DNA of 50,289 nt from a bacterium (GTDB lineage: Bacteria; JAHJDO01). Both the position numbers and the translations under genes were made by a program. This document shows, in pieces, positions 1 to 50,289 of the stretch; the first letter of the stretch is position 1; each line of letters opens with the position of its first letter. The notes under the pieces were generated by a model, which was not told the origin of the DNA, did not search any database, and was given only the letters and a program-made list of their open reading frames with translations. The stretch is from the NCBI GenBank assembly GCA_030652805.1, contig JAUSPT010000041.1, positions 1 through 50,289 of the forward strand, read 5' to 3'.

Positions 1-121
1 CACTATTCTACAGATTTTAAGTATAACCTTATTTGAGAAAGTTCCTGTTTTACAGCTACTTACAAATGTTAATGATGAAACTCAAAACGGTGAATCTCCT
101 AACCAATTGTTGTTGTTTGAC

Positions 122-799
122 TTATAATGGGACAGTAGTGAGGGCAAATATTAAAAGAACAGCAAAATGTCTTATGGCACTTAGCTTGCTTTTATAAACA
201 ACAAGCATCCATAAAAGATAGAAAGGAAGAAAACCTGCTAATATTGACCTGGTCAGCAAAGAAAGTCCAAGCAGAATGCCAGCTGCATATGAAAATACCA
301 GTTTGCTTTTCTGAACAGCTTTAAGCAGAAAATACACAAGAAACACCAGAAATAATGTATAGGGGCATTCTGACAGGATATGAATACTATACCAGATATG
401 CTGCGGGCTGAGAGCCAGCAATAAGCCTGTCAATACGGCAAGTTTGAGTCTGAAGATATCTCTCGCAATTAAATACAGTCCAACACACGTAATAGACCCT
501 ATCATTATAAAAAAGAGTCTTAAGGCAAGTATATTATCTCTACCAAAAACAGCTAATATCCCTGCGTGTATTAATGGAAACAAAGGAGGTCTGAAAGCAC
601 GGAATTCCCCTTCCAAATATCCTTTCCCATCTAGTAAGTTATCAACTATTGTTTGATATGCCATATCTCCGTATTCAAGATTATGTATGTCGACAAAAAA
701 CAAACCAATAAGCCTGAATAACAGGGCCGTTATGAAAATAAAAAGAACCGCTTTCCTCCTGGACTGCATGCAAATTAAACTGTTTAATCTTTCTTTCAT
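122..799 (-). pseudogene. Truncated GT39/ArnT-like membrane glycosyltransferase
   Basis: The 225-residue product resembles the N-terminal half of the PMT_2/ArnT family, membrane enzymes that move sugars from polyprenyl-phosphate donors. Visible features are a first membrane segment near residues 15-35, an acidic first loop (LEYGDMAYQTI), the FRPPLFPL stretch and several further hydrophobic helices. Family members are usually around 450-600 residues with a C-terminal domain, so half the protein is missing. The frame stops at TAA (122-124), and the roughly 120 bases beyond show no obvious continuation in any frame. A GGGGAG Shine-Dalgarno lies just before the ATG. It is probably a decayed gene; a short functional form cannot be excluded. 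Confidence 0.6.
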
Positions 800-936
800 A
801 TCTCCCCACCAATTTCAACCGTAAGTGTAATAGCTTTATTCACTAAAATCAAGGGAATTGGGAAAACCCAGAACTGTTAGTTTATTGTATTACAAGGTGG
901 TTTAATGTTATTTTTTACATAAAATAAACTTTTTTC

Positions 937-965
937 TTGACATTTATGTATTCTGATGTTAGTAT
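937..965 (+). promoter_or_regulatory. Sigma-70-type promoter of the HTH/zinc-ribbon pair
   Basis: A perfect TTGACA (937-942) is followed after 17 bases by TAGTAT (960-965), a close match to TATAAT. The predicted transcription start falls near 972, so the mRNA would begin at or just before the ATG at 973. That argues against a TTG start at 937, which would be the -35 box itself. Confidence 0.6.
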
Positions 966-972
966 TTCGCAC

Positions 973-1170
973 ATGAGTGAAATAATGACTATAAAAGAGC
1001 TGGCTGGTTACATTAAAATGAATGAGAGAACAGTCTATAAACTTGCTAATAATGCAAAGATCCCTGCTGTAAAACTTTCAAATCAGTGGCGTTTTAAGAG
1101 AAAAACAATAGATGAGTGGCTTGAAGCACAAATGTATGAAAATTGCCCTTATCCAAAAACAAAAATGTGA
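973..1170 (+). CDS. Excisionase/MerR-type helix-turn-helix DNA-binding protein
   Basis: This small protein is almost entirely one HTH_17 (excisionase family) domain: MTIKELAGYIKMNERTVYKL, then a wing with KLSNQWRFKR and the closing IDEWLE. Such domains bind DNA as recombination directionality factors or as small regulators. I start it at ATG 973; ATG 985 is the alternative, directly at the domain edge. Neither has a Shine-Dalgarno, and the promoter ends at 965, so translation may be nearly leaderless. A zinc-ribbon gene begins 13 bases after its stop. No integrase is visible nearby, so a regulatory role is at least as likely as an excision role. Confidence 0.75.
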   Translation: MSEIMTIKELAGYIKMNERTVYKLANNAKIPAVKLSNQWRFKRKTIDEWLEAQMYENCPYPKTKM

Positions 1171-1183
1171 GGAGGTGAAGTAA

Positions 1184-1354
1184 ATGTATAGATGTGAAAT
1201 ATGCAAAAATGAAGTGGACTCAGTGTATTTTAAAAACAACAAGGAAGTCTGTGAAAAATGCTACAGAGGACATAAAGTAGAAATAGACAAAGCAGAGATT
1301 AATTCCTCGCTTATAGAAGAGCATGCTGGGCAAACTGCTGTTGCAGTAAACTAA
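1184..1354 (+). CDS. Small zinc-ribbon protein (56 aa)
   Basis: The ORF reads from ATG 1184 to TAA 1352-1354 and has an excellent Shine-Dalgarno (GGAGG at 1170-1175, directly after the upstream stop). The product starts MYRCEICKNEV and carries two CxxC pairs, C4-C7 and C23-C26 (CEKC), which should bind one zinc ion; the acidic tail has no known motif. It is co-transcribed with the HTH gene. Its last codons overlap the convergent nadE stop by three bases. Function unknown; the ribosome site, zinc pairs and tight spacing make it a real gene. Confidence 0.75.
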   Translation: MYRCEICKNEVDSVYFKNNKEVCEKCYRGHKVEIDKAEINSSLIEEHAGQTAVAVN

Positions 1355-2073
1355 GGGGTTGGAATAGGATCTCGTTTATGCTGTGAACTTGATATCATAC
1401 TCATTACTTTATTGAGCTTTCGTCTGTCTATGTCTTTGGTATTATTGCTTTCGATTGCCCTTAGAATATTGTCTGCTTCGTCATATAAAAGGCCCATTTC
1501 ATCTTCATCAAATTGATCTGGCCACAGACCTGCAGAGGGTCTTCTTGCTATAACCTCTGGTGGAATGCCCAAGTCCTTAGCCAACTGCCTTACCTGAGTC
1601 TTAAGCAAATTACCCAGAGGAAGAACATCGGCTGCTCCATCTCCGTATTTTGTATAATAGCCAAGTTCTATTTCTGTCTTATTTCCACATCCACAGACCA
1701 GATATCCATAGTTAGCTGCATGGTAGTATAATGTAAGCATCCTTAGCCTTGGTTTCAGGTTTGCTCTGGCTATATTGTTTTCAGAAGCTGGTAAAACATC
1801 CAGAAGCTTTTCAAATGGCTCATCAAGAGATATTTTCTTAACTGGAATTGAGTACTTGTTTGCAATCAGAAATGCCATATCTTCATCATTACTATGACTC
1901 TCACATGGCATTATTAATCCAAGGCAATTGTCCTTGACAGCCTTCTGGCAAAGAACCCCAACACAAGCAGAATCTATACCTCCGCTAAGGCCAAAAACTA
2001 AACCCCTGGCTCCGGACTTCTCCACTTGCTCTTTAAGCCATGAAACTATCTTTACTGATATATTATTATCCAT
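1351..2073 (-). CDS. nadE: NH3-dependent NAD+ synthetase
   Basis: It catalyses the last step of NAD synthesis, ATP-dependent amidation of nicotinate adenine dinucleotide. The PP-loop SGGIDS at residues 30-35 binds ATP pyrophosphate, and the family stretches GNKTE and YGDGAADVLPL follow. At 240 residues it lacks the N-terminal nitrilase-type glutaminase domain of longer NadE proteins, so it should use free ammonia. The ATG overlaps the glnN stop by one base (TAATG), indicating translational coupling. Pairing an ammonia-using amidotransferase with a glutamine synthetase suggests a shared nitrogen context. Its stop meets the convergent zinc-ribbon gene. Confidence 0.93.
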   Translation of the reverse strand: MDNNISVKIVSWLKEQVEKSGARGLVFGLSGGIDSACVGVLCQKAVKDNCLGLIMPCESHSNDEDMAFLIANKYSIPVKKISLDEPFEKLLDVLPASENNIARANLKPRLRMLTLYYHAANYGYLVCGCGNKTEIELGYYTKYGDGAADVLPLGNLLKTQVRQLAKDLGIPPEVIARRPSAGLWPDQFDEDEMGLLYDEADNILRAIESNNTKDIDRRKLNKVMSMISSSQHKRDPIPTP

Positions 2074-4265
2074 TATTGCACAAACAGCATCTCTCTATAC
2101 TTTGGCAGGTCCCAATGCTCATCAGCTACAACACATTCAAGTTCATCAACATGTTTTCTTATATGCTCCATTAGAGGTTTTAATTCTTCAAAGAATAAAT
2201 TAGACTTTTCCTCTGCTTTCAGATTGCCAGCTTTCTTCAGCAGCCCCTCCATTCTACGTGTATGCTTTCTCACATAATATATCTTATCTGTTACATTCGT
2301 TAAGTGATTTTTAAGATCTTCAAAAACTTCTTCTTTAATCTTCAAACCAGCATTCTTCCTTAAGAAGACCAGATCTGTAAGATTCTTCGCCAAAAGCCCC
2401 TGATAATCAAAACCTGCTGGTACCACATTTGAGTCCACCATTTCACGCAAAGTATTGGCTTCAATCTCCAACTTCTTACAATACATATCCATCCATATAT
2501 TATATCTTGAAACTAATTCTCCCCTTGTAAGCACACCATATTTCTCAAACAGCGCTATGTTCTCCTCTTTAATAAGAGCTTTAAGCGCCTTAGGTGTTGA
2601 AGGTTCATTAACCAGCCCTCTTTTCCCCGCTTCTTTTATCCAGCTTTTAGAATAATTATCACCTTCAAACCTAATTGATTTAGTTTCTCTAATGATTTCT
2701 CCCAACACATACAGTACCTTTAAACTAAAATTCTTGTAATTAGACTCCTTTTTTATTCTATCTGTAATATAATCTATAGATTCTGTAACAATTGTGTTAA
2801 TAACCATAATAGGTGTTGAAATATTCTGGGAACTCCCAACTGCCCTAAATTCAAACTTATTACCGGTAAAAGCAAAAGGAGAAGTTCTATTCCTGTCAAC
2901 CACATCTTTATTAAAGGTTGGTAATTTGCCAACGCCCAGATTTACAATATCTTGTTTACTGAATTCCGCCTTTTTACCTTTTTCTATTGTACCGAGAATC
3001 TTTGTCAGTTGATCACCAACAAACACTGATATAACTGCAGGCGGAGCTTCATTAGCTCCAAGCCTATGTTCATTACCTGCTGAGGCTATACTGGCATATA
3101 ACAGATCAGCATGTTTGTAAACAGCCCGGATTACAGCTATTAACAATACCAGAAACTGCAAATTGTCCTCTGGCGTATTTCCATGATTAAAAAGATTATT
3201 TCTCTTATCATCTGACAGAGACCAATTAATGTGCTTTCCACTTCCATTTATACCTGCAAACGGTTTTTCATGTAAGAGACACACCATATCATGTTTCAAG
3301 GCAATCTTTTTGATAATATCCATAAGAAGCTGATTGTGATCCGCTGCAATATTTGAATCCTCAAAAACAGGAGCAAACTCAAACTGGTGAGGAGCAACCT
3401 CATTATGTCTGGTCTTTAAAGGAATACCTAATTTATATGCCTCAATACTTACATCATTCATATAATTTATAACACGCTCTTTAATTGAGCCAAAGTATTG
3501 ATCCTCTAATTGCTGTCCTTTTGGAGATGATGCTCCAATTAGTGTGCGTTCTGTCATAAGCAAATCCTGTCGCATTCTATAAAACCGCTTATCTATTAAA
3601 AAATATTCCTGTTCAGCACCACAATCTGAAAAGACCCTTTTTACATCCTTATGCCCGAAAAGCTTTAAAAGCCCAACTGTTGCTTTGTTAATAGCCTCAT
3701 CAGAGCGCAGTAGGGGAAGCTTTTTATCAAGCGCTTCTCCATGATATGAAATAAATATGGATGGTATACACAGAGTTTTTCCAAGTTCGCATTCTATAAC
3801 AAATGCAGGGCTTGAAGGGTCCCATGCTGTATACCCACGCGCTTCGAAGGTAGTTCTTATACCTCCGCTTGGAAAGCTGGACGCATCAGGCTCACCCTGA
3901 ATAAGCATTGATCCGCTAAACTTCTCAATAGCTCTGCCTTCTTCATCAAGCGAAATAAAACTATCATGCTTCTCAGCTGTAAGACCTGTCATAGGCTGAA
4001 ACCAGTGTGTATAATAAGTTGCTCCCTTTCCAATTGCCCAATCCTTCATTGCATTTGCTATTTCATCTGCTTCCTTCATGCTGATCGTCTTTCCTTCATC
4101 AAGCCAGCGCCTAAATGATGCAAAGGTCTTTTTACTTATGTGTTTTTTTATCACAGAAATACTAAACGTGTTTTCACCAAAATAGTTTGATACTCTTTTA
4201 GGTAACTTTTCCACGCTCAATTTAACACCGCTAATTTTTTCCAACACATCTTGTCTTATGCTCAT
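2073..4265 (-). CDS. glnN: Glutamine synthetase type III
   Basis: ATP-dependent synthesis of glutamine from glutamate and ammonia. The 730-residue length is typical of GSIII (about 700-730), much longer than GSI (about 450). Visible signatures include NEVAPHQFEFAP, EDSNIAADHNQLL and the active-site region INGSGKHINWSL, and the C-terminal helical extension of GSIII is present. A strong AGGAGAGGGG Shine-Dalgarno precedes the ATG, inside the end of the radical SAM gene one base upstream. GSIII is common in Bacteroidetes, cyanobacteria and PVC-type bacteria. It is part of the long minus-strand run. Confidence 0.95.
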   Translation of the reverse strand: MSIRQDVLEKISGVKLSVEKLPKRVSNYFGENTFSISVIKKHISKKTFASFRRWLDEGKTISMKEADEIANAMKDWAIGKGATYYTHWFQPMTGLTAEKHDSFISLDEEGRAIEKFSGSMLIQGEPDASSFPSGGIRTTFEARGYTAWDPSSPAFVIECELGKTLCIPSIFISYHGEALDKKLPLLRSDEAINKATVGLLKLFGHKDVKRVFSDCGAEQEYFLIDKRFYRMRQDLLMTERTLIGASSPKGQQLEDQYFGSIKERVINYMNDVSIEAYKLGIPLKTRHNEVAPHQFEFAPVFEDSNIAADHNQLLMDIIKKIALKHDMVCLLHEKPFAGINGSGKHINWSLSDDKRNNLFNHGNTPEDNLQFLVLLIAVIRAVYKHADLLYASIASAGNEHRLGANEAPPAVISVFVGDQLTKILGTIEKGKKAEFSKQDIVNLGVGKLPTFNKDVVDRNRTSPFAFTGNKFEFRAVGSSQNISTPIMVINTIVTESIDYITDRIKKESNYKNFSLKVLYVLGEIIRETKSIRFEGDNYSKSWIKEAGKRGLVNEPSTPKALKALIKEENIALFEKYGVLTRGELVSRYNIWMDMYCKKLEIEANTLREMVDSNVVPAGFDYQGLLAKNLTDLVFLRKNAGLKIKEEVFEDLKNHLTNVTDKIYYVRKHTRRMEGLLKKAGNLKAEEKSNLFFEELKPLMEHIRKHVDELECVVADEHWDLPKYREMLFVQ

Positions 4266-4266
4266 C

Positions 4267-5199
4267 TTATCCCCTCTCCTGATATAATCTGCCCTGAAAC
4301 GTGTTCATTTGCAGAAGTTTCTCTTCTATTTTACCCAGCACTTTGTTTTTGTCAACAATCCACATTGGCACTATGAGAAATTCCATGGGGCAATCTGCAG
4401 TTATTCTCTGAATCACAGTATCTGCCCAGAGATACTCCAGAAATCCTACAGCCAAATCTACATATACATCTAATTCCAATGGCTTATACAGACCTTCCTC
4501 ATAAATCGCTTCCAGCCTTGTTCCCTTTATTATATGAAGCGGATGAATCTTTATACCATCTAATTTAAGCCTGCCCAGAACTTCCGCAGTTTTCAAAATA
4601 TCCCCTCTAGTCTCATGAGGCAGTCCTATAATAACATGAACACATATCTTTATGTTTTTTCTTTCTCTTGTCAGATTCACAGCTTCTAGAAAATCTTTAT
4701 AAACATGCCCTCTGTTTATAAACTCTAAAGTCTCATTATGTGTGGTCTGAAGACCATACTCAATCCATACTTCATAATCAGATGTATAGCTTTCAATTAG
4801 ATCAAGAATCTCCTCATTTATACAATCAGGACGAGTGCCAATGGATATGCCTACAACATCTTCAAATTTTCTGACGGTATCATACTTTTTCTTCAAAACT
4901 TCTAAAGGAGCGTATGTATTTGTATATGCCTGAAAATACACTATGAATTTCTCAGCTTTAAACCTTCTCTTACCAAACTCTATGCCTTTAGCAATTTGCT
5001 CTTCTATTGGCAGCGAAGCAATACGGCTGTTAAAGCTGAATCCCCTATTATCACAATAGATACAGCCGTTTTTACTCTTTGAGCCGTCTCTATTAGGGCA
5101 GGAGAATCCTGCATCTATACTTACCTTATAAACCCGCGCTCCAAAACGTTTCTTGAGATATTCAGAAAATTTGTAATATCTTCTTATCTCATCACTCAT
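4267..5199 (-). CDS. Radical SAM protein, YhcC family (TIGR01212)
   Basis: FSCPNRDG followed by NGCIYCDN gives the YhcC-type cluster motif C-X11-C-X2-C, which ligates the 4Fe-4S cluster that cleaves S-adenosylmethionine. Other family features are ISIGTRPDCI and WIEYGLQTTH. The frame is open back to a TTG at 5241, with ATGs at 5220 and 5199. I choose 5199 (MSDEIRRYYKF) because homologues begin about this far before the cluster motif, but no start has a clear Shine-Dalgarno. The family's substrate is not firmly established. It sits one base upstream of glnN in the same transcript. Confidence 0.85.
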   Translation of the reverse strand: MSDEIRRYYKFSEYLKKRFGARVYKVSIDAGFSCPNRDGSKSKNGCIYCDNRGFSFNSRIASLPIEEQIAKGIEFGKRRFKAEKFIVYFQAYTNTYAPLEVLKKKYDTVRKFEDVVGISIGTRPDCINEEILDLIESYTSDYEVWIEYGLQTTHNETLEFINRGHVYKDFLEAVNLTRERKNIKICVHVIIGLPHETRGDILKTAEVLGRLKLDGIKIHPLHIIKGTRLEAIYEEGLYKPLELDVYVDLAVGFLEYLWADTVIQRITADCPMEFLIVPMWIVDKNKVLGKIEEKLLQMNTFQGRLYQERG

Positions 5200-5253
5200 C
5201 ACTTTTTTAAAGATTCCCATTCCATTATTAAAAAGAAGCAAGAACTCTGAGTT

Positions 5254-6258
5254 TTATCCAAATAGATATTTCAAGGTGTTTTTATATGTTATCTTTGAAA
5301 TCTTATCTTCTGAAAGACTTTTTAATATCTTTATTTCCATATCAAACGACGATTTTAAAGACACATCTATCAGCTTTCCATTAATGTCATAATATTTTTG
5401 TATAAAATAATTTGCAGGAGTATCGCTTCCCCAGATAATTGTATCAGGGTAATTGCTAACAATATTTCTCATTACGGACCAAGGTTCGTTATAATCTGCT
5501 TCCATCCGTTCTCTTGGTAAGGGAATGTGAGGGGATTCCTGCTGGGCAAGGATACAGTGTATATGAAACGCAGAAAGATCAACAAAACAATTCTCTAATT
5601 TTGATGCTCTCTCCAGCACGGATTTTACAAAACGCGCTGAATGAGCAATGCAGATTCTAATTTCCGGATGCTTCTCAGCAAATTTTATAATATCAAAGAC
5701 TGAAGCCCATGGGTCACCTTTGTAATATGAGCTGTGAAACGTTATGGGCAGATTGTGTCTGACGGCAAAATCTAAAATAGGCCGGCCTTTAGTCTCCAAA
5801 TCCTTTACAAATGCCCGTATGTATGTTGGGACTGTTTTTAAGCCAAACACAGGATATTCTTTATGGAGTTTCTCAAATAGCTCAGCCTGTTCTTTTGTTT
5901 TTCTTGAGGGGTCAAACATAACAAACGGGATAGCCATATCAGAATACTCTGGAAATATTTCATAAATCTCTTTCAACATGCTTTGATTTTCAATCTCATA
6001 AGGGAACTTTGAAAACATTTCATTTATTTTTATTTCTTTCGATGCTCCCAGTTCAACAGTATAATAACTTGAGTCCATAGGAAATATGACTGCGTATGAT
6101 ATCCTCAGATATTTCATCCTGATCACCAAATCTTCAAAACTCAGACAATATGGATATGAATGGCTCACGTAATTTTTGTAATTTACTCCTATATGGGAAT
6201 GTCCATCAATTATTCCTTTACGCGTTTTTATTTTCTTAATAATTTTATTCTTATCCAT
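5254..6258 (-). CDS. Amidohydrolase_2 family metal-dependent hydrolase
   Basis: A TIM-barrel amidohydrolase of 334 residues. The metal-binding HxH is at H20/H22 (IIDGHSHIG). Later strands supply TFHSS, IAHSAR and the strand-8 aspartate in IIWGSDTPANYF. Family members hydrolyse or decarboxylate ring compounds and lactones. It lies 4 bases downstream of the NagB-like gene and is the last sugar-type gene of the DeoR-headed cluster, so a lactonase or ring-opening role on the pathway intermediate is plausible but unproven. Specificity cannot be read from the sequence. Confidence 0.8.
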   Translation of the reverse strand: MDKNKIIKKIKTRKGIIDGHSHIGVNYKNYVSHSYPYCLSFEDLVIRMKYLRISYAVIFPMDSSYYTVELGASKEIKINEMFSKFPYEIENQSMLKEIYEIFPEYSDMAIPFVMFDPSRKTKEQAELFEKLHKEYPVFGLKTVPTYIRAFVKDLETKGRPILDFAVRHNLPITFHSSYYKGDPWASVFDIIKFAEKHPEIRICIAHSARFVKSVLERASKLENCFVDLSAFHIHCILAQQESPHIPLPRERMEADYNEPWSVMRNIVSNYPDTIIWGSDTPANYFIQKYYDINGKLIDVSLKSSFDMEIKILKSLSEDKISKITYKNTLKYLFG

Positions 6259-6262
6259 AGAA

Positions 6263-7195
6263 TTAATATCCTTTCTCCCAATCAGGCGTTATATCTTGAG
6301 CAATTGTTTCTGAAATGAATACGTCAGCTGATGTCAACTGAACAATAGAGTCAGGGACCAGAGGGGTTACTGGACCGTGCAGGGCCAGCCTGGTTATAAG
6401 TCTTTGCCACGATGTGCCAGTTCCGTGAACACTGATAGAATAAGTGTTGAGCCTGTGCTTAGCCGCCAGATACTCACGCGGACCGATAGTGGCGGCCTTG
6501 GGCGGTACAGCCGCAATATCGCCACTGGCGCCAAAACTGCCGTGCAAAGAATTCTGGGCCAGCGTGAACGGACTTAGAGTAACAATACTCGGCCCCATTT
6601 TCTTGAATTCTTCCAGACCCTTTGGGACCTCAGGCGCATCTGGTTCGACAAAGGCTAAATGTCCTGTCCAGCCTGGTCCTGCATAACAAATATCAGCCCC
6701 ACCGAGATCAGCAATCCTTTTCCCATAATCTTTAAAATTTTCATTGGTAAAACCAATCATCTGGGTTTCCGGCGGACGAAGCTTATTATCAAGTTCATTG
6801 TAAAAATATTTTTTGAGCGCATGAGTAAAGCCCAAAGGCCATGTCTCTGGTGCGATATTTCCATCTTCATCCGCATATTCATCCATATTGAACGTGTAGA
6901 GATTTTCACAGTTGATCTTAGAGCGATTAATCATATAGGCTACGTTTTTGTAGAGCGGCCAGGGTTGGGGTAGGATCATAACCAGCTTTTTATCCGCTTC
7001 CATGGCTTCTTTGATACGGAAGAAAACATCCATCATAAATATAAACCATATCTCAAAATCCTTGGCCACCTTGATTTTTAAGTCAGGATTGGGATGCTTG
7101 GTAATATCCTCTCGCTTGATATTTCTGACTCTTTCCAGAACTTCCTTATCTCTAAAAGGAACATATCTGGACGGACTGTAATTAAATTCTTTCAT
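6263..7195 (-). CDS. NagB-like sugar-phosphate isomerase/deaminase
   Basis: It resembles glucosamine-6-phosphate deaminase. FNMDEYADE (residues 102-110) matches the NagB signature NMDEY, and GHLAFVEP (178-185) matches GHIAFNEP. The NagB ring-opening aspartate of the DGH motif appears as T177 (TGH), while the histidine and the following glutamate are kept. At 310 residues it is longer than NagB (about 265), with an extra N-terminal segment. The start overlaps the FGGY kinase stop by four bases (ATGA). I infer an isomerase or deaminase acting on a phosphorylated sugar made by that kinase; true glucosamine-6-phosphate activity is doubtful. Confidence 0.75.
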   Translation of the reverse strand: MKEFNYSPSRYVPFRDKEVLERVRNIKREDITKHPNPDLKIKVAKDFEIWFIFMMDVFFRIKEAMEADKKLVMILPQPWPLYKNVAYMINRSKINCENLYTFNMDEYADEDGNIAPETWPLGFTHALKKYFYNELDNKLRPPETQMIGFTNENFKDYGKRIADLGGADICYAGPGWTGHLAFVEPDAPEVPKGLEEFKKMGPSIVTLSPFTLAQNSLHGSFGASGDIAAVPPKAATIGPREYLAAKHRLNTYSISVHGTGTSWQRLITRLALHGPVTPLVPDSIVQLTSADVFISETIAQDITPDWEKGY

Positions 7196-8502
7196 TTCAC
7201 ACCTCCGAATAATTTCTGTTTTTTATTATTTCTATAGATTTTTGCCGCGCCTATAATCCCTGCGTCACGACCGGATGAAGGGGTTATTTTGTATTTGCAG
7301 TTCTTAGCCAAGATATCAAGCCATACCTTGGACTGCGAGACTCCACCTGACACATAGATCTGGCGGGCAGAAGATATTTTTTCTATTTCTGAAAGATGCG
7401 ATAGAAACCTGTTTAAAAAATACTTAATAACAGACCCAGCTATTATGTCCTTATCAGCAGACTTATCATGTATGAATTCTCCGTTGGCAGCTCTGATTTC
7501 AATAAATGCGTCTTTGCTTTTCACAGTATTAAATTTTGCCAGAAAATCGTCATATGTTATATCTGGGAAATATCTTGTTTTAAACTTATGAATAATATTA
7601 CCAAACTGAGAGTCAAGACTAATCAGAAAATAATCATTTGTTAAAGGACCTATGCCTACAATTTGATTTTCTTTTATAGAATTTAGCGGTTCTTTTATGA
7701 TGGCATAAAGCACCATTGCTGTTCCGAAATTGGCGCTTATGTCTCCCTCAGCTTCAAGCCCTGCTCCTACTGCTGACGCTGACTGGTCATTACCACAGAA
7801 ATATACAGGTAGCTCTTTTTTGAGCCCTAACTCATGTCTCATTTTATGAGTTAATTCATAGGAAATACCTGCAGCTTCTTTAATTTCAGGGAAATTGTCT
7901 TGTGTAAGTTCAAGGATATCAAGCGCTTTTTGATTTAAATGCTTTTTGCGTATATCAAAAACTCCGCCCATGCCAAAGCTGGTATAGTCAGAATAAAACT
8001 TTTCTGTCAATCTGAAAGCAACATACTCATTAATAAGAGGGAAATAAGCAGCCTTTTTGTATATAGCAGCTTTGTTCTTTTTCAACCATAATAATTTTGA
8101 AATATATAAAGATGATAAAGGCTTGGAAAAACCAGCGGTTTTATAAAATTCAGGTAGCTTTTCAGATAGATATACTTCTTCTTCTACTGCTCTTGTATCG
8201 AGCCAGACAATCCCTTTGTCTAAAGAATTAAAATCCTTATCCACAGGCATAAAGGTTTGTGCCTGACTGGTAATCAATATCGCTTCAATAAAATAGCCTT
8301 TTTGTGTAGCAATCTTGATTATCTTTTTTAAGGCTTCTCTGGCTTTGGTAAAACATTCTTCAAAATCGGATTCACAGATTTCCTGCTTACGATTAATCTT
8401 AAAATCACAAAGTATACTTTCAATTGTATTTAGCTCTCTGTCTATAGTTCCGCATTTAAGGGAACTAGTACCAATATCGAGAACTGCTAAGGCATTTTCC
8501 AT
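7192..8502 (-). CDS. FGGY-family carbohydrate kinase
   Basis: It phosphorylates a sugar, polyol or sugar acid with ATP in the cytoplasm. The N-terminal phosphate-1 motif LDIGTSSLKCG (residues 8-18), substrate-strand WLDTRAVEE, NFGTAMVLY, and C-terminal VSGGVSQSKVW with SSGRDAGIIGAA (adenosine region) define FGGY kinases such as xylulokinase and gluconokinase. At 436 residues it is shorter than the usual 480-520. The stop overlaps the start of the NagB-like gene (ATGA); the dehydrogenase gene ends 12 bases upstream. The substrate is not predictable from sequence alone, but it should be a product of the dehydrogenase or cupin isomerase encoded alongside. Confidence 0.85.
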   Translation of the reverse strand: MENALAVLDIGTSSLKCGTIDRELNTIESILCDFKINRKQEICESDFEECFTKAREALKKIIKIATQKGYFIEAILITSQAQTFMPVDKDFNSLDKGIVWLDTRAVEEEVYLSEKLPEFYKTAGFSKPLSSLYISKLLWLKKNKAAIYKKAAYFPLINEYVAFRLTEKFYSDYTSFGMGGVFDIRKKHLNQKALDILELTQDNFPEIKEAAGISYELTHKMRHELGLKKELPVYFCGNDQSASAVGAGLEAEGDISANFGTAMVLYAIIKEPLNSIKENQIVGIGPLTNDYFLISLDSQFGNIIHKFKTRYFPDITYDDFLAKFNTVKSKDAFIEIRAANGEFIHDKSADKDIIAGSVIKYFLNRFLSHLSEIEKISSARQIYVSGGVSQSKVWLDILAKNCKYKITPSSGRDAGIIGAAKIYRNNKKQKLFGGVK

Positions 8503-8514
8503 TTTGAAATAAAA

Positions 8515-9678
8515 TTATATAGCTATCTTTTTTCCAGTTTTATTTGACTCCAGTGCTGCCGTCAAGACTTTATGACTCAGGGCGGTTTCTTCCGGCATTA
8601 CATTTTTAAAAGAATGGTCAGAGCCTCCTTCTTTAAATTCATACACAAACGCCCCTAACATCTGTTGAAAAGCATCTGAAAAACCAAATTCAAAAATCCC
8701 GCCAGTAATCGATGGTATTACTGACTGAGATCCTGTATCAATACGTGTCCATCCTTGTTCTTTGCCTTTGGTCTCTAAAAAATAAAAAGCCTTAGGATCG
8801 TGAGTTGTAAATTTTGCCGAACCTTCAGTGCCGTAGACCTCTATAAACCATGTATTTGTTGCGCCAGGAGCCATACGCTTGGTTTCAAGGATAAGTGTAA
8901 AATCTTTTCCGTGATCAGGATCAGCGCATTTGCAGGTAAGCACAGCATTATCCCATGTTTGACAGGTGGCAAATCCTCCTTTTCCATCAGGCCTCGTTTC
9001 AGCTATATTTAATAAATCAGCATACACTGTTTTTGGTATCCATCCCATACGAAAAGGAATATGCTGGGTATGCATTCCCAGATCGCCCATGCATCCATAT
9101 TCTCCATTAATTTCTATCATCCGCTTCCAATTGACTGGTTTATCAAGATCCATGTCACTGGAATGGTGGAAACCACTTTTGACCTCCATAAGCCTGCCAT
9201 ATCTTTTCTCCTGTATCCACTTAATTATCTTCTGTGCCCCTGGAAAATAGGGAAATTGGGAGTTGCACCGGACAATTATGTCGGGATTTTCTTGTATAAC
9301 TTTTAAAATATTGTCATTGGCTCTTTTATCAATACCAAATGGCTTTTCTCCGAGCAAATGCTTTCCTGCCTTAATAATATCAATGTACATCCTTTCGTGA
9401 AGATTATGAGGGACAGCACAATATACGGCATCAATTTTATCGGATTTAATTAATTCCCGGTAATCATCGGTATCTATTTTAATGGTCGGGAAATTGTCCA
9501 AAAACCATTTTCCCGTTTCCTTATTGTATTTATCACAAATACCTGTGATAACCGGTGCAGGTCCATCATAAAGCAGATGACACCAGCGGGCAATACTGCT
9601 GCCTAACTCCCGTCCCATTAAGCCAAGACCGATAACACCAAATCGTATTTTTTTTCTGTTTTTCTTATATTTTCCCAT
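8515..9678 (-). CDS. Gfo/Idh/MocA-family oxidoreductase
   Basis: NAD(P)-dependent dehydrogenase acting on sugars or inositols. An N-terminal Rossmann fold (FGVIGLGLMGRE) is followed by the family catalytic motif EKPFG with its lysine (GKHLLGEKPFG) and a C-terminal alpha/beta domain. The frame extends to 9741, but I start at ATG 9678 (MGKYKKNRKK): it has an AAGGA upstream and lies at the normal distance before the Rossmann glycines. This start overlaps the cupin gene end by 14 bases. The family includes myo-inositol dehydrogenases and amino-sugar oxidoreductases, which fits the ring-opening enzymes beside it. Confidence 0.9.
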   Translation of the reverse strand: MGKYKKNRKKIRFGVIGLGLMGRELGSSIARWCHLLYDGPAPVITGICDKYNKETGKWFLDNFPTIKIDTDDYRELIKSDKIDAVYCAVPHNLHERMYIDIIKAGKHLLGEKPFGIDKRANDNILKVIQENPDIIVRCNSQFPYFPGAQKIIKWIQEKRYGRLMEVKSGFHHSSDMDLDKPVNWKRMIEINGEYGCMGDLGMHTQHIPFRMGWIPKTVYADLLNIAETRPDGKGGFATCQTWDNAVLTCKCADPDHGKDFTLILETKRMAPGATNTWFIEVYGTEGSAKFTTHDPKAFYFLETKGKEQGWTRIDTGSQSVIPSITGGIFEFGFSDAFQQMLGAFVYEFKEGGSDHSFKNVMPEETALSHKVLTAALESNKTGKKIAI

Positions 9679-10144
9679 CTTTACCAATCCTTTTGTTTTT
9701 AAAAATACTGTCTCCTGGAATGCATGGTTTAGAAGCTTCAAGAATTAGACTGTTCCCCTCTCCTGTAAAAGAATGAACTATTCCCTGATTCATTGCAAAA
9801 GTATCTCCTTCTTCCATCAAAAATTCTTTCTCCGCAGTTTTCATTGAAACTTTACCTTTAACGATAAAGAAAGTTTCATGTTTAAAATTATGGTGATGAG
9901 CAGGGCAGGTTTGTCCATCAAAGAGAAATAAAAATTTTCCACAATATCCCTCTTTCTCTTCATTAGCTATCCAGAACTCAATAAGACCTGTTCTGCAAAA
10001 ATCACTTAATCCAAAATCTAAGACAAGAGGATCTACATCGGGCATTTTTATTTCCCACTTTTCAAGAACAGTATAACATCTCTTTAACGCATCCTTTTTC
10101 TCTTTGCCGGACAGTTCAAAAGTCTTTGTCCACTTATTTTCCAT
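9665..10144 (-). CDS. Single-domain cupin, possible sugar isomerase
   Basis: A 159-residue cupin. Motif 1 is CPAHHHNFKHETFFIVKG, giving metal ligands among H83-H85, E90 and, in motif 2, H124 (GIVHSF). It resembles metal-dependent cupins such as D-lyxose ketol-isomerases more than regulators, as no HTH is present. I start it at ATG 10144, 10 bases after an AAGGAG inside the creatininase gene end (11-base overlap), rather than at the longer frame to 10237. In this cluster a ketose-aldose isomerase feeding the FGGY kinase is a reasonable guess; a dioxygenase role is not excluded. Confidence 0.75.
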   Translation of the reverse strand: MENKWTKTFELSGKEKKDALKRCYTVLEKWEIKMPDVDPLVLDFGLSDFCRTGLIEFWIANEEKEGYCGKFLFLFDGQTCPAHHHNFKHETFFIVKGKVSMKTAEKEFLMEEGDTFAMNQGIVHSFTGEGNSLILEASKPCIPGDSIFKNKRIGKDGKI

Positions 10145-10895
10145 TTTTATAAAACTCCTTAATAAATTTCTGATAATTGTTAATAATTGCCTGCATAATC
10201 TTTTTTCCGGTTTCCTTTGTTGCTTTTGTTGGGTCACCGTAAATACCTGTTTTGCTTTTCTGTATTCCCCATGTAGACCAAAACACCTTGTCCGGATAGA
10301 ACTTGGAAGATACTGTTATCTTATCCTGCCCAGTCGCCTTTTTCATATCTACTAGATTTTCATTCAGATAAAGCATTAAAGATGTTTCGTATTCACCGCC
10401 ATGACAACTTCCTTTTGGACCGGCTTTGCTAATTTTCAAAAACTCTTCTTTTGCCATTAGCGAAGGATATGTAAGAGCCATATAGATATTATATGCATCG
10501 GCAACATTGCGCGTCACTACTCTTAATGCACCCGTATGATTTCCGTGAGCGCTAATAATTATAATCTTTTTAAAACCCATCTCAATGACGGAAGAACAGA
10601 TATCAAATACCATGTTGATAAATGTTTCTTGTTTTAATCTCATTGTTCCGGGCCATTTTGCTACACTTTTCATTGAATAACCGCTCCAAACAGCAGGCAT
10701 AATCAGTAAAGGAATCTTATTTTTTAGCGATTCTCCTATTCTTTTTGCCACTTCTTCAGCAATATAGGCATCGGTCTTTACCGGCAGATGTTTGCCGTGT
10801 TCTTCTATCTGACCAACTGGCAATATAATTAAGGCATTTTTTTTAATTAGTTCCTTTAATTCAGGCCATTTTTTGTCTGCAAAATAAATTGACAT
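10134..10895 (-). CDS. Creatininase-family hydrolase
   Basis: The metal-binding family signature PVGQIEEHGKHLPVKTDA (residues 26-43) and the later SAHGNHTGALRVV place it in the creatininase superfamily of binuclear zinc amidohydrolases (253 residues, normal length). Start chosen at ATG 10895 after AGAGGAGA. Members open cyclic substrates: creatinine, formamidopyrimidines, and, from memory, the keto-inositol hydrolase of the Thermotoga inositol pathway. Next to an inositol-dehydrogenase-like Gfo/Idh protein and an aminotransferase, ring opening of an oxidised cyclitol or lactam is the best working idea. The EE pair before HGKH is as in the family. Confidence 0.85.
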   Translation of the reverse strand: MSIYFADKKWPELKELIKKNALIILPVGQIEEHGKHLPVKTDAYIAEEVAKRIGESLKNKIPLLIMPAVWSGYSMKSVAKWPGTMRLKQETFINMVFDICSSVIEMGFKKIIIISAHGNHTGALRVVTRNVADAYNIYMALTYPSLMAKEEFLKISKAGPKGSCHGGEYETSLMLYLNENLVDMKKATGQDKITVSSKFYPDKVFWSTWGIQKSKTGIYGDPTKATKETGKKIMQAIINNYQKFIKEFYKNGK

Positions 10896-10980
10896 TTTGT
10901 CTCCTCTATTTAATTTAAACAATCCACGACTTTACCAGCACGAAGTTTTTCAATACACAACTCTGGCTCATTTTTGTCAT

Positions 10981-12009
10981 TTACTTCCTTTTAAACCTGT
11001 AACGAAGTACAGTATCTCTCATCGCATAGAAATTTTCCAGAGGCACAGCTTCGGTTATATTATGACTGGATGCGCAGATATATCCACCGCCAACAGCAAG
11101 TCTTTCAATGTGTTCAATTACATCCTTTTCTACGTCCTCCGGCGTTCCGAAGGCTAGAACGCCGGAAAGGTCAATGTTACCGTGCAAGGCAATCTTATTC
11201 CCATACATTTCCTTGATTTTATAGATATCTTGCTTGCCATCACAGGGCTCAATAGGGTTAAGTACATCTATTCCCATTTCTATAAAATCCGAGATTAGAG
11301 ACATCCCGTTCCCATCAAAATGGATGCTTACAGGAAGTTCTTTATTTTTTGCTAATTCAACTCTTTGGCGCAGGCCCGGGTATTCAAACTCCTCAATCAT
11401 TTCTCTTGAAAACATTGGACCTTCCTTGCTGCAAATTACAGACCCTACTTGTATCACATCTATGGGATAACTAAGTGCCAGTTCCAATTCGCTTATGCAG
11501 AAATCATTTACCATTTTCTGAAAATCATGAATGAATTCAGGATCAGTAATCATATACATATAGTAGTCTTGATAACCGATAGCAGTAGTAACAATAAATG
11601 CCGTCTGGTTGGGAGTATATATCAACCCAAGACCTGTCCCCTCGATACCTTCCAGTAATTCTTCAATAGATTTTTTAATAATGTCCAAACAGGGAAACTT
11701 TATCTGTTTCAAGTCTGCACGGGTCTTTATGGTACCGTCAACATATTGCTTCCGTCCCTGGGAATCAAAGACGTTCTTGCGGCCAAGTTCCCAGACGTTT
11801 GCCAGAAAAATCATGTCATTTCCACACTTCAAATTTAGCTCAATATAATCCTTAACCGGAAGTTCGTAAGAACGAAGGTTCATCGGAACAGGACGTCCCA
11901 AAATTTTGCTGACTACTGAAGATTCTATTTCGCTTTCCTGAAAACAAATCTCCTCTGATTCAATATGCTTCAGAGCGACAAGATAGCGATTTTTATCAGG
12001 TTTTCTCAA
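10981..12009 (-). CDS. Uroporphyrinogen decarboxylase-like protein (1)
   Basis: A UroD/MtaA-fold protein of 342 residues. The position of the MtaA zinc motif (HxC) is HFDGNG here (H230), so the zinc cysteine is missing, and the arginine-rich substrate motif of true heme-pathway UroD is not seen. Function is therefore unknown; related proteins recur in carbohydrate clusters of PVC bacteria. Translation probably starts at a TTG (12007-12009) after AGGCAGAGA. After the stop, the region to 10896 keeps an open frame (ending KLRAGKVVDCLN) that a one-base change in the AAAA run near the stop would join on; see findings. It lies in the DeoR-headed cluster. Confidence 0.8.
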   Translation of the reverse strand: MRKPDKNRYLVALKHIESEEICFQESEIESSVVSKILGRPVPMNLRSYELPVKDYIELNLKCGNDMIFLANVWELGRKNVFDSQGRKQYVDGTIKTRADLKQIKFPCLDIIKKSIEELLEGIEGTGLGLIYTPNQTAFIVTTAIGYQDYYMYMITDPEFIHDFQKMVNDFCISELELALSYPIDVIQVGSVICSKEGPMFSREMIEEFEYPGLRQRVELAKNKELPVSIHFDGNGMSLISDFIEMGIDVLNPIEPCDGKQDIYKIKEMYGNKIALHGNIDLSGVLAFGTPEDVEKDVIEHIERLAVGGGYICASSHNITEAVPLENFYAMRDTVLRYRFKRK

Positions 12010-12083
12010 TTTCTCTGCCTATTTTTTTGCTTCAAAAAGAAAATTCAATATTTCCAGAGACACTAATTTTAATAATTTACTGT

Positions 12084-13199
12084 TTATTTATTATCACTTT
12101 TAAATTGATTTTCTAAAATTTCTCTTACTAAACAAATTCTTAAAAAGTCCGTATCTGGGGGAACCTGGTCAGCTACTCCAAGAACAAACTTTGAACCTAA
12201 AGGGAAAGTTTGAATTACTTTCTTTAAATAATTCACAAAATAATCTTCAGAATAAACCCGTGAAAATAAAGCACCCGGCAGACACCCCCATATAATAATT
12301 TTATCATCTGCAATTTTTTTTATCTCTTCTAAGGTAAGGTCTCCTACTGGTGTTGGAGTTACTGCTTCTGCAAAATCAAAACCCGCCTTTATAATTGATG
12401 ATAAAGAGCCTTTTAATGTCCCATCATTATGTATGCCAACAAATTTGCCTGCTTTATGCAATTGTTCAATCCTTTTTTGCCAGTAAGGAAGATTATATTT
12501 TTCTATTAAATTTTCCCCGGTAACTTCACCAGAAAGATTATCAGGAAATTCAACTAATTTTGCAGGAGAATCGGCAATTATTTGGAAGATTTCATCATCA
12601 TCTTTTTCTAACTCAGTAATTGTTCGTTCCATTTCTTCTTTGCTATCGATAAGTAAAAAGATAGTTGTCTGCACTCCTGCCCAGCGGCTTAAAAGCGTTT
12701 GTAAAGGAGAAACGCAAATTGGTGCCAGGAGATCAGGCAATCCATATCCACCCCATAAAGCGTCAATGCGTCTAAAATCATCAAAACAGTGTGTTATCTT
12801 GCGATGAGAAAAAATATAACGCATAATTCTTAAATCTTCAGGCTTTTTAATATAATATTCTTTATAGGCGGTAGAAAAGGACTGGGGAAGATATTCTTTT
12901 ATACTGCTGAGTTCTCCTAAAGGTGTACATATGGTGGAAAGAGTTTTATTCCCTTCTTTTTTAACACTAGTCTTTATGCTTTCACCGAATTCCTCTTTCC
13001 ATACTGAAGGAGGATAAAGATAGATACCTGCACCTGTATCCTGATGAAGTTTTAAATAACCCTCTTCTCCTTCATATTCCTTAGGTAATTTTTGCATTGT
13101 TTTATGGCTTTCATACCAGTAAATCAAATCAGCATACCATGGAGTAATATCTGGCTTTTCTCCACTAAATACTGCTAACAACCTTTCTCTCTGATTCAT
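12084..13199 (-). CDS. Uroporphyrinogen decarboxylase-like protein (2)
   Basis: A second UroD-fold protein of 371 residues, preceded by AGGAGATTAGAAGG at its ATG. It opens with MNQRERLLAVFSGEKPD, the usual start of this family, and has HNDG where methyltransferase-type members have HxC, so it lacks that zinc site, like its neighbour. The two are clearly diverged, which suggests distinct or complementary roles (perhaps a heteromer) rather than a recent duplication. Decarboxylation or one-carbon transfer on a pathway intermediate is possible; no evidence decides it. 49 bases separate it from the aminotransferase upstream. Confidence 0.8.
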   Translation of the reverse strand: MNQRERLLAVFSGEKPDITPWYADLIYWYESHKTMQKLPKEYEGEEGYLKLHQDTGAGIYLYPPSVWKEEFGESIKTSVKKEGNKTLSTICTPLGELSSIKEYLPQSFSTAYKEYYIKKPEDLRIMRYIFSHRKITHCFDDFRRIDALWGGYGLPDLLAPICVSPLQTLLSRWAGVQTTIFLLIDSKEEMERTITELEKDDDEIFQIIADSPAKLVEFPDNLSGEVTGENLIEKYNLPYWQKRIEQLHKAGKFVGIHNDGTLKGSLSSIIKAGFDFAEAVTPTPVGDLTLEEIKKIADDKIIIWGCLPGALFSRVYSEDYFVNYLKKVIQTFPLGSKFVLGVADQVPPDTDFLRICLVREILENQFKSDNK

Positions 13200-13248
13200 C
13201 CTTCTAATCTCCTAAGATGTATTTCTCGTATTTTCCAGACTTCAGCTT

Positions 13249-14616
13249 TTAATATCCCAGTTCCTTCTCCACTTCAAAAATGGCTTCATCAATAATGTCC
13301 ATGCCCTTGAGAAGAACTTCATCTTCCATAATAATAGGAGGACTCATACGCAAGATATGTCCTGCTGGAATCCATGCAAGCCCTTTTCTAAAGGCTTTTT
13401 GATAAACCAGTTTTCCCGCTTCTTCAAAAGGTTCTTTGGTATTTTTATCCTTTACAAGCTCTATACCCATAAGACACCCCTTTGCCCGCACGTTACCCAC
13501 AATGGAACGCTCATCCTTCATCTTTTCCATACGTTTTAACGCTATTTTACCCAGATGCGTAGACTGTTCAAGCAGGTTTTCTTCTTCTATAACCTCAATA
13601 CATGCAAGTGCAGCTGCGCATGCCATCGGATTTCCTCCATAACTGCTGGAAGCTGAAATTGATTCAAATGATTCTTTGTAAGGTTCACGTACTGCTACAC
13701 ATGTTACTGGAAAACCATTGCCAAAACCTTTACCAAGCATTACTACATCCGGCACAACGTCCCAATGTTCAGTGCAAAGCCATTTCCCTGTACGCCCCAT
13801 ACTGGTGAGTACCTCATCGCACATTAGTAAGATTTTATGCTTATCACAAAATTTTCTCATTTTTGGAAAGAAATCATCAGGAGGTATTACTGAACCGCCC
13901 CAGCCTTGAATCGGTTCCAGAACAAAGGCGGCTACCTGATGCGCTGTACCTTTATCTAAATACTCTTCATAAAATTCAATATATCTATCAGTATCAATTG
14001 TCCCGTCATCCTTGGTCCAGTGAGGATGATATGGGTCAGGCCGCGGGACCATATGGAATCCCGGCGCTCTTGTAGGTCCGTACACTGCAGAACGAATGTG
14101 TCCCAATGATACGCCGCCATAAGTTTTTCCGTGATAATCATAGAAGCAGGAAATCATTTCATGCTGTTTAGTAGCAGCGCGGCATACACGCAATCCTGCT
14201 TCAACTGCTGTGGTTCCTGAATCGTACAATTGAAATCCGTTCAAATCGCCGGGCAAAATTTCTGCCAATTTTTCCATTAACTGTGTTTTTATCGGGGTGG
14301 TGAAATCATGCGCATTTTGAAGCGTACCTGCATATTTTTGGATGGCTTCTGTAATTTTTGGATGGCAATGTCCTAATGTGGTAACATAAATACCTGAGGA
14401 AAAATCTATGTATTTATTACCGTCTACATCTGTCAAAACACAACCTTTACCAGACTCAAAAACAACCGGAAAAAGTTTCACCTGACTGCTTAACCCTTTG
14501 AAATACTTTGTGCACCGCTCATGCCACTTTTTGGATTGAGGTCCAGGGGGAGTTACTTTTACATCAGGAACTTTACTTAAATCTATTTTTGCCCAGTCTT
14601 TATTGTACATTTCCAT
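13249..14616 (-). CDS. Class III PLP-dependent aminotransferase
   Basis: A 455-residue fold-type I enzyme of the GabT/ornithine aminotransferase/dialkylglycine decarboxylase group. Visible are GIYVTTLGHCHPKI near the N-terminus, FVLEPIQGWGG, LLMCDEVLTSMGRTG (PLP-binding aspartate), and VVMLGKGFGNGFP with the Schiff-base lysine. It moves an amino group between an omega-amine or amino sugar and a keto acid. GGAGG precedes the ATG. As the first gene after the DeoR regulator it probably acts early in the pathway, suggesting an amino-group-bearing substrate. Confidence 0.9.
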   Translation of the reverse strand: MEMYNKDWAKIDLSKVPDVKVTPPGPQSKKWHERCTKYFKGLSSQVKLFPVVFESGKGCVLTDVDGNKYIDFSSGIYVTTLGHCHPKITEAIQKYAGTLQNAHDFTTPIKTQLMEKLAEILPGDLNGFQLYDSGTTAVEAGLRVCRAATKQHEMISCFYDYHGKTYGGVSLGHIRSAVYGPTRAPGFHMVPRPDPYHPHWTKDDGTIDTDRYIEFYEEYLDKGTAHQVAAFVLEPIQGWGGSVIPPDDFFPKMRKFCDKHKILLMCDEVLTSMGRTGKWLCTEHWDVVPDVVMLGKGFGNGFPVTCVAVREPYKESFESISASSSYGGNPMACAAALACIEVIEEENLLEQSTHLGKIALKRMEKMKDERSIVGNVRAKGCLMGIELVKDKNTKEPFEEAGKLVYQKAFRKGLAWIPAGHILRMSPPIIMEDEVLLKGMDIIDEAIFEVEKELGY

Positions 14617-14643
14617 TTAATCCTCCAATTTATATTTCTAACG

Positions 14644-15411
14644 CTATACTGTTATTACTTCTACCCCGATTTTTCTTATCTTCTCTAGATATGTTTTATC
14701 AGCGTTCTTATCTGTTATTAATTTGTCTATATCCTTAATATCTACATATTTTGAAAACGAGTTTTTGCCAATCTTTGTATGATCTGTTACAACAATAACC
14801 TCAGTTGCAAGACGGCACATTAATTCTGTCATTTTCGCAGTATATATGTCTCCTGTGGTTACCCCTCCATCCACGCTCATTCCATCAGTTCCAAGAAGAG
14901 CTTTATCGGCACGAAAACTCTCTATGCCTTTTTCTGCAAGAGGTCCGCTTAAATCAAAACTCCCTGCTCTGCAATTACCACCCAATAGTATTGTACTTAT
15001 GTTACGAGAAGTTCTGAGCTCTAACATGACAAGTATAGAGTTTGTTACTACAGTTATATTGCTCCTGTTTTTAAGATTTCTTGCAATCTGCACTGTTGTA
15101 GTACCAGCATCAAGAAAAATCACGTCTCCACTTCTAACAAGTTCTGCTGCATACTTACCAATTGCCTCTTTTTCTTTAGGCATTTTTTTGACTTTATCTC
15201 TATACATAGTCTCCAGAAGTGTCTGTTCCAGCTTCACCGCTCCGCCATATGTCTTGGCAAGCAGGCCTTGTCCCTCCATTACTGAAAGGTCTCTTCTTAC
15301 CGTAACCTCTGATACTTCAAGTTTACCCGCAAGTTTTACAACCTCAATCTTGTTCTCTGCATTCAGGATATTCAGTATTATTTTTTTTCTTTCTGTAAAC
15401 TTAAGCCCCAT
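14644..15411 (-). CDS. DeoR-family transcriptional regulator
   Basis: A 255-residue repressor-type protein. The N-terminal winged helix contains VVKLAGKLEVSEVTVRRDLS and the family-typical GLLAKTYGGAV. The C-terminal DeoRC sugar-phosphate sensor shows IFLDAGTTTVQIARNL, TNSI and LLGTDGM. These proteins usually repress a sugar operon and release DNA when a phosphorylated intermediate accumulates, consistent with the FGGY kinase downstream. AAGGA lies before the ATG. A promoter and a tandem direct repeat lie just upstream, suggesting autoregulation. It heads the co-directional run down to 5254 or further. Confidence 0.92.
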   Translation of the reverse strand: MGLKFTERKKIILNILNAENKIEVVKLAGKLEVSEVTVRRDLSVMEGQGLLAKTYGGAVKLEQTLLETMYRDKVKKMPKEKEAIGKYAAELVRSGDVIFLDAGTTTVQIARNLKNRSNITVVTNSILVMLELRTSRNISTILLGGNCRAGSFDLSGPLAEKGIESFRADKALLGTDGMSVDGGVTTGDIYTAKMTELMCRLATEVIVVTDHTKIGKNSFSKYVDIKDIDKLITDKNADKTYLEKIRKIGVEVITV

Positions 15412-15433
15412 TTTTGTCCGTTTCCTTCTTAAA

Positions 15434-15465
15434 TATGATTATTTGCTTTTGATTATGATTATTTG
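15434..15465 (-). promoter_or_regulatory. Probable DeoR operator: tandem direct repeat
   Basis: The 12-base unit TATGATTATTTG (plus strand) occurs at 15434-15445 and again at 15454-15465, exactly 20 bases apart (about two helical turns), with a partial third GATTATGA between. The block overlaps the -10 region of the DeoR promoter and reaches to 23 bases from its start codon, where an autorepressor would bind. Confidence 0.55.
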
Positions 15466-15490
15466 TATCACATAACACAAATCTTGTCAA
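15462..15490 (-). promoter_or_regulatory. Promoter of the DeoR-headed cluster
   Basis: On the minus strand TTGACA (15485-15490 read in reverse) is followed after 17 bases by TACAAA (15462-15467). The -35 is perfect; the -10 matches 4 of 6. It lies in the 86-base gap after mnmG, so the cluster can be transcribed independently of mnmG. Confidence 0.5.
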
Positions 15491-15497
15491 AAAAAAT

Positions 15498-17333
15498 TTA
15501 CTTAGCTTTCTTCAGGAACACCATTAGAATCATGATCGCTGCAGGGGTTACGCCAGAAATGCGATTCGCCTGACCCAATGATACAGGCTGGAATTTTTCC
15601 AACTTTTCCTTAATCTCTTTTGATAATCCATGAACATCTGCGTAGTCTAAATCTATGGGAATCCTTATCCTCTCAAGATCCTTAAATTTCCTTATATCTC
15701 TGACCTGTCTCTGAATAAAACCGGCATATTTGACCTCTATCTCCATTTGAGTCAGCACATCATCAGGCAAGTCAATCTTGAAAGTATTAATGCTAACTTC
15801 CGGACGTCTGAGAAATTCCTCCAGAGAAATAGTTTTTTTAATAGAAGGAACAGTGGAAGGGCTTATTTTCTCTCTTCTTAAATATTTTAATCCCTGCTCA
15901 ATTTTTCTCTGCTTCTCAGTAGTTTTATCAAAATCATCCTTTGAAACAAGGCCTGCTTCATATCCAATTTTTCTTAACCGTAAATCTGCATTATCTTCAC
16001 GAATAACGAGGCGGTGCTCAACGCGCGAAGTAAACATCCTGTATGGCTCATTCGTACCCTTTGTTACAAGATCATCAAGCAGCACACCAATATAACTGGT
16101 AGAACGATCCAGTATAAGAGGAGCTTTTCCCTTCATTTTTAACACAGCATTTACTCCTGCAACCAATCCCTGTGCTGCAGCTTCCTCATATCCTGTAGTA
16201 CCATTAATCTGTCCTGCCAGATATAAATTACTAATTGGTTTTGTCTCCAGAGTAGGATAAACCTGTCTGGAATCGATAACATCATGCTCTATTCCATAAC
16301 CCATATGTGTGGGCTTTGCCTTTTCCAATCCTTTGATTGAGTGTAAAAAATCCATCTGAATATCTTCCGGCAGACTTGTAGCAAGCCCGTTAGGATAGAA
16401 TTCAAACGTATCCAATCCCTCCGGCTCAAGAAATATCTGGTGACGACTTTTATCAGCAAACTTTACTATTTTGTCTTCAATTGAAGGGCAGTATCGCACT
16501 CCTGTGCCATGAATTACACCGGTGAACAGAGGCGACTTACTCAGCCCGGAACGAATAATCTCATGCGTCCTTTGATTAGTATAGGTAAGATAGCAAGGGA
16601 CTTGCTTCCTGGTTATACGTCTTGTAGAAAAAGAAAACGGTATTGGCTTTTTATCTCCCTCCTGAATCTGGAGCCCTGAAAAATCAATTGTTCTTCCATC
16701 CAATCTTGGACAGGTTCCTGTTTTAAAACGAAGAAGTTTAAATCCTAAATCCTTTAAGGAATCCGAAAGTTTTGTTGCTGCTTTTTCTCCCATTCTGCCG
16801 CCTGGAAAATGTTTAAGCCCTACATGAAGCAGCCCATTCAAGAATGTGCCGGGAGTAATAACCACTGCTTTAGAGAGAATGTTCCCTGAACTGGTTTTCA
16901 CTCCGATAACAGACATATTTTTTACAACTAATCCTATAACCTGTCCCTCTGTTACATCCAGATTTTTCTGCTTATTTACAACGTTACTCATGTAAAACTT
17001 GTATTTTTTTCTATCTATTTGTGCGCGCGAGGAACGTACTGCAGGGCCTTTTGAAGAATTGAGCTGGCGAAACTGTATGCCTGCATAATCAGCAGCCTTT
17101 GCCATTTCACCGCCAAGAGCATCTATTTCCTTAACAAGCTGCCCCTTGCCTATTCCGCCAATTGCAGGATTGCAGGACATAAACCCAATATTATCTTTAT
17201 TCATTGTGATGAGTAATGTCTTCGCACCCATTCTCGCACTTGCCAGAGCCGCCTCGCACCCTGCATGTCCCGCACCAACAACAATCACATCATATTTCAT
17301 CTTTCTACGCCTATTTACTTTATTCGTTTTCAT
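15498..17333 (-). CDS. mnmG: tRNA uridine-5-carboxymethylaminomethyl modification enzyme MnmG
   Basis: With MnmE it modifies the wobble uridine (U34) of certain tRNAs. The FAD-binding dinucleotide fold DVIVVGAGHAGCEAA, the GidA motif NPAIGGIGKGQLVKEIDALGG, and the second signature GQINGTTGYEEAAAQGL are all present. At 611 residues it is near the family norm (about 620). The ATG at 17333 overlaps the exosortase stop (TAATG); an internal ATG at 17300 (MKYDVIVVG) matches the usual N-terminus and could be the true start. No mnmE is visible in the window. Its coupling to the exosortase pair is unusual. Confidence 0.95.
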   Translation of the reverse strand: MKTNKVNRRRKMKYDVIVVGAGHAGCEAALASARMGAKTLLITMNKDNIGFMSCNPAIGGIGKGQLVKEIDALGGEMAKAADYAGIQFRQLNSSKGPAVRSSRAQIDRKKYKFYMSNVVNKQKNLDVTEGQVIGLVVKNMSVIGVKTSSGNILSKAVVITPGTFLNGLLHVGLKHFPGGRMGEKAATKLSDSLKDLGFKLLRFKTGTCPRLDGRTIDFSGLQIQEGDKKPIPFSFSTRRITRKQVPCYLTYTNQRTHEIIRSGLSKSPLFTGVIHGTGVRYCPSIEDKIVKFADKSRHQIFLEPEGLDTFEFYPNGLATSLPEDIQMDFLHSIKGLEKAKPTHMGYGIEHDVIDSRQVYPTLETKPISNLYLAGQINGTTGYEEAAAQGLVAGVNAVLKMKGKAPLILDRSTSYIGVLLDDLVTKGTNEPYRMFTSRVEHRLVIREDNADLRLRKIGYEAGLVSKDDFDKTTEKQRKIEQGLKYLRREKISPSTVPSIKKTISLEEFLRRPEVSINTFKIDLPDDVLTQMEIEVKYAGFIQRQVRDIRKFKDLERIRIPIDLDYADVHGLSKEIKEKLEKFQPVSLGQANRISGVTPAAIMILMVFLKKAK

Positions 17334-18184
17334 TAACTGCTATTATAACATTTTTTTAAACAGTTTTTCTCACACATAAAAAGCACAGCAAGAAAAACCA
17401 GAAAGAACGTTCCCAGAATCTTGTCAAAACTTTCAGTTTGGACACAGTTCATGCCTGTTACCCCTGCAATAGTAAACAATAAAATCCGCAAGATATTTGA
17501 TATCAAAATGAATAGAGGTATGCTGGATATCCATATCAATGTTTGTGCGAGATTAAATTTGCATATCCACGGCAAAATTGATAAAAACATTAGCAATATA
17601 ATCAGCGTATCCAGCCCTGAACAACGTTCTACAAGAATAAGCGTGAAATCAGATACTGTTACCGAATAATTTTCCAACGACAATTTAACCGGCATACCAA
17701 GCCGACCAAAAAAAGCACCAATGATAATTGCATTAAGACGGTTAATCCAGTGAATCAAAAAAGAGAGTCTCCATTCAAAAGGATAAAGAAAAATAAGAAA
17801 AAAACATGGGAAAAGGACTTTTTTTGCCTTCTTTATACCATAAAAAAGACAACATAGACTGAACGCAAAAACAACGAGTGCAGCCCCTTCAAAAAAATAC
17901 ATTCCGGAAAAAAATCCATATAAGAAAATCAGAAAACCTGATAGGAGAAAAACAAAGAAATAAAATGTACCGCTGGCATTCTTCTCCTGTTTAAAAGGTG
18001 AGCTTGTCTGAGCATGCCTGAAAAGAAGATAGGATATCAGAGGTGTAAGTAAAATATAAAAATACATAGGCTGCCGGTGGTAAATGCTCAGTATCCATAA
18101 AAAATATCTATGCAATAGAACCGGAATAATGAGAGAAACCAGTAATATCAGGAATATTTTCCCCCTGTCAGTCTGAATCCTCAT
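17333..18184 (-). CDS. Exosortase-like membrane transpeptidase lacking the canonical histidine
   Basis: A 283-residue polytopic protein (about eight hydrophobic helices) of the exosortase/archaeosortase family, which cleaves C-terminal sorting tails at the membrane. The nucleophile is C188 in ILVERCSGLDTL, and the conserved arginine is R233 in SNILRILLF. The third residue, normally H in a HDxxG-like motif, is F253 (ESFDKILG), so the catalytic histidine appears lost or moved. The gene overlaps its putative substrate gene by 17 bases and mnmG by one. It is probably dedicated to that one neighbour. It could be an alternative-mechanism exosortase or an impaired one. Confidence 0.78.
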   Translation of the reverse strand: MRIQTDRGKIFLILLVSLIIPVLLHRYFLWILSIYHRQPMYFYILLTPLISYLLFRHAQTSSPFKQEKNASGTFYFFVFLLSGFLIFLYGFFSGMYFFEGAALVVFAFSLCCLFYGIKKAKKVLFPCFFLIFLYPFEWRLSFLIHWINRLNAIIIGAFFGRLGMPVKLSLENYSVTVSDFTLILVERCSGLDTLIILLMFLSILPWICKFNLAQTLIWISSIPLFILISNILRILLFTIAGVTGMNCVQTESFDKILGTFFLVFLAVLFMCEKNCLKKCYNSS

Positions 18185-18404
18185 TCCTTTTTCTCCTCCA
18201 TAATCCCAGAAGAAGAACTCCTGACGCTACAATAACAACAACCACTGAACCAGGCAGAGGAGCTTTAGCTGCCGCAGGAGGAGCAACCGGAGCAACTGGA
18301 GGAGGAGGAACAGGAGGCCTAGGCCGCCATCCCCAAGCATATCCAAGTTGATGCATACTAAAAATTAAAAACACAATTAGAATGACAACGATTTTGACTT
18401 TCAT
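18168..18404 (-). CDS. Mini proline-rich protein with exosortase-type sorting tail (PLPG-CTERM-like)
   Basis: A 78-residue protein started at ATG 18404, which has GGAGAAA 5 bases upstream (the longer start at 18419 has none). It has a signal peptide (residues 1-23, ending GYA), a very short proline-rich stretch 24-51 (WGWRPRPP then PPPP/APP runs), a P49-L-P-G52 motif, a hydrophobic helix 54-69, and a basic tail LWRRKRN. This layout is that of PEP-CTERM-type substrates, but the motif is non-canonical and the mature domain would be only about 28 residues. It overlaps the exosortase gene, making it the obvious partner. Possible roles are a surface anchor, carrier or processed peptide; none is proven. 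Confidence 0.7.
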   Translation of the reverse strand: MKVKIVVILIVFLIFSMHQLGYAWGWRPRPPVPPPPVAPVAPPAAAKAPLPGSVVVVIVASGVLLLGLWRRKRNEDSD

Positions 18405-18451
18405 TGTTTTTCTCCACATGTTAATGGTCTAGTTTATATGCTCAATCTACA

Positions 18452-18480
18452 ATTATACAGAACTTTTCGTGGGTTTTACA
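18452..18480 (-). promoter_or_regulatory. Candidate promoter of the mini-substrate/exosortase/mnmG operon
   Basis: A perfect TATAAT on the minus strand (18452-18457) lies 17 bases downstream of TGTAAA (18475-18480), a weak -35. It is about 48 bases upstream of the chosen start and is the only good -10 in this gap. Confidence 0.4.
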
Positions 18481-18582
18481 GAGAAAAGAAAGAGTAGTCT
18501 TGTTTTTTAACCCTGTCATTGCGAATCCCAAATCCCCTCCCCCTCAACCGCTTGCTTTAGCTGGCGGTTATTGTAGGTGCAT

Positions 18583-18609
18583 TGTAGGGGCACAATATCT
18601 TGTGCCCTT
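18583..18609. repeat. REP-like palindrome, copy 1 (left of the restriction operon)
   Basis: Core GGGCACAA-TATC-TTGTGCCC (18588-18607) is an 8-base-arm palindrome preceded by TGTAG. The same 27 bases recur in opposite orientation at 25810-25836, upstream of hsdM. It lies 8 bases beyond the hsdR stop and could also act as a transcription terminator hairpin. The rest of the gap (18481-18582) holds AACCGC...GCGGTT and a fragment like the TCATTGCGA element at 33195. Confidence 0.75.
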
Positions 18610-18617
18610 AATATGAA

Positions 18618-20930
18618 TTACGCCACTTTAATCTGGTACAAATATTTTTGGAACTCAATAAATGTATTCTTTATTGATTCAACACCACCAAGCGCTTCTG
18701 CCGCATCAGTTATTGATTGATACTTTAATTCAAGCAAGCTCGGTAATTTATCTTGGTCAAGTTCGCCGACACCAGTTTCAATATATTGAGACAAAACAAA
18801 ATCCAGAAAATCTTTTTGTTTATCATCAAGCCCTAAGAAGATATTTGATTTTGCGTTTATTACTCGTTCTTCTCTGGTAATGGGTTTAACATTGAACGAC
18901 ACATATTCAAGCACATCAAACAAATCGCTTTTTTCTGCATTAATCAACTTTCGCAGATTGCTTAATTCATTTTTGCCGTAACCTGCTTTTTCTAATTTTT
19001 TCAGAAAAGACTTTCGAGTTGACGGAATAGACCAAATTTTGCGTAGTTCTTCCTCATCTTTAAAAAATCTAGGCAATTTACCGTAAAGATTTTCCAGAAA
19101 TTCTTCGGCTGATATAGGTTTGCCATCAGCGTTCCAAAAAGATGTGGCAATCATATGCTGGATTTCCCGCTCTTTGCCATCGCGTAATTTAATTTTAATC
19201 TTCTTCTTTGCTTCGTATGGAGGTCCAGGTTCACTGATAATATCTTTCGGCTCCTTCGGCTCTTTGGGTTCTTTTGGTTCCGGCTCTATCGGTTCACCAT
19301 CCCATTCAGGATCAGCAAAATGATGATACGCATCAACAAAGTCATAAATCGTAAAATATTCTTTCCCGTCAAATAACCGTGTTCCACGACCTATAATCTG
19401 CTTAAACTCGATCATTGAATTAACCGGACGCATCAAGATAATATTTCGGATATTGCGGGCATCCACACCAGTAGAAAGTTTTTGCGAGGTAGTAAGAATT
19501 GTCGGGACGCTTTTTTCGTTGTCCTGAAACTCGCGCAAATACTGTTCCCCAAGTGCGCCGTCATTAGCCGTTACCCGCTGGCAATAGTGGGGGTCGGAAC
19601 TGTCTTTGAGTTGATTAACCAAATCCCGAACTGCCAACGCGTGATCCTGAGTAGCACAGAAAACAATAGTCTTTTCGCTTTGATTGATTTCATCTAAGAA
19701 AATTCTGACCCGCTTGGCTTCACGTTCTTTGATCTCAATAATTCGGTTAAAATCAGTTTCTATATAAATTTTCCCTTCTTCTATTTCACCTTCAACAATC
19801 TGATCATCTGACGTATAGATATAATCATCAATCGTCGTCTTAATCCTCTTTATCTTAAACGGTGTTAGGAATCCATCGTTAACACCTTCTTTTAGTGAAT
19901 AGATATAAACAGGATCACCGAAATATTTATATGTATCCACGTTATCTCTGCGTTTGGGAGTAGCTGTCAACCCTAATTGCACAGCCGGTGAAAAATGCTC
20001 CATAATACCCCGCCAATTGCCTTCGTCATTAGCACCACCACGATGACATTCATCAATAATGATAAAATCAAAATAATCAGCCGGATATTCACCAAAATAA
20101 GGCATCGAATTACCATCCGCATCTTTGCCACTCATAAATGTTTGGAAGATGGTAAAGAAGATACTTCCATTTGTTGGAACTCTGCCCTTCTTTCGAATTT
20201 CACTTGGAGCAATTCTGACCAGTGCGTCTTCAGAAAAAGCATTAAAAGCGTTGAAAGCTTGGTCTGCTAAAATGTTTCTATCGGCAAGGAATAATATACG
20301 GGGTCTCCTTGAACCGTCACGCTTTAAATTCCAACGGGTTTGATAAAGTTTCCACGCTATTTGAAAAGCAATAAAGGTTTTGCCGGTACCTGTCGCCAAA
20401 GTAAGTAATATGCGCGACTTATCTTCGGCAATAGCGGACATGGCGTTATTGACCGCAATTTCCTGATAGTATCGCACCTTTTTTGTGCCGCCGATATCTT
20501 CAAACGGAACTTGATTAAATTTATCCCGCCATTGGTTTTGAGTTTCGAAAGTCTTATTCCACAACTCGTCTGGAGATGGGAAGGCAGCAATTAATCCTTC
20601 CTTGCCAGTCTTCATGCAGATTTGGTAAATATCTTTGCCGTTACTGGCATAAGTCGTATCAAGATGCATCATTCCAGCATAATTCTTAGCTTGGGCAACG
20701 CCTTCGCCAACGACCAGTTCATCGCTTTTAGCTTCAATGACAGCAAGTTTGCGTCCCTGATATACCAGTACATAATCAGCTCTCAAAGGTTTAGCGCGAC
20801 CTCCGCCAGTCTGGATTTTCCCGGCAGTGATTTTGTATTCCCGCAAAACTTTTGTGCCTTCCACGACACCCCAGCCGCTTTCTTTTAGTGCGGGGTCAAT
20901 GAGTTCTGCTCTTGTTTCAGCTTCGTTCAT
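18618..20930 (-). CDS. hsdR: Type I restriction enzyme, HsdR (endonuclease/translocase) subunit
   Basis: Cleaves unmodified DNA after ATP-driven translocation. The N-terminal nuclease domain has D52 and the pair in IEAKSDE (E66, K68), a PD-(D/E)xK site. The motor domains show Walker A LATGTGKT, the DEAD-box IIIDECHRGG, GLTATPKR and the motif-VI-like IIGRGTRL. A low-complexity stretch of EPKEP units sits near residue 540. At 770 residues it is on the short side for HsdR. The start overlaps the RhuM gene by 14 bases. It is the last gene of the operon. Confidence 0.92.
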   Translation of the reverse strand: MNEAETRAELIDPALKESGWGVVEGTKVLREYKITAGKIQTGGGRAKPLRADYVLVYQGRKLAVIEAKSDELVVGEGVAQAKNYAGMMHLDTTYASNGKDIYQICMKTGKEGLIAAFPSPDELWNKTFETQNQWRDKFNQVPFEDIGGTKKVRYYQEIAVNNAMSAIAEDKSRILLTLATGTGKTFIAFQIAWKLYQTRWNLKRDGSRRPRILFLADRNILADQAFNAFNAFSEDALVRIAPSEIRKKGRVPTNGSIFFTIFQTFMSGKDADGNSMPYFGEYPADYFDFIIIDECHRGGANDEGNWRGIMEHFSPAVQLGLTATPKRRDNVDTYKYFGDPVYIYSLKEGVNDGFLTPFKIKRIKTTIDDYIYTSDDQIVEGEIEEGKIYIETDFNRIIEIKEREAKRVRIFLDEINQSEKTIVFCATQDHALAVRDLVNQLKDSSDPHYCQRVTANDGALGEQYLREFQDNEKSVPTILTTSQKLSTGVDARNIRNIILMRPVNSMIEFKQIIGRGTRLFDGKEYFTIYDFVDAYHHFADPEWDGEPIEPEPKEPKEPKEPKDIISEPGPPYEAKKKIKIKLRDGKEREIQHMIATSFWNADGKPISAEEFLENLYGKLPRFFKDEEELRKIWSIPSTRKSFLKKLEKAGYGKNELSNLRKLINAEKSDLFDVLEYVSFNVKPITREERVINAKSNIFLGLDDKQKDFLDFVLSQYIETGVGELDQDKLPSLLELKYQSITDAAEALGGVESIKNTFIEFQKYLYQIKVA

Positions 20931-21945
20931 TTTTATTATCCCGTTTTTGCAGCAATTTCTTTTCTATTTCCTCAAGTTGTTTTAGGTCTTCTTCATCCGC
21001 TGCCCGTGCTTCTGCCTTTTTCCGTTTCTTATTAAATTCTTCGTAACACTTTTCGGCAATCTTTTTAGCTACTTCCGCCTTAACCTTGCCGGCATGTGTC
21101 AATAATTCCTGCTCGTTGAATTCCAGAAAACTATCAAGTTTGTCTGCCCATTGTTTCATTGTAACGGTTTTTCTTTGCCTTGCCTGTCTTTCGGCATAAT
21201 CCAGATACATGGTTACAATCTCATTCAGGTCTTTGATTTCATCCTCGTTCAGGTAGTTTTTGGCGATAGCCACATCTTGTTTTCTTACAATAGAACCTCG
21301 CCATGAGGTAAGCCCCATATTGGATTTGTCCGCATTGCTGCGATTTTCAATGAGTTCAGCAGCAGTTTTTCCGGTGGTTGCCCAGAGCATTTTATTCTGT
21401 ACCTTTTTAAAGAAAATTTGCGCCTGCTCCGATGTTTTATCGTAATCAATTGCGGTTGCGTAAATATCACGAATTTTCTGGTAAAACCGCTTTTCGGATG
21501 CACGGATATCCCGGATTCGCTCCAACCACTCGTCAAAATAGTTCCATTTGTCGATTTGCTTTAAGCGGTCATCATCCATGGCAAAGCCTTTGATGATGTA
21601 TTCTTTAAGAATATTGGTTGCCCATATTCTAAATTGTGTTGCTCGCTTGGAATTTACCCGGTAGCCGACTGCTATAATAGCGTCCAGATTATAGAAATCT
21701 CTGTTTCTGGCTACATGGCGGTTGCCTTCCTGCCCAACTGTTTCCATTTTGGAAATAGTTGCCTCTTTCTGCAATTCTCCTTCTTCGTAGACGTTGCTTA
21801 GGTGTTTTGATATTGCTGGAACATTAACATCAAAAAGCTCTGCCATCTTTGCCTGTGTAAGCCAGATAGTTTCGTTTTGAAAGATAGTGTCTATTTTTAC
21901 TTTGCCGTCCGTGGTGGTGTAGAGGACGATTTCGGATTGGGGCAT
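20917..21945 (-). CDS. RhuM-family protein
   Basis: A 342-residue protein matching the virulence-RhuM family, often found in or beside type I restriction operons and islands. The N-terminal part contains IWLTQAKMAELFDVNVPAISKHL, an HTH-like segment, and the conserved RDFYNLDAIIAVGYRVNS and ATNILKEYIIKGFAM. The C-terminus is a charged, probably coiled-coil tail (KKRKKAEARAADEED). AGGAGG lies before the ATG. It sits between hsdS and hsdR and overlaps hsdR by 14 bases. The biochemical role is not established; a DNA-binding accessory or defence role is inferred from its setting. Confidence 0.87.
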   Translation of the reverse strand: MPQSEIVLYTTTDGKVKIDTIFQNETIWLTQAKMAELFDVNVPAISKHLSNVYEEGELQKEATISKMETVGQEGNRHVARNRDFYNLDAIIAVGYRVNSKRATQFRIWATNILKEYIIKGFAMDDDRLKQIDKWNYFDEWLERIRDIRASEKRFYQKIRDIYATAIDYDKTSEQAQIFFKKVQNKMLWATTGKTAAELIENRSNADKSNMGLTSWRGSIVRKQDVAIAKNYLNEDEIKDLNEIVTMYLDYAERQARQRKTVTMKQWADKLDSFLEFNEQELLTHAGKVKAEVAKKIAEKCYEEFNKKRKKAEARAADEEDLKQLEEIEKKLLQKRDNKNERS

Positions 21946-21970
21946 TAGATTACCTCCTGTTCATCTGTGG

Positions 21971-23086
21971 TCACAATTTTCCCTCAAAAGCTTTCTGTAA
22001 TATTGATTTCTTAAATTCTTCTAAGTTTGCGAGTTTGTGATTATAGATTGTTTCAAGCTTTTTGGTTTCGGCTGAAAGCGCATCAAGTTTTGCGACGATA
22101 CTTTTTTGTTCGGTTATTGATTTCGGAAATTTAAAAACTATTTGTTTTAATGCTCCGCCATTAAATTGAGGTTGCGCTGAGCCAGCCGATAATTGACTGA
22201 CTTGATCCCAGTAAAGCCTAGACTTTGAAAAATACCAATACAACTTACTCGAAATTTCTTTTTTAAATTTCATTCTGATAAGATACGACGCAAATACTGC
22301 CTTTTCCTCACCTTTAAATAATAATACATTGCCAGCTGAAGCACCCGTTCGTGCCATCAATAAATCACCGTCTTTCAAAATATACTTGTTCGATTCTTTA
22401 AAAGAATTTATATACATCTTTTTTTCTTGTGTCAATAAACCATTCTTATCTGTATCAGTAATTCTTACAAATCTATAATCACCTTTGCATCTCGCTTTTT
22501 CCGTATATCCATATTCAACATCACAAACATCGCTCAAATTATCCTCTTCCCATTTTTCATTACTAAAAACACTCTGCAAATACGATTCGAAAATTTCTTT
22601 GGCGTTTTGAAGATTTTTTTTCGCATTTTTCTTTGATTTTTCAACCTTATCAAAAACTTCATCTAAAACTTTAACGATTCGCTTTTGTTCTTGAGATGAT
22701 GGTAATGGAATTTCAAAGTTTTCGAGCATTCCCATTTTTATATACGGCATCGTATTTCCAAGTTTTTGCTTGGAAACTGTATCTTTAAGCATTCCCTCTA
22801 AAAAATGAAGTAAAAATGGAACTGAAATATCTTTAAAATTAAAGAGAACATATGTACGTTGATATGCTTCAAACTTTCCTTTGTAGTAACTTACGTGTCC
22901 TACATCTCCATTGCCTGCAACAAGAATTGCTTCCATATCAAAAGAATATTCATCGCTATAAGTATGTTCTCTGGCACAAGTAAAAAATGGGTATTTACCA
23001 TTAAGATTACCTTGATTGACATCTTTCTTGCCAGTTTTTATATCACACACCTCTCCAAGTTTTTTTATTTTCCAGTTATTTTTCAT
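21971..23086 (-). CDS. hsdS: Type I restriction enzyme, HsdS specificity subunit
   Basis: Provides DNA target recognition to the HsdM/HsdR complex. The 371 residues show two tandem target-recognition domains with helical spacers. The first starts WKIKKLGEVCDIKTGKK and ends at PLPSSQEQKRIVKVLDEVF; the second starts around DNLSDVCDVEYGYTEKA and ends at ITEQKSIVAKLDALSAETKK and a closing helix. The bipartite pattern predicts a two-part recognition sequence. The start overlaps the upstream Shedu-like gene by 11 bases. Confidence 0.92.
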   Translation of the reverse strand: MKNNWKIKKLGEVCDIKTGKKDVNQGNLNGKYPFFTCAREHTYSDEYSFDMEAILVAGNGDVGHVSYYKGKFEAYQRTYVLFNFKDISVPFLLHFLEGMLKDTVSKQKLGNTMPYIKMGMLENFEIPLPSSQEQKRIVKVLDEVFDKVEKSKKNAKKNLQNAKEIFESYLQSVFSNEKWEEDNLSDVCDVEYGYTEKARCKGDYRFVRITDTDKNGLLTQEKKMYINSFKESNKYILKDGDLLMARTGASAGNVLLFKGEEKAVFASYLIRMKFKKEISSKLYWYFSKSRLYWDQVSQLSAGSAQPQFNGGALKQIVFKFPKSITEQKSIVAKLDALSAETKKLETIYNHKLANLEEFKKSILQKAFEGKL

Positions 23087-24245
23087 AAAATGAAATTATT
23101 CTATTCCCATTTTCTAAAAGTTGATCATAAGAAATAATATCAATATCATGCAAACTAGAATTCAAGAAATGAAGAGCCTCGTTTTCTTCTTTGTTAAAAT
23201 TCTTTGTCCTACCAATAATAAGTCTTATCCTTGGTCTAAGTATTCTAACAAAATGTTCTTGCTCTAAAGTTTTTTTATAATCTTCAATCCTTTGTAAATA
23301 TATCAAACACTGACCAATGGCTTCGGAAAAATCACTTGTTGGAAAGTAACAGCGATGAGAGTTGTCGTATCTAAATAACTTATATTTCGGATTTGGCCTT
23401 TTTATTTCAATTAAACTTAGAAAACCGTCTGGGGTTTCAAGAATAATGTCCGCTTGAGAATTATCTTCCCCTATTTTTCTAAAAGGATGTTTTTTGTGGT
23501 ACTCAACTCCAAAAATCCAAAGATTGTTTTCTATCCAATTATGAAATATTTTTTCTGGTTGATCGGCTTTGTATTTATTTAATTCACCGTCCAATTTTAC
23601 TAATTTGAGAAAATTAATATCGTTTTCAACTTCCATAAGTTTTCCGAGTACCTTGAGTGACTTTTTATGCTCCTTTTGCTTTATGGCTGCATCAAGGCTT
23701 TCTATTTCATATAAGTCAATATTATCAATAAACTTTTGAAGCAATTTGTTCTTTTCGGCTTTTTCTATGTTATTAAAAAGCTGAAAAAGTTGTTCTGGAG
23801 TTAAAGGTTGTGATCCTTCCAGCAATTGTGTTAACGCTTTCTCTCTTTCTATTACTTCATCTATTTTCTTGTCTGTGAATCTTAGATTTTGTCTTGACGA
23901 TAGATCAAGCAAATCCAATGATTCAAGAAATTTTATAAAACGAGTTAATGCACCCCCATGGAAACTAAAAGATTGATTGTGTGGTGCTCCAGTCTTTTTT
24001 GAAAACCTCTGGATTCGAACAGAAAAATCAGTTGTATCTTCATTGTAAATTGCAGTTATTTCTTGAGTTGAGCTTTCACGAATAACTTCAAAAACCTTCT
24101 TCGTTTTTTGTTCATAATAAAAATCTTTAAAATCATTCAAATCAAAAACTTTTGAGACATATCGAATATTACCCTCTTTACCAATTGGATGGCTAACATA
24201 AGTAATGTCAGGGTTTTTATTTTTAGCATACTCTCCGTCATTCAT
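23076..24245 (-). CDS. Shedu-type (DUF4263) nuclease embedded in the type I RM operon
   Basis: The C-terminal half matches the DUF4263 domain of the Shedu defence protein SduA: EKIFHNWIENNLWIFG, the PD-(D/E)xK core D266 (QADIILE) with E280-I-K282 (LIEIKRP), and EAIGQCLIYLQRIED. The N-terminal half (residues 1-120) has the beta-rich segment seen in Shedu proteins, with IQRFSKKTG and FSFHGGALTRFIKFL. A charged helical linker joins them. Length 389 is typical. It lies 3 bases after hsdM and overlaps hsdS by 11, so it is translated as part of the RM operon. It is probably an anti-phage nuclease. Confidence 0.85.
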   Translation of the reverse strand: MNDGEYAKNKNPDITYVSHPIGKEGNIRYVSKVFDLNDFKDFYYEQKTKKVFEVIRESSTQEITAIYNEDTTDFSVRIQRFSKKTGAPHNQSFSFHGGALTRFIKFLESLDLLDLSSRQNLRFTDKKIDEVIEREKALTQLLEGSQPLTPEQLFQLFNNIEKAEKNKLLQKFIDNIDLYEIESLDAAIKQKEHKKSLKVLGKLMEVENDINFLKLVKLDGELNKYKADQPEKIFHNWIENNLWIFGVEYHKKHPFRKIGEDNSQADIILETPDGFLSLIEIKRPNPKYKLFRYDNSHRCYFPTSDFSEAIGQCLIYLQRIEDYKKTLEQEHFVRILRPRIRLIIGRTKNFNKEENEALHFLNSSLHDIDIISYDQLLENGNRIISFYEK

Positions 24246-24248
24246 ATT

Positions 24249-25721
24249 TTACACCCACTTTGTTATAGATTTTAAAATTTCCGCACCCTCTTTATCCAAA
24301 ACCTTTATCTCATCCAGAATCTTTTTCGGTTCCCTCAGCACTGTTTCATCCTTTTTATGTGGATTCTTCACCGAGAGATCATAAGTTTTCTGGTCAATAT
24401 CTTTTATATCAATCGTCCATGAGTTTTCAGAATCAGCTTTTACTTTTTGCAGTTTTACAAATTCTGCCAGGTCATCTTCATTCAATGGATTCGTTTTACC
24501 AAGATTTCTATTCAGATTAAGTTGATAGAACCAAATCTTTTTTGTCGGCGTTCCTTTTTCAAAGAAAAGAACAACCGTTTTTACACCGGCACCCTGAAAA
24601 ACACCGCCGGGTAAGTCTATAACCGCATACAAATTGCAGCTTTCCAGTAAAGTCCGCCTCAAGGATGTGGAAGCATTATCCGTATTTGAAAGAAATGTGT
24701 TTTTGATAACAACTCCCGCTTTCCCACCTGCTTTTAATATCTTGATGAAATGTTGGAGAAACAGAAAAGCTGTCTCACCTGTTTTGATTGGAAAGTTTTG
24801 TTGAACTTCTTTCCGTTCTTTTCCGCCAAACGGTGGATTTGCCAGAATAATATCGTATCTATCTTTTTCCTGTATGTCGGAGATATTCTCGGAAAGTGTG
24901 TTTACATGTAAAATATTCGGCGCTTCAATACCGTGAAGTATCATGTTCATAGTGCCGATGATGTATGCCAGAGATTTTTTCTCTTTCCCGTAAAAAGTAC
25001 TCTTTTGAAGAATCTGCATGTCTTTGATGGTTAAAGTAGAGACGGAAAATCTTCCGTCTCTACTGTTTTTTAAGTATTCAAATGCTTCACATAAAAACCC
25101 CGCAGAACCAACAGCGCCGTCATAAATGGTATTGCCTATCTTTGGGGCAACAACTTTTACAATAGTTTTAATCAATGGGCGCGGTGTGTAATATTCCCCG
25201 CCGTTTCTTCCTGCATTACCCATATTCTTAATTTTTCCCTCATAAAGATGGGACATCTCATGCTTTTCTTTATGGGTTCTGAATTTTAGTTCATCAACAA
25301 GATTTATCACTTCACGCAAATTATATCCGCTTTGCACCTTGTTTTTTAATTCGCTGAATATCTCGCCGATCTTATATTCGATGGTTGCTGCATTTTCTGG
25401 TGCCTTGAATTTTTTCAGATATGGGAAAAGTTTATGGTCAACAAAATCTTTTAAGTCATCGCCACCGAGGGCTTTGTGGTGGTCGAGTTTGCCGTCTTTA
25501 TCTTTAGGAACAGCCCATATCTTCCATTTAAACTCTTTATCAATTATAGGCGTATATGATTTGCCGGATAAATCCGCTTTAGTCTTTTTGTCTTTTTCTA
25601 AATCATCAAGATATTTAAGGAATAAAACCCATGAGGTTTGTTCTACATAATCCAATTCACTACTGCACCCTGCATCTTTGTGTAGTATGTCATCAATATT
25701 TTTAAAAGTTTGCTCAAACAC
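24249..25721 (-). CDS. hsdM: Type I restriction enzyme, HsdM DNA methyltransferase subunit
   Basis: N6-adenine methyltransferase. The helical N-terminal HsdM domain (FKNIDDILHKDAGCS...) is followed by GGEYYTPRPLIKTIV, the SAM-binding DGAVGSAGFLCEA and the catalytic NPPF (ILANPPFGG). 490 residues is normal. The start is GTG (25719-25721) with AAAGGG upstream. Residues about 220-229 (SRDGRFSVST) are encoded by a 30-base palindrome (25035-25064) that looks inserted in frame in a loop before TFYGKEKKSLAYIIG. A TATAAT sits 45 bases upstream with a weak -35 (TTGGGG). Confidence 0.93.
   Translation of the reverse strand: MFEQTFKNIDDILHKDAGCSSELDYVEQTSWVLFLKYLDDLEKDKKTKADLSGKSYTPIIDKEFKWKIWAVPKDKDGKLDHHKALGGDDLKDFVDHKLFPYLKKFKAPENAATIEYKIGEIFSELKNKVQSGYNLREVINLVDELKFRTHKEKHEMSHLYEGKIKNMGNAGRNGGEYYTPRPLIKTIVKVVAPKIGNTIYDGAVGSAGFLCEAFEYLKNSRDGRFSVSTLTIKDMQILQKSTFYGKEKKSLAYIIGTMNMILHGIEAPNILHVNTLSENISDIQEKDRYDIILANPPFGGKERKEVQQNFPIKTGETAFLFLQHFIKILKAGGKAGVVIKNTFLSNTDNASTSLRRTLLESCNLYAVIDLPGGVFQGAGVKTVVLFFEKGTPTKKIWFYQLNLNRNLGKTNPLNEDDLAEFVKLQKVKADSENSWTIDIKDIDQKTYDLSVKNPHKKDETVLREPKKILDEIKVLDKEGAEILKSITKWV
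25035..25064. repeat. 30-base palindrome inside the hsdM coding sequence
   Basis: Two perfect 13-base arms (AGTAGAGACGGAA and its complement TTCCGTCTCTACT) flank the 4-base loop AATC. The length is a multiple of three and the hsdM frame stays open through it. The GTAGAGACG...CGTCTCTAC form resembles intergenic palindromes common in other bacterial genomes (from memory), so a mobile palindromic element is likely. Confidence 0.75.
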
Positions 25722-25737
25722 GTAAAAACCCTTTTTA

Positions 25738-25813
25738 AAAAATATCCGCTATTTCAAATTTCCCCGATTATACTCCACCATCCATCAAACCCCAAAACCC
25801 CAAAGAAAAAAGG
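25738..25813 (-). repeat. Decayed second copy of the winged-helix fragment
   Basis: Read on the minus strand this encodes GWWSIIGE, then a frameshifted EIADI, matching GWWGIIGE...AISDI of the remnant at 25934-26116. The two DNA stretches also share the run before it (AAAGAAAAAAGGGC on the plus strand). It carries the TATAAT that may serve hsdM. Confidence 0.5.
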
Positions 25814-25836
25814 GCACAAGATATTGTGCCCCTACA
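25810..25836. repeat. REP-like palindrome, copy 2 (right of the restriction operon)
   Basis: Exact reverse complement of 18583-18609: core GGGCACAA-GATA-TTGTGCCC at 25812-25831 followed by CTACA. With copy 1 it brackets the five-gene restriction/Shedu operon as an inverted pair. Confidence 0.75.
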
Positions 25837-25844
25837 CAAAAAAA

Positions 25845-25872
25845 GGGCGGAGGCAAGCACCGCCCCTACAAT
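25845..25872. repeat. REP-like element, GGGCGG type, copy 1
   Basis: GGGCGGAGGCAAGCACCGCC then CCTACAAT: an imperfect palindrome with arms GGGCGG/CCGCCC, ending in the same CTACA tail as the GGGCACAA type. A near-identical copy lies at 26127-26154. Confidence 0.65.
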
Positions 25873-25933
25873 ATAAAAATCCAAATGCCAAAAATGACTT
25901 ATTGCCCTATTTATTACCCCATTCATATATTTA

Positions 25934-26116
25934 TTACCCTATTCGTTTCCATTTTGCAGACTGTCCCTTGCCGAGACAGACAATTCGCTTTTCTTTCTGC
26001 AATTGCCTGAACACGACTCTGATCATATCCCTGCTTATTCCCGGACACAATTTCTCAATATCAGATATGGCAAACTCTCCAACTTCCCCAATTATACCCC
26101 ACCATCCCAAATTCAT
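25934..26116 (-). pseudogene. Orphan winged-helix C-terminal fragment
   Basis: Sixty residues from ATG 26114-26116, with no Shine-Dalgarno. FAISDIEKLCPGISRDMIRVVF then KEKRIVCLGKGQSAKWKR looks like the C-terminal winged helix of larger proteins (for example Fic-type or accessory restriction proteins). The upstream part is missing: the frame runs into the REP-like element at 26127. It is most likely the 3' end of a lost gene. The plus strand just beyond its stop carries a direct repeat of TATTTATTACCC at 25909 and 25928. A decayed second copy lies at 25738-25813. Confidence 0.5.
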
Positions 26117-26126
26117 AAAGAAAAAA

Positions 26127-26154
26127 GGGCGGAGGCAAGCCCCGCCCCTACAAT
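26127..26154. repeat. REP-like element, GGGCGG type, copy 2
   Basis: GGGCGGAGGCAAGCCCCGCC followed by CCTACAAT; differs from the 25845 copy by one base in the core. It forms the 5' edge of the orphan winged-helix fragment. The remainder to 26231 shows CCCCCTGAATCCCCCTTCAA and no gene. Confidence 0.65.
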
Positions 26155-26231
26155 TACATCCCCCTGAATCCCCCTTCAAATGGGGAATAGAAAAGTGATC
26201 AGTAAACAGTAAGGAATAGAAGAAGTGGATT

Positions 26232-27317
26232 TTATGACTTCGTCTTTTCTGAATTCTCCAGATAGATTGACTGCGTTGGGAAAGCAAATTCTATTTGGTT
26301 CTCTTCAAACTGCTTTTTGATTTCCAGATTTATTTCCTCTGTTGCCTGAAGAAATTCCTGATATTTTGTATATTTGCACCAGTGCATTATAAGTATGTTT
26401 AGAGAGTAATCTGCATATTCCTTGAAATACACCCAGGACTTCTCCGTTGAAGCATGATTCTTTAAAACGCTTCTTAATATCTTTAATGCTTTTTTTAGCT
26501 TATCATAGCTTGTGTTATATGTAACACTTATTGTATACATATTCTTTATAAATGGACGCTTCTGAATATTATTGATTATGGATTCTACAACTTTACCATT
26601 TGGCACTATAACCAGTGTCCCATCCAATGTTCTTATCTTTGTACTGCGCAGTCCAATAGACTCAATCGGACCATCATAACTCTCAATCTGAACTCTGTCG
26701 CCAATCTGAAAAGGTTTATCAATAAAAATCGTTAGTGCGCCAAAAAAATTAGAGATACTATCCTTTGCTGCAAGCGCAATTGCAACACCTCCAATACCCA
26801 TACTGACAAGAATGGATTTAATATCATAATTCATATTGTCCAGGATCACTGCTACTGTTATTATCCAGATGAAAATCTTTGCTACTTTTTGAAGAATAGG
26901 CAGTAATTGATCATCAAGCTTGGATTCTGTCCTTTCAACGTAAGGGGCCAAATACTCGATAAAAATATCAACTGCTTTAACAAGAAAATAGGCAATATTA
27001 ACAGCAATCGCTATTTTTAGAATATGTTCGGCTCCCATTTTTGCAATCTGAGGAATATTAAGGATTTCTACGATTGTTACTATTCCAATAGTATACAGCA
27101 GGAACGACAGAGGCCCGCGCAGAGAATCTAAGGTCTTACTCACGATGCGTAATTTCAAATTCTTAAATTTACTAAACACCTTCTTTAATCTGTTAATTAC
27201 CATTACATTCAATACCCTGTTTGCAATACCTGCAGCCAGCAGGATGCCAAAACAAAGAATATAGACCGATACTGAATTACCCATAAACTGAATCCTAAAT
27301 AAATTCATTAAACTCAT
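26232..27317 (-). CDS. MscS-family mechanosensitive ion channel
   Basis: An inner-membrane channel that opens on hypo-osmotic stress. Several N-terminal membrane helices precede the pore helix and the family signature GVAIALAAKDSISNFFGALT, then the beta domain FIDKPFQIGDRVQI...IGLRSTKIRTLDGTLVIVPN and a C-terminal alpha/beta domain. At 361 residues it is a little longer than E. coli MscS (286), with extra N-terminal helices. It lies 35 bases after glmS in the same orientation. Confidence 0.92.
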   Translation of the reverse strand: MSLMNLFRIQFMGNSVSVYILCFGILLAAGIANRVLNVMVINRLKKVFSKFKNLKLRIVSKTLDSLRGPLSFLLYTIGIVTIVEILNIPQIAKMGAEHILKIAIAVNIAYFLVKAVDIFIEYLAPYVERTESKLDDQLLPILQKVAKIFIWIITVAVILDNMNYDIKSILVSMGIGGVAIALAAKDSISNFFGALTIFIDKPFQIGDRVQIESYDGPIESIGLRSTKIRTLDGTLVIVPNGKVVESIINNIQKRPFIKNMYTISVTYNTSYDKLKKALKILRSVLKNHASTEKSWVYFKEYADYSLNILIMHWCKYTKYQEFLQATEEINLEIKKQFEENQIEFAFPTQSIYLENSEKTKS

Positions 27318-27352
27318 TTCACATCATCTCCTCTCTTATGGGTTGAAACCCC

Positions 27353-29179
27353 TTATTCAACTGTTACACTTTTAGCTAAATTACGGGGCTGATCAACATC
27401 ACAACCCTTTAATACTGCTATATAATATGCTAATAATTGAAGCGGTATAACAGCTAAAATAGGCGACAGTGGAACAGAAGTATGAGGTATTACTATCAAA
27501 TCATCTGCCATTTTCTTAATTTCAGGAGATTCTTCATCTGTTAATACTATAACCCTCCCGCCTCTTGATTTTATCTCCTCAATATTGCCCAGCATTTTCT
27601 CATAGCGGCGTCCCTTGAGAGCTAAAACTACTACCGGCATATTCTTATCTATTAGTGCGATAGGTCCATGCTTCATCTCAGCTGCAGGATAACCTTCAGC
27701 ATGAATATACGAAACCTCTTTTAATTTAAGAGCTCCCTCAAGCGCAACCGGAAAGCCCTTGCCTCGTCCCAAATATAAAAAATTCCGGTTCTGATAATAC
27801 TTACGGGCAATCCTTTGTATCTCTTCTTTTTTATCAATCAATTCGTCCGCTTTTTTGACTAAGAGTCTTAGATTCTGAACCAGTTCTATGCTCTCGGCCT
27901 CCCTCAAGAATCCCTTTGTTTGCGCAATATTAATAGCCAATAAATAGAGCATTACCAATTGCGTGGTAAAAGCCTTAGTAGAGGCAACCCCTATTTCCGG
28001 TCCGGCATGAGTATACAAAACCACATCAGACTCTCTGGAAATAGAGCTTCCAACAACATTACAAATGGAAACTACAGGACACTCACTCTTTCGTGTCTCT
28101 TCTACAGATGCCAGAGTATCTGCAGTTTCACCTGATTGACTGATAGCTAATAATACTGTTCCACGATCGATAATCGGGTTTCGATATCTAAATTCAGCTG
28201 CATAATCAACCTCAACTGGGATACGTGCTATATCCTCAATTAAATATTTGCCTACCAGACCAGCATGCCATGAAGTACCGCAGGCAGTAATAACAAGCCT
28301 TTCTAATTTCTTAATTAAAACATGTTGTTGTTTAAATTCTTCTAAATATATTCTGCCTGTATCTATTTGTGCTCTTCCTCTTATTGTTTCCTCTATTGCT
28401 CGAGGCTGCTCACATATTTCTTTTAACATAAAGTGGTCAAAACCTACCTTTTCTGCCATAGTACTATCCCACTTTATTGATACGCTTTTAAATTTTCTCT
28501 CAACTTCTCCCTTATAAACCTTTACTTTATCCTTTGTAAGCACCCCTACTTCTCCATCCTCCAAATATACTACCTGCCTGGAATAATTCAAAAAAGCGGG
28601 AACATCTGAACCTACAAAATTTTCGTCTTTTCCCAGACCAATAATTAAGGGACTTTTAGAACGGGCAACTACTATTTTATCAGGCTCATCTTCGCTAATT
28701 ACAGCCAATGCGTAAGAGCCATTTATTTCTCCTAAGACCGTTCTCAGCGCTTCAAGCAGTCCTTTGCTTATGTTGTCCTCTATTAAGTGCGCTATTACCT
28801 CTGTATCAGTTTCAGATTCAAACTTATGTCCTTCTGAGATTAGCTGCGTTTTAAGCCCAAGATAATTTTCTATGATTCCGTTATGAACTACTACCAAACG
28901 TTTACTGCAGTCAGTGTGGGGATGGGCATTCTCCTCGGAGGGCTTTCCATGAGTTGCCCATCTGGTATGACCTAATGCTATATTCCCTGACAAATTCTCT
29001 TTGCCAATCTTTTCTTCTAACTTATTTATCTTTCCTTCCGCTCGAAATCTCTTTAGATTACCATCATCTAAAACAGCAATACCCGATGAATCATAACCAC
29101 GATACTCCAGCTTCTTTAATCCTTCAAGTACTATTGGAACTGCTTTACGATAGCCGATATATCCTATAATTCCACACAT
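27353..29179 (-). CDS. glmS: Glutamine--fructose-6-phosphate aminotransferase
   Basis: Makes glucosamine-6-phosphate for peptidoglycan and lipopolysaccharide precursors. The class II glutaminase domain starts MCGIIGYIG with Cys1 as nucleophile; the active-site regions ALGHTRWATHG and DTEVIAHL follow. Two SIS domains (TACGTSWHAGLVGKYL; AISQSGETADTLA; YLGRGKGFPVALEGALKLKE) bind and isomerise the sugar. The C-terminus ends PRNLAKSVTVE, as in the family. 608 residues is standard. Three bases separate it from gdhA, and PII is one gene further, so glutamine use, glutamate synthesis and nitrogen sensing share an operon. No glmS ribozyme was seen upstream. Confidence 0.96.
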   Translation of the reverse strand: MCGIIGYIGYRKAVPIVLEGLKKLEYRGYDSSGIAVLDDGNLKRFRAEGKINKLEEKIGKENLSGNIALGHTRWATHGKPSEENAHPHTDCSKRLVVVHNGIIENYLGLKTQLISEGHKFESETDTEVIAHLIEDNISKGLLEALRTVLGEINGSYALAVISEDEPDKIVVARSKSPLIIGLGKDENFVGSDVPAFLNYSRQVVYLEDGEVGVLTKDKVKVYKGEVERKFKSVSIKWDSTMAEKVGFDHFMLKEICEQPRAIEETIRGRAQIDTGRIYLEEFKQQHVLIKKLERLVITACGTSWHAGLVGKYLIEDIARIPVEVDYAAEFRYRNPIIDRGTVLLAISQSGETADTLASVEETRKSECPVVSICNVVGSSISRESDVVLYTHAGPEIGVASTKAFTTQLVMLYLLAINIAQTKGFLREAESIELVQNLRLLVKKADELIDKKEEIQRIARKYYQNRNFLYLGRGKGFPVALEGALKLKEVSYIHAEGYPAAEMKHGPIALIDKNMPVVVLALKGRRYEKMLGNIEEIKSRGGRVIVLTDEESPEIKKMADDLIVIPHTSVPLSPILAVIPLQLLAYYIAVLKGCDVDQPRNLAKSVTVE

Positions 29180-29182
29180 AAT

Positions 29183-30427
29183 CTATGGATATAATCCTCT
29201 TATCTTTATAGCTTCTGCTACTCTGCCTACAGCAAGCATATATGCAGCCATTCTCATATCAACATTCTCTTTTTCAGATATTGCCAGAACATCGTAAAAT
29301 GCTTTTGTCATAATATCTCTCAGTTTGAGATTAACTTCTCTCTTACTCCAGAAGTAACTTTGTAATCCCTGGACCCATTCAAAATATGAGACAGTTACTC
29401 CTCCTGCATTTGCCAGAATGTCAGGAACTACATATATCCCTTTCTGTTTTAGTATATTATCTGCCTCATTAGTTATGGGGCCATTAGCAGCCTCAACAAT
29501 AATCTTGGCCTTAATCTCCTCAGCATTATCCTCTCTTATCTGTCCTTCTAAGGCAGCAGGTATCAAAATATCACACTTTAACTCAAGCAGACTCTTATTC
29601 TCTATAGAATCTGCATCCTTATATTTAGCCACACTACCTGTATTAGCTAAATGCTCACTAAGCTTATTTATATCTAATCCATGAGGATTATAAATACTTC
29701 CGTAAACATCACCAACAGCTATAACTTTGCAGCCCTCCTTATAAAGCAATTCTGCAGTTGCTCTTCCAACATTGCCGTATCCTTGAATAACGATAGATGT
29801 ATTCTCTATATCCATATCAAAATGCTTAAGCGTATTCAACGCTGTGTACGTCACACCTCTTCCCGTAGCTTCTTCCCTTCCCTGAGAACCGCCTACAGAT
29901 ATAGGTTTCCCTGTTACCACACCGGGAACAACATACCCCTTATCCATGCTGTACGTATCCATAATCCACGCCATAATCTGAGGATTTGTGTTCATATCAG
30001 GAGCTGGAATATCCCTCTCAGGCCCTATTATCATTATTATTTCAGAAGTATATCTTCTTGTAAGTCTTTCTATCTCCCCTATTGACATCTTGACCGGGTC
30101 ACAGATAACCCCACCCTTTGCTCCACCGTATGGTATTCCAACAACAGCGCACTTCCATGTCATAAGCATTGCTAATGCTTTGACTTCATCAAGAGTTACA
30201 TCCGGATGGAATCTAATTCCACCTTTAGAGGGTCCACGATGTGTATTATGCTGCACCCTATAACCAGTAAACACCTCAAAACCACCATTATCTAATCTTA
30301 CAGGAATAGAAACTGTTAACTCTCTTACACATTTACTGAGCCTCTTATGCGCTACTTCGTTCAGATTTACCTTTTCTGCTACATTGTCAAGCAACTCTAA
30401 GGCATTATGCCACAGATTAAACGCCAT
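29183..30427 (-). CDS. gdhA: Glutamate dehydrogenase (Glu/Leu/Phe/Val family)
   Basis: Reversible amination of 2-oxoglutarate to glutamate. The active-site lysine motif PYGGAKGGVICDP and substrate region GPERDIPAPDMNT are present, followed by the cofactor fold VIQGYGNVGRATAEL. The 414-residue length matches the small hexameric NAD(P)-type enzymes of archaea and Gram-positive bacteria. It is 16 bases downstream of a PII gene and 3 bases upstream of glmS. Cofactor preference is not clear. Confidence 0.95.
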   Translation of the reverse strand: MAFNLWHNALELLDNVAEKVNLNEVAHKRLSKCVRELTVSIPVRLDNGGFEVFTGYRVQHNTHRGPSKGGIRFHPDVTLDEVKALAMLMTWKCAVVGIPYGGAKGGVICDPVKMSIGEIERLTRRYTSEIIMIIGPERDIPAPDMNTNPQIMAWIMDTYSMDKGYVVPGVVTGKPISVGGSQGREEATGRGVTYTALNTLKHFDMDIENTSIVIQGYGNVGRATAELLYKEGCKVIAVGDVYGSIYNPHGLDINKLSEHLANTGSVAKYKDADSIENKSLLELKCDILIPAALEGQIREDNAEEIKAKIIVEAANGPITNEADNILKQKGIYVVPDILANAGGVTVSYFEWVQGLQSYFWSKREVNLKLRDIMTKAFYDVLAISEKENVDMRMAAYMLAVGRVAEAIKIRGLYP

Positions 30428-30443
30428 AATTCACCCCCATTAG

Positions 30444-30785
30444 TTATTCTATTGCGCTTCTTCCTCTTTCTCTCGTTCTAACACGTATCACGTCTTCAAC
30501 AGGCAGTACAAATATTTTCCCTGCGCCAATCTGCCCGGTTCTGGCAAGCCTTTGTATTACATCAATTATATCCTCAACCCTTTCCTCCTCAGTAACAATC
30601 TCTATCTTTACTTTTGGTAAAAAATTAATAGACTCATTATTTTTAACATTTTTCAGGTGCCCCTTTTGTTTTCCACAACCACTTACTTCAGTGATTGTCA
30701 TCCCATCAATTGCTATTTCTCTGAAACCTTCTTTTATCTCTTTTAATTTAAACGGCTGAACAATACACTCTATCTTCTTTAACAT
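30444..30785 (-). CDS. glnB: PII nitrogen regulatory protein without the uridylylation tyrosine
   Basis: 113 residues with the PII fold: MLKKIECIVQPFKL at the start, GKQKGH before the T-loop, FLPKVKIEIV after it, and the ATP/2-oxoglutarate region ARTGQIGAGKIFVLPV with the C-terminal RVRT. The T-loop reads LKNVKNNESIN in place of the usual TELYRGAEY(M/V)VD, so Tyr51 is absent and the loop is one residue shorter. It should still bind ATP/ADP and 2-oxoglutarate but cannot be uridylylated at Tyr51. It leads gdhA and glmS; a GGGAG site and a promoter lie upstream. Family assignment is firm; glnB versus glnK is not. Confidence 0.92.
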   Translation of the reverse strand: MLKKIECIVQPFKLKEIKEGFREIAIDGMTITEVSGCGKQKGHLKNVKNNESINFLPKVKIEIVTEEERVEDIIDVIQRLARTGQIGAGKIFVLPVEDVIRVRTRERGRSAIE

Positions 30786-30814
30786 AGCAACTTTCTCCCT
30801 TTACATTTTTGTGT

Positions 30815-30842
30815 ATGATATCAAATATTAGCTTAATGTCCA
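30815..30842 (-). promoter_or_regulatory. Candidate promoter for the PII-gdhA-glmS operon
   Basis: On the minus strand TGGACA (30837-30842) and TATCAT (30815-30820) are 16 bases apart, each matching 5 of 6 consensus bases. It falls in the 76-base gap between gatB and the PII gene, 30 bases before the start. Confidence 0.5.
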
Positions 30843-30861
30843 AACAAGTTGCAGAGATTCT

Positions 30862-32295
30862 TCAGGACAATTTTGATTTTAAGATCCTATTTACGAGCTG
30901 AGGATTTGCTTTGCCCTTTGTCTCTCTCATAATTTGACCTACAAGAAAACCTAATGCATTCTGCTTCCCGGATTTAAAATCATCAACTGGTTTTGGATTT
31001 CGTTGAACAATCTTGTCAATTATCGAAACCAGTTTCCCCTCATCTGAAAGTTGAACCAGGTCTTTTTCTGACACAATTTGTTTTGCATTCTTTCCAGTAC
31101 ATACCATATCCTGAAATACGTCCTTGGCAATCTTCCCGCTTACTGTTCCATTCTCAATTAAACCAAGCAGTTCTCCTAATTGTTCCGGAGACACATTAAG
31201 ATTATCTATATTGATCTTTTTCCCCTTAAGAGCTGCTAAAATATCGCCTGTTATCCAGTTTGCAATCATTTTACAATTTGAAAAATGCTTTGAACACTCT
31301 TCAAAATAATCTGCAATCCTTTTATCCATTGTAAGCACTTCCACATCATAATCAGAAAGTCCATACTCCTTTTTTAATCTATCCCTGCGTGCTTTTGGAA
31401 GTTCAGGGAGACTTTGTCTCGTTTTATTCACCCATTCTTTATCAATATTTATCCTCACCAGATCAGGCTCTGGAAAATACCTATAATCATGAGCTTCCTC
31501 CTTACTCCTCATGGATTCTGTTCTATTAAGATCTGTATTCCAAAGGCGTGTCTCCTGAATTACTCTCTTTTCTTCATCAATCGCTTTTTTCTGACGTATA
31601 ATTTCGTACTCAAGAGCTTTCTCGACACCTTTAAACGAATTCATGTTTTTTAGTTCTGTCTTTGTTCCGAGTCCGCTTTCTCCCACAGGTCTTATTGAGA
31701 TATTCGCGTCACAGCGAAGACTGCCTTCTTCCATATTACAGTCAGAAATCTCCAGATATTCCAGTATTTGCTTTAAAGATACAAGATATTGATATGCTTC
31801 CTCAGGAGAGTTTATATCAGGTTCTGAGACAATCTCAAGCAAGGGCACGCCGGCTCTATTCAAATCAACTCTGGTCCTTGAATCTTCTGAATTTTCAGAA
31901 TGAATCAGCTTCCCAGCATCTTCTTCCATGTGAACTCTGGTTATGCGTATTTTTTTTACCTTCCCATCAAGCTTAATCTGAATCCAGCCATTTTCCCCAA
32001 GAGGCATATCATATTGCGATATCTGATAACCTTTTGGAAGATCAGGATAAAAATAGTTCTTCCTGTGGAATATACACCTCTCAACGACAGTGCAATTAGT
32101 TGCTAATGCCGTTTTAATAGCGGACTGAACCACATTCTTATTCAAAACAGGCAGTACACCCGGAAGCCCCAAGCAAACAGGACATGTTTGTGTATTTGGA
32201 GACGCACCAAAATTCGTACTGCATCCACAAAATATTTTAGTCTTTGTTGAAAGCTGAACATGAACTTCCAGCCCAATCACCGGTTCGTAATTCAT
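30862..32295 (-). CDS. gatB: Aspartyl/glutamyl-tRNA amidotransferase subunit B
   Basis: With GatA and GatC it amidates misacylated Glu-tRNA(Gln) or Asp-tRNA(Asn). It starts YEPVIGLEVHVQLSTKTKIFC with the family zinc-site cysteines (C28, C30, C43, C46 region: FCGCSTNF...TQTCPVCLGLPG). KGYQISQYDMPLG, HMEEDAGK and DLNRAGVPLLEIVSEPD follow, and the C-terminal YqeY-like tail ends NPQLVNRIL. 477 residues is standard. Its ATG overlaps the stop of a 43-residue gene (ATGA). gatA is 11 kb away on the same strand; gatC was not found in the window. Confidence 0.96.
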   Translation of the reverse strand: MNYEPVIGLEVHVQLSTKTKIFCGCSTNFGASPNTQTCPVCLGLPGVLPVLNKNVVQSAIKTALATNCTVVERCIFHRKNYFYPDLPKGYQISQYDMPLGENGWIQIKLDGKVKKIRITRVHMEEDAGKLIHSENSEDSRTRVDLNRAGVPLLEIVSEPDINSPEEAYQYLVSLKQILEYLEISDCNMEEGSLRCDANISIRPVGESGLGTKTELKNMNSFKGVEKALEYEIIRQKKAIDEEKRVIQETRLWNTDLNRTESMRSKEEAHDYRYFPEPDLVRINIDKEWVNKTRQSLPELPKARRDRLKKEYGLSDYDVEVLTMDKRIADYFEECSKHFSNCKMIANWITGDILAALKGKKINIDNLNVSPEQLGELLGLIENGTVSGKIAKDVFQDMVCTGKNAKQIVSEKDLVQLSDEGKLVSIIDKIVQRNPKPVDDFKSGKQNALGFLVGQIMRETKGKANPQLVNRILKSKLS

Positions 32296-32423
32296 ATTAA
32301 CTTTGAAGGTTTCTGAATAGTATTTACAATCTTCTGTAAGGAAATAAGTATTTTTATCTTTTCTTCAAAAGGTATTTTTGCAAGTTCTTTATGAAATAGC
32401 TCTTTTTTTTTAAATAATTCCAT
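32292..32423 (-). CDS. Small conserved-looking protein coupled to gatB (43 aa)
   Basis: ATG 32421-32423 to TGA 32292-32294, the stop overlapping the gatB start by ATGA. The product reads MELFKKKELFHKELAKIPFE then EKIKILISLQKIV. The pattern (K)ELAKxPFEEKIKILxxLQ is one I know from short hypothetical proteins that follow nucleotidyltransferase (AbiEii-like) genes. That fits the truncated nucleotidyltransferase fragment 77 bases upstream. It is likely the surviving partner of a decayed pair; function unknown. Confidence 0.5.
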   Translation of the reverse strand: MELFKKKELFHKELAKIPFEEKIKILISLQKIVNTIQKPSKLI

Positions 32424-32499
32424 TCGTGTTATTATTCTATATATCTTCCATAACAATCTTTACATCTTTAGCTTTATCTTTATTCACAATGACTGTCCT

Positions 32500-32619
32500 T
32501 TATAAAAGCTTAAATTTTTCAGTCAAGCCATATTTACGCAAAATTCCCCCACCTATAGCATAATCTTTAATTAATCCCTTCTCACGAAGTTCATTTATAA
32601 TTTCTATTGCTTTATCCAT
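32500..32619 (-). pseudogene. Internally deleted nucleotidyltransferase-like gene (39 codons left)
   Basis: ATG at 32617-32619. MDKAIEIINELREKGLIKDY then AIGGGI matches the N-terminus of a nucleotidyltransferase family whose next residues normally carry the catalytic segment. Here the frame passes directly to LRKYGLTEKFKLL, which looks like that family's C-terminus. The middle, with all catalytic residues, is gone, so the product cannot be active. Between it and the next small gene (32424-32499) only a 16-codon piece, KDKAKDVKIVMEDI, is seen; nothing else is recognised from 32620 to 32665. Confidence 0.5.
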
Positions 32620-32665
32620 GACATCTTATTTTAACCTTATTTCCCGAAAATACAATCACAAAAAC

Positions 32666-32693
32666 TTGACAAGTATGATACCATAGCTATATT
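32666..32693 (+). promoter_or_regulatory. Promoter of hicBA
   Basis: A perfect TTGACA (32666-32671) is followed after 16 bases by TATATT (32688-32693); TATTAT two bases later is an alternative -10. It lies about 40 bases upstream of the hicB start. Confidence 0.5.
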
Positions 32694-32733
32694 ATATAGA
32701 AGTTGGTACGTAAAGAAGATGAAGGAGTTAGAA

Positions 32734-32955
32734 ATGAAGACATATAATTTAACAGTAGTAATCGAAAAAGACGAAGATGGACGATATCTTGCTATATGCC
32801 CAGCTCTTCAGGGCTGCTATACAGAGGGAGAAACAGAAGAAGAAGCTCATGCATTGATTGAGGACGCTATTAAACTTCATATCGAGGACCGTCTTGAAAT
32901 TGGCGAGCCAATTTATGAAGAAGTGGATGTGTCAAAAGTCAAAGTTGCAGTATGA
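32734..32955 (+). CDS. hicB: HicB-family antitoxin
   Basis: A 73-residue HicB N-terminal domain: YNLTVVIEKDEDGRYLAICPAL then GCYTEGETEEEAHALIEDAI, the partial RNase-H-like fold of HicB antitoxins. No C-terminal DNA-binding domain follows, so autoregulation may need another factor. I start at ATG 32734, 6 bases after AAGGAG; the ATG at 32719 overlaps that site. Its stop overlaps the hicA start (ATGA), giving the order antitoxin then toxin. Confidence 0.87.
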   Translation: MKTYNLTVVIEKDEDGRYLAICPALQGCYTEGETEEEAHALIEDAIKLHIEDRLEIGEPIYEEVDVSKVKVAV

Positions 32956-33173
32956 GTCCTCGGCTACCTTCCCTGAATGCTCGTCAAATCATTAAAATCT
33001 TAAGAAACCATGGATTTGTCCTAGCTCGCCAAAGTGGTAGCTACGCAATTTTTCGCCATTCAGATGGACGAAGGACAACTATTCCTGTCCACGGCAAGAA
33101 AGATATTGGTCGTGGACTTCTCCGTCAGATTATGCGGGATACAGAAATTTCTCTAGATGACTTGTTAAAATAG
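32952..33173 (+). CDS. hicA: HicA-family toxin with altered active site
   Basis: A 73-residue dsRBD-like protein: LNARQIIKILRNHGFVLARQ, then GSYAIFRHSDGRRTTIPVH and KKDIGRGLLRQIMRD. HicA toxins are ribosome-independent mRNA interferases whose catalytic histidine lies in a GSH motif. Here that position is Y31 (SGSYAIF), so RNase activity may be lost. The rest of the fold is well conserved. The gene overlaps hicB by four bases. Confidence 0.87.
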   Translation: MSPRLPSLNARQIIKILRNHGFVLARQSGSYAIFRHSDGRRTTIPVHGKKDIGRGLLRQIMRDTEISLDDLLK

Positions 33174-33194
33174 CGTAAATATTCAGTAAACCCC

Positions 33195-33259
33195 GTGTCA
33201 TTGCGAGGAGTACAACGACGAAGCAATCTGTCATTCCGCACTTGATGCGGAATCCAGTA
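33195..33259. repeat. Dispersed intergenic repeat (TCATTGCGAGG type) with hairpin
   Basis: GTCATTGCGAGGAG...CGACGAAGCAATCTG is a motif I have met in intergenic regions of many bacterial genomes. It runs into a hairpin TTCCGCA-CTTGA-TGCGGAA (33234-33252) of the kind often found next to it. A shorter fragment (CCCTGTCATTGCGA) occurs near 18510. It sits downstream of hicA and could end that transcript. Confidence 0.6.
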
Positions 33260-33293
33260 GTGTTCAAGAAAAATAAAAGAATGGAAAAAGTTC

Positions 33294-33322
33294 TTGACAA
33301 AGAAAATGTTTTGCGCTAAAGT
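33294..33322 (+). promoter_or_regulatory. Promoter of the GntR/LacI regulator and polysaccharide locus
   Basis: TTGACA (33294-33299), 17 bases, TAAAGT (33317-33322). The start codon is 43 bases on, with GGAG upstream. No clear LacI-type palindrome was seen beside it. Confidence 0.5.
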
Positions 33323-33365
33323 AAAATTAACTCGGGATACTGAGATAATTCTTGGAGACTTTTAG

Positions 33366-34433
33366 ATGAAAATTGATAAAAATAGCCCTCTACCACGATA
33401 TTATCAATTAATGTCTATTATTAAGCGCAAAGCTTCCAGGTTAAAAGCTGGTGACAAGATAGATACAGTAGTGAAATTATGCGCTAAATATAAACTGAGC
33501 AAAGCTACTGTTGAAAAGGCAATCTCTGAACTTGTAAAACAAAATATATTGGTTAGTCAAGTAGGTAGAGGTACTTTTGTCCAATCTTCAACATATAGAG
33601 AAAAACAATCTTATAATAAAAATGTAGGGTTATTCTTAAACAGCTCTTACTCTCAAGGTTCCAGTAAGAGCGGAAATATTGGATTCTATGGAGATTTGCT
33701 GGAAAAACTTCATGAGTTTTTAAATAAAGAAAACTTTAATGTAAAACATTATTTTTTAAAAGACGGAAATCTCTCCAAACTAATATTAGAAAATGATGCT
33801 CTTAAGAACATGCTTGGAGCGATTTTTATTGGAACATATTCTGGTGATAACAAAGCTCTATTTAAAACTATCCCAAGTGTATTTGTTGACTGTGAGATAA
33901 ATAATAGAAATACAATATCAATAGTTGGCAAAAATGTCTCAGGCGGAAAAGAAGCAACAAGGTATCTTATATCTCTAGGGCTTAGAAAAATCGGATTTAT
34001 AGGATATCCCCACCCAAATTATAAATTAAGGCATCAAGGATATTGCGAAGCATTAAATTCTGCCAAAATAGCGATTAATAACAAAATCGTATGGTTTGAT
34101 CATAGGAAAGCAAACGAAGACTTAAGAAAAACTCCGTCTATTGTTGATGCTTTATTTTGTTGTGCAGACGGAATTACTGTCAGGGTTGTAAACTCGCTGC
34201 ATAAAAACGGCATCAATATTCCGAAAGATATAAGTGTAATATCATATGATGATACAGATATATTGACGCATATTGAGCCTTCGATTACAAGCATTTCTGT
34301 GGACAGAGATGAAATGGCAATAAAGGCAATTGATGCTCTGCAAAAGATGATTAAGAAAGAAATAAAGACTGGTGAACCCATAGAAGTTTCAACAAAACTG
34401 ATTGTAAGAAATTCAACCAAACAGGAGGAATGA
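33366..34433 (+). CDS. GntR/LacI hybrid transcriptional regulator
   Basis: Residues 1-75 form a GntR winged helix (PLPRYYQLMSIIKRKASRLK; LSKATVEKAISELVKQNIL; GRGTFVQ). Residues 85-355 form a LacI-type periplasmic-binding sensor domain (GGKEATRYLISLGLRKIGFIG; VISYDDTDILTHIEPSITSI). This AraR-like architecture responds to a sugar and controls adjacent carbohydrate genes. It is the first gene of the plus-strand locus, and its stop is followed by an AGGAGG-type site and the large glycosidase gene 3 bases on, so it is probably co-transcribed and autoregulated. Confidence 0.88.
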   Translation: MKIDKNSPLPRYYQLMSIIKRKASRLKAGDKIDTVVKLCAKYKLSKATVEKAISELVKQNILVSQVGRGTFVQSSTYREKQSYNKNVGLFLNSSYSQGSSKSGNIGFYGDLLEKLHEFLNKENFNVKHYFLKDGNLSKLILENDALKNMLGAIFIGTYSGDNKALFKTIPSVFVDCEINNRNTISIVGKNVSGGKEATRYLISLGLRKIGFIGYPHPNYKLRHQGYCEALNSAKIAINNKIVWFDHRKANEDLRKTPSIVDALFCCADGITVRVVNSLHKNGINIPKDISVISYDDTDILTHIEPSITSISVDRDEMAIKAIDALQKMIKKEIKTGEPIEVSTKLIVRNSTKQEE

Positions 34434-34436
34434 TTT

Positions 34437-37322
34437 ATGAAAAAAAGAAGTGTATTGTTTCGTAAGATTATAGTATGCGCATTCAGTATCACAACAATGC
34501 TTTTAGGGCAAGCAGAAGGAGAAACTACAATGAAGGCAATAAGAACAAGTTCTCCACCTACTATTGACGGAAAGCTGACAGATTCCTGCTGGCAGAGGGC
34601 AATACCAATCACCAATTTTAAAATAAATAATACAAATAATCCTGCAAAATACCAGAGTATTGGTTATATCCTCTACGATGATAACAATGTTTATGTGGGA
34701 ATGAAATGTCTCGACCCAAATATAAATAATATAAGAACTAGTTTGAAAGAGCATGACGAGAGTGTATTTGGCGATGACTGTATAGAGATAATGTTAGATA
34801 CAAAATTAGATATGACTGATTATTACCACTTTGCAGTAAATGCTTCAGGCTCTAAATTTGACCGTTCATGTGCCCAAGGTGGATGGCTTGGAGATTCAAG
34901 CTGGAATGGAACATGGAAAGCTAAATCTCATATAGGAAAAGACTATTGGTCATGTGAAGTTGCTATTCCATTTTACACTCTTGGAATAACGTCGAAAGTA
35001 AGCTCAACCTGGGGCATAAATCTCTGCAGGGAGAAGAAGAACCCTTTTGAGAATTCATCTATTGCAGAAGATGGCGCTTTTAATATTGCAGGAAGATTTC
35101 TAAAACTTGAAGGTTTGGATGCAGACTTCAAGAAATATTGTTATGAGGTTGGAAACATAACTATTTCAACAGAGATTAAGGATAAAAACCTGCATGCAGC
35201 AGTCAAGGCACCGGTAAAAAATCTAACAGGAAAAAAGCAAGAAGTTAAAATAGAGGGTTGGCTTATTGGTCCTGATAAAAAGCCTCATATAAAATCAGAT
35301 ATTTGGGAACTTGAATCAGAAGAGGAGAAGGATAATAAGATAGGTCCTTTTATTTTAAAGACTCAGGGTGAATATGATTGTTATTTTACAATAAGCGATC
35401 CTAAGACTCAGAAGACACTCTATCTTTCAAAAACAAAACTAAATGTCAGCTATGTACCAATGGCAATAAATGTAATAGAGCCCTTTTATCGAGACACAAT
35501 ATTTGAAACTCAAAATCTTGAGAAGGTTATTCTGGAAGTAAAGGTTAATCTTCCGGAAAAGGATTTGAAAGATAAAAAACTTTTCGTGGGTATAAAAGAA
35601 GAGAATAAATCAGAACTGGTTGTAGAAAAGATTATTGAATTACCATCAAAAATAAATAAAGTGGAATTTTCATGCAGTAAACTTCCATACGGTAAATTGC
35701 TTATAACCGCGAACCTTAAGGAGAAAAATGATACCTCAATTGCCGTGATAGAAAACAACCTCCAGAAACTTCCCTATAAAAAAGGGGAAGTATGGCTTGG
35801 AAAAGATTTAAACTGGTATGTTGATGGCAAACTCTTTTTCTTTAACGGAGCATGGTTACGTAACGGAATAATTGGAAATAATAGATATCTTAATGCAGTC
35901 TTTGCCTGGGATATGACTAAAGAGAGGAAGTTGCAGGGACAGAAAGTAGTCATACATTGCTTCACAATTACCAGAGCTGCACGTGATGAGAAGAAGATTG
36001 CTGAATTACAGGTAGAACTCAGGGAAAGAATACAAAAGTTTAGAGATGAGCCGGATTTGTTCGGCTACCACTTGGATGATGAACCAAGCATAGCTGTGAA
36101 AAATATGAGAGCCCTCTATGAGGTGGTACGAGAAGAAGACCCATATCATCCTGTTATAATAACACACTATACTTCTGAAGGGGGGCAAAACTATGTTGAA
36201 GGGGCTGATTACCACAGTTTTCACCGCTATCCCCCATACATGAAAAATAAAAAGATTAATGATATGTCTTCAATAATGGGTTTTGCTGATCACTTTCAAA
36301 AAATTGGAAAAGAGAGCAGGAAATTTATTGGGTATTTGGTCCAGGGTTTTAACTTTGGCGATTATTTGAAGATAAATGAACGTATTCGCTCATATTATGA
36401 AGCGCGCGGGGCAACTTTTATGACCATGATAGGCGGAGCTAAGGGTTTTATTCAATACAACAGACAGACTGACCATTACCCGGAAGTAAAAATAGGTGGT
36501 CCCTATCAAGTCCAAGAATTGGCATATTTAGGCAAGGCAATTACAGCGCCTAATAGTAAACTTGAAGTAAAAGCCAGTTCTGAGAAAATCAGGACACACC
36601 TGAAAGATGTAGATGGCCAGTTGTACCTTTTTGCAGTAAATGTCGATATGGAACCAAGCCAAGCAAGGATTACTATTCATGGAATAGGTAAATATTCTAA
36701 TTTGCTCAATGTGATATCAGAGGATAGAAAGATAAAAATAAAGGAAGATTCTTTTAGTGATAAATTTGATGCATTTGAAGTCCATATATACACAACATCC
36801 CAGAAAAAGACAGGACTTACCACAGTAAAAGAGATATGCAGGATGATAGATGAGGCAAATCAAGCCCGCAGAAAGCCCGGCAATTTGGCATTTCAGATGC
36901 ACGAAGGAGATACCGTAATAATTAGCGCTTCATCAAATAAAGGAGCAAGGCCAGAGAGAGAAGATCTTGGTTTATGGCATTTAGCGGACGGAGTTATTGA
37001 CACCAAATTTGATGGCTATTGGAAGGCGATGTGGTGCGATAAAACTCCAAGTGAACTTCCTGACTGGGTTGAAATAAAACTACCAAGAAAGCATAATGTG
37101 GGAAGAGTAGTTGTATATCCATTTGAGAGGAGCCTCAAGGATTATGAAATTCAGGCATTCGTTGCAGGGAGGTGGAAAATTATGGACAAAGTATCTGGAA
37201 AAAATGAGGAGGTGATTGCTCATAGATTTAAGCAGGTAAATACAGACAGGATAAGAGTCTGGATTACAGGGACAAATGGTCCAAACTCAAAAATAACAGA
37301 GATAGAAATATATGAAAAATGA
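34437..37322 (+). CDS. Exported multidomain glycosidase-like protein (CBM9-like, TIM-barrel-like, discoidin)
   Basis: 961 residues with an N-terminal signal peptide (about residues 1-28). Residues 35-230 look like a CBM9/DOMON-type sugar-binding domain (PTIDGKLTDSCWQRA; VFGDDCIEIMLDTK). A beta-sandwich linker follows, then a TIM-barrel-like region (450-720) with FGYHLDDEPS near residue 547, where the acidic pair could be catalytic, and GAKGFIQYN. The C-terminus (about 830-961) resembles an F5/8 type C (discoidin) domain (LWHLADGVIDTKFDGYW; ending KITEIEIYEK). A surface or periplasmic glycan-degrading enzyme is likely; the catalytic family is not identified. Confidence 0.75.
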   Translation: MKKRSVLFRKIIVCAFSITTMLLGQAEGETTMKAIRTSSPPTIDGKLTDSCWQRAIPITNFKINNTNNPAKYQSIGYILYDDNNVYVGMKCLDPNINNIRTSLKEHDESVFGDDCIEIMLDTKLDMTDYYHFAVNASGSKFDRSCAQGGWLGDSSWNGTWKAKSHIGKDYWSCEVAIPFYTLGITSKVSSTWGINLCREKKNPFENSSIAEDGAFNIAGRFLKLEGLDADFKKYCYEVGNITISTEIKDKNLHAAVKAPVKNLTGKKQEVKIEGWLIGPDKKPHIKSDIWELESEEEKDNKIGPFILKTQGEYDCYFTISDPKTQKTLYLSKTKLNVSYVPMAINVIEPFYRDTIFETQNLEKVILEVKVNLPEKDLKDKKLFVGIKEENKSELVVEKIIELPSKINKVEFSCSKLPYGKLLITANLKEKNDTSIAVIENNLQKLPYKKGEVWLGKDLNWYVDGKLFFFNGAWLRNGIIGNNRYLNAVFAWDMTKERKLQGQKVVIHCFTITRAARDEKKIAELQVELRERIQKFRDEPDLFGYHLDDEPSIAVKNMRALYEVVREEDPYHPVIITHYTSEGGQNYVEGADYHSFHRYPPYMKNKKINDMSSIMGFADHFQKIGKESRKFIGYLVQGFNFGDYLKINERIRSYYEARGATFMTMIGGAKGFIQYNRQTDHYPEVKIGGPYQVQELAYLGKAITAPNSKLEVKASSEKIRTHLKDVDGQLYLFAVNVDMEPSQARITIHGIGKYSNLLNVISEDRKIKIKEDSFSDKFDAFEVHIYTTSQKKTGLTTVKEICRMIDEANQARRKPGNLAFQMHEGDTVIISASSNKGARPEREDLGLWHLADGVIDTKFDGYWKAMWCDKTPSELPDWVEIKLPRKHNVGRVVVYPFERSLKDYEIQAFVAGRWKIMDKVSGKNEEVIAHRFKQVNTDRIRVWITGTNGPNSKITEIEIYEK

Positions 37323-37335
37323 AAGGAGACAAAAG

Positions 37336-38097
37336 ATGCAAAAAGGAATAAAGGTATTTTCAATAGGAATTCTGACAGGATTGCTGGTATTAACTTTCAC
37401 GTTATTTGCTCTGTCTGAAGAAGAAAAAGGATTGGTTGGCTTTTGGAAGTTTGATAAAGGGGAAGGGACAGTGGTAAGAGACTCCAGCAGCAACAAGAAT
37501 GATGGAACGATAATAAAACTAGGGAAATACACAAAATGGGTTGATGGCAGATTTGACAAAGCTCTGGAATTTGATGGGGAAGGAGGAGTAGAAAATGGTG
37601 GTGTTGTAATCAAGGGTACAAACAGATATGATTTCTCTAAAGGAATAACGATAGAAGCTTGGGTTAAGTTGAATGATAAACAAGTAAAAGTATGGCCTGG
37701 TTTTGATGAAATTGTAACTAATGCGGTAAAAGATAGAGGTGCAGGATTTAGATTTTTAATTTTTTATAATTCTTTGACTTTTTGGTCAGGAGACGGGGAG
37801 AAGAAGTGGGGAGTACGATCTAATCAGGCAAAATATCCTATCAAGAAGAATGTCTGGTATCATGTAGCCGGCACCTATGACGGTTCTGTATTTAAGGTGT
37901 ATATAAATGGAGAAGAAGCTGGTGTAAGTGAGGAGAATCTAGCGCTTACTAAAGGACGTGATGCAATCACTGTTGGCTCTTTTATGTCAGGTTATGCCTA
38001 TCCTTTTAATGGAATTATTGACGAAGTAAAAATTTACAACTATCCCAAAAGTGACATGGATATCTTACAAGATGCTAAAGGAGGAATTGATATCTAG
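37336..38097 (+). CDS. Exported LamG/concanavalin-like domain protein
   Basis: 253 residues from ATG 37336, which has AAGGAG upstream; a further ATG at 37312 overlaps the preceding gene and has no site. A signal peptide (IGILTGLLVLTFTLFALS) precedes a single LamG-like jelly roll: GLVGFWKFDKGEGTVVRDSS, ITIEAWVKL, WYHVAGTYDGSVFKVYING and FNGIIDEVKIYN. Such proteins bind sugars or other ligands and are abundant in PVC bacteria. No catalytic residues are recognised. It lies between the large glycosidase-like gene and the pseudopilin. Confidence 0.82.
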   Translation: MQKGIKVFSIGILTGLLVLTFTLFALSEEEKGLVGFWKFDKGEGTVVRDSSSNKNDGTIIKLGKYTKWVDGRFDKALEFDGEGGVENGGVVIKGTNRYDFSKGITIEAWVKLNDKQVKVWPGFDEIVTNAVKDRGAGFRFLIFYNSLTFWSGDGEKKWGVRSNQAKYPIKKNVWYHVAGTYDGSVFKVYINGEEAGVSEENLALTKGRDAITVGSFMSGYAYPFNGIIDEVKIYNYPKSDMDILQDAKGGIDI

Positions 38098-38136
38098 GTA
38101 AATATATAAATCCAGAATAACAAGGAGGCAAGGAAT

Positions 38137-38784
38137 ATGGATATAATAAAATGGATCAGGCAAAGGGCTTCGTTTACGTTAATAGAACTTTTGGTTGTAA
38201 TCGCTGTGATAGCGTTGCTTGCAAGTCTGCTTTTGCCGGCACTTACGAAGGCAAGAGAGGCGGCTAGAAGAATTAAATGTGTATCTAACTTAAGACAGAT
38301 AGGATTAGCAGCATTGATGTATGCCCAGGACAATGAGGATTATCTTGCTTATTCATATGGGGGGACATCCTCTGCTCCTCGTCCTAATGGTGTACTTATT
38401 CAGACAGGATATCTAAAGGATAGCCCTATGTGGACCTGTCCATCCACCAAGCTTCCGAGGTGGAACCCGTATGGAGGGCCGGCTTGTTATACTGATACAT
38501 ACGCTTCCAATAAATGGTTAGCAGGATTCAAATTGGGTAAGGTCAAAGGACCGAGTAGTGTGATTTATTTTTGGGATGCACCAGATGCTGCAGGACCCGA
38601 CGGGCATAACGGGGCACTATGTATAAACCGGTTTTATATTGCTAACCGTCACAATAATGGCAGCAACTATCTCTTTTGTGATGGACATGTCGGGTATTAC
38701 ATGATACCCGATTATCTTGCACCTGATACTGATGCTGGTCACAAGGAAATTATCCAAGGTATTACCATGTGGCCCGAACAATGA
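38137..38784 (+). CDS. Type II secretion-like pseudopilin with H-X9-DG domain
   Basis: A prepilin N-terminus ([20 protein letters not shown]) follows a short basic leader; the residue before Phe is Ser where Gly is usual. After the long helix come [18 protein letters not shown] and the signature H-X9-DG ([15 protein letters not shown]). This architecture is a hallmark of Planctomycetes, Verrucomicrobia and Lentisphaerae, where such genes often lie beside exported enzymes. It is processed by a prepilin peptidase, not found here. It may support surface display or secretion of the neighbouring exported proteins. AAGGAGGC precedes its ATG. Confidence 0.85.
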
Positions 38785-38876
38785 TGAAGGGGCAAAAAAA
38801 TACGTTTGAAGTTTCCCCCAGACAAAGGATATTCGCTTAAAGATATTTAGTTCTTTATAAATTAAAGGAAATATAT

Positions 38877-40301
38877 ATGGTTATTGATATTGATAGCTCC
38901 AAACAGCTATTTTTGGACGACTTATTAATAGAGAATACCTACAAAATTGGTCGGCTTGTTCATCAGCCTAAAAAAGATTCTAAAAATCCTTTAATAAAAA
39001 AAGGGGATAGAGAAAGTCCTCATTTTTATGGAACAGTTCTTTTTGATAACGGCAGATTCAGAATGTGGTACAGCACATTTTGGGGGAATGGGGATTGTGG
39101 CGGGATTGCTTATGCTGAGAGTGAAGATGGAATCTTTTGGGAGAAACCATCACTTGGATTAGTAGAAATTAAAGGAAATAGAAATAATAATCTTATATTT
39201 TTTGAAACAGCCCCGCAGGCAGTATTCCAGCCAAACGTGATAAAGCTGTCTGATGGAAATAAAGAGACGGGGCAATATCAAATGTTGTATTGGGATAGAC
39301 CGTCTCTTGATAAAAGAACCCATGGGGTGAGTGTTGCGTTTTCTAATGATGGAATTCATTGGAAGAAATACGAAAAGAATCCTGTATGGAGCACCCCCTT
39401 GGATAGAAGCATGCATCAGGGAGAAGGCGGAGCTGATGATGTAATATGCGTTTCATATGACCGATTAACTGGAAAGTATCGGGCATTCAGGAGGGTTCTT
39501 CCTAACGAATCTCCGGTATATATGGGACCTGAAGATGATTACTTTAAAGCAGGAGATTACCTCAGAGTTATTGCTACTGCTGAGAGTGAAGACTCAATAA
39601 ACTGGAAGAATTTTAAAGTAATATTGAGTCCTGACTTAGGTGATAGGGCTGATACTCAGTTCTATGGGATGGGAGGGTTTAATTATTTCGGCACATATAT
39701 AGGAATGTTGTGGATGTACCACACCAATCCGCAGGATGGTACCATAGATGTCCAGCTTGCCACTAGCCGCGATGGGACAGATTGGAAAAGAGTTGGAAAT
39801 CGGGAAATCTTTTTGTCTCTGGGGCGACATGGTGATTTTGACGAAAGAATGATTTTCACAGGCAATGAACCTCTAATTGTAGGGGATGAAATTTGGATAT
39901 ATTACAGCGGGCACAGTAACAAACATAATGAGCCAAAAAGAGAACAAACTCTTTCAGGAATTGGGCTTGCAAGGTTAAGGTTGGATGGCTTCGTTAGCTT
40001 GGAAGGACAGAGGAACATAGGAAGCATAAAAACTAAAGTCCTGAAATTTAAGGGAAATAAGTTACTTATTAATGGAAGAACTAAGCCCGATGGTTTCATA
40101 GGTGTTGAAATTCTTGATGAAAACGAAAATTCGATGAAAGGAAAAAATCTGGAAGATTGCGATAAGTTTATTGGAGATTCGGTTAAGAAAACGATTTCTT
40201 GGAGAGGAAAAGAAAGGTTAGAAAATTTGCAAGGAAGACCAATAAAATTACGATTTTACATTAAAAAGGGAGAGATTTACTCTTTTCAATTTACTGATTA
40301 A
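38877..40301 (+). CDS. Five-bladed beta-propeller glycosidase-like protein (GH32/GH43-like)
   Basis: 474 residues, no signal peptide. Repeated propeller-blade motifs are visible: GRFRMWYSTFWGNGDCGGIA, YAESEDGIFWEKP, VAFSNDGIHWKKYEKNP, ATSRDGTDWKRV and DEIWIYYSGHSNKHNE. The opening DSSKQLFLDDLLIE is typical of a family widespread in PVC bacteria. The fold resembles GH32/GH43/GH130-type enzymes, with a C-terminal beta-sandwich. Catalytic acids cannot be assigned with confidence. A cytoplasmic glycosidase or phosphorylase in the same pathway as the GH42 enzyme downstream is plausible. Confidence 0.72.
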   Translation: MVIDIDSSKQLFLDDLLIENTYKIGRLVHQPKKDSKNPLIKKGDRESPHFYGTVLFDNGRFRMWYSTFWGNGDCGGIAYAESEDGIFWEKPSLGLVEIKGNRNNNLIFFETAPQAVFQPNVIKLSDGNKETGQYQMLYWDRPSLDKRTHGVSVAFSNDGIHWKKYEKNPVWSTPLDRSMHQGEGGADDVICVSYDRLTGKYRAFRRVLPNESPVYMGPEDDYFKAGDYLRVIATAESEDSINWKNFKVILSPDLGDRADTQFYGMGGFNYFGTYIGMLWMYHTNPQDGTIDVQLATSRDGTDWKRVGNREIFLSLGRHGDFDERMIFTGNEPLIVGDEIWIYYSGHSNKHNEPKREQTLSGIGLARLRLDGFVSLEGQRNIGSIKTKVLKFKGNKLLINGRTKPDGFIGVEILDENENSMKGKNLEDCDKFIGDSVKKTISWRGKERLENLQGRPIKLRFYIKKGEIYSFQFTD

Positions 40302-40386
40302 TACAGAAAAAATCACCTGAAACAGCATATCACAGTGGTGAAAGCTATATCTTTAAAAATCTCAAAGCAAAAATAGAGGAACCAAA

Positions 40387-42519
40387 ATGTTCGTATACGG
40401 AGTTCAATATCTAAGAGGCGAAACTCCCAGGATGGATCAGTGGGAAAAAGATTTTAAGAATATGAAGAAAATGGGAGTGAATACCATTCGTATCTGGCTG
40501 CTCTGGAACAGGCTGGAAATTAAGGAAGGTGTTATTGATTATGATTATCTTGATAAGATATTTGATTTGGGAGATAAGTATGATATTAAAATAGGATGTT
40601 TGTTTCACCTTCATGCTGCTCCTGAATGGGCAATTTGTAAATATCCGGAATATTATTATGTTAATGTAAAAGGAATTTCATTCTTGCCTTCTCCCAGAAG
40701 TAATACTCCATCAGGAGGATGGCCTGGACTTTGTTATGACAATAAAGAGGTTCAGGATATAACTCTGAATTTTATAAGCAAAGTCGTCTCTCACATTAAA
40801 GATAGAGAATCACTTTCTTTCTGGGAACCAATGAATGAACCTCATATGTTTTATGACGATTTGAATAATGATGAATATTGTTATTGTGAAGCGACAAAAA
40901 ACGCATTCAGAAAATGGCTGAAAGAGAAGTATCCCTCTATATCAGCTCTAAATAAGGCATGGGGAAGGCGATTCATCGGTTTTGACCAGGTATTTCCACC
41001 AACATGGAAGATGAGCTATACAGACTGGATTGATTGGAGAACTTTTACAAAAGATAATCTCATTGCTGAGCTTAAAAGGCGAATAAATACTATAAGAAAA
41101 GTAAGTAATAAACCTGTCATTGGACATTCATATGGTGGAAGTCAGGTGCAGAATAATGTTCTTCCGGCAATGGCTTTTGATGACTGGGATAATGCTAGTA
41201 TTATGAACAAATGGGGATGCAGTGGTTTTGCAAGTCGGTATTCAGACACAGTAGGAATCTCCCTGGCAATGGATACTACAAGAAATGCTGGAAGAAATAA
41301 AGAAATCTGGCAGTCTGAACTGGGCTGCGGACAATTAGGTACAGGAATAAATCCAAAAGGAGAAATCTCTGGCAAACAATTTGCTATGTGGACATGGCTC
41401 AGTGTTGCACATGGAGCTAAAGGGGTGCTTTACTGGCAGTACAGGAAGGAAAGGCATGGAACGGAAGCTAATTCTCTTGGAATGGTGAATTTTAATGGCT
41501 CAAAACCAAATGAAAGCGGCAGAGAATTTATGAAAATTGCAGAGGTCTTGAAAAAGAATGAAAACTTGTTTCTAAACTGTAAAATCCCTGAGTCTGAGGT
41601 TGCAATCCTGTTCAGTCCACGGTCGTATGCAATATACTGGTGTAAAAATAACAATACGACAACAATCCCCTCTCAATGTTTATTAGGGTATTACAATTTA
41701 TTCTGGGAGAAGAATATTCCATGTGATATTATCCATGAATTACATTGTAAAAAAGAAGATCTATATAAATACAAACTAATAGTTCTTCCTTTTCCCGTTG
41801 CTCTGGACAATAAAATAGTAGAAGTCCTGAAAGATTATATCCATAAAGGCGGTACTGTCTTTTCTGACCCGTTCTTATGTGCGTTTGACCAAAACTTCTG
41901 GCTGGATGAAGGAAATATTCCAGGGAGAGGATTTGATAAGATATTCAAACTGGAGAATAAAGATGTATTTAAATTAAATCAGGGAAGGAAAGAGGTTGTG
42001 GTTATTAATGGCAAAAAAATTCCAATCAAAAATAGCTATTTTGTTGAAAAATATAATCCTTCCGGATGCAGTATTGTAGCCGTATATGATGATAAATCTC
42101 CTGCCATAACAGTTAATAAATACGGCAAGGGCAAAGCTATAATGTGTGGAATTAATCTTGGATTATCAAATTGCTCAGCTGTAGACTTAGGAGACCCTGA
42201 TAAAAAAAGCAATTTATCCTTAGGTTTAGAAAAAAAGCTTATCCACGAAGTCTTTAACAAAATATTGGATATTACGAATATTTCGAAACCTTTATTAAAT
42301 CTACCCGATGGAATACGTTTTAGAATGCTTACAGGCAAAAATAATGAAGATGTGCTTTTTTTAATTAATAATAGTTCAAAGGCAGTCAGTATTTCTCTTA
42401 AACTTTTAGATTATTACAAAACTGCATTGAACATGTTATCCACTGATAGGGAAAATTGGATAAATAAGTCTGTAAAACTTAAGGGTTATGAAACGAGAAT
42501 TTTTAAGCTCTGTAGATAA
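40387..42519 (+). CDS. GH42-like beta-galactosidase
   Basis: 710 residues, no signal peptide, so probably cytoplasmic. The TIM barrel starts FVYGVQYLRGETPR with MKKMGVNTIRIWLLWNRLE. The acid/base is E151 in WEPMNEPH and the nucleophile probably E311 in IWQSELGCGQ; GVLYWQYRKERHG follows. A trimerisation/glutaminase-like domain is seen in the second half (DIIHELHCKKEDLYKYKLIV; GGTVFSDPF) and a small C-terminal beta domain. Clan GH-A and GH42-type are clear; substrate specificity (beta-galactoside or another) is not. An 85-base gap with AGAGG precedes it. Confidence 0.85.
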   Translation: MFVYGVQYLRGETPRMDQWEKDFKNMKKMGVNTIRIWLLWNRLEIKEGVIDYDYLDKIFDLGDKYDIKIGCLFHLHAAPEWAICKYPEYYYVNVKGISFLPSPRSNTPSGGWPGLCYDNKEVQDITLNFISKVVSHIKDRESLSFWEPMNEPHMFYDDLNNDEYCYCEATKNAFRKWLKEKYPSISALNKAWGRRFIGFDQVFPPTWKMSYTDWIDWRTFTKDNLIAELKRRINTIRKVSNKPVIGHSYGGSQVQNNVLPAMAFDDWDNASIMNKWGCSGFASRYSDTVGISLAMDTTRNAGRNKEIWQSELGCGQLGTGINPKGEISGKQFAMWTWLSVAHGAKGVLYWQYRKERHGTEANSLGMVNFNGSKPNESGREFMKIAEVLKKNENLFLNCKIPESEVAILFSPRSYAIYWCKNNNTTTIPSQCLLGYYNLFWEKNIPCDIIHELHCKKEDLYKYKLIVLPFPVALDNKIVEVLKDYIHKGGTVFSDPFLCAFDQNFWLDEGNIPGRGFDKIFKLENKDVFKLNQGRKEVVVINGKKIPIKNSYFVEKYNPSGCSIVAVYDDKSPAITVNKYGKGKAIMCGINLGLSNCSAVDLGDPDKKSNLSLGLEKKLIHEVFNKILDITNISKPLLNLPDGIRFRMLTGKNNEDVLFLINNSSKAVSISLKLLDYYKTALNMLSTDRENWINKSVKLKGYETRIFKLCR

Positions 42520-42528
42520 GGAAATAAA

Positions 42529-43668
42529 ATGACCTCCAAAGAAAGAATGCTTATCGCGATGAAAAATGGCAAACCCGATATGGTACCTGTGGCACCGGAT
42601 ATATCCAATATGATTCCATGCAAGCTCACTGGCAAGCCTTTCTGGGATATTTATCTTTATAATAATCCTCCAAGATGGAAGGCATATATTGATGCAGTAA
42701 GATATTTTGGATTTGATGGCTGGCTTGAAAGTGTGCCGAATGTTTTTGAGGATGAACCAGTTTCTGAATATAAAAAAGAAAATGTTATTGTATTTAAATC
42801 AGATGAAAAGATTATCACCAGAGAATACATGGAGAAAGAGAAACGCAAAAAGGAATGGTCAGAATTTGTTACTGTCTATTATAAAGATAATCCTCCTGTA
42901 AGCTTGAAAGCGTCTAAAATAGGCATGGCATCTATTCCCCGTAAATTCTACCCAATTGAAGGGATAAAACCTCAAAAAAAGGATTTAAAGATATTGAAAG
43001 AAGTTAAAGAATATATGGGAGAAGACGGAGTAGTCGGGATATTTATTGCGCCTCCATTTTTAGACCAGCCTAATAGAAAACGCTATTCAGTTTATGATTA
43101 TTATGACCGATATAATGAAGTTAAAGAGTGGAGTTTGAGAAAAGAAGAGGAAGCAATAAAACGATTAAAGAAGATTCTTTCTGCTCCTATAAAACCAGAT
43201 TTTATTTTAACTGGCGGTTCAGGATGTTTAATTAATCATACACCAGCTATTTTAGGAGATGTAATGTTACCTTGTTTACAGAAGATTACAAAAATGTGTA
43301 AAGATGCTGGGATTCCCAGTCAGATTCATTGCTGTGGTCCAGAAAAAGAAATGGTAAAAATATGCGCCCAAAAAACAGATCTCAGTTCCATTAATCCTTT
43401 AGAAACTCCACCAATGGGAGACTGTAATCTAAGGGAAATCAAACAGGAGTATGGAAAAAAGCTCTCTCTAATGGGAAATCTTCATACTACGGATATTATG
43501 CTCAAAGGAACACCCGAGGTGGTAGAAAAAGCATCAAAAAAAGCGATAGATGACGGAGGGGAAGGAGGAGGTTTTATTCTTTCTACAGGAGATCAATGCG
43601 GCAGAGATACTCCTGAGGAAAATATCTTTAAAATGATTGAAGTTGCAAGAAATTACGGTAAATACTAA
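42529..43668 (+). CDS. UroD-like protein (3), MtaA-type with zinc motif
   Basis: 379 residues of the UroD/MtaA fold, starting MTSKERMLIAMKNGKPDMVP. Unlike the two homologues at 10981-13199 it retains H267-x-C269 (SQIHCCG) and a later cysteine (STGDQCGRD). These match the HxC...C zinc site of corrinoid methyltransferases such as MtaA. A methyl-transfer or demethylation reaction on a methylated sugar or methoxy group is therefore possible, but no corrinoid protein is nearby. It follows the GH42 gene by 9 bases and closes the plus-strand locus. Confidence 0.8.
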   Translation: MTSKERMLIAMKNGKPDMVPVAPDISNMIPCKLTGKPFWDIYLYNNPPRWKAYIDAVRYFGFDGWLESVPNVFEDEPVSEYKKENVIVFKSDEKIITREYMEKEKRKKEWSEFVTVYYKDNPPVSLKASKIGMASIPRKFYPIEGIKPQKKDLKILKEVKEYMGEDGVVGIFIAPPFLDQPNRKRYSVYDYYDRYNEVKEWSLRKEEEAIKRLKKILSAPIKPDFILTGGSGCLINHTPAILGDVMLPCLQKITKMCKDAGIPSQIHCCGPEKEMVKICAQKTDLSSINPLETPPMGDCNLREIKQEYGKKLSLMGNLHTTDIMLKGTPEVVEKASKKAIDDGGEGGGFILSTGDQCGRDTPEENIFKMIEVARNYGKY

Positions 43669-43679
43669 CAAAAATAATT

Positions 43680-45137
43680 TTAATAAGTAGATATACTCAT
43701 ATTCTTCTCAAATGCATGCGCAACCTGCAAAATCATCCCCTCATCAAAATAGTTGCCTATAAGCTGCAAACCTATTGGCAGTCCATTTTTACTGACCCCA
43801 CATGGAATAGAGATGGCAGGCAAACCTGCTAAATTAGTTGGTATTGTAAATATATCAGATAAATACATCTGCAGAGGATCATCTATTTTTTCTCCTATCT
43901 TAAATGCAGGAGTAGGAGATGTTGGAGTAACTAAGATATCAAACCCTTTGAAAGCCTTATCAAAGTCCTGTTTGATAAGAGTCCTTACTTTCTGCGCTTT
44001 TAAGTAATATGCATCATAATAACCTGAGCTTAAGGTGTGGGTTCCAAGCATTATTCTGCGTTTTACTTCTGCGCCAAAACCATCTTTTCTTGTATTCTCA
44101 TACATACCCAATAAGTCTTTATCAACACCCTCCCCTTTTGCTCTGTATCCATATTCAACCCCATCATATCTCGCCAGGTTCGCGCTCGTTTCTGCAGGAG
44201 CAATAATATAATATGTTGCAACAGCATACTCAGTATGAGGTAAAGATATCTCTTCAATAGTGGCACCAAGATTCTCTAATTTCTCTATTGCTCCCTTTAC
44301 AGCCAGTTCTACATCTTTATCAATTCCCTCTATAAAATACTCCTTTGGAACTCCGATTTTAATATTCTTAATATCCTTATTGAGAAAGCTCATATAATCA
44401 GGCGAAGCCATACGTAATGATGTTGAATCAAGAGGATCATATCCGCTTATTACTTCAAGAAGCGCGGCACAATCCCAAACATCCTTGGTCAAAGGACCTA
44501 TTTGATCAAGAGATGAAGCAAAAGCTACGAGCCCGTACCTTGACACCCTGCCATAAGTAGGCTTCATACCAACTATGCCGCAATGAGATGCAGGCTGGCG
44601 AATAGAACCACCGGTATCAGAACCAATAGATAAAACCGCCTGATCAGATGCAACAGCTGCCGCAGACCCTCCACTGGAACCACCAGGAATAGTCTTTATA
44701 TTCCATGGATTTCTGGTAACTTTAAAATAAGAAGTTTCTGTAGATGAGCCCATAGCAAATTCATCCATGTTTGTCTTGCCAAGAAATACCAACCCACATT
44801 TTTTTAATTTATTTATTACTGTCCCGTTGTATGGAGGAATGAAACTACTGAGCATTTTAGACCCACATGTACACAGAACGTCTTTAATGCACATATTATC
44901 TTTTATTGCAATCGGAATCCCTGTTAATGGCCCAATATCCCTTTTCTTTTTTATTCTTTTATCAGCTTCCCTTGCCTGTTCAATAGCTATATCCTTTGTT
45001 AAGGTAATATATGCTCCAATCTGTTTATCCGTTTTGCCTATATGCTCATATAATGCTCTGGTAAGTTCCTCAGAACTCACTTCTCTACTGATAAGTAGTT
45101 TAGCAAGTTCATGAGCTGTTAGTGTATGTAATTTCAT
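43680..45137 (-). CDS. gatA: Aspartyl/glutamyl-tRNA amidotransferase subunit A
   Basis: Glutaminase subunit of GatCAB. The amidase-signature triad is visible: lysine in [10 protein letters not shown], serines in [12 protein letters not shown] and [12 protein letters not shown]. 485 residues is normal, with LPIGLQLIG near the C-terminus. It overlaps lgt by four bases and is the last gene of the ileS-dksA-lspA-lgt run. gatB lies 11 kb further along the same strand, beyond the divergent polysaccharide locus, and gatC is not in the window. Confidence 0.96.
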
Positions 45138-45895
45138 CTCCTTCGAGCCGCTCCTCTAATATACATAACTACTCCTGTTAGAAATAACACAACACAAATT
45201 ACCTGAGCTATTGTTAATCCCATTAAAATATGTGGGTTGTCTGCCCGCAGGAATTCTATAAGAAATCTTGATACAGAATATAGAATTAAATACAGATATA
45301 AAATTTGCCCGTCAAACTTCTTCCAATTTTCAAATAATAAGAGTATTGCAAATATCAAAAAATTCGTATAAACAGAATATAACTGTGTTGGATGAATATG
45401 CATAGCAGGATAGATATCTCCTGCTATGCTTCCTTTTGGGAATATCATTCCCCATGGAAGATTTGTCGGCTTTCCAAAACAACATCCATTAAAGAAACAT
45501 CCGATTCTCCCTATTGCCTGGGCTAATGCAAGATATGGAATTATATGATCACAGGTTTTCAGGACAGGCATTTTGTTTCTTTTTAAAAATACCCAGCCAC
45601 AAACAAATGCTACAATAAATCCACCATAGAAAATCAGTCCCCCTTTCCAGATCATTACTATCTCAAGGGGATTTGCTCTGTAATATTCTATTTCTGTAAG
45701 AACATATAATAATCTTGCTCCAATTATGCCTGAAATTAAAAGAACTAGCCCAAGATCTGCGATATTTTTGCTGCTAATACCTACTTTTTGCGCTGAGCGA
45801 CTTAGGAGATATACGGAGCTGAGAAAGGCAACGGCTACCATCACTCCATACGAATAAATAACTACTGGACCGATTTTAAACAGTATTGGATGCAT
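45134..45895 (-). CDS. lgt: Prolipoprotein diacylglyceryl transferase
   Basis: Inner-membrane enzyme that adds diacylglycerol to the lipobox cysteine of prolipoproteins. The 253-residue multi-spanning protein shows [19 protein letters not shown], the signature [17 protein letters not shown] and [12 protein letters not shown]. It overlaps lspA (20 bases) and gatA (4 bases). The loop before HIHPTQLYS is encoded by a 30-base palindrome (45400-45429). Confidence 0.95.
45400..45429. repeat. 30-base palindrome inside lgt
   Basis: Arms GCATAGCAGGA and TCCTGCTATGC (11 bases each, perfect) flank an 8-base loop. It encodes [11 protein letters not shown] in the loop before the HPTQLY motif. Same length as the hsdM palindrome but a different sequence; it may be an inserted element or chance. 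Confidence 0.5.
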
Positions 45896-46358
45896 GGCTT
45901 TTTATTTTGCTCTTGCTTCTTAAAATATTCAACACAAATATTCCAGCCCCTACACATATTGCAGAATCTCCAATATTAAATACAGGCCAGATATGAAAGT
46001 CCAAAAAGTCAATAACCTCCCCTATTCTTATTCTATCCAGCATATTACTAAATGCACCGCCTAAAATTAATCCATATGCAATTCTTATCCAAACCTCCGC
46101 CTTTTTTGATATAGCGTCTTTATTAAATGAAATAAACACTAATGTCATACATACAAGCACTGCTATGGATATTAAGACAAAAGGAAAGTTGGAATTTGAA
46201 AATAAGCCAAACGCAATTCCTTTATTTGTGACAAAGGAAATACTGAATATATTTTTAACGATTGATATTTCTTGGCCCAAATAAAGATGCTCTACTATAC
46301 AGAACTTTATAATCTGATCTATAAGAAATATAGATAAAGCAGAAAAGAAGATTATCAT
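45876..46358 (-). CDS. lspA: Lipoprotein signal peptidase II
   Basis: Aspartyl protease that removes signal peptides of lipidated prolipoproteins in the inner membrane. Four membrane helices over 160 residues. The catalytic aspartates lie in AFSNMLDRIRIGEVIDF and WPVFNIGDSAI. The start overlaps the DksA-like stop (TAATG). The gene order ileS-dksA-like-lspA-lgt links it functionally to lgt, the preceding step in lipoprotein maturation. Confidence 0.95.
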   Translation of the reverse strand: MIIFFSALSIFLIDQIIKFCIVEHLYLGQEISIVKNIFSISFVTNKGIAFGLFSNSNFPFVLISIAVLVCMTLVFISFNKDAISKKAEVWIRIAYGLILGGAFSNMLDRIRIGEVIDFLDFHIWPVFNIGDSAICVGAGIFVLNILRSKSKIKSHASNTV

Positions 46359-46744
46359 TAAATCTTCTTATTGTTTTTGCTTTCTTCCTGAGACCTGCAC
46401 TTTATGCAATATGTTGCATATGGGACTGCGTTAAGACGTTCCTGCGAAATTTTCTCTTTGCACAATTCACATACACCATAGGTCTTATCCTCTATTCTCT
46501 TAAGAGCTCCATCGATATTAATAAGCATGGCTTCTTCATTAGACATTAACCCAAGGGAGACTTGTCTCTCTATATCGTCGGTCCCCCCGTCTGCCATATG
46601 ATCGGCATACCCTGAAAGCTCACCAGTCGCATCCCTCTGAGACTTGCCCAGTTCCTCGTTACGTATGTGATTAACATCTTCAAGCAACTTTTCTCTTTCT
46701 TTTATTAATTTCTTCTTAAAACTCTCTAACATACGCTCTTGCAT
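46358..46744 (-). CDS. DksA/TraR-type C4 zinc-finger protein
   Basis: 128 residues from ATG 46744, with AGAGGAG upstream; longer starts run deep into ileS. A coiled-coil N-terminal region (KKKLIKEREKLLEDVNHIRN) is followed by the C4 finger YGVCELCKEKISQERLNAVP...YCIKC. DksA proteins bind the RNA polymerase secondary channel; the coiled-coil tip acidic pair of true DksA is not clear here, so a YocK/TraR-type role is possible. It overlaps the ileS end by 19 bases and lspA by one. Confidence 0.88.
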   Translation of the reverse strand: MQERMLESFKKKLIKEREKLLEDVNHIRNEELGKSQRDATGELSGYADHMADGGTDDIERQVSLGLMSNEEAMLINIDGALKRIEDKTYGVCELCKEKISQERLNAVPYATYCIKCRSQEESKNNKKI

Positions 46745-49494
46745 TTTGCATCTCCTCTTTTCATTACCTCTACACAACGGGTGCATAATTGCGGATGCTG
46801 CACGTCTTTCCCAACTGATTCCTTCCAGTTCCAGCATCTAACGCATTTCTCTCCAGAAGCATGTTCTACAACTATCCTTAAATCTTTTTTAGAGTCCGTC
46901 TTTGAAAATTGCGTAATACTAACTTTTGACACAATAAAAATCAAGGGCAAAGTTTCCTTAAAGTTCTCCAAAAACTCTGCTGTCTCTTTTGTGCAATATA
47001 TAGCTACTTCCGCTTCAAGAGAGTTGCCAATAAGTTTCTTCTCCCGCGCTTCTTCAATTATCTTAAGAACCTTCTCACGAATACTCAATATTTCCTGCCA
47101 CTTCTGGTGTAAAGAATTATCTATTTTACCTTGATTGGGGAACTCTGCAAGGAACACACTATCCTTTTTCTCCGGAATATGTTCCCATATCTCCTGAGAT
47201 GTAAAGGTTAAAACAGGACACATTAATCTTGCCATATTCTCAATAATCTCATAAAGCACTGTTTGCGAACTCCTCCTCTGGAAAGAGTCCCCTTTGGCAG
47301 TGTATAATCTATCTTTTAACACATCCAGATAAAAAGAACTTAACTCATTTGTGCAAAAATTGTTTAACAAGACATAAACTTTGTTGAATGCAAAATTTTC
47401 GTATGCATCTCCAACATTCTTTATAAGCTCCTGTAGCTTGGAATACATCCATTTATCTATTTCCGTTAGCTTATTGTAAGCAATTCCGTTTTTATCCGGA
47501 TTAAAGTCAGATATATTTCCGAGAATAAAGCGAACAGTATTTCGTATCCTTCTGTATACATCAACTATTTGCCTTAGAATATCATCGGAAATTCTGATAT
47601 CATCCTTATAATCTGAAGAACATACCCAGAGTCTTAGTATATCAGCTCCATATTTTGCTGTTACATCCTGGGGATCAATCACATTACCAATGGACTTGGA
47701 CATCTTTTTGCCTTCACCATCCATTACAAAGCCATGAGTTAACACACTCCTGTAGCTTGATTTATTATTTAATCCCATTGATGCGAGCAGAGAGGTTTGA
47801 AACCACCCTCTATGCTGATCGCTTCCTTCTAAATACAAATCTGCCGGCCATGATAGATTCTTCCTTTTCTTAAGTACAGCTTCATGACTCACACCTGAAT
47901 CAAACCACACATCAATAATATCTTTTTCTTTTTCAAAACTTGTTTTGCCACACTTTGGACAGGCAAAATTTTCCGGGACAATTTTTTCTATATCAACTTC
48001 AAACCATGCATCAGATCCATTTACAGAAACAAGTTCAGCTACATTCTCAATAATAGTCTGATTGAGTATCGTATGCTTGCAATTTGCGCAATACAAAGCT
48101 GGTATTGCTACTCCCCAGTACCTCTGTCTGGACAAACACCAATCAGGTCTGTTCATAAGCATAGCATCTATTCTATTCATAGTGCGAGGTGGAATCCATT
48201 TTACCTTCTTTACAGTATCAAGCGCCCTGCTGCGCAGGTTATGCTTATCCACACTCATAAACCACTGAGGTGTTGCCCTGAAAATAACAGGCTCCTTGCA
48301 TCTCCAGCAATGTGGATAGGAATGCTGCACCTTATCTTCATGTAGCAATAAACTCTTAGACGACAGCTTATCTACTATTTTTGCATTCGCCTCAAATACA
48401 TTTCGTCCTTTAAGGTCTGGACCTGCTTCCTCAGTAAATTCCCCTTTATTATTTACAGGAGAAAGTATTGGCAGATTAAATTTTATTCCTGTCAGATAAT
48501 CGTCCGCTCCATGTCCCGGCGCAGTGTGGACACAACCTGTTCCCTCACTCAGTTCAACATAATCAGCAAACACCACTTTTCCAATCCTATCCAAGAAAGG
48601 ATGTCTATATTCCATGCTCCCTAAATCTTCACCTTTTACGACCTTTAAAATCTCGTACTTTTCCCCAAGACATGTATCCAGAACAGCAGAAATCAGGCCT
48701 TCTGCCATGATTAATACCTGTTCTATGCCACTAATCCTTGTTTTGACAAATGCATACTTAAATTCAGGATGAACAGCAACAGCAACATTTGCAGGAATTG
48801 TCCATGGTGTAGTTGTCCAGATAAGAATATATGCTGCAGACTCATCTTTAACAGGAAATTTTACCCATATAGAGGGAGAAGTTTTGTCTTTGTATTCCAC
48901 CTCTGCTTCAGCCAGCGCTGTTTCACACTTTATACACCAGTAAACTGGCTTTCTCCCTTTATATATGTAACCTGCCTTTGCCAATCTCCCAAAAGCCCTT
49001 ATAATTTCTGCTTCATAGTTGAAATCCATTGTAAGATAAGGATTGTCCCATTCTCCGAATATACCTAATCTCTTAAATTCCTTTTTTTGTCTATCTATAT
49101 ACTTATTCGCATAGGCTCTGGCTTTCTTACGAAATTTCACATGCCCAATTTGATGTCTCGTAACTCCTAATTCTTTAAAAAGCTGATATTCTATCGGCAG
49201 GCCATGGCAGTCCCATCCCGGCACATAAGGAGCATCAAACCCCTTCATTGTTTTATACTTTATCACTATATCCTTCATAATCTTGTTGAACGCCTGCCCT
49301 ACGTGAATATCCCCATTTGCATAAGGAGGCCCGTCATGCAGAATATAGGAAGGCTGTCCTTTATATTTATCCCGTATCTTCTGATAAATATTCTGTTCTT
49401 CAAGATTCTTCAAAATTTCCGGCTCTTTCTGTGAAAGATTTGCCTTCATCTTGAAACTTGTTTTTGGGAGATTTAATGTGTCTTTGTACTCCAT
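46726..49494 (-). CDS. ileS: Isoleucyl-tRNA synthetase
   Basis: Class I synthetase, 922 residues. The HIGH-equivalent DGPPYANGDIHVGQAFN, editing-domain WTTTPWTIPANVAVAVHP, WCLSRQRYWGVAIPALYC, the DVWFDSGVSH motif, KMSKS (GKKMSKSIGN) and the C-terminal zinc finger CVRCWNWKE...CTRC show the bacterial type with a complete editing domain and finger. It starts the ileS-dksA-lspA-lgt-gatA run, 16 bases after yggT. Confidence 0.97.
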   Translation of the reverse strand: MEYKDTLNLPKTSFKMKANLSQKEPEILKNLEEQNIYQKIRDKYKGQPSYILHDGPPYANGDIHVGQAFNKIMKDIVIKYKTMKGFDAPYVPGWDCHGLPIEYQLFKELGVTRHQIGHVKFRKKARAYANKYIDRQKKEFKRLGIFGEWDNPYLTMDFNYEAEIIRAFGRLAKAGYIYKGRKPVYWCIKCETALAEAEVEYKDKTSPSIWVKFPVKDESAAYILIWTTTPWTIPANVAVAVHPEFKYAFVKTRISGIEQVLIMAEGLISAVLDTCLGEKYEILKVVKGEDLGSMEYRHPFLDRIGKVVFADYVELSEGTGCVHTAPGHGADDYLTGIKFNLPILSPVNNKGEFTEEAGPDLKGRNVFEANAKIVDKLSSKSLLLHEDKVQHSYPHCWRCKEPVIFRATPQWFMSVDKHNLRSRALDTVKKVKWIPPRTMNRIDAMLMNRPDWCLSRQRYWGVAIPALYCANCKHTILNQTIIENVAELVSVNGSDAWFEVDIEKIVPENFACPKCGKTSFEKEKDIIDVWFDSGVSHEAVLKKRKNLSWPADLYLEGSDQHRGWFQTSLLASMGLNNKSSYRSVLTHGFVMDGEGKKMSKSIGNVIDPQDVTAKYGADILRLWVCSSDYKDDIRISDDILRQIVDVYRRIRNTVRFILGNISDFNPDKNGIAYNKLTEIDKWMYSKLQELIKNVGDAYENFAFNKVYVLLNNFCTNELSSFYLDVLKDRLYTAKGDSFQRRSSQTVLYEIIENMARLMCPVLTFTSQEIWEHIPEKKDSVFLAEFPNQGKIDNSLHQKWQEILSIREKVLKIIEEAREKKLIGNSLEAEVAIYCTKETAEFLENFKETLPLIFIVSKVSITQFSKTDSKKDLRIVVEHASGEKCVRCWNWKESVGKDVQHPQLCTRCVEVMKRGDAKCKSVC

Positions 49495-49510
49495 TGTTTA
49501 CTGATATCTC

Positions 49511-49807
49511 CTATTTTATCCGCATGCCAAACTCAATAAGTGTCCGGACCACAAAAGACCTGATAAACATAATTCCTATTAAAGCCACTATCGGCGAAAG
49601 ATCAAAACCGCCCATTGCCGGCAGTATCCTCCGTATAGGCATCAGGATAGGCTCAGTTACTCTGTATAGAAACTGTACTATTGAATTGTAGGGATCCGGA
49701 TTTACCCAGGATATAAGCGCTCTTATGATTATAATCCAGGTAAGTATCGTTAATATTGCACTAATAATCTGTGCTATTGCTACTATGAAATTACCTAAAA
49801 CAAACAT
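49511..49807 (-). CDS. YggT-family membrane protein
   Basis: 98 residues with two membrane helices and the motif SWVNPDPYNSIVQFLYRVTEPILMPIRRILPAM-type core: visible as SWVNPDPYNSIV, RVTEPILMPIRR and GFDLSPIVALI. YggT proteins commonly lie next to proC, as here (2 bases after it), and are linked to cell shape or osmotic tolerance in some bacteria. The exact role is not established. Confidence 0.9.
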   Translation of the reverse strand: MFVLGNFIVAIAQIISAILTILTWIIIIRALISWVNPDPYNSIVQFLYRVTEPILMPIRRILPAMGGFDLSPIVALIGIMFIRSFVVRTLIEFGMRIK

Positions 49808-49809
49808 TC

Positions 49810-50289
49810 CTACTCCTTTGACAATTCCTTCTCTCTATTGAGAGCTGCCTTTACAGCTTCACGAAACATTTCCTCAATTTTGTATTCATCCATAACCTTT
49901 AGGGCTGCTTCTGTTGTGCCTGCTTTGGATGTTACTTTTTCTCTCAATGCCCTGGCAGAGACATTACTGGTTATTGCTAAAGCCACAGCTCCTGAAACTG
50001 TTTGATAGACCAGTTTCCCAGAATCTTCTTCATTAAGACCTTCTTCCTTCCCTATATCAATAAGGACCTCCATAATTTTAAATAAATAGCCTGGACCGCT
50101 TCCGCTTATAGCTGTAATAATATTCATCTTATTCTCATCAACGCTCAAAGTTATACCAAGCTCTTTAAACAGAGACTCAACAAACTGTTTATCTTCATTG
50201 CGACAGTCACTACTAAAACAACACGCTGAAACTCCTTTTTTCACGCTAACACAAAGATTTGGCATAACCCTGGCAACTTTAGTATTTTG
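49810..50289 (-). CDS. proC: Pyrroline-5-carboxylate reductase, C-terminal part (cut by window edge)
   Basis: The last step of proline synthesis. The frame runs open to the window edge (NTKVARVMPN), so the N-terminal Rossmann domain lies outside. The C-terminal helical domain shows ITAISGSGPGYLFKIMEVL and the family signature VTSKAGTTEAALKVM. The substrate region reads MPNLCVSVKKGVSACC where MPNTPxxVGxG is usual, a mild divergence. It overlaps nothing and is 2 bases from yggT. Confidence 0.9.
   Translation of the reverse strand, partial: QNTKVARVMPNLCVSVKKGVSACCFSSDCRNEDKQFVESLFKELGITLSVDENKMNIITAISGSGPGYLFKIMEVLIDIGKEEGLNEEDSGKLVYQTVSGAVALAITSNVSARALREKVTSKAGTTEAALKVMDEYKIEEMFREAVKAALNREKELSKE

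Follow-up and report, generated by a model that had tools for sequence, protein, structure and literature searches.

Among bacterial protein-sorting enzymes, exosortases are expected to act on proteins that carry a C-terminal sorting signal (CTERM), and a minimal form of such a system was predicted in a bacterial contig (JAUSPT010000041.1, assembly GCA_030652805.1), the analyzed stretch of which, referred to as the window, spans 50,289 nucleotides. There a divergent exosortase gene overlaps a gene for a 78-residue proline-rich protein, which raises the question whether the two form a dedicated enzyme-target pair, and what the altered third active-site residue of the enzyme would mean for its chemistry.

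An overlapping gene pair with a tiny putative target

An open reading frame check of the window placed both genes on the minus strand, with the small gene preceding the exosortase gene and sharing 17 nucleotides with it, so the predicted overlap was borne out (Table 1). The length of 78 residues is correct when counted from the start MKVKI, and a further in-frame ATG upstream at 18419 would give a protein of 83 residues. The start codon of the target gene follows the Shine-Dalgarno-like sequence GTGGAGAAAAACA, and that of the exosortase gene follows GGAGGAGAAAAAGGA, which lies within the last codons of the target gene. The latter placement fits translational coupling, and the exosortase and its tiny target are probably co-translated.

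Table 1. Features of the putative exosortase-target pair, in window coordinates
Feature	Position	Strand	Basis
Putative exosortase target, 78 aa (P0002)	18168..18404	-	P0002 from second Met; GGAG ribosome-binding site; intact G002 ortholog 90% identical
Predicted signal peptide, residues 1-23 (...GYA/WGW)	18336..18404	-	Read from sequence; 5/7 amino-acid differences to G002 here
Pro-rich mature segment, residues 24-52, Pro 12/29, PLPG at 49-52	18249..18335	-	Sequence; amino-acid identical in G002
C-terminal sorting signal: hydrophobic segment 53-69 + RRKR 70-73	18186..18248	-	Sequence, tripartite scan
Divergent exosortase, 283 aa, probably 8 TM (P0001)	17333..18184	-	PF09721, TIGR04178; helix pattern of AlphaFold2 model
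Cys188 of CxG, predicted nucleophile	17621..17623	-	Profile alignment and motif reading
Arg233 of NxxR	17486..17488	-	Profile alignment and motif reading
Asp254, column of HxxxG histidine	17423..17425	-	Profile and MAFFT alignments; kept in G002

The small protein displays every element that had been predicted for it, namely a signal-like N-terminus, about 28 proline-rich residues, PLPG, a hydrophobic stretch and the basic RRKR, and a hydropathy scan found the full combination expected of a CTERM protein (motif, transmembrane helix, basic tail and N-terminal signal peptide). None of the curated CTERM families matched it above cut-off. The PEP-CTERM models PF07589 and TIGR02595 matched neither this protein nor any other in its genome, and TIGR04200 gave no match listed up to E=10, in a search whose HMMER filters can drop weak matches. 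The PLPG motif, described as non-canonical in the original prediction, is indeed present but not very unusual, as PELPG or PEMPG end the dedicated targets adjoining other exosortases.

The pair is directly adjoined by a Type I restriction-modification cassette (18618-25721, minus strand; HsdM, HsdS and HsdR by Pfam), in which a RhuM-family gene and a Shedu SduA C-terminal-like gene lie between the subunits. On its other side, about 10 kb (5254-15411, minus strand), including a URO-D family gene, separate mnmG from radical-SAM-like and glutamine-synthetase-like genes, which directly follow mnmG in the related genome G002. No exopolysaccharide locus was seen in the window.

A divergent exosortase with aspartate in the histidine column

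The 283-residue protein matched the exosortase family model PF09721 (E=1.1e-24; 87.7 bits vs a cut-off of 25.7) and the superfamily signature TIGR04178 (37.1 bits vs 23). With both curated cut-offs passed, it is a member of the exosortase/archaeosortase superfamily by more than chance, and its sequence suggests that it is probably a membrane enzyme trimming and sorting exported proteins. It fell below TIGR02602 (55.1 bits vs 105.55) and below the cut-off of every named Xrt model (XrtA, 63.3 vs 208), so the proposed comparison with the Xrt models places it in the superfamily but in no named subfamily. In a maximum-likelihood tree it sits on a very long branch of 2.75 changes per column. A single-protein scan of the genome collection found no close relatives outside its genus, and an alignment-based scan returned 20 distant exosortases, all bearing the histidine.

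A sequence search of the PDB turned up no solved structure of an exosortase relative, and a fold search there returned nothing below E=0.1. The AlphaFold2 model (pLDDT 72, pTM 0.60) has a helix pattern compatible with eight transmembrane helices and a hairpin before Cys188; its helix boundaries, combined with the positive-inside rule, would put Cys188, Arg233 and Asp254 at helix ends on the outer face.

The 2006 definition of EpsH-type exosortases names three motifs, CxG, NxxR and HxxxG, each of which contains invariant residues (PMC1569441). The corresponding motifs here read C188-S-G190, N230-I-L-R233 and D254-K-I-L-G258; hence the Cys and Arg expected of the superfamily are present, as had been noted, while the EpsH-type His is replaced. 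The residue in its place had been given as F253, which is one position off. Asp254 aligned to the His column of HxxxG in a profile built from 30 exosortases and likewise in MAFFT alignments of 12 and 21 rows, and solely a 5-row alignment shifts this column by one. Because the profile and the larger alignments agree, position 254 is where Asp replaces His, and F253 is simply the preceding residue, ruled out as the catalytic position. We infer that Asp254 fills the structural place of the usual His and possibly its catalytic role. Two further departures are Tyr43 in place of the YSHG-motif His, which is found in 44 of 61 exosortases, and R187 directly before the Cys, where Ala or Pro is usual.

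The rarity of this substitution was gauged in 104 distinct exosortase-like proteins, gathered from 385 diverse genomes, 291 genomes belonging to a single phylum and 20 named contigs, using a pattern count followed by inspection of the rows that the pattern missed. The His was kept in 98 of them. The six others comprise the window exosortase and its G002 ortholog (both Asp), L083 (Asp), L086 (Glu), L135 (Lys) and L132 (Asp, without the Cys). As the window enzyme with its ortholog, L083 and L086 are placed apart in the maximum-likelihood tree, the last two among His-bearing relatives, the sample holds no fewer than three separate origins of an acidic residue in place of His where Cys and Arg are intact. 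In addition, the archaeosortase ArtA of Haloferax volcanii was reported to depend on Cys173, Arg214 and Arg253 (PMC9263693). ArtA thus also combines Cys, Arg and a non-His third critical residue, a likeness of reported residues and not of aligned columns; it differs in having Arg instead of Asp and in targeting PGF-CTERM proteins. Given the reported need of ArtA for Arg253 and the recurrence of Asp and Glu in exosortases, an enzyme lacking His at the third position is not necessarily inactive, nor does it have to follow a new chemistry.

L083 and L086 belong to different clades and are both encoded in one genome (G210); each is followed by a downstream, apparently EpsI-like gene, and sugar-transferase-like genes were read from the sequence of each locus. 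L128 and L132 are exosortase-like proteins without the catalytic Cys, possible pseudo-enzymes, and L128 still has an adjacent small target with a tripartite tail.

Pairing in the genus and precedents elsewhere

The genome of origin, 96% complete, encodes one exosortase only. A profile of the target tail matched one protein, the next candidates scoring E=0.4 or worse; for tails resembling this one, which are all that such a profile finds, the genome therefore holds one enzyme and one adjacent target, as expected of a dedicated system, and the suggested genome-wide search for other PLPG-CTERM proteins yielded nothing similar. Both genes are intact in G002, in the same order and 90-91% identical. 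Exosortase and tail occur together in two of the five genus members (G000 and G002), and neither was detected in G001 (62% complete), G003 (91%) or G004 (90%); the mnmG neighbourhoods retrieved from G003 and G004 lack the pair. The proposed functional pairing is therefore supported by a single exosortase and a single tail that overlap and are present or undetected together across the five genomes. Elsewhere in G002, a 468-aa frame contains a sub-threshold TIGR04178 match of 19.1 bits (L146, G002:C135:21648-21887).

Comparison with the G002 ortholog gave a dN/dS of 0.28 for the exosortase (53 changes, 27.5 non-synonymous and 25.5 synonymous) with Cys188, Arg233 and Asp254 unchanged, and the enzyme is under purifying selection. 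Of the seven amino-acid differences in the target, five fall within the signal peptide and two, V54A and V59I, are the sole changes in residues 53-73; the stretch 19-53 is fully conserved. The gene has nine nucleotide differences in all, chiefly in the part encoding the signal peptide, too few for a verdict on selection acting on the target by itself.

The regions around the 104 exosortases were also scanned for short same-strand open reading frames with a signal peptide and a tripartite tail. Twenty were flagged. Among them are the window pair and its counterpart in G002, an apparent false hit (L106) and two that are the tails of longer frames (L058 and L063). A small target lies upstream of or overlaps the exosortase in at least nine clear cases: L062 (57 aa), L056 and L061 (85 and 109 aa, PELPG), L065, L117 and L118 (APEM, APEMPG and APEL), and L120, L121 and L122 (APEP). 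It lies downstream in L123-L126. In the phylum of G134, L123-L126, L133, L134 and L138 feature small, mostly Cys-containing proteins beside exosortases, with the tails VPELPSWFGPFFLAT, VPELPGG, SEMPA or NVPES.

Two known systems provide precedents. NCBIfam TIGR04200 is a 57-position family named targ_of_XrtJ, and a rhombosortase that has just one target is usually encoded next to it (PMC3237569). Together with the recurring small adjacent targets, they indicate that the pairing seen here is of a recurrent kind, so the proposal of a minimal system was right in kind and not new. The XrtJ system (TIGR04199/TIGR04200) likewise pairs one exosortase with a tiny CTERM protein that is named as its target, but the motif is PExPT instead of PLPG, and neither the target nor the exosortase of the window matched the respective model. 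EpsH-type exosortases (PF09721, TIGR02602, XrtA) with PEP-CTERM targets share the family profile, CxG, NxxR and a CTERM-type target, and differ in HxxxG versus DxxxG here, where a single target is found in a genome without PEP-CTERM. The rhombosortase with a single GlyGly-CTERM target also forms an adjacent gene pair in one-target genomes; in contrast, it is a rhomboid serine protease, unrelated to exosortases.

Proposed working of the pair and competing explanations

It is likely that the two genes encode a dedicated exosortase-target pair in which Cys188 cuts near PLPG with Asp254 in place of the His. The target would leave the cytoplasm via Sec, guided by its N-terminal signal peptide, and stay anchored in the membrane through its C-terminal helix, leaving RRKR on the inner side. 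The co-translated exosortase, with Cys188, Arg233 and Asp254 placed where its last three helices reach the extracytoplasmic side, would then recognize PLPG. As known of the family, cleavage by Cys188 near this motif would give an acyl-enzyme, which could hand the peptide of about 28 proline-rich residues to a lipid, a glycan, water or another acceptor. This reading draws on the curated family matches, the sole exosortase with a sole tail match, their joint presence, the dN/dS of 0.28, the predicted outer-face position of Cys188, Arg233 and Asp254, the recurring layout and the rhombosortase precedent (PMC3237569). Counted against it are the missing HxxxG histidine, the scores below the TIGR02602 and Xrt cut-offs, the long branch and the occurrence of the pair in two genomes only.

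Asp254 may take over the orienting or activating part played by His, or a histidine of the outer face may contribute. In the latter sub-variant of the dedicated pair, which is unlikely, H36 or H145 enters the active site and the chemistry is ordinary. All four histidines of the enzyme (25, 36, 57 and 145) are kept in G002, and the helix pattern of the model puts H36 (in the turn between TM1 and TM2) and H145 (before the Cys hairpin) in outer-face stretches; against this, the H36 column holds no conserved His in other exosortases.

An exosortase of reduced catalytic power, or even a pseudo-enzyme whose role is limited to binding, chaperoning or anchoring the small protein, is improbable. The lost His, the long branch, R187 and Tyr43 would agree with such decay, and Cys-less family members do exist, L132 and, with its own adjacent target, L128. 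However, Cys188 and the glycine of CxG are intact, as are Asn230 and Arg233; selection is purifying with the Asp kept in G002, and other exosortases whose neighbours look ordinary (L083 and L086) have also exchanged His for Asp or Glu.

The original prediction suggested a variant sorting chemistry or a processed surface peptide. A Cys-Arg-Asp enzyme with altered chemistry would be a single-peptide specialist that, for example, hydrolytically releases a short proline-rich extracellular peptide instead of transferring it to an acceptor; this is quite improbable, and the argument for it is unsupported in view of the misaligned residue, the recurrence of His-to-Asp or His-to-Glu (L083, L086) and the reported Arg253 of ArtA. 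That the small frame encodes an unrelated membrane peptide preceding the exosortase by chance is highly improbable, for the absence of a curated CTERM match and of PEP-CTERM in the genome is opposed by the overlap, the joint presence, the full tripartite tail, the complete conservation of residues 19-53 and the recurrence of such layouts.

Judged by sequence, the kind of system, a putative dedicated exosortase with a small target, is known, and new is the divergent pair with the His-to-Asp substitution. With its single tiny target, a naturally occurring His-to-Asp exosortase could serve as a compact test case for the role of the third catalytic residue, and the recurring small adjacent targets suggest a route to unknown sorting motifs.
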